From IMG/VR virus record IMGVR_UViG_3300025108_000221, positions 1 through 32,591 of that record: a DNA stretch of 32,591 nucleotides. One strand, 5' to 3'. Source of the DNA: a virus. Of this stretch, positions 1 to 32,591 are shown piece by piece. Below the pieces are notes generated by a model. The model ran no database searches. It was given only the letters and a program-made list of their open reading frames with translations, and had not been told where the DNA came from. A program made the position numbers and the translations under genes. The number at the start of each line of letters is the position of its first letter. Position 1 is the first letter of the stretch.

Positions 1-3000
1 TTAAAAGTTGGTCCAATAATATATGGAAAAGCAGGTCTTTTGAATTTATCAAAAGGACCACTATTATCAATGTTTGCGTTTATCGTAGAAAAATACGCAT
101 ATATTCCATTTGGATACTCTGGAGTAACACATATTCTTCCATTGTGTTCATCTAAGTCACCAGAACCAGTAAATTGATAATCTTCGACAAAAAATCCTTC
201 ACTAAATGACGATAATGGAGGTCTTTGAGATTGTTGCGTTACCAGTTCATATGATGATTTGATTCGCGTTACTATCCCCCCAAATGCATTTGCATATCCA
301 TATGGACCATAAATCGGATTCCCATCATATGCCCAACCAATAATTGGAGAATGATCTAGAGAATTAATTTCAATACCATTATCTAAAATTAAATCTGTGC
401 TTCCATAAATTTTATTTCCATTAGAATTGATGGCGTGTATAGATTCTCTCAGTTTTCTTGGTGCATATACATGGGTATATTGAAGAGAGTTGTCCCTTGC
501 ATTTTGTGCTATAAATCCGTCATCACTTTTTATATTATTAAAATCATTAGCAAAAACATCAATCACCCATTGTTGGATATTTGCTTTAATTGAACAATCA
601 TTTCCAGATTTAACCACTGTTAATAATATATTACCTTGACTATATCCTGCTCCGCCATTTATAATTTTTACTTCTGTAATTTTTCCATCAACAAGAATGG
701 GAGTAAGTTTGCAGTAATCACCAGGTCCAGTCAAAACTAAATCTGGAGTAGAATTATATCTCGATCCACCTGATTGTACGATAACATCAATAATTTTACC
801 ATTAGAGACAACAGGGAACAACTGTGCTTCCGAACCGCTGACTAAACTAATATTAGGTTGCCTATTGAAATTAATCGTAGTTGAAGCACCATATCCAACT
901 CCTCCAGAAGTAGTATCAATAGATTCAATACTTCCTCTAAATACTGGTTGGATTTTGCAGTTAAAATCTTGATTTGTTGATGTATTGACTCCAATAGTTC
1001 CTTTAATATTAACTGAAATTGGTTCATAGTTAAATGATCCATCTCCACTAGAAGTAATATTGGCATATATGTTATTTCTATAATAGTAATCCTTAGCAAT
1101 ACTTCCTGTTCCTATACCTGATAGTAAGAACTTATTATCATCTACCTTAGTTACATAATAATCAGTGTTGGAAGAAATGCCACTTACTGGGGATGATCCT
1201 GGAGTATATCTGACAATATCACCTTCCATGTATCCATGATTTGTAATTACAAAGTTATTAGTGGATGTATTAATTCCACTAGATGGTATTGTTCTTTTTT
1301 GATTTCTGTATCCAAATCCAGAATTTGTTACTATAATATTAGTTACTATTCTTTTTCTTTCTAGTGTCTCTAGAGATTGTGTATCTTTCCCTTTTGAAAG
1401 TATTGTTACAGTGTTAATGCCTGACTTAGAATCAGATAAGGTATTATGAAGTCTGACAGTGTACGCATCAACTACGTTTGCATAATATACTGAGTTAGTA
1501 GACAATCCTAAAATTGTATTTGACCCTCCAGTTTTGTATACTATCTTCTCAAAATCTCTAAACTTATGAAAGGTCGAGAATCCTATAGTACTATTAGATG
1601 TATTAACATTAGTGCTTCCAGCACCGGCATTGAAAGTAACTACATGAGAAACAGATGATAGGTTTACTTTAGCAGCAGCATCTTGTCCCCCTCCTCCTTT
1701 GATTTCTATTACAGGTGTAGTGACATAATCATATCCAGTATCAATTATATCAATTCTCTCTAAAGAACCCTTAACAGAAACGTCTCCAGCGACACCAGAT
1801 CCTTCAGAATCTGCAACTGATAATATTGGTGGATTAACTATATCATATCCATATCCCTTATTAACAACTTCAAAGTTATGAATTTTTCCATAATATACAC
1901 TTTTAGGAGATTTGAAGTTAAGAATTTCAACTCCATTAATCAAGATACCAGTAGGTCCTGGTTGTGTAAAGAATGTGCCTGATTTATTGTCTGGAGTCAG
2001 AACCTGACGCACAATGGATTGTGGTAAGAGTTGCTTACCATAGTTTCTATAAAGTATGATCTGATTATTTTCTACAGAACCTATGGGTACAATATACTTG
2101 TTAGAAAACAAATCAGACTTACTTTTAGCAAGTTGAATCTCTGTAGAACTAACTCTCTTAACAAAATATACTAATTCATCTAAGTTGGAGAACTGACTTT
2201 TAGTTTTATTAATAATTTGATTGCCATTAGGAGTATTGGTAATCGTTTCTGTTACGTTGCTTTTATAAAAAACTGCATCTCCGGTATATAATCCATGATC
2301 CCCTGCTGATTGTAGTTTTATTACTCCCAATCCAGTCGCACTACCTGAGAAAGTGATTTCCTTATTGTAAGGATTTAAGACTGTTTCAAGATATGATGGA
2401 ATAGAATTACTAGCAATCAACAAGTCGCCATTGAACTTGGTATACACATTTTGAATATTGGAGTAATACTTTTGAATAATTGGATAATCATTAGATAATC
2501 CCTTCAAAATAATATTTTTTAATTCATACCTTAATGAAAGTTCAGATGCTGGTATGCTTGATGATAACTTAACAGTGAATCCTTTATTGGTATTGATTGA
2601 CGTGATAGAACCCTCTCGTACAACCCCATTTGAACCAGTGAGTCTTATCTTATATCCAATGTAGAAATAATGATCAGAGTTTAATTCTACTTTGTAAATA
2701 GATTCACTTTGATCTATAAGAATAATTTCTTTAACATTCCAGTTTGTTTTTACATTGAAGAACCAGTTGTTCTCTTTAAAATTAGATGAAGGATATCCTA
2801 ATGTTTTAACATTTATACTATCGTCAGAGTTCAAAGAAAAGGTATCGTCAAATACATTAAAATCTTTAAGGGCTCCAGTAATACGAACATTTATAATACT
2901 ATCTGTTCCTAGTTCAGTGTAACTGTAAGCAAAATCGTTTTCTACTACGTTAGATGTATTTGGAATTTCAGTGGTTAAAGTTGTTATTCCAATAAATTGA

Positions 3001-4118
3001 TTGATTGATTTTGAAGTGTATTGAACAACTACATCGTTATAGTCATTATCCTTCAGGACAATTTCTCCAGTGCTACCAAAACTTACAGTTGAGTCAACAT
3101 CAATAATAGTAGCACCAATACCTGCAGTGTTTACTAGTTGAGTTTTTGCTGCTGGTTCAAATGTGCTATAAACTGTTCCATTTACATCAATATCTCTTTG
3201 ATATCCATAATCAATAGAAACTTGATAATATTCGCTTTTGGTATTAAATGCTTCTTTAGCAATACCTGACGAAGCATAGTCCCAATTTAACTTTTCTACG
3301 TTGCAAACAGATCCTCTTGCTTTTGTAGAATCTTGATATATTGTGCGTCCCTTTAAATCTAAAGGATCTCCGATATTTTTCTCAACCACCATATCAATGG
3401 TGACTCTATAATCTGCATCAGATGGTTTAAACAAGTATTCACTTGGTCTTACAACTGAAGAATCCTTTCCGTATAATGCTCTGAAAAGAATCTCAATTGA
3501 ATCATCTGTACCTTTTGAATCATAGAAAGATTTAGATCCAAAGATAAAGTTTCTTTGATTGAGATCGCTAACTATTGCTCTATCTTCAAAACCAGGAATG
3601 ATTTGGTTTTTAAGTTTTCTAAAAAACTCTTTTAGAAAACGAATACTTAAATTATAAACTACAGTGTCTTTGGTGTGATATTCTGCTAATGTTTCTTTAA
3701 ATACTAGTTCATCTGGGGTATTGGTCTCAGAGTAACTTGTAACGCCACTGAAACCCCGTACACACCCCTCAAATGACGTATCTGTCTTATGGGTGTATGA
3801 AATTATTTCATCATCAATTAAAAGCAATCCGTTTCTTTTTGGAAATCCTTCTGTAAAATTTCCATCAATGTCAGTAGGGATAGAGTTATCAACTGGATCA
3901 ATATCAGATTGAAGAACAGTAGAATCTACTAACGCATAAAGTTCATCTACTTTAACATACTTATCAATATTTTTAATAAGATCGTATGTTCCACTCTGAA
4001 ACTCTACTGAAAGATAATACTGTTTTAAAAATTCAACAAGCAGCGGGAAATCATCTCTCACATATGCAGGGACCTGAGATGCGATGATATCTTGAATATT
4101 GACTCTATCGATTGCCAT
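1..4118 (-). CDS. YHYH-domain virion protein in the gp7 position (partial, 3' end missing)
   Basis: The frame stays open from ATG at 4118 to the left edge, so at least 1372 residues are present and the C-terminus is outside the window. It begins MAIDRVNIQDIIASQ, six bases after gp6 stops. Near the left edge it carries a YHYH-type signature, HSPIIGWAYDG followed by IYGPYGY (forward positions about 290-360). The middle holds many beta-type repeats of the form GxGYxxxP (for example NKGYGYDIVNPP, NTGYDYVTTP, GGSRYNSTPD, GGAGYSQG). Position after gp25 and gp6 matches the T4 order 25-6-7, so a baseplate wedge role is likely. That it is the gp7 equivalent is inferred from position and size, since no gp7 motif was recognised. 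It is probably transcribed late from the box upstream of gp25. Confidence 0.85.
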   Translation of the reverse strand, partial: MAIDRVNIQDIIASQVPAYVRDDFPLLVEFLKQYYLSVEFQSGTYDLIKNIDKYVKVDELYALVDSTVLQSDIDPVDNSIPTDIDGNFTEGFPKRNGLLLIDDEIISYTHKTDTSFEGCVRGFSGVTSYSETNTPDELVFKETLAEYHTKDTVVYNLSIRFLKEFFRKLKNQIIPGFEDRAIVSDLNQRNFIFGSKSFYDSKGTDDSIEILFRALYGKDSSVVRPSEYLFKPSDADYRVTIDMVVEKNIGDPLDLKGRTIYQDSTKARGSVCNVEKLNWDYASSGIAKEAFNTKSEYYQVSIDYGYQRDIDVNGTVYSTFEPAAKTQLVNTAGIGATIIDVDSTVSFGSTGEIVLKDNDYNDVVVQYTSKSINQFIGITTLTTEIPNTSNVVENDFAYSYTELGTDSIINVRITGALKDFNVFDDTFSLNSDDSINVKTLGYPSSNFKENNWFFNVKTNWNVKEIILIDQSESIYKVELNSDHYFYIGYKIRLTGSNGVVREGSITSINTNKGFTVKLSSSIPASELSLRYELKNIILKGLSNDYPIIQKYYSNIQNVYTKFNGDLLIASNSIPSYLETVLNPYNKEITFSGSATGLGVIKLQSAGDHGLYTGDAVFYKSNVTETITNTPNGNQIINKTKSQFSNLDELVYFVKRVSSTEIQLAKSKSDLFSNKYIVPIGSVENNQIILYRNYGKQLLPQSIVRQVLTPDNKSGTFFTQPGPTGILINGVEILNFKSPKSVYYGKIHNFEVVNKGYGYDIVNPPILSVADSEGSGVAGDVSVKGSLERIDIIDTGYDYVTTPVIEIKGGGGQDAAAKVNLSSVSHVVTFNAGAGSTNVNTSNSTIGFSTFHKFRDFEKIVYKTGGSNTILGLSTNSVYYANVVDAYTVRLHNTLSDSKSGINTVTILSKGKDTQSLETLERKRIVTNIIVTNSGFGYRNQKRTIPSSGINTSTNNFVITNHGYMEGDIVRYTPGSSPVSGISSNTDYYVTKVDDNKFLLSGIGTGSIAKDYYYRNNIYANITSSGDGSFNYEPISVNIKGTIGVNTSTNQDFNCKIQPVFRGSIESIDTTSGGVGYGASTTINFNRQPNISLVSGSEAQLFPVVSNGKIIDVIVQSGGSRYNSTPDLVLTGPGDYCKLTPILVDGKITEVKIINGGAGYSQGNILLTVVKSGNDCSIKANIQQWVIDVFANDFNNIKSDDGFIAQNARDNSLQYTHVYAPRKLRESIHAINSNGNKIYGSTDLILDNGIEINSLDHSPIIGWAYDGNPIYGPYGYANAFGGIVTRIKSSYELVTQQSQRPPLSSFSEGFFVEDYQFTGSGDLDEHNGRICVTPEYPNGIYAYFSTINANIDNSGPFDKFKRPAFPYIIGPTF

Positions 4119-4124
4119 TTCTTA

Positions 4125-6224
4125 TTAGTAGCCAGAAGTTGATTGGGTATTATTGAAAGTAGATTGTGCGACTCTATTGGAATTTACCAATGTCGTAGAA
4201 CTTGTGTTTGAAGTAGAGGAGGATGTGGTTGAAGCAGATGGAGCAGATGAAGTTTCTGTTGATATAAGTTGGGGGGTGCCGCGTACTAACTCATTTCCAT
4301 CATAACTTGGACTTACAATGTAATTGCTTCCAGAGATATCATCACCAGAATCTATCTTATCTACAACACTATTTACCGTAGTATAATTAAGGTCTAATTG
4401 TAGATATAGATCTTGAAGACCAATAACATCATTTGAATAAGGAATAGCAGATACTTCAATAATAGGAACTTTATTTCTAACAATGCTCGTCGAAACAAAC
4501 TTTATTGGATTCAACTTAATCTCACCATGAATGTAATCTACAATACCAACATTCTGTTTTACAATTATTGCTTGTTTTGGTGATATCAACTTAAAGAAAA
4601 ATAGTTTACCAGTCTTTAATCCCATATTTGGAATGTCTCCAAGATATAATGTATCAGAGATTCCACTGATTTTGAAACCTGATGATCTTACATTAAATCC
4701 TTTGTTCTCAGCATCAGATAGATTTGTACCACATTTATCTGTGGAAGAGTTCTTAACTTGAAATCTATTACCATAACATAATTCATACTGACCAAACTTA
4801 TTAATAACAGGTTCTAAGTCTCTTCTTATCTGGACATTTGTAATGTTAGAAGTTGCAGCAATATTACTATTATCAATTAAAGTTTGATACTTACTATACT
4901 TAAATCTTGCTCCAAACTTATTCAATGCAGAGGAAGATGTATATTCAGTAATCGATGATAGAACATCTGCCTTAACTACACTTCCACTTTGTGCCTTATT
5001 TGTATTATAATATACATTTGAATCAGTTTCAATATAAAGATAGTTTAAATCAATTAACTGAACTTGAATGCCAGCAACTTTATAGCGATTTATTTTTTCA
5101 AGTAGAAAATCTTTTAGACAAGTAGATAAAAAGACTCCATTGACAGGTTTAATACTAACAAATACTTTTCCATATTGTGGAGGACTTAAATCTTCTCCAC
5201 CATATGCTGATACAGACTCTGCTTCAGGATATATGTTAGGAATCAATGCCTCATAGTCTGATGCTGTCACAGCACGATTCTGAGATGCATAGATTTGTGG
5301 GGCATATCTTTTGATTGAATCCACAGATTCTATTTGAGCACCAAGTTGTGATGACCCATCAGCAACTAATGCTGTAATAGCAGTTGTAATAGGAGTTCCA
5401 TTATTTTCTAATAACTCTCCACTGAAAGTGAATGAATCAATTCCATTTGCTGCAGCACCTGCAGATACCATATATCCAACTTTTACAACATTTGGTTCTT
5501 CTAATTTTTTACCAAATATACCATCACCAAATAGAAGTTCATATTTTTCGTTTGGTATCTCTTGTAAGAAGTAAACACGAGAATCTGACTTAATATCAAT
5601 CAATCCACTATATTGGGTGTAAGTGGTTTTAATGTTTGATGTAGACGATTCTAGGACCTCTACAGTCATCAATGACGTGTCTATTCCTGTATTTGGTAAT
5701 ATGATTTTTTGATTAGGAGTTCTAGAACTTATTGGAAACTGTGTCTCAACAAAAGTTCCTTCGTATATTGTGATATCATAAAAACGTGCTATACCATCTG
5801 AATCAACAGTTTTTACAATATCTTTCGGAATTGAGAAAGTATAATCTTGCGAACCAAATCTTTGAGATGTTATTGCAACAAGACCCTTTTTTAAAGTTAC
5901 ACTTGATGCTGTTGTACCGGATACATCAACTTCAAAGGAAATAACTGCTCTTGATGAAGTACGAGATCTAGGCACATATCCTATATTTCTTGCTAGTGAC
6001 ACTACATTCTCTCGTAGTGTTGCACTATCAATGAATACTTCATTCGTTACCATATTGGCATTGTATGAAGTAATATATGTGTTATATGCTAACGCATCAA
6101 TAACTGTTGAGAGGTTTGACCCCTCAAAATCATAATCGGTGAAGTTAGAGTTTGCACGGAGGTAATCCTTTATGGAAACCTTTATCTGTTCAAAATCTAG
6201 ATTGCTGAAATTTACTAAGGGCAT
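4125..6224 (-). CDS. gp6: baseplate wedge protein gp6
   Basis: This 699 aa protein is close in length to T4 gp6 (about 660 aa) and sits directly after gp25 with one base between them. The N-terminus (NFSNLDFEQIKVSIKDYLR, then ALAYNTYITSYNANMVTNEVF and TLRENVVSLARNIGYVPRS) is the typical start of T4-like and P2 J-like baseplate wedge proteins. The central part (IKRYAPQIYASQNRAVTASDYE) is the conserved gpJ/gp6 core. gp6 dimers form the ring that links baseplate wedges. The last 50 residues are a Ser/Thr/Asn-rich low-complexity tail, an addition compared with the compact T4 protein. It is translated with gp25 and the downstream large protein as one late unit. Confidence 0.93.
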   Translation of the reverse strand: MPLVNFSNLDFEQIKVSIKDYLRANSNFTDYDFEGSNLSTVIDALAYNTYITSYNANMVTNEVFIDSATLRENVVSLARNIGYVPRSRTSSRAVISFEVDVSGTTASSVTLKKGLVAITSQRFGSQDYTFSIPKDIVKTVDSDGIARFYDITIYEGTFVETQFPISSRTPNQKIILPNTGIDTSLMTVEVLESSTSNIKTTYTQYSGLIDIKSDSRVYFLQEIPNEKYELLFGDGIFGKKLEEPNVVKVGYMVSAGAAANGIDSFTFSGELLENNGTPITTAITALVADGSSQLGAQIESVDSIKRYAPQIYASQNRAVTASDYEALIPNIYPEAESVSAYGGEDLSPPQYGKVFVSIKPVNGVFLSTCLKDFLLEKINRYKVAGIQVQLIDLNYLYIETDSNVYYNTNKAQSGSVVKADVLSSITEYTSSSALNKFGARFKYSKYQTLIDNSNIAATSNITNVQIRRDLEPVINKFGQYELCYGNRFQVKNSSTDKCGTNLSDAENKGFNVRSSGFKISGISDTLYLGDIPNMGLKTGKLFFFKLISPKQAIIVKQNVGIVDYIHGEIKLNPIKFVSTSIVRNKVPIIEVSAIPYSNDVIGLQDLYLQLDLNYTTVNSVVDKIDSGDDISGSNYIVSPSYDGNELVRGTPQLISTETSSAPSASTTSSSTSNTSSTTLVNSNRVAQSTFNNTQSTSGY

Positions 6225-6225
6225 T

Positions 6226-6627
6226 TTACCTAGTGGGTTCTAATGCAACGGAGAGTTCTTGTGCCGGTACATCTATACCAACAATGATATATTGTATCTT
6301 ACAATCAAAACGATACTTATCAGGATCTGCTTTGACTTTGACATCAATGAGTTTTACTCTTGGTTCAAACAACTCAATAGTATCTACAATTTCAGTTTGA
6401 ATTGCTGATGCTGTACGTGAATCAATCTGCCCAAAGAGTAGATTGCTTATGTTTGATCCTAAAGCAGGGTTAAATGGTTTTTCACCAGGTATTGTAAGAA
6501 GCAAGTTACGAATAGAACGAGCAATAGCATTCTCATTCGTCAGTTCAATCAAATCCATTTTAAGAGGATTGATTTTAAATGACGCACTTAAATCTTTAAA
6601 TGCTTTACTGTTCCTTTGGACTGGCAA
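6226..6627 (-). CDS. gp25: baseplate wedge protein gp25 (GPW/gp25 family)
   Basis: This 133 aa protein has the hallmark gp25 sequence: AFKDLSASFKINPLKMDLIELTNENAI followed by the loop PGEKPFNPALGSNISNLLFG. That matches the lysozyme-like baseplate wedge family of contractile tails, which nucleates the sheath with gp6. The only start that includes the conserved MPxQxxxKAFKD opening is TTG at 6627; the first in-frame ATG is over 20 codons later and would delete conserved sequence, so a TTG start is inferred. A late-type box (TCTAAATA) lies 22 bases upstream. It is the first gene of the 25-6-large-protein block. Confidence 0.92.
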   Translation of the reverse strand: MPVQRNSKAFKDLSASFKINPLKMDLIELTNENAIARSIRNLLLTIPGEKPFNPALGSNISNLLFGQIDSRTASAIQTEIVDTIELFEPRVKLIDVKVKADPDKYRFDCKIQYIIVGIDVPAQELSVALEPTR

Positions 6628-6648
6628 AATAATACAAGAATTCTACCT

Positions 6649-6656
6649 TATTTAGA
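6649..6656 (-). promoter_or_regulatory. putative T4-type late promoter upstream of gp25
   Basis: On the minus strand the sequence reads TCTAAATAAGG, a one- or two-base variant of the T4 late box TATAAATA, 22 bases before the gp25 start. The same distance and core recur upstream of the tail-fibre genes in this window. It overlaps the end of the preceding 53 aa gene by only a few bases. Confidence 0.5.
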
Positions 6657-6659
6657 CGC

Positions 6660-6821
6660 TTAATCCTCAGTTAATGTTACTGGTTTAGAACCACAAGTAC
6701 ACTGATGATCAGGGTCAGAACAATTAGTTGTTTCAAAAAGTCCGTCTTCATTAATTTTCTTAAGTTGTCTAGGAGTCTGTTCATCATTTGCAATCTCCCT
6801 TAAAAAGTTATTCTCAGGCAT
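6660..6821 (-). CDS. hypothetical 53 aa protein with a Cys/His cluster
   Basis: The ORF reads MPENNFLREIANDEQTPRQL and ends GSKPVTLTED. It has a compact CSDPDHQCTCG cluster (three Cys and one His within ten residues) that could bind a metal ion, though a single half-site this small may be only structural. Its ATG overlaps the end of the upstream 222 aa gene by eight bases, so translation is probably coupled. It lies between that gene and gp25. I do not recognise a function. Confidence 0.7.
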   Translation of the reverse strand: MPENNFLREIANDEQTPRQLKKINEDGLFETTNCSDPDHQCTCGSKPVTLTED

Positions 6822-7482
6822 CGTTGTTTCCTCTCTTAATGTCTTGTTGTGTTTTCCAGAAGTATGACTCCTGATCTCCTAGTCCCATACGGTCATAACC
6901 ATTTTCAACCTGATAGTATTCAGTAGAGACTTTAAAGTCAGGTTTCTTTGGTTCTGCTGGTGTAAGACTATTATCATATATTCTCATTCTATTATTAGGA
7001 TACAAAGCATATTGTCCATTTGCTAGTTGTATTAGATTATGAGACTTATGCTCTGCTGGATTCTCACTGGTTGCATAATCAACTATATCAGGGTCCTGAT
7101 GATAGTTATCTAAAGTACACACGTATGTACCCTTAACGGTCCCGTGATCCCTTGTATACAGTTCATAGTCCATAGACCCTATGAACTGCTTTTGAATCGC
7201 TACAACACCATAATCCATACAGTTCCAAAACTGTAAGTTCTGTAGATTCATGTCGGGGTCGGGTTTTTTTGGTTGCGATAAGAATGCACTAATTGGTAAC
7301 TTATCATACATCGCACCATATTCTGGTAGATAAGTTTCAAAATAAAATGCACGACCAGGTATACTTTTACATGATACCCAAACACCTTTTACATATTCTC
7401 CCCATCCACTCGTATGATCAGTTAAGTATTCTTTACGAACCCATACTTCTACTGACGGTAGATTAGTAATCAAACAAGCCAT
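6814..7482 (-). CDS. hypothetical 222 aa protein upstream of the gp25 block
   Basis: The ATG at 7482 (MACLITNLPSVEVWVRKEYL) is chosen over a TTG at 7518 because the longer version would begin inside the terminator hairpin at 7514-7542. The protein has many aromatic residues and no membrane segment. The segment CKSIPGRAFYFETYLPEYGAMYDKLPISAF looks strongly conserved in style, and I associate such proteins with the gp25 neighbourhood of marine T4-like phages. No enzymatic motif was found. Its position next to baseplate genes suggests a virion or assembly role, which is inference only. Confidence 0.8.
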   Translation of the reverse strand: MACLITNLPSVEVWVRKEYLTDHTSGWGEYVKGVWVSCKSIPGRAFYFETYLPEYGAMYDKLPISAFLSQPKKPDPDMNLQNLQFWNCMDYGVVAIQKQFIGSMDYELYTRDHGTVKGTYVCTLDNYHQDPDIVDYATSENPAEHKSHNLIQLANGQYALYPNNRMRIYDNSLTPAEPKKPDFKVSTEYYQVENGYDRMGLGDQESYFWKTQQDIKRGNNDA

Positions 7483-7513
7483 AGCATACTCTAATGTTAC
7501 ACATATGTATCTA

Positions 7514-7542
7514 GACAAAAAAAGAGACCCGAAGGTCTCTTT
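7514..7542 (-). terminator. intrinsic terminator with UUCG loop
   Basis: Read on the minus strand, a perfect nine-base stem (AAAGAGACC paired with GGTCTCTTT) closes a TTCG tetraloop and runs directly into a T tract. It lies just after the stop codon of the 48 aa gene at 7549-7695 and before the 222 aa gene. UUCG-capped hairpins followed by U runs are classic Rho-independent terminators. It separates the unit 7549-8924 from the baseplate unit. Confidence 0.88.
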
Positions 7543-7548
7543 GTAATA

Positions 7549-7695
7549 TTATCGCCCTTGACCACGATAACGCTTTGGTTTTCCATTACGACTCGTAGCA
7601 GCATACTTTGTATGCTTTCCTGCTCCTTGTCGAGTCCTCTTAGGTTGAGACTCAATCATTGTTTGTCCCAATAGAGACTTTCTAATCTTTGCCAT
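7549..7695 (-). CDS. small basic hypothetical protein, 48 aa
   Basis: The ORF MAKIRKSLLGQTMIES ends RNGKPKRYRGQGR. About one third of residues are Lys or Arg and there is no acidic patch, which suggests nucleic-acid binding or packing onto RNA or DNA. It is followed at once by the UUCG terminator and preceded by the 51 aa gene with three bases between them. I recall very similar short basic proteins in marine T4-like phages, but no function is known to me. Confidence 0.8.
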   Translation of the reverse strand: MAKIRKSLLGQTMIESQPKRTRQGAGKHTKYAATSRNGKPKRYRGQGR

Positions 7696-7698
7696 AAC

Positions 7699-7854
7699 TT
7701 AAATGCTCCTATCAGTATAAAGTGATTCTAAGGTTCTCTTTACCTCTTGGTTTCTTTGGTGTTGCTTCAAATACTTATCACTGGATACTTCAGTAATAAG
7801 TGTCATCTTTGAAGCAAACTCTTCTGAACGATCAACTTGAAATTGATTTGCCAT
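7699..7854 (-). CDS. hypothetical 51 aa protein
   Basis: The ORF runs MANQFQVDRSEEFASKM to LESLYTDRSI. It is predicted to be mainly helical, with many charged residues and no Cys or membrane segment. It sits three bases before the 48 aa basic gene and eight bases after the glycosyltransferase-like gene, so all three probably share a transcript ending at 7514. No function is recognised. Confidence 0.72.
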   Translation of the reverse strand: MANQFQVDRSEEFASKMTLITEVSSDKYLKQHQRNQEVKRTLESLYTDRSI

Positions 7855-7862
7855 GATAACTC

Positions 7863-8648
7863 TTAGATTACCCGCATTTTTTCGTGACCCACACGAATCC
7901 TTGGATCACACCAAATCTTAAATCCTGCCTCAATAGCATCTAAACAAAATGAGACATCCTCACCACACATATCTTGTACAGCACCAGATTCAAAGACCTG
8001 CATCTTAGGAGCAAACCATGGATATGTCATCTTTGGACTCTCAAAGACACCGTGCTTAATCATTACCCATCCGAATCCTGTATAATCTACAGTAAAGGGT
8101 TTCCGCCGTTTTTGTATGCCATCAACCATCTCATGATTCATAACTCCTCCATTGTTTCGGAAGTCATCCTCATCTAACCAGTGTGCTACTGATGTCGTGC
8201 GACCATCCTCTGTAGAATACCACCCAGATACAATCTCTCGTTCTGTGCCGTCTTCAGTAATTGCCATATCGCATAACTGCCAGAACTTCTCTGAGGTAAA
8301 CACAATATCACTATCAATCCATAACTGATAATCATACTGTAACTTTCCATCCCATGGAATCTGACTAGGACCTCGCAATACATTCGCGCCTAAACACTTA
8401 CATCGGGCAAAGTTCACCATAGAACTATAGTCCTGTGAAATCTGAATGCTCATCCCGTTCTGTACTAAGTCAAAACATAGTTGGACAAAGTTCTTCATAA
8501 ACGTATATGAACATCCCCTCCCTGGTAAACAGAATACAATCGTCTTACCTTTCATTCTTGCTTTGATTGCATCATAATCCCATTCTTCCTTGGAATCCTC
8601 TGATGCTTTCACAGGCGTCTTTGCCTTCACTGTAAATCCTTTTGCCAT
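7863..8648 (-). CDS. GT-A-like glycosyltransferase, 261 aa
   Basis: The fold signature is a Rossmann-like start (GKTIVFCLPGRGCSYTFMK, about residues 34-53) and a DxD metal and nucleotide-sugar site in WIDSDIVF (Asp112 and Asp114 from the ATG). A later acidic segment, CGEDVSFCLDAIEAG, resembles the ED motif that holds the catalytic base in family 2-like transferases. The start is ATG at 8648 with GGAG about 13 bases upstream; the longer frame begins with TTG at 8672 and is less likely. Phage enzymes of this class can glycosylate DNA, virion proteins or host surface sugars. The substrate cannot be told from sequence. It is co-directional with the two small genes downstream. Confidence 0.72.
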   Translation of the reverse strand: MAKGFTVKAKTPVKASEDSKEEWDYDAIKARMKGKTIVFCLPGRGCSYTFMKNFVQLCFDLVQNGMSIQISQDYSSMVNFARCKCLGANVLRGPSQIPWDGKLQYDYQLWIDSDIVFTSEKFWQLCDMAITEDGTEREIVSGWYSTEDGRTTSVAHWLDEDDFRNNGGVMNHEMVDGIQKRRKPFTVDYTGFGWVMIKHGVFESPKMTYPWFAPKMQVFESGAVQDMCGEDVSFCLDAIEAGFKIWCDPRIRVGHEKMRVI

Positions 8649-8702
8649 CGGAATTAAATCACTCCATTTCAATCTGTATTTTAACGTATTATGTAGAGAA
8701 AG

Positions 8703-8924
8703 TCAATACGAACTTTCCTCTGCTCCATGGGCGGTTTCTTCTACTGCCTCATATGTTAAATCCTCAATACTATAATCAGTCTTCATAAAACCAACTATCG
8801 TATTGAGGATCTCCCAACTCTCTTTGAATTTATCCTCAGATAGATTATGCATTACACAATCACTCTTTAGATATATGTGAAAAACTTTATTGGTCCCAAT
8901 TTTTTCTGGGGAAAATTTTATCAT
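8703..8924 (-). CDS. hypothetical 73 aa protein
   Basis: The ORF begins MIKFSPEKIGTNKVFHIYLK and has a well-formed alpha/beta pattern, then NLSEDKFKESWEILNTIVGF, and an acidic C-terminus. It resembles a small conserved family I associate with marine T4-like phages. It is the first gene after the strong sigma70-like promoter at 9111-9140, with a leader of about 180 bases. Function unknown. Confidence 0.78.
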   Translation of the reverse strand: MIKFSPEKIGTNKVFHIYLKSDCVMHNLSEDKFKESWEILNTIVGFMKTDYSIEDLTYEAVEETAHGAEESSY

Positions 8925-9110
8925 AACTTTTTTTTACATCGTCGCTTTATATAGAACTCACGGGTACACACTTTTGTAGGTTAGGGTAGTAGAACGTTTT
9001 AAGGAAGGGGGGGTCCTTTATATTAACCTTACCTTACCTTAGGGGTACGCTACGCTCCGCGTTTCGCCATCATAAATCCGCCATAATACTGTCGAATTCA
9101 CAACACTGTA
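8925..9110 (-). other. non-coding leader between promoter and the 73 aa gene
   Basis: No ORF longer than about eight codons fits here on either strand. Features visible are a G7 tract inside a short inverted repeat (AAGGA and TCCTT, 9001-9018), three tandem CCTTA units near 9037-9051, a doubled TACGC near 9055-9063, and two overlapping mini-ORFs (MADL and MMAKRGA) on the minus strand. It would be the 5' leader of the transcript starting near 9104. No known riboswitch or tRNA pattern was recognised. Confidence 0.5.
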
Positions 9111-9140
9111 AGTATAGCACATGTGCCCCCTATGTGTCAA
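9111..9140 (-). promoter_or_regulatory. sigma70-type promoter (TTGACA-N18-TATACT)
   Basis: On the minus strand a perfect TTGACA is followed after 18 bases by TATACT. This matches the host housekeeping promoter consensus, so early transcription by unmodified host polymerase is expected. Transcription would start near 9104 and reach the 73 aa gene through a 180-base leader. It lies just after the 48 aa gene at 9172-9318. Confidence 0.75.
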
Positions 9141-9171
9141 ACAAAGAGGGCACTGTAAGATTCACATAGTA

Positions 9172-9318
9172 TCAGAAATCAATGGCGTTAAGTGTTCCCT
9201 CTGATGCCTCTGAGTTAGCGATAGATTGTGCCTCATCGGCAATCACATCGAGGATACTCAGAAGTTCTGCGCCAGTGTTACCCTGAGACAGCATACCAAG
9301 AAGAAGTTCGCGAGTCAT
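9172..9318 (-). CDS. hypothetical 48 aa protein
   Basis: The ORF reads MTRELLLGMLSQGNTGAELL and ends ANSEASEGTLNAIDF. The first 30 residues are a regular amphipathic helix pattern and the protein is acidic overall, with no Cys. I recall similar tiny acidic helical proteins in marine T4-like phages. It is preceded by a 90-base leader carrying copy 1 of the 29-bp promoter-like element, and by a sigma70-type promoter at 9477-9505, so it may have two promoters. Confidence 0.72.
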   Translation of the reverse strand: MTRELLLGMLSQGNTGAELLSILDVIADEAQSIANSEASEGTLNAIDF

Positions 9319-9409
9319 AATGAAGAAGAAAAATGTGAGTTAGTAAGTAGTTTAAAGTCATACTTAGGACTGTGTGTTAGTTGTTAGATAGTGTTGATTG
9401 CGTCCCTAC

Positions 9410-9438
9410 ACTATAGGGGAACTTTAGAGGTTACTAAC
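9410..9438 (-). promoter_or_regulatory. 29-bp promoter-like element, copy 1
   Basis: Minus strand: the invariant TTAGTAACCTCTAAA block, seven bases, then TATAGT. It is 92 bases upstream of the 48 aa gene, the longest leader of the ten copies. It lies downstream of a sigma70-type promoter on the same strand. Confidence 0.75.
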
Positions 9439-9476
9439 TTTAATACCCTGTTACTACCTCTCAGTCTTTCCCTTAT

Positions 9477-9505
9477 ATTGTAGCACCTATGTGACTCTGA
9501 GTCAA
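9477..9505 (-). promoter_or_regulatory. sigma70-type promoter (TTGACT-N17-TACAAT)
   Basis: On the minus strand TTGACT is followed by 17 bases and TACAAT. It would start transcription near 9470, upstream of copy 1 of the 29-bp element and the 48 aa gene. The -35 box overlaps the palindrome TGACTCTGAGTCA at 9492-9504, which could be an operator. It diverges from the plus-strand promoter at 9542. Confidence 0.65.
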
Positions 9506-9541
9506 GTGCAGTCCTGTGGGGGAAAAATGTTGCTGGCGCTG

Positions 9542-9570
9542 TTGACTTTTGAGAGTAAGTGTGATATACT
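9542..9570 (+). promoter_or_regulatory. plus-strand sigma70-type promoter (TTGACT-N17-TATACT)
   Basis: TTGACT, 17 bases, TATACT on the plus strand is near consensus. It is the only strong plus-strand promoter seen in a window whose genes are all on the minus strand. A transcript would begin near 9577 and run through the 34-bp repeats into the antisense of the 67 aa gene at 9834. The product may be a non-coding RNA, an origin primer, or a ten-codon peptide (MRVSRDLSNE). Confidence 0.65.
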
Positions 9571-9583
9571 GCGGTCTAAGACA

Positions 9584-9651
9584 ACAATAAGATCACAGGT
9601 TTCTAGGGACTTAAGTAACAATAAGAATGAGGGTTTCTAGGGACTTAAGTA
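9584..9651. repeat. 34-bp tandem direct repeat, two copies plus a degenerate third
   Basis: Two adjacent 34-base units begin ACAATAAGA and end GTTTCTAGGGACTTAAGTA (9584-9617 and 9618-9651), differing only in the middle six bases. A third, scrambled remnant (GGTTAAGTAAGGGTTTCT) follows to about 9683. Each unit contains the palindrome ACTTAAGT. Regular spacing beside an AT-rich block and a DnaA-like box makes iterons possible. Only two full units, so not a CRISPR array. Confidence 0.8.
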
Positions 9652-9833
9652 ATGAATAGCAAGAGGGTTAAGTAAGGGTTTCTCCACAGATTATAGTGAT
9701 TAAACCACATATAACCCCACCTTTTCAACAGGGTTGTGGAAAACAAACAAAACACACATATACATTTAAATTAACATTAATAAACGTTTTTTTAATGAAA
9801 ACATGCTATTTATGGGTGTTTTCAGGGTGTTAC

Positions 9834-10037
9834 TTAGGGATTCAAGTCAAACCAAGTCTGTGTATCATAGCAATCAATCACCTCTTCTTTGATGTCATCC
9901 ATTTCATAACCTTTGAGGTTTTCAACAATACTATCCACAGCAAGATTGATCAAATCATTCATATCTAACCCGTCTACAATCATCTCAGCATAACGTTGCT
10001 TAAGACCTTCAAGTTTTTCGGTTTGAGTGATAGTCAT
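9834..10037 (-). CDS. hypothetical 67 aa acidic protein
   Basis: The ORF MTITQTEKLEGLKQRYAEMI continues with a mostly helical, acidic sequence and ends TQTWFDLNP. It is the last gene of a chain in which each ATG overlaps the previous stop (ATGA): 115 aa, then 48 aa membrane peptide, then this gene. It therefore probably depends on copy 2 of the 29-bp element at 10548. No family recognised. Confidence 0.72.
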   Translation of the reverse strand: MTITQTEKLEGLKQRYAEMIVDGLDMNDLINLAVDSIVENLKGYEMDDIKEEVIDCYDTQTWFDLNP

Positions 10038-10180
10038 TGGATTACGTTTGAGGGTGGATTGAGTAGTCTTTCGAGTGCTTCATTTCTTTCATTGATTGTT
10101 TCTGTAAGATTACTATCTAACAGATCAATCATTAGATTAGCACCTAATATAATGAAGATAGCAAGGAAGATAAGTCTCAT
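10034..10180 (-). CDS. 48 aa single-pass membrane peptide
   Basis: The ORF reads MRLIFLAIFIILGANLMIDLL and then a charged tail (NERNEALERLL) ending NPPSNVIQ. Residues 3-20 form one hydrophobic segment, so a small inner-membrane protein is expected with a helical cytoplasmic or periplasmic tail. Both ends overlap neighbours by ATGA, strong evidence for translation. Function is unknown; small membrane peptides of phages often modify host envelope or exclude other phages, but nothing specific points that way. Confidence 0.68.
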   Translation of the reverse strand: MRLIFLAIFIILGANLMIDLLDSNLTETINERNEALERLLNPPSNVIQ

Positions 10181-10524
10181 GAAAAGATGTATCCGTTAGT
10201 GAATGTTTCGTTCTTAAATACTTTCTCTCCATTGATTGCACCTACGAAGAGTCTTACATACCATTGAAAGTTCTTTTGAAAGACTCCTTCTCCTCTCTCA
10301 CAAAATTCAGAACAAAGTGCATTGAGTCTAGACTTTGTTGTAGTTGATTGATAACCACCATCAAAGATTGTCATCGTATCATCAGTGACTTCTGCAATCT
10401 TGTTACCATGAAGACGGACGATTGAGGTTCCTGTTTCTTCATTGAAATGAACTGTTGTATTAGCATTAGACCAGTTCTTATTTGACTGGATTGCTTGACA
10501 CATTTGGGATTCGATTTTTCTCAT
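10177..10524 (-). CDS. conserved-type hypothetical protein, 115 aa
   Basis: The protein has an N-terminal helix (MRKIESQMCQAIQSNKNW), a beta section containing VRLHGNKIAEV, and the segment GGYQSTTTKSRLNALC. The GYxTxTTKxRLNAL motif is one I associate with a widespread small phage family of unknown function. It is the first gene after copy 2 of the 29-bp element, whose TATAGT lies 24 bases upstream, and its stop overlaps the next ATG. Confidence 0.8.
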   Translation of the reverse strand: MRKIESQMCQAIQSNKNWSNANTTVHFNEETGTSIVRLHGNKIAEVTDDTMTIFDGGYQSTTTKSRLNALCSEFCERGEGVFQKNFQWYVRLFVGAINGEKVFKNETFTNGYIFS

Positions 10525-10547
10525 AGTTGGTTTGAAGTGATGTCTAT

Positions 10548-10576
10548 ACTATAGAGGAACTTTAGAGGTTACTAAC
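10548..10576 (-). promoter_or_regulatory. 29-bp promoter-like element, copy 2
   Basis: The minus strand carries the invariant 15-base block and TATAGT. The -10 ends 24 bases before the 115 aa gene. The 3'-most part of the upstream 88 aa gene (stop at 10562) lies inside the element, so promoter and coding sequence overlap. Confidence 0.8.
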
Positions 10577-10828
10577 TTTAATACCGTCCTTTATGCAATC
10601 ATCAAGTATATCTCCAATCGTAGAATAGATGTAATCATGATCACCTAGTTCTGATAGAATGTTATCAACTAGAAACTTGTCTGATGATAAATCAATCTCA
10701 TCACCTTCATCATCATATTGTACTATATCTTCCTTTGTAAAGATGAATGCAGCACAGGTAGAATCATCACCTTGTGAATCAATCAAACTATTGATTCTTG
10801 TCTTGAGTTGTGATAGTGTATAATACAT
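10562..10828 (-). CDS. acidic hypothetical protein, 88 aa (paralogue of 14183-14446)
   Basis: The sequence has a helical start (MYYTLSQLKTRINSLID), a GDDSTCAAFIFTKEDI core, and an acidic end with DHDYIYSTIGDILDD. The 87 aa protein at 14183-14446 shows the same layout: GDTGPCAAWVITNDDL and DHDYIVDEILRVVDN. The shared GDxxxCAAxxxTxxD and DHDYI motifs indicate a duplicated gene in this region. Function is unknown. Confidence 0.78.
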   Translation of the reverse strand: MYYTLSQLKTRINSLIDSQGDDSTCAAFIFTKEDIVQYDDEGDEIDLSSDKFLVDNILSELGDHDYIYSTIGDILDDCIKDGIKVSNL

Positions 10829-10836
10829 TTTTTGAA

Positions 10837-10944
10837 TCAGAGTAGTTTTAGATAACCGTGTTCCACCATTAAATCAATGAACTTAACACATTGATTACCT
10901 GTTTCCATCTGAGAGAGATGATAATATACAGTTGAAAGTTTCAT
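10837..10944 (-). CDS. hypothetical 35 aa peptide
   Basis: The ORF MKLSTVYYHLSQMETGNQCV continues KFIDLMVEHGYLKLL. It fills the gap between two clear genes, with eight bases to the next start. The composition is normal for a folded small helical protein. Evidence is limited to position and coding-like composition. Confidence 0.5.
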   Translation of the reverse strand: MKLSTVYYHLSQMETGNQCVKFIDLMVEHGYLKLL

Positions 10945-10976
10945 AGTTGATTGTGATGATTGTGATGTGATTTGAA

Positions 10977-11165
10977 TCAGAAAGGGTTAGACCATGACTC
11001 ATATTTCTTCATGGTGATATAACCTTCTTTGCAAAGTTCATCAGTGAAGATACCCCATGCCTCTGCTTTTGCGATCCTATCAGTTGCTGTACTGGTGCCC
11101 ATAGTTGATGCTTTCCAGTTATATCGGAACTGCTCTAATGCTTGGACTTTGGTGATGTTTCTCAT
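10977..11165 (-). CDS. hypothetical 62 aa protein
   Basis: The ORF MRNITKVQALEQFRYNWK leads to a Thr/Ala-rich helical middle (TDRIAKAEAWGIFTDELC) and ends KYESWSNPF. Gene start lies 20 bases after the TATAGT of copy 3 of the 29-bp element. It is a typical small cyanophage-style gene with no recognised domain. Confidence 0.75.
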   Translation of the reverse strand: MRNITKVQALEQFRYNWKASTMGTSTATDRIAKAEAWGIFTDELCKEGYITMKKYESWSNPF

Positions 11166-11184
11166 GATTGATTGAAGTGCTTAC

Positions 11185-11213
11185 ACTATAGAGGATCTTT
11201 AGAGGTTACTAAC
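11185..11213 (-). promoter_or_regulatory. 29-bp promoter-like element, copy 3
   Basis: Minus strand: the 15-base block, GATCCTC, then TATAGT; 20 bases upstream of the 62 aa gene. The final bases of the HicA-like gene (stop at 11209) lie within the element. Confidence 0.8.
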
Positions 11214-11400
11214 AATAATGCTTTCTCTTGATTCTTTCTATCTGCTGTATAATATTCTTATAAGAACAGCGATCAGATGGTGTCTTTGATGTGACTATCC
11301 TTTCGTTAAGTTCTGGATTAAAATATACTTTATGTGTCTTCTGTCGTATTAAATGATAACCTTCGGATTGTAAATGTTTCGTGATTTGTAACTTCTTCAT
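11209..11400 (-). CDS. HicA/YcfA-like small protein, 63 aa
   Basis: The pattern is that of the HicA mRNA-interferase fold: an N-terminal helix (LQITKHLQSEGYHL), a beta hairpin containing a conserved-position His (IRQKTHKVYFNP, His23), a strand ERIVTSKTPSD, and a C-terminal helix (IIQQIERIKRK). HicA toxins use one catalytic His in a dsRBD-like fold. No HicB-like antitoxin is next to it; the upstream 76 aa gene overlaps by ATGA but lacks HicB motifs. It may be a solitary, repurposed RNA-binding domain. Confidence 0.5.
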   Translation of the reverse strand: MKKLQITKHLQSEGYHLIRQKTHKVYFNPELNERIVTSKTPSDRCSYKNIIQQIERIKRKHYC

Positions 11401-11627
11401 GCCTTATAATACTCCCCGATTGATTTACTCATAGCAATCAGTTGTTCATGAACTTCCTCAACTAATGCTTGAATATCATCTTCCTCTCCTAATAATGCCA
11501 TATGATCAACTTCATCCCAGTCTTCTACATTAATACTTCCATCATTATATTGTGGAGTATAGTATAGTGTGCCCTCACTATCAATTGAATAGGCACAACC
11601 GTGATCATCACAAGTTAATACAATCAT
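11397..11627 (-). CDS. acidic hypothetical protein, 76 aa
   Basis: ATG at 11627 is preferred because a strong GGAGG lies eight bases upstream, in the last codons of the previous gene; an upstream in-frame ATG at 11681 would overlap that gene by 50 bases. The protein starts MIVLTCDDHGCAYSIDSEGT and has an acidic helical second half (EEDDIQALVEEVHEQLIA). It overlaps the HicA-like gene by ATGA. It could be that gene's partner by position, but no antitoxin motif is seen. Confidence 0.7.
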   Translation of the reverse strand: MIVLTCDDHGCAYSIDSEGTLYYTPQYNDGSINVEDWDEVDHMALLGEEDDIQALVEEVHEQLIAMSKSIGEYYKA

Positions 11628-11631
11628 CTCA

Positions 11632-11814
11632 TTAACCTCCAAACATTTGATCAAATAGTGTCTGCCCTGAACGTTCATCATCGTTCATCTTTTGATGTTC
11701 TCGCATACAAGCAAGAAAGTTAATTTGTGCTTGAATGTCCTCAACCTCAGTGTTGAGTTTCTCTTTTCTGAAGTTTAACTCCATGATTGATTTGTTGATT
11801 TCAACTGTGTTCAT
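11632..11814 (-). CDS. coiled-coil hypothetical protein, 60 aa
   Basis: The ATG at 11814 gives MNTVEINKSIMELNFRKEKL, followed by LNTEVEDIQAQINFL, a heptad-like coiled coil across residues 5-45, ending TLFDQMFGG. The longer reading frame starts with TTG and overlaps the upstream gene, so the ATG is preferred. The stop is five bases from the next ATG. A small dimeric adaptor is plausible, without evidence of a target. Confidence 0.68.
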   Translation of the reverse strand: MNTVEINKSIMELNFRKEKLNTEVEDIQAQINFLACMREHQKMNDDERSGQTLFDQMFGG

Positions 11815-11855
11815 AGTTTTGAAAATAGTAAGATTGTTAAGTTGTTCTTTTAGAT

Positions 11856-12068
11856 TCAGTTTGATGCCTCCATGAATACATCGTAGAAGCAATCAAAGGC
11901 AGCAGGATCATGACAGAAAGACTTAATTCCTGCTTGATCAGCAACCCAGTCATATGCCATATCAATGTCGGCACCTGTCTCTAATACAAAGGATTGTAAC
12001 CCTTGAAGAGCATTTACGAAAGCAGAGTCGTTGAGAAGCATTTTTCTGTTGATTGTAGTTGTGTTCAT
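11856..12068 (-). CDS. hypothetical 70 aa protein
   Basis: The ORF reads MNTTTINRKMLLNDSAFVNAL and contains ADIDMAYDWVADQAG and a Cys/Phe-rich end (FDCFYDVFMEASN). The ATG is separated by one base from the TATAGT of copy 4 of the 29-bp element, so a leaderless message or a start at Met10 are the choices. No domain recognised. Confidence 0.7.
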   Translation of the reverse strand: MNTTTINRKMLLNDSAFVNALQGLQSFVLETGADIDMAYDWVADQAGIKSFCHDPAAFDCFYDVFMEASN

Positions 12069-12097
12069 ACTATAGGGGAACTTTAGAGGTTACTAAC
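12069..12097 (-). promoter_or_regulatory. 29-bp promoter-like element, copy 4
   Basis: The invariant block and TATAGT sit immediately before the ATG at 12068. If TATAGT is a -10, transcription would start inside the first codons. Confidence 0.78.
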
Positions 12098-12102
12098 AAT
12101 AA

Positions 12103-12270
12103 TCAAAATATATTCGTCCAGGCATAATGTTTGGCAGTGCTGATTCTTCCATCCTTAAGTAATCCATCACATACCTGACAAAATACTTCAAACTTCTGTA
12201 ATCGTGTTAGATTGTGATCAACGCCAGTTGCAGTTTGACCAACAACTTTGAGAACTTGTCCTTTGAGCAT
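12103..12270 (-). CDS. hypothetical 55 aa protein
   Basis: The ORF MLKGQVLKVVGQTATGVDHN leads to LTRLQKFEVFCQVCDGLLKD and ends AKHYAWTNIF. It fits exactly between the 70 aa gene at 12275 and copy 4 of the element. It is basic, with two close Cys residues (FCQVC). No function recognised. Confidence 0.65.
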   Translation of the reverse strand: MLKGQVLKVVGQTATGVDHNLTRLQKFEVFCQVCDGLLKDGRISTAKHYAWTNIF

Positions 12271-12274
12271 GATG

Positions 12275-12487
12275 TTACTTAGCAGTTACAATACGATGAT
12301 AACCTTGTTTTTTATGAAGATTTTTAATAGTTTTAACTTCATGAAGTTGGGTTAGAGTATAATCATAACCATCCTCATATTCAAGATACTTTGCATATTC
12401 AATCGCAGATAGTTCATCCTTGAAAATCATCATTGATTTGAAATCTTCGTTTTGGGAGTGATACCCACCGATGACAGAATAAAGCAT
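12275..12487 (-). CDS. hypothetical 70 aa protein
   Basis: The ORF begins MLYSVIGGYHSQNEDFKSMM, then FKDELSAIEYAKYLEYEDGYDY, and ends QGYHRIVTAK. The A-x-x-Y-A-K-Y-L pattern gives an alpha/beta layout common in small phage proteins. Four bases separate it from the downstream 55 aa gene. Function unknown. Confidence 0.72.
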   Translation of the reverse strand: MLYSVIGGYHSQNEDFKSMMIFKDELSAIEYAKYLEYEDGYDYTLTQLHEVKTIKNLHKKQGYHRIVTAK

Positions 12488-12516
12488 GATGTTAGTTAGT
12501 GTGAGTTGAGTAGGTG

Positions 12517-12669
12517 TTACTCAGGACGAAGTTTGACTGTAATAATCTCAAAGTTTGGATGTAATTCTTTGCATCTTGCATATGCTTCAGCAGCAGTTTC
12601 TCTCATATAAGAGAGCACATCGTGCATTTCTTTTTTGTTGTCGTAACCGTAGCAATTCCAGATAGGCAT
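12517..12669 (-). CDS. hypothetical 50 aa protein
   Basis: The ORF reads MPIWNCYGYDNKKEMHDVLS and MRETAAEAYARCKELHPNF, ending ITVKLRPE. Its helix-strand pattern (AAEAYARCKEL then EIITVKL) looks like a folded protein. It lies between the 70 aa and 90 aa genes on the same strand. Confidence 0.65.
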   Translation of the reverse strand: MPIWNCYGYDNKKEMHDVLSYMRETAAEAYARCKELHPNFEIITVKLRPE

Positions 12670-12705
12670 AATGTTAGATAGTAAGGGGTTAGATAGTGAG
12701 GGGAA

Positions 12706-12978
12706 TCACCCCACACATGCCATCGAACGATATACATTAGCAGGGATCTTGTCGGTGTGGTAGTCAGTAACCGTAGCGCCTCCAGCGATACGCTCTGCCC
12801 ACTCATTACGTGCTGTGAGTGCTGTCACTGTGGAATAAGACTGCTGTCCGTTAACACGAAAGGTGACACACTTAACAAAACGCTTAACGACAACTTTCAT
12901 GCCTTTGACTTCATCTGCCTCAGCAATGAATGCCTCAGGGAAGAAATCGACGATGGTGACGTTGTTTGTGAGTTGCAT
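12706..12978 (-). CDS. hypothetical 90 aa protein
   Basis: The protein starts MQLTNNVTIVDFFPEAFIAE and has a beta-rich middle (GMKVVVKRFVKCVTFRVNGQ), then ALTARNEWAERIAGGATVTD. No motif of a known enzyme was found. Its start is 21 bases after the TATAGT of copy 5. The G+C content appears higher than in neighbouring small genes. Confidence 0.72.
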   Translation of the reverse strand: MQLTNNVTIVDFFPEAFIAEADEVKGMKVVVKRFVKCVTFRVNGQQSYSTVTALTARNEWAERIAGGATVTDYHTDKIPANVYRSMACVG

Positions 12979-12998
12979 GTGGTTTGAGAAGTGCTTAC

Positions 12999-13027
12999 AC
13001 TATAGAGGATCTTTAGAGGTTACTAAC
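12999..13027 (-). promoter_or_regulatory. 29-bp promoter-like element, copy 5
   Basis: The 15-base block, GATCCTC and TATAGT lie between the stop of the ligase-like gene (13032) and the 90 aa gene, 21 bases from its ATG. Confidence 0.8.
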
Positions 13028-13031
13028 TTTA

Positions 13032-13919
13032 TTACCTATTGAACTTGCCCTCTGTGAAGTTTACATAACTGAAGACAGTACGGTTCACCAACTTGATCGC
13101 ACCTTCCTCACTCCAGTATACAAAACCCTCTCCTACAGTTTGTGTACCATCAGGAAGAAATGTATCAAAGTCAGAGTATACAATCATACTATCAATCACG
13201 TCCTCTTTGAGTTCTATCACCCACTGATATAAGTTTGTAAGATGTGGACAACGTAAGATAGTTGTGAGAACTCCATCATCTAACTCAACACCAGACTTGA
13301 TCAACTGATTGATTGCTTGCTTCGCACGATTTGCTTGCTTAGGTGATAGAAACTTTACTGTGTCTGTGTTGATGATAGGCGGTTCAATTTGTGATGCAAT
13401 ACGATCAACAATTGGCATCACAAACTTGACATGTGGAGTATCATCAAAGTTTGTACGAATCGGAAGCGGTGCAGCATCACATAGTTCGCCATCAATGTAA
13501 TACTTTGTGTGTGGTGCGATGACAAGTTTCTGATAAATCTTCTCTCCGAAGATATATGTTAGCGTGTTATTTGAAAATACTTCTGTTCTACCAAACCCAA
13601 GAAAATCACCCTGATATACACCATCAACGCGAGGCATATATTTCAGCATAAGATATAATATATCGGCAACATCATCTTGATGTCCAAAGTGTGTAAAGAT
13701 GTCCTCTGTTGTATAACATAGTCGAATCTTTTTCTTGTTAAATGCTGCTTTGGTGCAAACAAAAAACTTACCATTAGCAGGATTAGTCCCCCATACAACA
13801 GCAGGAGCACCATCCATCTTCAAACTAATATGATAAGCATTGCTATAAAGTGCATCAAAAATAGAAAGATCACCAGTCAAAATGGTGTCTTCTGCGTGTT
13901 CTAGGTGAGTGTTAGGCAT
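13032..13919 (-). CDS. ligase/nucleotidyltransferase-like protein, 295 aa
   Basis: The order of short motifs resembles the covalent nucleotidyltransferase superfamily (DNA and RNA ligases, capping enzymes): KMDGAPAVVWG at 34-44 matches motif I (KxDG, Lys34 being the candidate AMP-accepting residue), DGELCD at 143-148 or QGDFLGFG at 103-110 could be motif III, EGFVYW at 264-269 matches motif IV, and AIKLVN at 274-279 matches motif V. The N-terminal HLEH and the KAAFNKK segment are, as far as I recall, features of an uncharacterised marine-phage family. A role in sealing or repairing nucleic acid ends is inferred. Copy 6 of the 29-bp element abuts its ATG. Confidence 0.65.
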   Translation of the reverse strand: MPNTHLEHAEDTILTGDLSIFDALYSNAYHISLKMDGAPAVVWGTNPANGKFFVCTKAAFNKKKIRLCYTTEDIFTHFGHQDDVADILYLMLKYMPRVDGVYQGDFLGFGRTEVFSNNTLTYIFGEKIYQKLVIAPHTKYYIDGELCDAAPLPIRTNFDDTPHVKFVMPIVDRIASQIEPPIINTDTVKFLSPKQANRAKQAINQLIKSGVELDDGVLTTILRCPHLTNLYQWVIELKEDVIDSMIVYSDFDTFLPDGTQTVGEGFVYWSEEGAIKLVNRTVFSYVNFTEGKFNR

Positions 13920-13948
13920 ACTATAGAGGAAGTTTAGAGGTTACTAAT
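13920..13948 (-). promoter_or_regulatory. 29-bp promoter-like element, copy 6
   Basis: TATAGT directly touches the ATG of the ligase-like gene (TATAGTATG). The conserved HLEH start of that protein argues that this ATG is used. Confidence 0.8.
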
Positions 13949-13958
13949 AATAATTGAA

Positions 13959-14144
13959 TCACATTCCGTTCATATATTCATGAAGTTCAGCATAATACTG
14001 TTCTTCAGTCTCAAATGTGCGACCATGGATCACACATGGAAAAGTTTTCTTTTGAAACATTGTTGACGCAACTTCGCAGTCTTGTCGATCATAACCCATA
14101 GAGACTAGGTTTTCGACGTAAGGGTTGTTTGTAGTGTTATTCAT
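13959..14144 (-). CDS. hypothetical 61 aa protein with UBA-like N-terminus
   Basis: The ORF reads MNNTTNNPYVENLVSMGYDR, and the segment VENLVSMGYDRQDCEVASTM resembles a UBA-type three-helix bundle (MGY/F loop after a hydrophobic helix). The second half is HGRTFETEEQYYAELHEYMN. The similarity rests on a short pattern and could be coincidental. The ATG touches copy 7 of the 29-bp element. Confidence 0.65.
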   Translation of the reverse strand: MNNTTNNPYVENLVSMGYDRQDCEVASTMFQKKTFPCVIHGRTFETEEQYYAELHEYMNGM

Positions 14145-14173
14145 ACTACAGGGGAACTTTAGAGGTTACTAAC
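14145..14173 (-). promoter_or_regulatory. 29-bp promoter-like element, copy 7
   Basis: This copy has the same 15-base block but a TGTAGT in place of TATAGT. It directly precedes the 61 aa gene. Confidence 0.75.
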
Positions 14174-14182
14174 AATAATACC

Positions 14183-14446
14183 CTAGAATCCTCTCGTTGA
14201 TAGTTCATTATCAACAACTCTTAATATTTCATCAACGATATAATCATGGTCACTAGAGTTAATCTCTGTTAGAACCATTTTTGCTTCATTAGCAGCAAGT
14301 ATTACCTCTTTGTCACTATTATCATCTTCGGTCAATAAATCATCGTTCGTTATTACCCATGCTGCACATGGTCCAGTATCACCGTGCTTACGAATTAATG
14401 CCTTTACATAAGTATCAAGTTCGCGCAGTGTTCTACACTTTTTCAT
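14183..14446 (-). CDS. acidic hypothetical protein, 87 aa (paralogue of 10562-10828)
   Basis: The sequence MKKCRTLRELDTYVKALIRK precedes GDTGPCAAWVITNDDLL and SSDHDYIVDEILRVVD. These blocks match the 88 aa protein at 10562-10828 in order and spacing. Its ATG overlaps the stop of the 74 aa gene (ATGA), placing it third in the helicase operon. Function is unknown. Confidence 0.78.
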   Translation of the reverse strand: MKKCRTLRELDTYVKALIRKHGDTGPCAAWVITNDDLLTEDDNSDKEVILAANEAKMVLTEINSSDHDYIVDEILRVVDNELSTRGF

Positions 14447-14667
14447 TTCTTTCTCCGTTTCTTGTGTTTATCTATAAAGGCGATTGCTGATTGTCTGTTT
14501 CTACTCACCTTAATCACATTTGCTTGATGAATAATAGCAAGTTTAGTTGTGCTTCCAGCAACAGGAACAGCAGCATACATCATAGGGTCATCATAGTTTC
14601 CAATGATGAATCCTTCCTCGTATGGTTTAGCATCAAGCAAACTTGTCTTGGTATATGTTATCTTCAT
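14443..14667 (-). CDS. basic hypothetical protein, 74 aa
   Basis: The ORF starts MKITYTKTSLLDAKPYEEGF, then IIGNYDDPMMYAAVPVAGST, and ends IDKHKKRRKK. The C-terminal Lys/Arg cluster suggests nucleic-acid contact. It is coupled by ATGA overlap to the helicase upstream and to the 87 aa gene downstream, so it could act with the helicase. Confidence 0.75.
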   Translation of the reverse strand: MKITYTKTSLLDAKPYEEGFIIGNYDDPMMYAAVPVAGSTTKLAIIHQANVIKVSRNRQSAIAFIDKHKKRRKK

Positions 14668-15845
14668 CGGCGCACCACACTATCAAGAACTTCACCCTTT
14701 TCAAAAACGATGTCTACAACCCTTTGCAATGCTTTCTCGGTGGATATACCCACATTGCTGTAAACAGGCACACAGAGCATCCCAAAGGTCTTAGAATCGC
14801 TTCCACAACGTATTACACGACCCACAGTCTGAGTCATCTCAATCACATCCATGTTGCGTAGGAAAATGACTGCTTCCAACTCACTGACGTTGATACCCTC
14901 AGACAGAATAGAGCGATGAAGTACAACAAACTTCTTGTTAGTATCTTTGCCCCAAGCATTGAGAACTTCAAAGAATTTCTCACGAGATACTTTCTTACCA
15001 TCAACAATCGCACCAGTCTTGGATGTGATATAGAGGTAAGAGTATCCACGCTCTTTGAGGTCATCAGCAAAATCTGTCTGAAACAGATTGATAAGTTGTC
15101 TGCTAGTCTTGACACAAACAAGAATCTTCTTGATACTGATTTGATCAATAGTTTCCAACACATTGTTGCTTTCAATGTGTGGAGTCAGACTCTTTTTGTC
15201 GTGCTTGCCCATCTGAATCACCTTGACTTTAGGTGGCAAGATATATCCACCCTGAACAAGATTAGGTGCAGAAACTTTAGATATGATGTCCCCATAGACT
15301 TCTCTATCGTTCATTCCTGGTTTCTTGATAGTCACCGAGGTCTTGCGTGTTGCTGTGAAATAGTAGCAACGATCAGCACGACGAGAGAAATACTTTACAG
15401 ACTCATGAAAGTTACGTTGGACACTATTATGTGCTTCGTCAAAGTAAATCGTATCAACATCAATGTTTGCGTCTACAATACGATGCAAAGAGTGATATGT
15501 GGTGAAGATGATAACATGCTCACGCACTGTTTGACACATATCAACAAACAGTTTAATACGATCAGTCTTTGTAGTTTTGAAATGCTTAGTCTCACCACTA
15601 TGAACATGGAGGACGTTAGCATTAGTTACCTGCTCAAGAAAATCGTTGGAGAGTTGCTCGACTAACAAAATGCGAGGACACACAACAACAATGGTGCGAG
15701 GACTAGAGACTTCAAATCTCTTTACCGCATCCATAATTGCGACCAATGTCTTACCACCACCAGTGGGAAAGATACATTGACCAATAGAATTGGTTTGTAG
15801 TGCATTAAGTGCATCTTGCTGGTGAGGGCGAAGACTTACGGTCAT
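14664..15845 (-). CDS. superfamily 2 DEAH-type helicase, 393 aa
   Basis: All SF2 core motifs are visible: RPHQQDAL (Q-like, 6-13), motif I PTGGGKT (27-33), motif II DEAH (136-139), motif III FTATR (163-167), motif V LSEGINV (314-320) and motif VI QTVGRVIR (339-346). The compact two-RecA layout without large insertions resembles phage UvsW-type and restriction-helicase-like proteins. In T4, UvsW acts in recombination-dependent replication and fork repair; a similar role is inferred. It lacks an N-terminal UvsW DNA-binding domain. It starts 16 bases after copy 8 of the 29-bp element and leads a three-gene operon. Confidence 0.9.
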   Translation of the reverse strand: MTVSLRPHQQDALNALQTNSIGQCIFPTGGGKTLVAIMDAVKRFEVSSPRTIVVVCPRILLVEQLSNDFLEQVTNANVLHVHSGETKHFKTTKTDRIKLFVDMCQTVREHVIIFTTYHSLHRIVDANIDVDTIYFDEAHNSVQRNFHESVKYFSRRADRCYYFTATRKTSVTIKKPGMNDREVYGDIISKVSAPNLVQGGYILPPKVKVIQMGKHDKKSLTPHIESNNVLETIDQISIKKILVCVKTSRQLINLFQTDFADDLKERGYSYLYITSKTGAIVDGKKVSREKFFEVLNAWGKDTNKKFVVLHRSILSEGINVSELEAVIFLRNMDVIEMTQTVGRVIRCGSDSKTFGMLCVPVYSNVGISTEKALQRVVDIVFEKGEVLDSVVRR

Positions 15846-15860
15846 TAAGTTCGTTGCTGT

Positions 15861-15889
15861 ATTATAAGGGAGTTTTAGAGGTTACTAAC
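15861..15889 (-). promoter_or_regulatory. 29-bp promoter-like element, copy 8
   Basis: The 15-base block is intact and the -10 is a consensus TATAAT. It lies between the Dam-like gene and the helicase, 16 bases before the helicase ATG. The TATAAT here supports reading the right half of the element as a -10 box. Confidence 0.82.
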
Positions 15890-15891
15890 AA

Positions 15892-16743
15892 TTATATAAA
15901 ATGATTCTTGGTCTTGTATAACAATATCTCTCTTGCTTTCTTTGCTTCATATCCTGCTTCTGTTTTCTTTCTACGTCCCGCAGTGTAAGTGATATTAAAG
16001 TAATGGACATTCATTGACCTTGATTGATTATCAAACCAGTCATCATCAGCACGGTTAGCAACAAAAACTAAATTTTGCATATCGGCAAAGTCAAGAAGGT
16101 CTGACAGTGCATCATCACCAAATCCATTGCCATAATCAGCAAAACTATCACGATAGGGAGGATCAAAGAAGAAAAATCCATTCGGATCATTATTCACTGA
16201 ATCTTTCCAATCTCCTGTCTTGATAGTTACATTCTGAAGTGCATTGTGCCACCAGTTCAATACACCACGATCATAAACTTTATCCTTCTGATTCAACAAT
16301 CCAGCAGGAGTTCCATACCTTCCGTTGGTATTCTTGTTCAGTTGGTAGATACCATTGAACCCAGTCTTCATCAGGAAATATAATGTTGCTGCCTCAAATG
16401 TCTTGTTCCATTCTTTATACTCCCAACCGTGAAGATGTCTGATGTCAAAGTAAAACTTCTTACGATCATCTTTGCTCAGTGGTAGATACTGAGATTCAAG
16501 ACTATCCAGACGTTGTTGAAACTCTGTCAGGTTAGTCTTGATTGCTTTGTAGATGTTAACAACATCAGAGTTGATGTCATTAATCACAGCATTCTTTGGT
16601 TGGTAGGTGTTCATCACATAGACAAACATTGCCCCACCACCAAAGAATGGTTCATAGTAAGTTTCAAAGGAAGATGGCATAAAAGGTGCATAATGTTTTA
16701 GCACCTTTGTCTTACCACCTGCCCAGATAAACAGAGGTTTCAT
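15892..16743 (-). CDS. dam: Dam-type DNA adenine N6-methyltransferase (D12 class), 283 aa
   Basis: Motif X plus the SAM-binding start FIWAGGKTKVLKHY (5-18), EPFFGGGAMF (31-40) as motif I, and the catalytic DPPY (194-197) identify a D12-class alpha-type adenine methyltransferase. GFNGIYQLNKNTNGRYG (128-144) is the conserved target-recognition side, similar to Dam and T4 Dam, so GATC specificity is likely but unproven. Length equals Dam. It starts directly after the TGA of the 451-471 aa gene, which suggests coupled translation. It could protect phage DNA from host restriction or mark it for its own nuclease. Confidence 0.92.
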   Translation of the reverse strand: MKPLFIWAGGKTKVLKHYAPFMPSSFETYYEPFFGGGAMFVYVMNTYQPKNAVINDINSDVVNIYKAIKTNLTEFQQRLDSLESQYLPLSKDDRKKFYFDIRHLHGWEYKEWNKTFEAATLYFLMKTGFNGIYQLNKNTNGRYGTPAGLLNQKDKVYDRGVLNWWHNALQNVTIKTGDWKDSVNNDPNGFFFFDPPYRDSFADYGNGFGDDALSDLLDFADMQNLVFVANRADDDWFDNQSRSMNVHYFNITYTAGRRKKTEAGYEAKKAREILLYKTKNHFI

Positions 16744-18159
16744 TCAGTCTCTCACTTCATCGCAAGTTGTTCGCATGATGCTATATTTTCTATCGGGAGA
16801 TTTCTTAGCATCATTATAACAAAGATCTCCAAGATATTCAACATCGGACTCTGAAATCTGCTTTACTTCAGCATCAACAAATGAGCAGTTCATCATTTTA
16901 TCGATGTAACCAAGAATAATAGAAACGTATCTTTCTTGTTGATTAGGTTTATCTGAAATTTGATATGCTCTACCTTTTTCAGTAGTGAGTTCAGAAAATT
17001 GATTAAAAACACTATCTGTAAAAGAATAATCACCACGAAAGTGATGCAATCCCCTTGATTCTAGTGCTAACCATGTGCTTCCAGAAAAAACCCAAGTTTT
17101 CCAGTTTCTTTTATCTACGACAGAAAACTTTTGATTCTTCTTAGAAAGAACATTTCGATCAATACTAAAAAGTTCGCACCAGTAATCACATGCTTCTTGA
17201 TTTACTTTGCCAAACTCAGCATCAATAGACTTTAGAACTTTCTTCAAAGTTTCATTACCAACCCCATACTTTTTAGTGGCAAGCATTACTGCTTCAAAGT
17301 AAGGTCCAGTATGAGGATTTTCCTTATTTACAGAAAAAATATTATTAAGTTTTAACGAGTCGCACCACTTAATTTCATCCCTAAAAAGCATGATTGCTTC
17401 AGTTGCATCATACTTCTTCTTATTAATACAATAGAAAACTTTCCAAAGATGTTTCAAAGCAGTTGTAAACTTTGCTTCTACAAAATACTTCTGAGAAAGA
17501 TACTTTTTAAGACCAACAAAATTAATGATTCCTTGTGCTTTACACTTATTATTATCTACTGATGAAGAAGCATCAAACAAATCATATAATTCTTGATACT
17601 CAGTTGCTTGAGAATCAGGTTTCCAAAGATAAAAATTAAAAGTGATGCTATCAGTCGGTCTAAATTTTGCAAACTGTTCAGAGAAGTAAAGACTTCTTCG
17701 ACGATGGTAGTTTATCAAACAAAGTGCCCAAACAGGATAATATCGAACTACTTCTCCAGAGTTATTAAGTTTTTTAAGTTCTTCAACATTGGCACCAATA
17801 TGCACCACATTGCCAATACCCTTTACATATCCATTTTTATTGTGAGAAGAATATAAATCAGATGCCCACGATGTCATTTCTCCATCTTCATCATAGGTTT
17901 CATATCTTCTCTCTTTTGGACCTTCGTCAATCAAAAATCCAGAGTGAGTATTATCATCCTGTGCAAATAGCACATCCAGTGCTGCTTTGTTAGGAAGAGT
18001 TACTGTGTAAAAACAATCCCAGTTATTATTTTTCTCTGGATTGTTTGCATAAGTTTCCTGTGCCGCAGAGACAGCAGTCTCTACAAAAGTTTGTGCGTTC
18101 ATGATTACATTAGTTGTTAAGACAGTTATTGGGCAAATGCTTACTAACTGCGTTGACAT
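16744..18159 (-). CDS. unrecognised 471 aa protein (451 aa from the second start)
   Basis: No family was recognised. From the first ATG it begins MSTQLVSICPITVL; a second ATG at 18099 gives MNAQTFVETAVSAAQE. The promoter at 18165 would start transcription at or inside the first codon, so the second start may be used. The protein is hydrophilic with aromatic clusters (PVWALCLINYHRRRSLYFSEQFAKF, split here as a beta-rich core) and has no signal or membrane segment. The stop is joined to the Dam-like ATG. Co-transcription suggests a DNA-modification or counter-defence role, which is inference. Confidence 0.8.
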   Translation of the reverse strand: MSTQLVSICPITVLTTNVIMNAQTFVETAVSAAQETYANNPEKNNNWDCFYTVTLPNKAALDVLFAQDDNTHSGFLIDEGPKERRYETYDEDGEMTSWASDLYSSHNKNGYVKGIGNVVHIGANVEELKKLNNSGEVVRYYPVWALCLINYHRRRSLYFSEQFAKFRPTDSITFNFYLWKPDSQATEYQELYDLFDASSSVDNNKCKAQGIINFVGLKKYLSQKYFVEAKFTTALKHLWKVFYCINKKKYDATEAIMLFRDEIKWCDSLKLNNIFSVNKENPHTGPYFEAVMLATKKYGVGNETLKKVLKSIDAEFGKVNQEACDYWCELFSIDRNVLSKKNQKFSVVDKRNWKTWVFSGSTWLALESRGLHHFRGDYSFTDSVFNQFSELTTEKGRAYQISDKPNQQERYVSIILGYIDKMMNCSFVDAEVKQISESDVEYLGDLCYNDAKKSPDRKYSIMRTTCDEVRD

Positions 18160-18164
18160 TTTTA

Positions 18165-18193
18165 ATTATACAACTAGTTTGATTAGTTGTCAA
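18165..18193 (-). promoter_or_regulatory. consensus sigma70 promoter with palindromic spacer
   Basis: On the minus strand TTGACA, 17 bases and TATAAT form a perfect consensus promoter. The spacer contains a hyphenated palindrome, arms ACAACTA (18170-18176) and TAGTTGT (18184-18190), which overlaps the -35 end. This is a likely repressor operator. It drives the 471 aa gene and the Dam-like gene, and the ATG at 18159 is only five bases past the -10. Confidence 0.82.
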
Positions 18194-18196
18194 CCA

Positions 18197-19063
18197 TTAG
18201 ATATTTACATTAACATATCCATCAGCAATCGCTTGAGTATCACCACCACGTTTGAACTTTGGAGTAAACTTTAGATTGAGACTATCAATATTAGATGGAT
18301 CTGCTATATTGACAATTTCCATCGTCTTATCTTTGATATACATGATATTATCCCATTTGTCAACTTCTTTGTACTGCTTTAGGGCAAACTTTCCGACAGC
18401 AGTATTGAACTTTACAGGATCTTTGTAGTTCTTCTTTACATCTTCAACAAGTTGAGTAATATCACAACCAGGATAAAGTTCACTGAAGTAATCAAAATAA
18501 ACTTCAGGTTTTTCAACTGACTTTACATGTTCGGAGAACTTTTTAGCATCTTTATATCCTGGTGCATGTCCTTTAAAATACTTATCATTCAGTTTATCAA
18601 CTAAACCCTTATCAGTAACACCAGTTTTAATAGGTTTTAGACTTGCACCATTATCTTTCAACTCAGATTTTCTATTAGCACCATATCTACCATCATTATT
18701 GACAGAAAACTGGTAATCAGAAAAAATAAGAGGAAGAATCAACTCACCCTTGCCAATACCCTTTCCTTTGTTTGACAATAAGACTTCAAAGAGAAGAGGA
18801 AATATAATATCTCCCTTCAGTTTTTCTGGCACTAAATCCCACAATGACTTACGAAAATTAGTGCCTAAAATATCAGTGCTTGTAAGATTACTTTCATCTT
18901 CAAGTAAGGAGAGAGTATTCTCGGCATCACCATCAGTAACTACATCAAAATAACAAAGATATGCCTTAAAATCTTGACGAAACCTATCAGCAGCAACATG
19001 ACCTTTGATCCCTCTATTGATCAGTAAAGAATCTATTCTTTTTTCAAGATCTTTTGAGTACAT
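18197..19063 (-). CDS. hypothetical 288 aa protein with a possible PD-(D/E)XK-like motif
   Basis: ATG at 19063 (MYSKDLEKRIDSLLI) is preferred over a TTG two codons earlier. Around residues 100-145 the sequence GKGIGKGELILPLIF is followed by SVNNDGRY and SELKDNGASLKPI. This recalls the GxGE ... D ... ExK arrangement of PD-(D/E)XK nucleases, with Glu and Lys in SELK as candidate catalytic residues; the central Asp is not clear. The rest is Lys-rich and helical. The stop lies four bases before the promoter at 18193. It starts four bases after the stop of the 65 aa gene. Confidence 0.72.
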   Translation of the reverse strand: MYSKDLEKRIDSLLINRGIKGHVAADRFRQDFKAYLCYFDVVTDGDAENTLSLLEDESNLTSTDILGTNFRKSLWDLVPEKLKGDIIFPLLFEVLLSNKGKGIGKGELILPLIFSDYQFSVNNDGRYGANRKSELKDNGASLKPIKTGVTDKGLVDKLNDKYFKGHAPGYKDAKKFSEHVKSVEKPEVYFDYFSELYPGCDITQLVEDVKKNYKDPVKFNTAVGKFALKQYKEVDKWDNIMYIKDKTMEIVNIADPSNIDSLNLKFTPKFKRGGDTQAIADGYVNVNI

Positions 19064-19065
19064 AA

Positions 19066-19263
19066 TCAATAAGAATAGGTGGAGAGATTGCGAGCAGGGA
19101 CATGATAACCATTCTTAGGGTTATTCACATCAAAGACCCATACTAATTCATCATCGGATGCTTTGTAAACATCCATACAAAACATAGGAACAAGTTTTAC
19201 CATAAGAGCACCCCAGTGATACTCTGTTTCAAAATCAAATGTCATAAGATCAGAAGTGCTCAT
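19066..19263 (-). CDS. hypothetical 65 aa protein
   Basis: The ORF reads MSTSDLMTFDFETEYHWGAL, then VPMFCMDVYKASDDELVWVF, and ends ARNLSTYSY. It is beta-rich and acidic. The ATG follows one base after the TATAGT of copy 9. The next ATG is Met7, which would allow a short leader. It is followed closely by the 288 aa gene, which may share its transcript. Confidence 0.72.
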   Translation of the reverse strand: MSTSDLMTFDFETEYHWGALMVKLVPMFCMDVYKASDDELVWVFDVNNPKNGYHVPARNLSTYSY

Positions 19264-19292
19264 ACTATAGAGGAGTTTTAGAGGTTACTAAC
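19264..19292 (-). promoter_or_regulatory. 29-bp promoter-like element, copy 9
   Basis: The 15-base block, ACTCCTC and TATAGT directly precede the 65 aa gene. It is the upstream border of the Dam island. Confidence 0.8.
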
Positions 19293-19296
19293 TTTA

Positions 19297-19461
19297 TTAG
19301 TCACAGATTGGACGCACAGAGTTAATAATAACCTTTTCGGCAGGATACATTGATTCCACCAAATCTTCAATGAAAGAACGTTCAGAGCGGTCAGATTCTA
19401 TGTTGAAGTTGTGACGGCGACCGCGTGAGTCAATCCAAGCACCAGAACAATCGTAATACAT
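19297..19461 (-). CDS. hypothetical 54 aa protein
   Basis: The ORF MYYDCSGAWIDSRGRRHNFN continues with an acidic helix (SERSFIEDLVESMYP) and a strand (EKVIINSVRPICD). This looks like a small alpha/beta protein. It lies upstream of copy 9 and 39 bases downstream of the 126 aa gene. Confidence 0.7.
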   Translation of the reverse strand: MYYDCSGAWIDSRGRRHNFNIESDRSERSFIEDLVESMYPAEKVIINSVRPICD

Positions 19462-19499
19462 TTTTGTTAGTTAGTAAAGAGAATAAAGATAAAAGTATA

Positions 19500-19880
19500 T
19501 TATCCGTTACACCATCCCATAATCTCACAACCTGGGTCAGATAACATTTCTTCTTTGATGCCATTTGCTTTACATACTTCCCAATCTTCATAAGTACAAT
19601 CACGAAGATACTTTCCATCCTTATCATGTACTGAGGCATATTGTGAGATGTAAAAGTCCCACTTAAATCCCTTATCTCTCATCTCTAAATCTTCATCATC
19701 ATTCCAAATATCCCAATCAATTGCTTCAACATCTTCCTCTGATAATCCATATTTCTTCAAGCATTCATCAGTCAACCACAAATAACCAGAGTGATTCTGG
19801 TCCCAATTGTAATACTCACCATCAACCTCATCTAACATATCAAGGTCAGATTGTTCTGTCAAATCATACTCATGCGCCAT
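19500..19880 (-). CDS. acidic Trp-rich hypothetical protein, 126 aa
   Basis: The ATG at 19880 (MAHEYDLTEQSDLDMLDEVD) has AGAGGG seven bases upstream and is preferred over an ATG nine codons earlier. The protein is strongly acidic with seven or so Trp residues (YYNWDQ, YLWLTD, IDWDIWND, WDFYIS, YEDWEVC, MGWC). Strongly acidic phage proteins sometimes mimic DNA or inhibit host enzymes; there is no direct evidence here. It overlaps the 58 aa gene by 11 bases. Confidence 0.78.
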   Translation of the reverse strand: MAHEYDLTEQSDLDMLDEVDGEYYNWDQNHSGYLWLTDECLKKYGLSEEDVEAIDWDIWNDDEDLEMRDKGFKWDFYISQYASVHDKDGKYLRDCTYEDWEVCKANGIKEEMLSDPGCEIMGWCNG

Positions 19881-20046
19881 GATTGTCCCTCTCGTTAAGT
19901 GTCTCATTGATAATGTCCTTGAGTTCCTGACGTTCTTCTGGTGTGAAGATAGTACGTTTCTTTACAGGCATAGGGGGAAACTTTCGATTTGAGATAAAGT
20001 TACCACTACCAGGCAAACTCATGCCTTGAGTATCAATTTTGTCCAT
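19870..20046 (-). CDS. hypothetical 58 aa protein
   Basis: The ORF reads MDKIDTQGMSLPGSGNFISN, then KFPPMPVKKRTIFTPEERQE, and ends LNERDNHGA. The N-terminal half looks disordered and the C-terminal half is a charged helix. Its stop overlaps the start of the 126 aa acidic gene, so the pair is probably co-translated. Confidence 0.65.
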   Translation of the reverse strand: MDKIDTQGMSLPGSGNFISNRKFPPMPVKKRTIFTPEERQELKDIINETLNERDNHGA

Positions 20047-20053
20047 GAATATG

Positions 20054-20266
20054 TCAAGCAGCAGGTGCTTCAGTTGATGCTTTGCCTACGTTAGAAGGAC
20101 CAACCCAAACAAGGTTATTCTCCTTCCAATATGTTACAAATGCACGACGAAGTTCAGTCAGTTCAGTATAACGTGACTGCTGCTCTTTAGTATAAGAGAA
20201 GTTTTGTGTGCGCCATACCTTACGCAGTTCCTGAAGTTCGCGGAGCACTTGTGAAGAGTTGTTCAT
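20054..20266 (-). CDS. hypothetical 70 aa protein
   Basis: The ORF starts MNNSSQVLRELQELRKVWRT and has a helical hairpin-like pattern, then TYWKENNLVWVGPSNVGKAS. I recall similar short helical proteins from marine T4-like phages. Its start is 18 bases after copy 10 of the 29-bp element. Function unknown. Confidence 0.75.
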   Translation of the reverse strand: MNNSSQVLRELQELRKVWRTQNFSYTKEQQSRYTELTELRRAFVTYWKENNLVWVGPSNVGKASTEAPAA

Positions 20267-20283
20267 GTTGTCGTGTGTCTTAC

Positions 20284-20312
20284 ACTACAGAGGAACTTTA
20301 GAGGTTACTAAC
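20284..20312 (-). promoter_or_regulatory. 29-bp promoter-like element, copy 10
   Basis: The 15-base block, seven bases and TGTAGT lie between the stop of the 181 aa capsid-targeted gene and the 70 aa gene. This is the highest-coordinate copy seen. Confidence 0.78.
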
Positions 20313-20313
20313 T

Positions 20314-20859
20314 TTAACTACCAGGAAGTGCCTTGCGTTGAGGTGCAGCATTGAGTGCAGTTCTTACAGGTGAACTACTCAAACTCTTACGTTCTGGAGA
20401 TGAACCTAACTGTGGAGATGCTTTCTTACCTTTCATAAGATCAGGTCTTTGTGCTGTACCTAATTGGGGTCTAAAAGACGCTGTAGCAGGTCTTTTAACA
20501 GCAGGTTGAGGTTTACTTACCTTTGCGATTGCACCACCCTTAGAGGATGATTTATCAGCAGGTTTTGAACTTCTATATGGTTGAGGTTTTCTTGATTGTG
20601 TAGAACCTGCCGTATTCTGTCCAGCATTCTTTACTTCTTGCCCAGCATTCTTGGCAATGTTTTGCTTCTCTTTAGGCGTTGCCTTCCTACCTTTCTTTTT
20701 ATTATCTCCAGAACCTAAACTTAAACCAAGTCTAGGTCTTTCTCTGAAAGGTTTAGTTGAACCACCTTGAGTTCCTGACTGTGGTGTAGAACCACTGCCG
20801 TAACTTGTCTGTGTTTGTTGTTCAATTGCTTCGCTAAAAAACTCTTGGAATGTCTTCAT
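20314..20859 (-). CDS. basic protein with T4-type capsid-targeting N-terminus, 181 aa
   Basis: The N-terminus MKTFQEFFSEAIEQQ closely matches the capsid-targeting sequence of T4 internal proteins (which begin MKTYQEFIAE), so packaging into the prohead and trimming by the gp21-type protease are likely. The rest is disordered and rich in Lys, Arg, Ser, Gly, Pro and Gln (for example RKPQPYRSSKPADKSSSKGG) with repeated PQLG and ARP blocks. T4 internal proteins are injected with DNA and can block host nucleases; that role here is inference. The ATG overlaps the stop of the 207 aa relative. Confidence 0.78.
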   Translation of the reverse strand: MKTFQEFFSEAIEQQTQTSYGSGSTPQSGTQGGSTKPFRERPRLGLSLGSGDNKKKGRKATPKEKQNIAKNAGQEVKNAGQNTAGSTQSRKPQPYRSSKPADKSSSKGGAIAKVSKPQPAVKRPATASFRPQLGTAQRPDLMKGKKASPQLGSSPERKSLSSSPVRTALNAAPQRKALPGS

Positions 20860-21479
20860 TTCATTCTTGCGTGAACTCTACCCATAATCTTGGTTCTACC
20901 TTTGGCATCAGGATTTTGACCAGTTTCTTTCTTATACTTAGCAGTTTCTTGGTCCTTGAAGATACCACGCAACATAGTTTCACCTTTACGTTGCTGCTTC
21001 ATTCTCTCCTGACGTGTCATACCAGACGCTTTTGCTGGTTTATAATCAGGTGATACAGGTTTCTCAGGTTTCTTCTTACTTAGTAGTTTAGTTCCTGCCT
21101 TTTCAGTATCTTTAGATTTAGGTTTATCTGTTGTTGTAGTTCCACCAGATTGTTTTGCTGCTGCTCTTGCTTGTGCTGCTTTTCTCCTTTCTGCTTTTAC
21201 TTTATCAGCATAGGATTGTTTAACTTCAGCACTGCCTCTTTCTTTTGTTGGTTGTTGCTGTGTTTGTGATCTTGGTTTAGGAGTACCAATATCTTTTCTG
21301 TCTTTATATTGTACTGGTTCTTGCTTACCGCCACCAGTTGCTTTCATCCTGCGTCTCTCAGGATCAGATTTCTTCTTGGAAGGATATAATCTACCTCCTT
21401 CACCTGTCTTCCTTATTTGTGAACGACCCTGAACTTCGGGGTCATACACTTCGTTCATGAACTCTTGAAAAGTTTTCAT
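20856..21479 (-). CDS. basic protein with T4-type capsid-targeting N-terminus, 207 aa
   Basis: It begins MKTFQEFMNEVYDPEVQG, the same opening as the next gene, which fits a capsid-targeting propeptide; PEVQG could include a prohead-protease site. The remainder is extremely Lys/Arg-rich and low in hydrophobics, with Ala/Lys helices (KAERRKAAQARAAAKQ) and a C-terminal KGRTKIMGRVHARMK. A DNA-bound internal head protein is expected. The start overlaps the stop of the 63 aa gene by one base, and the late-type box at 21692 lies upstream of that gene. Confidence 0.78.
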   Translation of the reverse strand: MKTFQEFMNEVYDPEVQGRSQIRKTGEGGRLYPSKKKSDPERRRMKATGGGKQEPVQYKDRKDIGTPKPRSQTQQQPTKERGSAEVKQSYADKVKAERRKAAQARAAAKQSGGTTTTDKPKSKDTEKAGTKLLSKKKPEKPVSPDYKPAKASGMTRQERMKQQRKGETMLRGIFKDQETAKYKKETGQNPDAKGRTKIMGRVHARMK

Positions 21480-21670
21480 TACCCTGTCACCACGGTTACA
21501 TTGGTGAATCCACCATTTTTACCATCTGGATTAGCAATAGCAGCATTTGCTTTTGCTCTTGATGAATAGGTTACTTTACCAACTGATTCATCAGTCCAAC
21601 GATTGCCACCATGATAATACATGGTTTTAGTAGGTTCAATTATGCTTGGTTTAGTAAGATAATACGGCAT
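21479..21670 (-). CDS. hypothetical 63 aa protein
   Basis: The ORF reads MPYYLTKPSIIEPTKTMYYH, then GGNRWTDESVGKVTYSSRAK and ANAAIANPDG. The Y-x-x-x-x-x-RWTD plus R-x-K-A-x-A-A-I pattern is like small cyanophage proteins I recall. It leads the capsid-targeted pair on a putative late transcript. No known function. Confidence 0.7.
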   Translation of the reverse strand: MPYYLTKPSIIEPTKTMYYHGGNRWTDESVGKVTYSSRAKANAAIANPDGKNGGFTNVTVVTG

Positions 21671-21674
21671 GATG

Positions 21675-21704
21675 GAGAGACTAATATATTATATTTAGTC
21701 TCTC
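21675..21704 (-). terminator. 10-bp stem hairpin overlapping a late-type box
   Basis: Perfect ten-base arms (GAGAGACTAA and TTAGTCTCTC) enclose a ten-base A/T loop between the 56 aa gene and the 63 aa gene. No U tract follows, so termination would be incomplete; RNA processing is another possibility. Confidence 0.55.
21692..21699 (-). promoter_or_regulatory. putative late promoter for the internal-protein operon
   Basis: On the minus strand ACTAAATA lies 22 bases before the ATG at 21670, the same spacing as the tail-fibre late boxes. It is inside one arm of the hairpin 21675-21704. Late expression suits the capsid-targeted products downstream. Confidence 0.42.
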
Positions 21705-21715
21705 ACTGACTAATA

Positions 21716-21886
21716 TCACCAAACGTCAGGGGCATTGAGATCTTCAATGTATGGAGTTACTTTTTCACCACCTTGAATGTCTAGACACTTTTCCCAGTTG
21801 ATATTGTGTGGATTGAAATCATCCATCACATCCAACTCTAGCGTCACACGATATTTAGTTTTTTGCGGAACGAAAGCGAAAGGCAT
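21716..21886 (-). CDS. hypothetical 56 aa protein
   Basis: The ORF reads MPFAFVPQKTKYRVTLELDV, then MDDFNPHNINWEKCLDIQGG, and ends NAPDVW. A good AGGAG lies about eight bases before the ATG. The segment TKYRVTLELDVMDDFNP is compact and strand-like. It belongs to the minus-strand run with the 77 aa membrane gene upstream. Confidence 0.75.
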   Translation of the reverse strand: MPFAFVPQKTKYRVTLELDVMDDFNPHNINWEKCLDIQGGEKVTPYIEDLNAPDVW

Positions 21887-21936
21887 TGGTGAACTCCTGA
21901 ACTACTTTAATATAGTAAGATATTTCCATACAGAAG

Positions 21937-22170
21937 TCAATAGAACCATACCACTTTATTGGGTGGCACAGTGTTCTTATTTATGCTTATTGCGCTACAT
22001 TTTGTGCTTTTACTGTCAAACCAAAGATTTTTAACATTACCAGCAATAATAAAGAAGTTAGTTATAATCAATTGAATCATAATAAAAGTGCGGATAATGG
22101 CAATCTTATCCGCTTCTTTTACATCTCTACCATCTTTTTGACCAAGTGCCTTCGCCCATATTCTCCACAT
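21937..22170 (-). CDS. small membrane protein, 77 aa
   Basis: The N-terminus MWRIWAKALGQKDGRDVKEA is amphipathic, followed by one hydrophobic segment at about residues 25-45 (IRTFIMIQLIITNFFIIAGN). The first 50 residues look like a family I associate with marine T4-like phages. The last 25 residues (STKCSAISINKNTVPPNKVV) are polar and unlike that core, so the 3' end may be a diverged extension. An inner-membrane location is expected. Confidence 0.75.
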   Translation of the reverse strand: MWRIWAKALGQKDGRDVKEADKIAIIRTFIMIQLIITNFFIIAGNVKNLWFDSKSTKCSAISINKNTVPPNKVVWFY

Positions 22171-22177
22171 GGATATT

Positions 22178-22843
22178 TTAGTCTTTAATATATCCGAAGT
22201 CTACCAAATATTTTCTAGTAAGGGCAGTGGGTTCATAAACTTCCCACATTTTACCACCAGCACATGCTGCTAGAGCATTCATTGTCATGTTCTCAGTTCT
22301 ACCTGCCCACCCTGCTTCTGCTTCCCAAGGTACAGCAGACTTAGGATAAGTACGCTCTGCCATTACACGCCAGATCATAGGAACTTCATCCTCTGGTTTA
22401 ATAATAGCAATCAAACTATTATCAATTGTACCTGCCATACAATCTTGTGCTGCGTGCCATCCTTCGTGACGCATTACCATCATGAGAACATTAGGTTGTC
22501 CCATGTAATCCTTATTCAGGAAGAAGTTATTAGATACAGTGTGATATACACCACGATGTCCTGCTGGAAAATACTTACTGTCAGCAAGGAATACATTCAC
22601 GCCAACTTGATTGAGTGAATGAATCATATTATGAAACTCACCAGTAACACCGGTAAATTCTTCTGTATTAGGATACTGAGATGAAATATCAAGCATAGAA
22701 TATACTTTTTCTACACCATCAGTGCATTCACCTAATAACATACAACCCATAGAATCCATGGAGTTGTATCCTTTAGTTATTTTATTGTCAGCAGCAAAAA
22801 CTGGAGTTGCTGCAAATAACAGCGCAAGTAATAAATGTTTCAT
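22178..22843 (-). CDS. secreted HExxH metallopeptidase-like protein, 221 aa
   Basis: A Sec signal peptide is clear (MKHLLLALLFAATPVFA, cleavage after VFA), then a mature domain with the zinc motif HEGWH (126-130) in MMVMRHEGWHAAQDC, and a later Glu-rich segment WEAEAGW (near 173) that may supply the third ligand. Several Cys residues suggest disulfides outside the cytoplasm. A periplasmic or exported peptidase is likely, perhaps acting on host envelope proteins or in lysis. The start overlaps the previous stop (TAATG). Substrate unknown. Confidence 0.78.
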   Translation of the reverse strand: MKHLLLALLFAATPVFAADNKITKGYNSMDSMGCMLLGECTDGVEKVYSMLDISSQYPNTEEFTGVTGEFHNMIHSLNQVGVNVFLADSKYFPAGHRGVYHTVSNNFFLNKDYMGQPNVLMMVMRHEGWHAAQDCMAGTIDNSLIAIIKPEDEVPMIWRVMAERTYPKSAVPWEAEAGWAGRTENMTMNALAACAGGKMWEVYEPTALTRKYLVDFGYIKD

Positions 22844-23151
22844 TAGTCGTCATAAATTGTTTTTCTTGAACGTATATATTCAATTTGATTCCAATAGCAC
22901 TTATGGCACAATACAAGAGTATGCTCATTACAGTGTAAAATATTTCTTGAATACTCACAATGTGGTTTCTGTTTTACACCAACCTCAATGGTAAAATATT
23001 CCTCATCTACAAAATATACCCACCCCTGATCAACTGATCCTGTTGATCGTGTCCAAATAACATAATCATTAATCTTTGGAATATATTCAGTCTGACTCTG
23101 GGACTCCAATGAGTTTGAGGACTTCTTGTTGCTTGAAATAGAGTTTGACAT
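22843..23151 (-). CDS. hypothetical 102 aa protein with Cys/His-rich C-terminus
   Basis: The first 18 residues are Ser/Asn-rich and disordered. They are followed by NDYVIWTRSTGSVDQGWVYF and VGVKQKPHCEYSRN, then HTLVLCHKCYWNQIEYIRSRK. The DYVxW ... GWVYF pattern suggests a small beta barrel, and CHKC with a nearby His could bind zinc. The ATG is inside the previous gene (65-base overlap) because no later in-frame ATG exists before the conserved core. Confidence 0.75.
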   Translation of the reverse strand: MSNSISSNKKSSNSLESQSQTEYIPKINDYVIWTRSTGSVDQGWVYFVDEEYFTIEVGVKQKPHCEYSRNILHCNEHTLVLCHKCYWNQIEYIRSRKTIYDD

Positions 23152-23278
23152 AACAACGGAGTGCTTCTTTTAGGACTTCAATATCATCACAATTATCAAT
23201 GTCTCTCGACATTCTTTCATATGCGAATAGTTTTGATGGAGTATCAATCGTTATTCGAGATGGGTCTAGTTCTTTCAT
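23087..23278 (-). CDS. helical hypothetical protein, 63 aa
   Basis: The ORF reads MKELDPSRITIDTPSKLFAY, then ERMSRDIDNCDDIEVLKEAL and a C-terminal helix (CYVKLYFKQQEVLKLIG). The SKLFAYERMSRDID segment looks strongly constrained and recalls small cyanophage proteins. ATGA overlap with the 91 aa gene upstream supports it. Function unknown. Confidence 0.78.
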   Translation of the reverse strand: MKELDPSRITIDTPSKLFAYERMSRDIDNCDDIEVLKEALRCYVKLYFKQQEVLKLIGVPESD

Positions 23279-23550
23279 AGAAATGCTCTTTCTAATGGAG
23301 TTAAGTTCAACTGCATTGCAGAGTAAGGTGTGGTATCATCAATATTTACCACATCACCACGTCTTTTGAAATTGATAGGAGCATGATATTTTTTTGTCCG
23401 ACGATTATAGAATCCCCATACACTAGACGGATACCTTCCTTCAGTATATGCAAATGAACCTAGATTACGAATCCATATTCGGACAGTTGTTTTAGTAAAG
23501 TCTTCTGTCCAGTATTCATAACCCTTTGGTGCTTTGTGAGGGAATTCCAT
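23275..23550 (-). CDS. hypothetical 91 aa protein
   Basis: The protein starts MEFPHKAPKGYEYWTEDFTK and has a beta-rich middle (TTVRIWIRNLGSFAY), then SSVWGFYNRRTKKYHAPINF and NLTPLERAFL at the end. It is basic and aromatic. It overlaps the next gene by ATGA. No family recognised. Confidence 0.78.
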   Translation of the reverse strand: MEFPHKAPKGYEYWTEDFTKTTVRIWIRNLGSFAYTEGRYPSSVWGFYNRRTKKYHAPINFKRRGDVVNIDDTTPYSAMQLNLTPLERAFL

Positions 23551-23552
23551 GA

Positions 23553-23705
23553 TTAAAGAGGTCGGATTTGTGTGTTTTTTGCTCCTTGTGATAGAACTAA
23601 CTGTTCATACCACATAGCATCCTCAAGATTATAAAAGATCGCTTCCTGTTGAGAGAAATGGGATGTTTTTTTCTTCGATTGTTGGAACTTGAGTAGGTAC
23701 TTCAC
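23553..23705 (-). CDS. possible 50 aa gene with GTG or unusual start
   Basis: The frame ends FYNLEDAMWYEQLVLSQG and AKNTQIRPL, which looks like a real small protein, and it fills the gap before the 91 aa gene. The only usual-type start is GTG at 23705, which overlaps the 78 aa gene by 77 bases and adds an unlikely basic stretch (KFQQSKKKTSHFSQQ). A start closer to 23640, or a damaged start, is possible. Confidence 0.42.
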   Translation of the reverse strand: MKYLLKFQQSKKKTSHFSQQEAIFYNLEDAMWYEQLVLSQGAKNTQIRPL

Positions 23706-23865
23706 CAGTTTTCTTATAATGATATAGTGTATCGAGCATGAGTTCTCTCCAACCCATCAATTCTTTTTCACAGAACTGATTGTAAGCACACCCACGAAGT
23801 TTACTATCAGGTTTGAGAATACTCTCAATCATAAGATCAAGTGCTCTGGATTGATATTCATTCAT
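23629..23865 (-). CDS. hypothetical 78 aa protein
   Basis: The ORF begins MNEYQSRALDLMIESILKPD, then LRGCAYNQFCEKELMGWREL and MLDTLYHYKKTGEVP. The sequence is mainly helical with two Cys. Its ATG overlaps the stop of the 67 aa gene by ATGA. No known domain. Confidence 0.75.
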   Translation of the reverse strand: MNEYQSRALDLMIESILKPDSKLRGCAYNQFCEKELMGWRELMLDTLYHYKKTGEVPTQVPTIEEKNIPFLSTGSDLL

Positions 23866-24065
23866 AGGTCAAACACTTTACACATTGGAGAACCTGGATG
23901 ATCATCACAGAACTTGTCTAGTTCTTTATCTTGATGTCTATTATGCCAGTCAGCAATCTTGCCATCATGCTCTGAATCCCACTCATCTTCTGAGTGAGTC
24001 TCATTGCAGTGAAGATCGACTTTGAAATCAGAATACTTATCGTTTGGGTCTTTTTCGACAGTCAT
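23862..24065 (-). CDS. Asp/His-rich hypothetical protein, 67 aa
   Basis: The ORF reads MTVEKDPNDKYSDFKVDLHC, then NETHSEDEWDSEHDGKIADW and HNRHQDKELDKFCDDHPGSP. Eight or so His and many Asp/Glu residues suggest metal binding or simple acidity. It is coupled to the 78 aa gene by ATGA. Function unknown. Confidence 0.75.
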   Translation of the reverse strand: MTVEKDPNDKYSDFKVDLHCNETHSEDEWDSEHDGKIADWHNRHQDKELDKFCDDHPGSPMCKVFDL

Positions 24066-24070
24066 TTTGT

Positions 24071-24304
24071 TTAAGTAATGAAGTTCGTGACTAATCTAGA
24101 CTCAGTAGAGTCTAGTAAAGCATATTTAGATGCTCTTGTAATATTCTCTCTTAGTTTACCATAGCATCCAATGTTTAGATCATCGTCTTCACAAACAATA
24201 ATATCAAAACATTGCTCATCACTTTCAGCAATGACATTCCATAGACCTCCATATTCTGATTGAGGAAATGGAACAAAATGTTCTACACTGTAATAGTACT
24301 TCAT
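24071..24304 (-). CDS. hypothetical 77 aa protein
   Basis: The ORF reads MKYYYSVEHFVPFPQSEYGG, then LWNVIAESDEQCFDIIVCED and LLDSTESRLVTNFIT. The strand-helix-strand-helix order (VIAESDEQCFDIIV) resembles small phage alpha/beta proteins. The start shares a base with the previous stop (TAATG). Confidence 0.78.
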   Translation of the reverse strand: MKYYYSVEHFVPFPQSEYGGLWNVIAESDEQCFDIIVCEDDDLNIGCYGKLRENITRASKYALLDSTESRLVTNFIT

Positions 24305-24495
24305 TACTCCTTCTTGGTTTGTGTTTCCATTTTAGCAGTTGTGACTAAATTAGTCAACTGCCTATCCAACTCATATTTGATTGGAGACAAATGATTGTAG
24401 AGATAGTTCTTATATGGATTACCATCCAGCAAAGTGACTAAATTGTCCACCTGCATAATGGCAATGGTCAAAACTTCTTCGTCAGTCATACTCAT
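24304..24495 (-). CDS. helical hypothetical protein, 63 aa
   Basis: The ORF MSMTDEEVLTIAIMQVDNLV continues TLLDGNPYKNYLYNHLSPIK and YELDRQLTNLV. It forms helical hairpin-like blocks with a coiled-coil tendency. TAATG overlaps at both ends put it in the middle of a tightly coupled chain. Confidence 0.75.
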   Translation of the reverse strand: MSMTDEEVLTIAIMQVDNLVTLLDGNPYKNYLYNHLSPIKYELDRQLTNLVTTAKMETQTKKE

Positions 24496-24620
24496 TAAAC
24501 AAACTCTTCAAGGTAGTAATCAAGATTAACTCCAAGTTCTTTTGCTTTTTCTTCACATTCTTTGAGGAAGTCATCAAAATCACATGGTTCGATTTCTTCA
24601 AGTTTTCGGTTGATACTCAT
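24495..24620 (-). CDS. hypothetical 41 aa acidic peptide
   Basis: The ORF reads MSINRKLEEIEPCDFDDFLK, then ECEEKAKELGVNLDYYLEEF. It is acidic and helical. The stop and the next start overlap (TAATG), which supports translation. No family known. Confidence 0.68.
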   Translation of the reverse strand: MSINRKLEEIEPCDFDDFLKECEEKAKELGVNLDYYLEEFV

Positions 24621-24759
24621 TTTTCAGTTTGTTTACAAGGTCAGCAGCAAAAGTTTCAAGTTTATCAGGATGTACGGCACGAATGTCTACATCCTGAACT
24701 GCTTTGCGGATAGAAATAACCTCTTCCTCTTTGATTGGTTGGTTTGTAGGAAGAGTCAT
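24598..24759 (-). CDS. hypothetical 53 aa protein
   Basis: The ORF reads MTLPTNQPIKEEEVISIRKA, then VQDVDIRAVHPDKLETFAAD and LVNKLKNEYQPKT. It is helical. It overlaps the 41 aa gene by 23 bases and follows the 116 aa gene after five bases. Confidence 0.7.
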   Translation of the reverse strand: MTLPTNQPIKEEEVISIRKAVQDVDIRAVHPDKLETFAADLVNKLKNEYQPKT

Positions 24760-24764
24760 AGGAT

Positions 24765-25115
24765 TTAAGAGAGATCGAGGTCGATACCATCATACAATGA
24801 TTTTGTGGTGGTTTCATCATATTTAAGCATTGCTTCAGACGGTACTTCATATTCTGAAACACGGTAAGGATTATCAATTTTGTAGACCTCTCCTACTGTA
24901 TTGTTCCAAGCACGTTGAGATGCCTTTTGGTACTGAGCACAATAGACAGGCATAAAAGCATTAAGTGCATGACTAATGTTGACAATCGCCATTTCATCTT
25001 GTGTATCAACTGCTTCAACCAAATCCTCAATCATAGATTCAATTGTTGTGATACGGTTGAATGATTCCTCCAAACTGTTCATCACTTCCCAGGTCTTGTT
25101 GTATGAAATGGTCAT
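24765..25115 (-). CDS. helical hypothetical protein, 116 aa
   Basis: The ORF reads MTISYNKTWEVMNSLEESFN, then RITTIESMIEDLVEAVDTQD and AIVNISHALNAFMPVYCAQY. These form amphipathic helices, followed by a polar C-terminal region ending YDGIDLDLS. No catalytic motif seen. It overlaps the 64 aa gene by ATGA. Confidence 0.78.
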   Translation of the reverse strand: MTISYNKTWEVMNSLEESFNRITTIESMIEDLVEAVDTQDEMAIVNISHALNAFMPVYCAQYQKASQRAWNNTVGEVYKIDNPYRVSEYEVPSEAMLKYDETTTKSLYDGIDLDLS

Positions 25116-25306
25116 TTGATAATCTCCCAGTTTTGATCATTTTCTTTAGACATCCAGAAGAAGTACCTTCCAGAGATTGAAGCAAGGAACATCTTCTCCT
25201 GATCTTCTTGTTCTACTCTACACGAATGTAGATCATCCATCAGATTAGCAAAACGATTCTTTGCTTTGGATGTTTTGGGTTTTACAGTGACGAATTTGGT
25301 CTTCAT
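25112..25306 (-). CDS. basic hypothetical protein, 64 aa
   Basis: The N-terminus MKTKFVTVKPKTSKAKNRFA is strongly basic, then NLMDDLHSCRVEQEDQEKMF and LASISGRYFFWMSKENDQNW. It may bind nucleic acid through the N-terminus. The MKT opening is not followed by the QEF motif of capsid-targeting sequences. Confidence 0.75.
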   Translation of the reverse strand: MKTKFVTVKPKTSKAKNRFANLMDDLHSCRVEQEDQEKMFLASISGRYFFWMSKENDQNWEIIK

Positions 25307-25352
25307 TGATTTAGTAATCTAGAACTTGATCTTCAAAGGCGACAAACCTAGT

Positions 25353-25688
25353 CTATTGGTGATTGACTAATTTGTCAAGGTTCTGGTCTTCACTCATATA
25401 GGCACACATCTCACACTGAGGCATACCGTTGAGATGTTGATACACATGATACAACTCATGTAACAGGGTTTTAGTGTACTCATCACCAGTGAGACCCTGA
25501 TGAATTTGAATAGTAAACTCACCTCCTCCTGTCTTAAGACACCATCCAGTTACACCCTCTTTTGAGAGGTCTTTATGCTCAACTGTAAGGTCTAATCCGT
25601 GGTCAGACAGGTATTCCATAAGAAACCATTCTAAAACACCAGCACAGGCGCTTATAGAGGTCTCAGGGATGATTTCAATACAATGCAT
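25353..25688 (-). CDS. HExxH metallopeptidase-like protein, 111 aa
   Basis: The zinc motif HELYH (77-81) lies in KTLLHELYHVYQHLNG, after a beta section (GGGEFTIQIHQG), the usual order in small zincins of the SprT/ImmA-like kind. A CEMC pair (92-95) follows and could bind a second metal. The ATG at 25688 is preferred over the TTG at 25697. The first residues are not a clear signal peptide, so a cytoplasmic role such as removing a host regulator is possible. It overlaps a 32 aa membrane peptide upstream. Confidence 0.75.
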   Translation of the reverse strand: MHCIEIIPETSISACAGVLEWFLMEYLSDHGLDLTVEHKDLSKEGVTGWCLKTGGGEFTIQIHQGLTGDEYTKTLLHELYHVYQHLNGMPQCEMCAYMSEDQNLDKLVNHQ

Positions 25689-25773
25689 TAATAGCAAGCG
25701 AAGTTACACGGGTTCCCCACTGCATCATCCATATAAAAGATGCAATAAAGACGAGTTTGTGTGTGGTGGTCAT
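25675..25773 (-). CDS. possible 32 aa membrane peptide
   Basis: The ORF reads MTTTHKLVFIASFIWMMQWG and ends TRVTSLAINALY. Residues 6-20 are hydrophobic. It overlaps the metallopeptidase start by 14 bases and lies just downstream of a hairpin and a TATAGT-type -10. The short length keeps confidence low. Confidence 0.42.
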   Translation of the reverse strand: MTTTHKLVFIASFIWMMQWGTRVTSLAINALY

Positions 25774-25802
25774 GCCCCCTGTGTCTTGTATGTACCTACT
25801 AT

Positions 25803-25830
25803 AAGACCCCACAGTTGCCTGCAGGGTCTT
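25803..25830 (-). terminator. hairpin between the fibre region and the small-gene region
   Basis: A seven-base stem (AAGACCC with GGGTCTT) and an inner CAG/CTG pairing lie 24 bases past the glycine-rich gene stop. There is no U tract in either direction. Position suggests termination of the late fibre transcript. A TATAGT (25798-25803 on the forward coordinates) follows and may be a weak -10 for the downstream unit. Confidence 0.5.
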
Positions 25831-25853
25831 GAGTGGACAGTTCTTAAAGTGTC

Positions 25854-27038
25854 TTATCCAACTAGTAAAATCCTAATAATAACACAACCACCGCCACCAG
25901 AACCTCCTTCACTTGTGCTCCATCTTCCTCCGCCGCCGCCGCCACCTCGTCCAGGGCATCCATTCACACCACTACCTGTATGACTTCCATATCCATATTC
26001 ATATGTAGAAGCTGGTCCAGTATTATTTCCTAAACCACCCCTATTTTTTCCATTACTATCAGCACCACTGGTTGCGGGTCCTCCGTTAGAACCTGCTCCA
26101 CCACCACCAGCAAAATAAGCCCATTCTGGACTTGCTGTTGGAACTCCACCTAGTGCTGCAATAACAGGAGCTGGAAACCCTGGATCCATAAATGAAGCAG
26201 GAAGACTTTTTCCATCACCACCCCAACCCCAAGATTCTAGTCCAGGTCCAAGAGGATCAGACCTATTGCTTCCACCAACGCCGCCAGCACCACCACCACC
26301 AGCACGACTATACTTATTAGGTGAGTCATAACCTACTGTTGTTCCTCCGTCAAATCCAAAACCATAAGTTCTTGAATTGGCTGGAAGTGGTGCATAAGTA
26401 GTTTGCAAAGAAGCGCCACCTATTCCGCCTGGACTCGCACCAGAACCTCCTCCACCACCACCAGAACCACCTCTATTACCATGGGCTACACCAAAGGGTG
26501 ATGGAGTTGTAACTGCTGTGGGAGCAGGATAGGTGATATGGGGACTAGAATCCTCGGGATTGACAGTAGTAGAGTATCTACCTGCGCCACCACCACCCAT
26601 AGCAGTATAAAGAGATCCTATAGTAGTATCAGCTCCATTATTACCAGGAGCTCCAGTAGCTGGTGAACCAGGGATTTTAGAACCACCTCCCCCTACAGTG
26701 ATGATGGTAGTACCGGTAAAAATTCCACCGTCAGCAGATTCATGATATACTAGTCCACCACCACCACCACCGGCACCCATGGAGGGAGATCCAGCACCAC
26801 CACCGCCAACAGCTAAAACATCAACAGTGACTCCCTGAATATTTGTACCAACAAAATTATCTGTTCCGCTTGCAAAAACATGATATTTATAGTCACCAAT
26901 AGTAAATACAGTACCTCCAGAACTTGAAAATAATTCTTTTGCTCCGCCACCTACACCCATGTCTTCTCTATAATACCTCAACAAGTGTCCATCTGCACTC
27001 GTTGTTGTTGGATGACTACCAGTAGATCTTACTCCCAT
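25854..27038 (-). CDS. glycine-rich tail-fibre/adhesin-like protein, 394 aa
   Basis: After an N-terminal segment (MGVRSTGSHPTTTSADGHLL) comes a beta unit (YKYHVFASGTDNF, then VTVDVLAVGGGGAG), then some 280 residues dense in Gly blocks (GAGGGGGGLVY, RAGGGGAGGVGG, GGRGGGGGGG-type runs). The end is GGGGCVIIRILLVG. Repeated Gly tracts separated by short loops resemble the polyglycine-helix adhesins of T-even phages (gp38-like), which set host range. It is paralogous to 30598-31563. It would be expressed from the late promoter at 27469 with the 133 aa gene. Confidence 0.8.
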   Translation of the reverse strand: MGVRSTGSHPTTTSADGHLLRYYREDMGVGGGAKELFSSSGGTVFTIGDYKYHVFASGTDNFVGTNIQGVTVDVLAVGGGGAGSPSMGAGGGGGGLVYHESADGGIFTGTTIITVGGGGSKIPGSPATGAPGNNGADTTIGSLYTAMGGGGAGRYSTTVNPEDSSPHITYPAPTAVTTPSPFGVAHGNRGGSGGGGGGSGASPGGIGGASLQTTYAPLPANSRTYGFGFDGGTTVGYDSPNKYSRAGGGGAGGVGGSNRSDPLGPGLESWGWGGDGKSLPASFMDPGFPAPVIAALGGVPTASPEWAYFAGGGGAGSNGGPATSGADSNGKNRGGLGNNTGPASTYEYGYGSHTGSGVNGCPGRGGGGGGGRWSTSEGGSGGGGCVIIRILLVG

Positions 27039-27049
27039 TGTTAATTACC

Positions 27050-27451
27050 TCAGATATCCGTATCACCAAGGATTTGATAGTTGATAGCACTACCAATACC
27101 TAATCCTCCACTTGCTGGTGCTGTAACTTCTACAACAATCTTTTCTTGATTTACCAGAACCAATGGGTAGTTCATCTCATAGAAGAATGTTTCATTAGTA
27201 AGTAAATCAACTTTTACTAATCTATATGCAGTCTTTCCTACCCCAGTTACTGCCTCAGAAGCAGGATACACATAAAGTGATGAAGTCGCTTTTCCTGCTC
27301 CAGTATTATGCATTACCACACCTCTCAGGTATGTGGTTGATGCAATACCAACTCCACCAGCAGTTTGCGTGGTTCCAACAGTCAAAATACCAACAGTTGC
27401 AATTCCTGTAATTGACTGAATTCCTAATAGTTTAGTTCTTTTGAGTCCCAT
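27050..27451 (-). CDS. small virion structural protein, 133 aa (related to 31565-31903)
   Basis: The sequence is beta-rich and hydrophobic without charge clusters: ITGIATVGILTVGTTQTAGG, a middle TTYLRGVVMHNTG, then YPLVLVNQEKIVVEV and INYQILGD at the end. The 112 aa protein at 31565 shares the order TVGIITV, VYIRSI, YPIVLD, DKLSV and ILITGD. It is likely a fibre-associated or adhesin-associated module. A late box lies 18 bases upstream. Confidence 0.75.
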   Translation of the reverse strand: MGLKRTKLLGIQSITGIATVGILTVGTTQTAGGVGIASTTYLRGVVMHNTGAGKATSSLYVYPASEAVTGVGKTAYRLVKVDLLTNETFFYEMNYPLVLVNQEKIVVEVTAPASGGLGIGSAINYQILGDTDI

Positions 27452-27468
27452 TGGTATATCTTTTTAGT

Positions 27469-27476
27469 TATTTAGT
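27469..27476 (-). promoter_or_regulatory. putative late promoter, upstream of the 133 aa gene
   Basis: ACTAAATA followed by ACTAAAAAG on the minus strand, 18 bases before ATG. The TAA in the box is the stop of the upstream 235 aa gene. Confidence 0.62.
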
Positions 27477-28179
27477 TGAACAATGCGGCATCTAATTCAG
27501 TAAATCCTGCCGGAATATTAATATTAGTGAGTGTGGATCCATCACCATGAAATGCAGTTGCTGTAATAGACGAACCAGCACTGATGCTACCAGTAGCACT
27601 GATGCTACCAGTAGCAGTTATACTACCAGATACATTTTGATCAAACAATGTTGCTGTGATGATACCACTTACAACAATACCTTTAGGGAAGTTCGGAGCA
27701 CCATTTCCTGACTTATCAGAGAAGTTATCTGCTCTTATTCTACCACCACCACCTGCTAATACTCCAGGAACCTGAGCATCTGTTGAAAGTCCAAGAATAT
27801 CAGGGACGAAATCATCACCATCATCAATAATGAAATCAGCACCTGTTTCTACAACTACTTCTTGATATTGTGTGTATCCTACCTTGGCATTTTCAGGAAC
27901 GGTAACAGTAATAGTATTGGGGATGCTTATTACTTCATCAGTAAAATATATTACATCACCAGGGGCAGTTTCACTTATAGCAGTGCCTAACCCAGCACTT
28001 GCTACGCCATCAAGATTAGACCCATCACCATAAAATGCTGTTGCGCTAACGATACCTGCTACATCAAGTGTGGATGTTGGTAGAGTTGAAGCAATGCCGA
28101 CCCTATCATTTGTATTATCAACCGTTAAAGCATCAGATGATGCAATATTGGATAAAAGTGCTGCGTTAGATAAAGCCAT
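27472..28179 (-). CDS. tail-fibre-like protein with DVAGIVSATAF-type repeats, 235 aa
   Basis: The N-terminus MALSNAALLSNIASSDALTV is followed by NDRVGIASTLPTSTLDVAGI and SATAFYGDGSNLDGV, a pattern common in marine phage fibre proteins. Later come RIRADNFSDKSGNGAPNFPK and SGIITATLF, and a repeat (SITATGSISATGSISAGSS). The RxRADxF block opens the proteins at 29837 and 31926 as well, so this protein carries an internal copy of that module. It ends ELDAALFN, and its TAA is part of the late box. Confidence 0.78.
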   Translation of the reverse strand: MALSNAALLSNIASSDALTVDNTNDRVGIASTLPTSTLDVAGIVSATAFYGDGSNLDGVASAGLGTAISETAPGDVIYFTDEVISIPNTITVTVPENAKVGYTQYQEVVVETGADFIIDDGDDFVPDILGLSTDAQVPGVLAGGGGRIRADNFSDKSGNGAPNFPKGIVVSGIITATLFDQNVSGSITATGSISATGSISAGSSITATAFHGDGSTLTNINIPAGFTELDAALFN

Positions 28180-28194
28180 TATTATCTTTTTAGT

Positions 28195-28202
28195 TATTTA
28201 GT
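28195..28202 (-). promoter_or_regulatory. putative late promoter, upstream of the 235 aa fibre gene
   Basis: ACTAAATA plus the ACTAAAAAG extension, 16 bases before ATG; the TAA is the stop codon of the carbamoyltransferase gene. Confidence 0.65.
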
Positions 28203-29688
28203 TGACAGAACACCTTATATTTGATATATTATAAAACAAAACACTGATAAGTTTTCCTATCTCAGGTAAGTACAAATAATTAATATCACTCTTCTTGAGT
28301 GTTCTGATGGCATCATCAAATGTTTCAACCAAGGGTTCTCCTCCTAAATTAAATGATGTGTTCAATATGATGGGAACCTTTGTTTTATTCTTAAATGCAT
28401 TTATGAGATTATAAAAGTGCTTATTCTGTTTCCTAGTGACAGTCTGTATCCTACATGTGTTATCAACATGCATGATTGAATCAATACCAGTCTTCTTCAC
28501 CTTAACAGCATATTGCATATATGAGCAATCTTTGAGCCCTCTCATATCAAACCATTCATTAGCATCTTCTAGTAAAACTGTCCCGGCAAAAGGTCTGAAT
28601 GATTCTCTTTGTTTAATTTTATTTACAATATCTCTACCATTTTCAACTCTTGGGTCAAACAACAACGATCTATTTCCTAATGCTCTTTGTCCTGCTTCTG
28701 ACCTACCCTGAAACATAGCAACTACTTCACCATTACATAATAGATCAGCAACATCAGAGTAAGATACTCTTCTGTGATTCAATCCATCTAGATTATATCT
28801 TTTTTCACTTAAACCAACATAGAAGTTCTGCATTGGTTTGGGGTTCTTTGCATGATAATATGCTTGACCTATTGAAATACCTGCATCAAAACATACTGGG
28901 TCAATGTAAAAGTTATAATCAGGGAAATGCTTTAGATACTCATAGTTTGCTACACAGTTCAATCCATAACCACCAGACAATACAATATTCTTTGTGTCAT
29001 ACTTCTGAATACTATTTTGAATTAAAGAGATAACTTCTTCTTGTGTAGATCTTTGAACATCACTACACTGATCAAGATGTTTTAACCACTCCTTGTCCAG
29101 TTTATTCTCATAACCTTCGTATTGTGCAAGACCCATAATTTTACCCGCACCATACCAATCCCACCCAATCTTTCTTGATAGTTGCTCAAATTGATAGGCA
29201 ACACTGATTGGTTGATTATCACCTGGTGTGAGAGAATATCTTTTAGACACTTCTACTATATCTTTCTTGTTCGCATAATAGACACTTTCAATTTCAGTAT
29301 GCAGTTTTCCATCTCTCGACACAGAAGATCCGTGACCATCTAATACTATGCAAAGTGCATCCTTAAACTTTGAGTTATAGAAACCACTATATGCATGGTA
29401 GATGTGATGTCTTTCATAATCAAATTCTATTCTTTTAATTTGAAACTCTTCTTTAAATAATTTTCTAAGAGGATCTTCAAACTTTCTATCATCAAGACGA
29501 TATAAGTTAACTAAGACAACATCAAATTTTGTGTGTCCATGTTTGTGTAGATATTTAAGCACATGGATAATTCTATCACAATGCTTTTTTCTGGTAATTC
29601 TTTCCGCAGACAGATAAAAAGAAACTCTCCCGTTTTCTAGGATGGTTGCAGATGCATCATGTCCTATAAAAAAGGAGAGTATTCTCAT
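28198..29688 (-). CDS. NodU/TobZ-type carbamoyltransferase, 496 aa
   Basis: The N-terminal domain has FFIGHDASATI (6-16), a metal-site cluster HHIYHA (94-99) and VLDGHGSS (115-122); then SGGYGLNC (238-245), GRSEAGQRALGNRSLL (328-343) and LNTSFNLGGEPLV near 443-455. This is the domain order of carbamoyltransferases that make carbamoyl-adenylate and pass the carbamoyl group to a sugar or nucleoside hydroxyl. The length is somewhat below that of the largest members. About 20 residues after the family-typical end (LPEIGKLI) look appended, ending SNIRCSVN. Location among fibre genes suggests modification of a virion or host-surface glycan, but phage DNA is another possible substrate. Confidence 0.9.
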   Translation of the reverse strand: MRILSFFIGHDASATILENGRVSFYLSAERITRKKHCDRIIHVLKYLHKHGHTKFDVVLVNLYRLDDRKFEDPLRKLFKEEFQIKRIEFDYERHHIYHAYSGFYNSKFKDALCIVLDGHGSSVSRDGKLHTEIESVYYANKKDIVEVSKRYSLTPGDNQPISVAYQFEQLSRKIGWDWYGAGKIMGLAQYEGYENKLDKEWLKHLDQCSDVQRSTQEEVISLIQNSIQKYDTKNIVLSGGYGLNCVANYEYLKHFPDYNFYIDPVCFDAGISIGQAYYHAKNPKPMQNFYVGLSEKRYNLDGLNHRRVSYSDVADLLCNGEVVAMFQGRSEAGQRALGNRSLLFDPRVENGRDIVNKIKQRESFRPFAGTVLLEDANEWFDMRGLKDCSYMQYAVKVKKTGIDSIMHVDNTCRIQTVTRKQNKHFYNLINAFKNKTKVPIILNTSFNLGGEPLVETFDDAIRTLKKSDINYLYLPEIGKLISVLFYNISNIRCSVN

Positions 29689-29709
29689 AATAAAAACTAT
29701 ATTGACTAT

Positions 29710-29715
29710 ATTATA
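29710..29715 (-). promoter_or_regulatory. possible -10 box for the carbamoyltransferase gene
   Basis: TATAAT on the minus strand ends 21 bases before the ATG. The -35 region (TAGTCA at 17 bases) is weak. It lies in the decayed glycine-rich remnant, so it may have arisen after that deletion. Confidence 0.4.
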
Positions 29716-29718
29716 GCA

Positions 29719-29812
29719 TCATACCGCGTATCTGACTATTACAATTCCAGGTCCACCCCCCCGAACCTTGTAGTCCTAAAAGTGGTTTTTCTTTTTTATT
29801 CCAATTAAACAT
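29719..29812 (-). pseudogene. collapsed glycine-rich adhesin remnant
   Basis: ATG at 29812 opens MFNWNKKEKPLLGLQGSGG, a plausible start of a glycine-rich fibre protein. One base out of frame, after a G7 tract, comes GGPGIVIVRYAV and a stop. That matches the C-terminal form of the intact protein 30598-31563 (DGIVLIRYSAT). The head and tail of a glycine-rich gene therefore sit 90 bases apart, with the body lost. Read without the shift the frame gives only 33 aa, ending RGMML. Confidence 0.62.
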
Positions 29813-29836
29813 TTATCTACCTCATATCAAGCGTAG

Positions 29837-30496
29837 TTAACAGCAGCACCAAATATGGTATAATCTGATACTCCTGTTCCAAGTTTTTAGAATTTGGAAT
29901 GTATATATGTCTTGTCCAGAAGCACCAGCACTAGGTGCTGAACCGCCAGACCATTTAATTGTTATTGCCTGCCCATCAACTTGTGCTATGGTAATTATAC
30001 CAGTTCCATTTGGTGTGATGATAGCAGTAAAGGAAGCAGTTTCACCATTTAATAATGTAGAATGAACACCAGTGAAGTTAATTGTAAGAGTAGCACTAGA
30101 CTCATTACCAGTGAATAGAATTACATTACCATCTGATAATGGATTATTTGGTTGTGATCCAAGAGTTGTTCCTGCGTTTTCATATTTCTCAGCAAGTCCA
30201 CCAGTAAAAAAGGTAGATCCAGAGAGTGTTGATATGCCTACAGCATTAATACCACCAGCAAGAACTTTAATACCAGTTCGTGCTGTTACAACACCAACAG
30301 AATCAATACTAGTTACATCTTCACAAGTTAGTGTTCCACCAACTGATACATTTCCACTAAAGGTTCCTGTGGTGCCTGTTACATTACCATCAAATGTAGT
30401 AGCAGTAGCAACTCCGGTAACTCTAACACCGTTAGGAAATAGAGGAGATCCACTTCCTCCTTTATCTACATATCTGTCTGCTCTTACTCTAGACAT
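29837..30496 (-). CDS. tail-fibre-like protein, 219 aa, with frameshifted C-terminus
   Basis: It begins MSRVRADRYVDKGGSGSPLF and then follows the module GVRVTGVATATTFDGNVTGT, GNVSVGGTLTCEDVTSIDSV and GVVTARTGIKVLAGG, as in 31926-32270. The C-terminal domain (ESSATLTINFTGVHSTLLNG, ITIAQVDGQAITIKW) ends in IWCCC. Removing one base in the A5CTTGG stretch near 29886-29892 restores GTGVSDYTIFGAAVNYA with a stop at 29827. The shift may be a real mutation, a sequencing error, or recoding. A late box lies 18 bases upstream. Confidence 0.75.
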   Translation of the reverse strand: MSRVRADRYVDKGGSGSPLFPNGVRVTGVATATTFDGNVTGTTGTFSGNVSVGGTLTCEDVTSIDSVGVVTARTGIKVLAGGINAVGISTLSGSTFFTGGLAEKYENAGTTLGSQPNNPLSDGNVILFTGNESSATLTINFTGVHSTLLNGETASFTAIITPNGTGIITIAQVDGQAITIKWSGGSAPSAGASGQDIYTFQILKTWNRSIRLYHIWCCC

Positions 30497-30513
30497 TTGT
30501 TTATATTTTTAGT

Positions 30514-30521
30514 TATTTAGT
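30514..30521 (-). promoter_or_regulatory. putative late promoter, upstream of the 219 aa fibre gene
   Basis: ACTAAATA with ACTAAAAAT on the minus strand, 18 bases before ATG. The TAA also ends the orphan frame 30517-30588. Confidence 0.62.
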
Positions 30522-30588
30522 TGACGAAACACTCTGAAATTGATAAGTCTCCTGCAGATTTAAAAGTGCTTATGTGGGTAATGAATGT
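30517..30588 (-). pseudogene. possible orphan C-terminal fragment
   Basis: An open stretch of 23 codons with no start reads THISTFKSAGDLSISECFVN and then the TAA in the late box. It is bounded upstream by TAG. The ending resembles tails of fibre-type proteins, and the stop position equals that of the intact neighbours. It may be what remains of a replaced gene. Short length makes this tentative. Confidence 0.35.
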
Positions 30589-30597
30589 CTAGCAATA

Positions 30598-31563
30598 TTA
30601 TGTTGCACTATACCTGATTAGGACAATACCATCACCGCCATCACCACCATTACCTGGTGATGACGGTGTTGCTGAACTACCACCACCACCTCCTAAGTAG
30701 TCCGAACCATCAGCACCGCCGCCTCCAGCAGCTCCACCACCTTCACCAGCAGTTCCAGTTGGTGCGCCACCGCCACCGCCACCATATGTATTATTGGATG
30801 CGCCCATTACAGGATTGAGTGGAGTTAATATGGGAATAACCGAACTGGGCCAAATTGGGAAAGATTGACCATCGCCAGCAGGCATGCCAACACCCGCAGC
30901 TCCTGCTCCACCACCACCAGCACCAACAACGGTGGGGCTGCCTTGGCGCGACGCTCCAGCATCATTTCCGTAAGATGTGTAATCACTAGGTGCGGGTTGA
31001 TTTGTTGCTGCTCCAACTCCTGGGTTACTATAATAACTGGCACCACCACCAGATCCACCAGGTCCTCCATCTTGATCTGGGACTCTGGGACCAGATCCAC
31101 CATATCCACCACCAAGAGCAGTTACTGTATCAAAAATACTATTTCCTCCATCTGTAGCATTTCCTGAGGCACCTTCTCCAGCATTACCACCAGCACCTAC
31201 GGAGATAGTATATGTTCCTGGTTGATGCTTTAAAAGGGTTCCTGCAAGAATGCCACCACCACCACCACCGCCAGCATAATATCCACCACCGCCGCCACCA
31301 CCGCCGGCAACAATTAATATATTAACTGTAGCACCGCCTGCAGTTTGTGTAAAAACACCATCTGGAGTGGTGTTCATGCTATTAGTGAAAGCATGATATA
31401 TAAAACCATTTCCTGGGGTATATTTATTTCCCCCAGTTGCTGTAATAGGACCTATAATAAGAGGTTTCGGCGGTTCAGTGATAGTTCCTCCAATATTAAC
31501 TGTAACATAAGATTTAATTAATTTGCCCAGGTTTCTACCTGCTATAGATTTAAATGGTGCCAT
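30598..31563 (-). CDS. glycine-rich tail-fibre/adhesin-like protein, 321 aa
   Basis: The N-terminus MAPFKSIAGRNLGKLIKSYV is followed by a beta unit (NGFIYHAFTNSMNTT, then ATVNILIVAGGGGGGG) and Gly blocks through the rest (YAGGGGGGGIL, VGAGGGGAGAAGVG, YGGGGGGAPTG, YLGGGGGSS). It ends GDGIVLIRYSAT. It is a paralogue of 25854-27038 and the likely source family of the remnant at 29719. A strong AAGGAGG lies six bases before the ATG, inside the end of the 112 aa gene. Host-binding is inferred from similarity to polyglycine adhesins. Confidence 0.8.
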   Translation of the reverse strand: MAPFKSIAGRNLGKLIKSYVTVNIGGTITEPPKPLIIGPITATGGNKYTPGNGFIYHAFTNSMNTTPDGVFTQTAGGATVNILIVAGGGGGGGGYYAGGGGGGGILAGTLLKHQPGTYTISVGAGGNAGEGASGNATDGGNSIFDTVTALGGGYGGSGPRVPDQDGGPGGSGGGASYYSNPGVGAATNQPAPSDYTSYGNDAGASRQGSPTVVGAGGGGAGAAGVGMPAGDGQSFPIWPSSVIPILTPLNPVMGASNNTYGGGGGGAPTGTAGEGGGAAGGGGADGSDYLGGGGGSSATPSSPGNGGDGGDGIVLIRYSAT

Positions 31564-31564
31564 A

Positions 31565-31903
31565 TCATGCCTCCTTATCGCCAGTTATCAGAATATTAAC
31601 TGTGCTACCAATAGCAGTTACACTTAACTTATCTCCATCAGTATCAAGAACAATTGGATATATCGGTTCAATAAGAGCAGTGTCTTTTGCTGCCAGAGTT
31701 ATATCAAACATTTTAGTTCCATTACCAACAGTTCCACCATTTTGAACTACAAATACTTGAGCAGTAGCACCTGCCCCAATAACATCACATGCTGCAATTG
31801 ATCTAATATAAACTTTTTTAGACGAAGCAACGGTAATAATCCCTACTGTGCTGCCAGGATTAATTGTAATAACATTGCTAAGTTTTCCGTTACTGAATGC
31901 CAT
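31565..31903 (-). CDS. small virion structural protein, 112 aa (related to 27050-27451)
   Basis: The ORF reads MAFSNGKLSNVITINPGSTV, then GIITVASSKKVYIRSIAACD, and ends TVNILITGDKEA. It shares motif order with the 133 aa protein (see that entry). It precedes the glycine-rich gene, as its relative does, so the pair 112 aa plus adhesin matches the pair 133 aa plus adhesin: a duplicated two-gene cassette. Confidence 0.75.
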   Translation of the reverse strand: MAFSNGKLSNVITINPGSTVGIITVASSKKVYIRSIAACDVIGAGATAQVFVVQNGGTVGNGTKMFDITLAAKDTALIEPIYPIVLDTDGDKLSVTAIGSTVNILITGDKEA

Positions 31904-31919
31904 TTTATTTCTTTTTAGT

Positions 31920-31927
31920 TATTTATC
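31920..31927 (-). promoter_or_regulatory. putative late promoter, upstream of the 112 aa gene
   Basis: GATAAATA followed by ACTAAAAAG on the minus strand, 17 bases before ATG. The TGA stop of the upstream fibre gene overlaps the first bases of the box. Confidence 0.65.
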
Positions 31928-32270
31928 AACCTGCTACAGTTAACCAACCGAGCAAGGTTACTTGTTGTTCATTAAGTCCAGCAGCAGGTAAGTTGGTGAG
32001 ATTTGATCCGTCACCATAATAAACTACTGCATCACCATCAGAACCAACACTTTGCCCAGCACCAACTCTGATACCTGATCGTGCTGTGATGACACCAACT
32101 GAATCTATATTTTTTACGTCTTCATATGTTAAAGTTCCTCCAACGGAGACGTTTCCGCTGAAAGAACCAGAAGTTGCTGTAATAACTCCAGTGACGCTAA
32201 CACCATTGGTGAAAGTGGGAGCGCCATCTGCTGCTCTATTTGTAAAGTTGTCTGCCCTAACCTTAGACAT
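31926..32270 (-). CDS. short tail-fibre-like protein, 114 aa
   Basis: It opens MSKVRADNFTNRAADGAPTF, then TNGVSVTGVITATSGSFSGN, GNVSVGGTLTYEDVKNIDSV and GVITARSGIRVGAG, with YYGDGSNLTNLPAAG and a short end (LLGWLTVAG). It is almost the first half of the 219 aa protein at 29837 without its C-terminal domain. It probably forms a trimeric fibre segment or adaptor. A consensus late box lies 20 bases upstream. Confidence 0.8.
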   Translation of the reverse strand: MSKVRADNFTNRAADGAPTFTNGVSVTGVITATSGSFSGNVSVGGTLTYEDVKNIDSVGVITARSGIRVGAGQSVGSDGDAVVYYGDGSNLTNLPAAGLNEQQVTLLGWLTVAG

Positions 32271-32289
32271 TCTTATCCACTTTTTCAGT

Positions 32290-32297
32290 TATTTATA
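32290..32297 (-). promoter_or_regulatory. T4-consensus late promoter TATAAATA
   Basis: An exact TATAAATA on the minus strand, followed by ACTGAAAAAG, 20 bases before the 114 aa gene. The TAA inside it is the stop of the oxygenase-like gene. It anchors the interpretation of the variant boxes. Confidence 0.75.
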
Positions 32298-32591
32298 CTG
32301 ATTGATGATCGGGTAGTTCTGGCAATAAGTCAAAGGATATAATAGTTCTGTGCTTTCTTACCTGATTAGGATGAACAAAATGTAAAGTATATGATGGAGA
32401 GATAATGAAGGTTCCCTCCTTTACATTCTGTGGATATGCTAATGATGTGGTATCAGTTCTTGGGTCTTGCCAGGGTGCTACAAAACAAGTGGGAGTATGA
32501 ACTTTAGGGTCAAAATCAACATAAAGAATACCAGTAAACCCCCAACTTCTATGGTTGTGTATTGTTTGCTGGTCTCCTTTTTGATAACGAA
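32293..32591 (-). CDS. 2OG-Fe(II) oxygenase-like protein (partial, 5' end missing)
   Basis: About 98 C-terminal residues are present. IHNHRSWGFTGILYVDFDP has the His-containing strand of the double-stranded beta helix, VKEGTFIISPSYTLHFVHPN supplies the distal His, and VRKHRTIISFDLL the 2OG-binding Arg. That order is typical of the 2OG-Fe(II) oxygenase family common in marine phages. Reaction and substrate are unknown. The gene continues beyond the right edge, so its start and length cannot be given. Confidence 0.72.
   Translation of the reverse strand, partial: RYQKGDQQTIHNHRSWGFTGILYVDFDPKVHTPTCFVAPWQDPRTDTTSLAYPQNVKEGTFIISPSYTLHFVHPNQVRKHRTIISFDLLPELPDHQSV

Follow-up and report, generated by a model that had tools for sequence, protein, structure and literature searches.

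A repeated element of about 39 bp in a T4-like cyanophage is very likely, judging from its sequence context, a phage-specific promoter. Ten copies lie on one strand of the window (the whole 32,591-nt stretch of DNA analyzed, a genome fragment), and we consider it probable that they are phage-specific promoters, each driving one or a few small genes of the early region in one clade of T4-like cyanophages, with transcription starting right after the hexamer TATAGT. Genes would begin either exactly at +1, with a 5'-AUG and no leader, or ~15 or more nt downstream.

Copies and architecture of the element

An exact search for the 15-bp block TTAGTAACCTCTAAA returned exactly ten copies in the window, all on the minus strand and at the places given in a preliminary description of this DNA. 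Allowing up to three mismatches added one plus-strand site, which has three, and none of 100 dinucleotide shuffles reached 11 matches. We numbered positions from the block's first T (p1), so that the block occupies p1–p15 and the trailing hexamer ends at p28. The hexamer follows after a constant gap of 7 bases, as first described, and reads TATAGT in seven copies, TGTAGT in two and TATAAT in one; the TGTAGT variant (G for A at p24) made up 17–23% of copies across the sets examined. Conservation extends past the 29 bp originally proposed, to AWTAWWG upstream and RTRA downstream, giving an element of ~39 bp. Each copy had been placed just upstream of a minus-strand gene, which holds for nine of the ten, where a minus-strand ORF follows directly; for the tenth (block from 9437), the next ATG occurs only at p77 and a 48-aa ORF lies ~90 nt on. 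The copies are as follows, with the putative +1 at p29:

20280..20317 (p-6..p32), minus strand: block 20297-20311; putative +1 20283 (G); start codon at p46, ORF 20054-20266
19260..19297, minus strand: block 19277-19291; putative +1 19263 (A), the A of an in-frame ATG, ORF 19066-19263; second in-frame ATG at p47, where PHROG 12800 begins
15857..15894, minus strand, TATAAT variant: block 15874-15888; putative +1 15860 (A); start codon at p44, helicase ORF 14664-15845
14141..14178, minus strand, TGTAGT variant: block 14158-14172; putative +1 14144, the A of the start ATG, ORF 13959-14144 (PHROG 649); next ATG only at p74
13916..13953, minus strand: block 13933-13947; putative +1 13919, the A of the start ATG, ORF 13032-13919 (DUF6267); next in-frame start a TTG at p68
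12995..13032, minus strand: block 13012-13026; putative +1 12998 (G); start codon at p49, ORF 12706-12978
12065..12102, minus strand: block 12082-12096; putative +1 12068, the A of an in-frame ATG, ORF 11856-12068; second in-frame ATG at p56
11181..11218, minus strand: block 11198-11212; putative +1 11184 (G); start codon at p48, ORF 10977-11165
10544..10581, minus strand: block 10561-10575; putative +1 10547 (A); start codon at p52, ORF 10177-10524 (Kyano_Gp96)
9406..9443, minus strand: block 9423-9437; putative +1 9409 (G); no start codon before p77, nearest ORF 9172-9318

Start codons and the putative transcription start

We counted in-frame ATGs in two sets of copies, the second fetched separately. 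ATGs at p29, directly after TATAGT, were in the gene's frame in 63/68 cases of the first set (21/23 families) compared to 30/78 for ATGs at p15–p27 (Fisher P = 2e-12), and in 128/132 cases of the second (28/31 families) compared to 22/62 (Fisher P = 5e-21). Pooled, 191 of 200 ATGs at p29 were in frame, while the 52 of 140 upstream match random expectation. A purine occupied p29 in 99% of the set seeded with the 15-mer alone, GTG was avoided there (8 observed versus 64 expected), and start codons were scarce at p32–p42 but abundant from p44, with an abrupt onset. N-termini starting at p29 were supported by homologous proteins in relatives. Most in-frame p29 ATGs (33/43, about three quarters) had another in-frame ATG by p75, and thus only a minority must start at p29.

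Because ATGs are held in frame at p29 and random just upstream, we infer that the mRNA 5' end, and with it the transcription start, is the purine directly after TATAGT; leaderless mRNAs would then arise from a quarter to a third of copies. This start would turn the element into AWTAWWG (-35..-29), TTASTNACCTCYAAA (-28..-14), a GC-leaning GTKNCCC (-13..-7), TATAGT (-6..-1) and a +1 purine within RTRA, leaving no -10 box at -12..-7. The sigma-70 -10 position, ~7 bases upstream of a start, reads TKNCCC at -12..-7 if p29 is +1, and of 57 sigma-70 -35/-10 consensus matches between 8600 and 21000, none includes a copy's TATAGT. The preliminary description had taken TATAGT for a -10 box, with starts ~10 bases downstream and the block at about -36 to -21; given the p29 ATGs, that reading is probably wrong and the block would shift to -28..-14.

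As a control, we used a promoter class from phages with a clear TGNTATACT -10, which follows the same pattern: ATG falls at the seventh base after the -10 or at bases 21–28, and purine-T occupies bases 7–8 after the -10 in 10 of the 11 strict cases aligned. A sigma-70 site in the window (18193-18165, 12/12 consensus) has its TATAAT five bases before the gene's ATG, unlike the direct junction of TATAGT and ATG in the element.

Distribution and comparison with known promoters

The search of related phages proposed in the preliminary description located the element, with variants, in the syntenic small-gene region of SynMITS9220M01, P-TIM68 and RB11-B (11–14 copies each, gene strand only). It was also present in many viral contigs, whereas none of 84,980 bacterial and archaeal genomes contained the full pattern; single-copy matches to the bare 15-mer in viral contigs are for the most part chance ones lacking the downstream half. 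Its distribution follows one clade of T4-like cyanophages. These results support the earlier view of a phage- and strand-specific, promoter-like repeat before small early-region genes, whose copies plausibly define a coordinated gene set. Two other described features, both real in the window, were not kept in relatives: the near-palindrome GTTAGTAAC (TTACTCACC in SynMITS9220M01 and RB11-B) and the 11-bp direct repeat CTCTAWAGT (CTCYAAATG/CACTATAGT in RB11-B; TTGAYNTANTAAT downstream in P-TIM68). Being unconserved, neither was retained as a functional feature.

Phages with the block (class B) differ from relatives with another repeated element at the same region (class A), among them Syn9 and P-TIM40. 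A first broad regular expression for class A (Syn9-type) promoters was swamped by intragenic matches, and stricter sets were used instead. In Syn9, P-TIM40, S-PM2, S-RIM2 and ACG-2014f, a sigma-70-like promoter (TTGCAA plus TGNTATACT) is preceded by a dyad, GTGNCA-N10-TGKCAC, and the block is missing: the Syn9 genome has a single chance match to it, the P-TIM40 early region has none. Both elements are phage-specific repeats that precede small genes of one shared syntenic region, beside gp25-gp6, with starts that are leaderless or have leaders of ~14–21 nt and purine-T at the putative start. An early-gene regulatory element has been reported for Syn9 and P-TIM40 (Doron et al. 2016, ISME J), and the dyad presumably corresponds to it. 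Identity of our element with that one was considered first and rejected, since, apart from that chance match, no copies of the block turned up in Syn9 or in the P-TIM40 early region. A literature search, in which that paper was represented by its abstract, returned no description of the present motif.

Several T4 and T7 promoter types share features with the element. Like the T4 middle promoters that depend on MotA and AsiA, it is a many-copy phage-specific motif near the start in place of a -35. The MotA box is WWTGCTTYA, near -30. Here, all copies instead read TTASTNACCTCYAAA, and no -10 is suitably spaced from the putative start. The window's own genome being incomplete, we judged encoded factors via the three complete relatives, SynMITS9220M01, P-TIM68 and RB11-B: neither MotA nor AsiA (PF09114, PF09010) was matched in them, while T4 was positive in the same searches, in line with the earlier statement that the sequence is not a MotA box. 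T4-type late promoters (gp55, TATAAATA) are similarly AT-rich, the block contains CTAAA and these phages encode gp55-like sigma factors, but relative to the putative start TCTAAAGT would sit ~6 bases too far upstream, such promoters have no 15-bp block, and -13..-6, where a TATAAATA-like box would fall given that start, reads GTKNCCCT. Separate CTAAATA sites precede tail-fibre genes in the window. Promoters of T7-type single-subunit RNA polymerases share the long near-invariant repeat, TATA and conserved start purine, but the invariant part here covers -28..-14 rather than -17..-1; we rejected this type because the cognate polymerase gene (PF00940) was absent from the three relatives, whereas the P-SSP7 control scored 3e-69 in that search. 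The promoter-stem-loop (PeSL) cassettes known from T4-type phages (cited in PMC4503421) also repeat promoters between modular small genes, but no stem-loop terminators were found beside the copies in the window.

Competing readings and the recognizing factor

A conventional sigma-70 promoter with an activator, the reading of the preliminary description, would have TATAGT as -10, a start near A35 and the block as an activator site replacing the -35, with p29-ATG genes translated from read-through mRNA only. TATAGT matches five of the six bases of TATAAT at constant spacing and remains -10-like, and the frequent CA at p34-p35 (A at p35 in 77%) would make a good initiator 7 bases after it. We nevertheless regard this reading as unlikely: the 191/200 in-frame ATGs would lie upstream of the start, against random frames just upstream of them; G at p24 hits the A most needed in a -10; and leaders would run down to 9 nt, against 0 or 14–21 nt in the control class. 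Read-through from upstream copies could yield mRNAs on which p29 starts are translated, yet such mRNAs would equally expose p15 ATGs, which are not kept in frame.

The start-codon pattern fixes only where mature 5' ends lie, and an RNA-processing site at p28/p29 would give an identical one. The copies could be an RNA signal in long early mRNAs, either an endonuclease cut at T28/R29 or a non-Shine-Dalgarno translation start signal, and their location between closely spaced genes of a single strand would suit this. We think this quite improbable, as a translation signal predicts a fixed distance to the start codon rather than bimodal starts (at p29 or from p44 on), relatives do not keep the short symmetrical GTTAGTAAC, and the elements that sister phages have at the syntenic position show features of sigma-70 promoters. 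A recombination or gene-shuffling cassette boundary unrelated to transcription would also fit the element's place at the edges of modular small genes, which different phages arrange in different orders; strict gene orientation, start-codon coupling and purine-T at the putative start are unexpected of a recombination site, and the copies have no accompanying stem-loop terminators, making this a very remote prospect.

Returning to a promoter starting at p29, recognition would have to rest mainly on the 15-bp block, there being no sigma-70 -10 box at -12..-7. Copy number, strand, spacing, conservation, clade distribution and the start-codon pattern are direct sequence observations, from which we infer that the element acts as a promoter, where transcription starts, that it is active early (by synteny with the early region) and that a protein reads it, the likeliest reader being a phage-encoded or virion-carried protein that recruits host RNA polymerase. 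We propose tentatively, and with more doubt than confidence, that sigma-70-type early promoters were replaced in one clade by this -10-less promoter, its block at -28..-14 read by a phage-encoded or injected factor, with starts after TATAGT and many leaderless mRNAs. An alternative sigma factor was considered and dropped, the only matches in genomes of both classes being gp55-like, plus one extra in ACG-2014f. We identified 31 genes that three class B phages have in common and four class A phages lack, mostly tail-fibre proteins and proteins without assigned function, along with an endonuclease VII-like zinc protein; none is a convincing trans-acting candidate, because the class is itself a clade, with much inherited in common.

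The in-frame ATG test offers a simple sequence-only locator of transcript starts that is usable on other uncultured phages. If the p29 starts are true, the element would be a promoter missing the -10 box on which bacterial RNA polymerase ordinarily depends. MotA, AsiA and further T4 take-over proteins are missing from T4-like cyanophages, which rank with the most common viruses of the sea. If one clade has a second early promoter class, unrelated in sequence, this would mean that the early switch has been exchanged wholesale, in which case its factor should differ too, narrowing the search for it.

Element copies and the phages that carry them

The window, a complete 32,591-base IMG/VR record, encodes T4-type gp6 and gp25 baseplate wedge subunits plus other cyanophage families, and a gp6 tree clusters it with SynMITS9220M01, P-TIM68 and RB11-B (support 96/94). 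Copies of the promoter-like element are located in the small-gene region adjoining gp25-gp6, where DNA similarity is to Synechococcus and Prochlorococcus phages and a few marine records. The Syn9 counterpart of this region is reportedly an early region, with the timing attributed to Doron et al. 2016.

The ten minus-strand copies of the 15-bp block, TTAGTAACCTCTAAA, were confirmed as exact, and the plus strand, named in the preliminary description as a check on strand bias, holds 0 exact copies. Spacing from block to hexamer (TATAGT, TGTAGT or TATAAT) is constant at 7 bases, as had been described. Numbering from the first T of the block (p1), we aligned 149 copies from multi-copy contigs and the window, seeded by the 15-mer alone. 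Conservation spans p-6 to p32, with the layout AWTAWWG, TTAGTAACCTCTAAA, a weak GTKNCCC, T-A/G-TAGT (ending at p28), then R T R A; p29 is a purine in 99%. The second set, 373 copies of TTACTCACC type from a separate scan, has an identical layout with the block altered to TTACTCACCTCYAAA; its 100% purine at p29 is partly by construction, as the scan pattern demanded this in seed copies. The TTACTCACCTCC variant (elements of L128 and L139) shares TCACCTCC with the bacterial 16S rRNA 3' end, the anti-Shine-Dalgarno; this is probably coincidence.

A search of related phage genomes, also proposed earlier, found the element in several complete relatives, within a single cluster and on its gene strand: SynMITS9220M01 has 11 copies, P-TIM68 has 12 (and two look-alikes outside the cluster) and RB11-B has 14 pattern matches. 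S-B05, S-B43 and RN05-S also carry it, and Syn9, S-CAM8, S-RIM2 and ACG-2014f have at most one match each. IMG/VR scans gave at least 119 and at least 120 stretches with a match, many single matches of the bare 15-mer in the first scan being chance; the fuller pattern had 0 matches in 84,980 bacterial and archaeal genomes. Other features of the window were as follows.

9172-9437, minus strand: element copy (at 9437) with no start codon nearby, unlike relatives L042, L055 and L119, which have an ATG ~20 nt past the inferred start; the gene after it seems lost or moved
9583-9650: close to the last element copy, where no clear genes lie, a 34-bp unit present twice as a direct tandem repeat (copies 85% alike)
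25871-26827 and 30627-31278: tail-fibre-like ORFs, glycine-rich and repeat-rich (GGT/CCACCACC repeats)
27451-27475, 28179-28203, 30496-30520, 31903-31925 and 32270-32290, minus strand: CTAAATAACTAAAAA-type sites ahead of tail-fibre-like genes, resembling T4-like phage late promoters

Reading frames around p29

Many copies of the window's type (class B) have an ATG at p29, straight after TATAGT. A -10 role for TATAGT would put the transcript start downstream of this ATG, so we asked whether the ATG at each position shares the frame of the downstream gene. A first set comprised 275 elements and 75 protein families; its in-frame counts were 30/78 for ATGs at p15, p24 and p27, about the chance third, and 63/68 for those at p29 (21/23 families; Fisher P 2e-12 for the contrast). 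The second set gave 22/62 for p15-p27 and 128/132 for p29 (28/31 families; P 5e-21); as copies are related to each other, family counts are safer than these P values. GTG is avoided at p29 (8 observed versus 64 expected; 1/8 in frame), and few other start codons fall between p32 and p42, with many from p44 on.

Given this frame pattern and spacing, ribosomes appear to see RNA from p29 on and not before, and class B mRNAs appear either to lack a leader or to have one of about 15 nt or more. The proposal of TATAGT as a -10 box with starts downstream is thus probably wrong, since p29 ATGs are held in frame and those upstream are random. Read-through transcripts could account for part of the start-codon pattern, as could RNA processing at p28/p29.

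Class A promoters and other controls

A different element, class A, occupies the syntenic region in Syn9, P-TIM40, S-PM2, S-RIM2, S-CAM8, S-ShM2 and ACG-2014d/e/f. In place of the class B block stands a repeated dyad, GTGNCA-N10-TGKCAC; a TTGCAA-like -35 comes after it, in many cases with TGNTATACT as an extended -10. The dyad sits just upstream of the TTGCAA/TGNTATACT promoter of small early genes (L130/L131, L132-L138, L361, L363), and in some copies, too, an ATG coincides with the expected start, a leaderless arrangement. Early transcription has reportedly been published for two phages, Syn9 and P-TIM40, both class A; going by the abstract, we take the dyad to be their published early element.

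Class A promoters, whose -10 is clear, obey the same rule as class B: genes begin at the 7th base past this box or 21-28 bases past it, and 10/11 strict cases show purine-T at bases 7-8. With base 7 taken as the start, class A leaders come to 0 or 14-21 nt; this would match a class B start at p29 and disagree with p35. The PHROG 649 family aligns from residue 1, and relatives without a promoter there begin at nearly the same residue (MTTNNPYV versus MNNTTNNPYV in the window); conservation of DUF6267 begins at residue 1 to 3. The window also holds an ordinary leaderless layout, which TATAGT-ATG of class B cannot be:

18165-18193, minus strand: 12/12 sigma-70 site (TTGACA, 17, TATAAT), five bases from -10 to ATG, probably giving a leaderless mRNA of the next ORF
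16744-18159, minus strand: that ORF, with a 471-aa product without clear family

A possible reader of the block

The best reading of these sequences is a phage-specific promoter starting at p29. Such a start would put TATAGT at -6 to -1 and the block at -28 to -14, leaving -12 to -7 GC-leaning and without a -10 box. No description of the class B block was found in the open-access literature. Searches of SynMITS9220M01, P-TIM68 and RB11-B for MotA, AsiA and a T7-type polymerase gave no match (positive controls matched), and comparing gene content between class B and class A phages singled out no factor. Because the block is near-invariant inside a genome and changes in concert between genomes (TTAGTAACC, TTAGTTACC, TTACTCACC), its sequence suggests a specific reader evolving along with it. 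This reader would be injected or host-derived if transcription of the element's genes precedes the synthesis of phage proteins; otherwise the element would serve a slightly later gene class.
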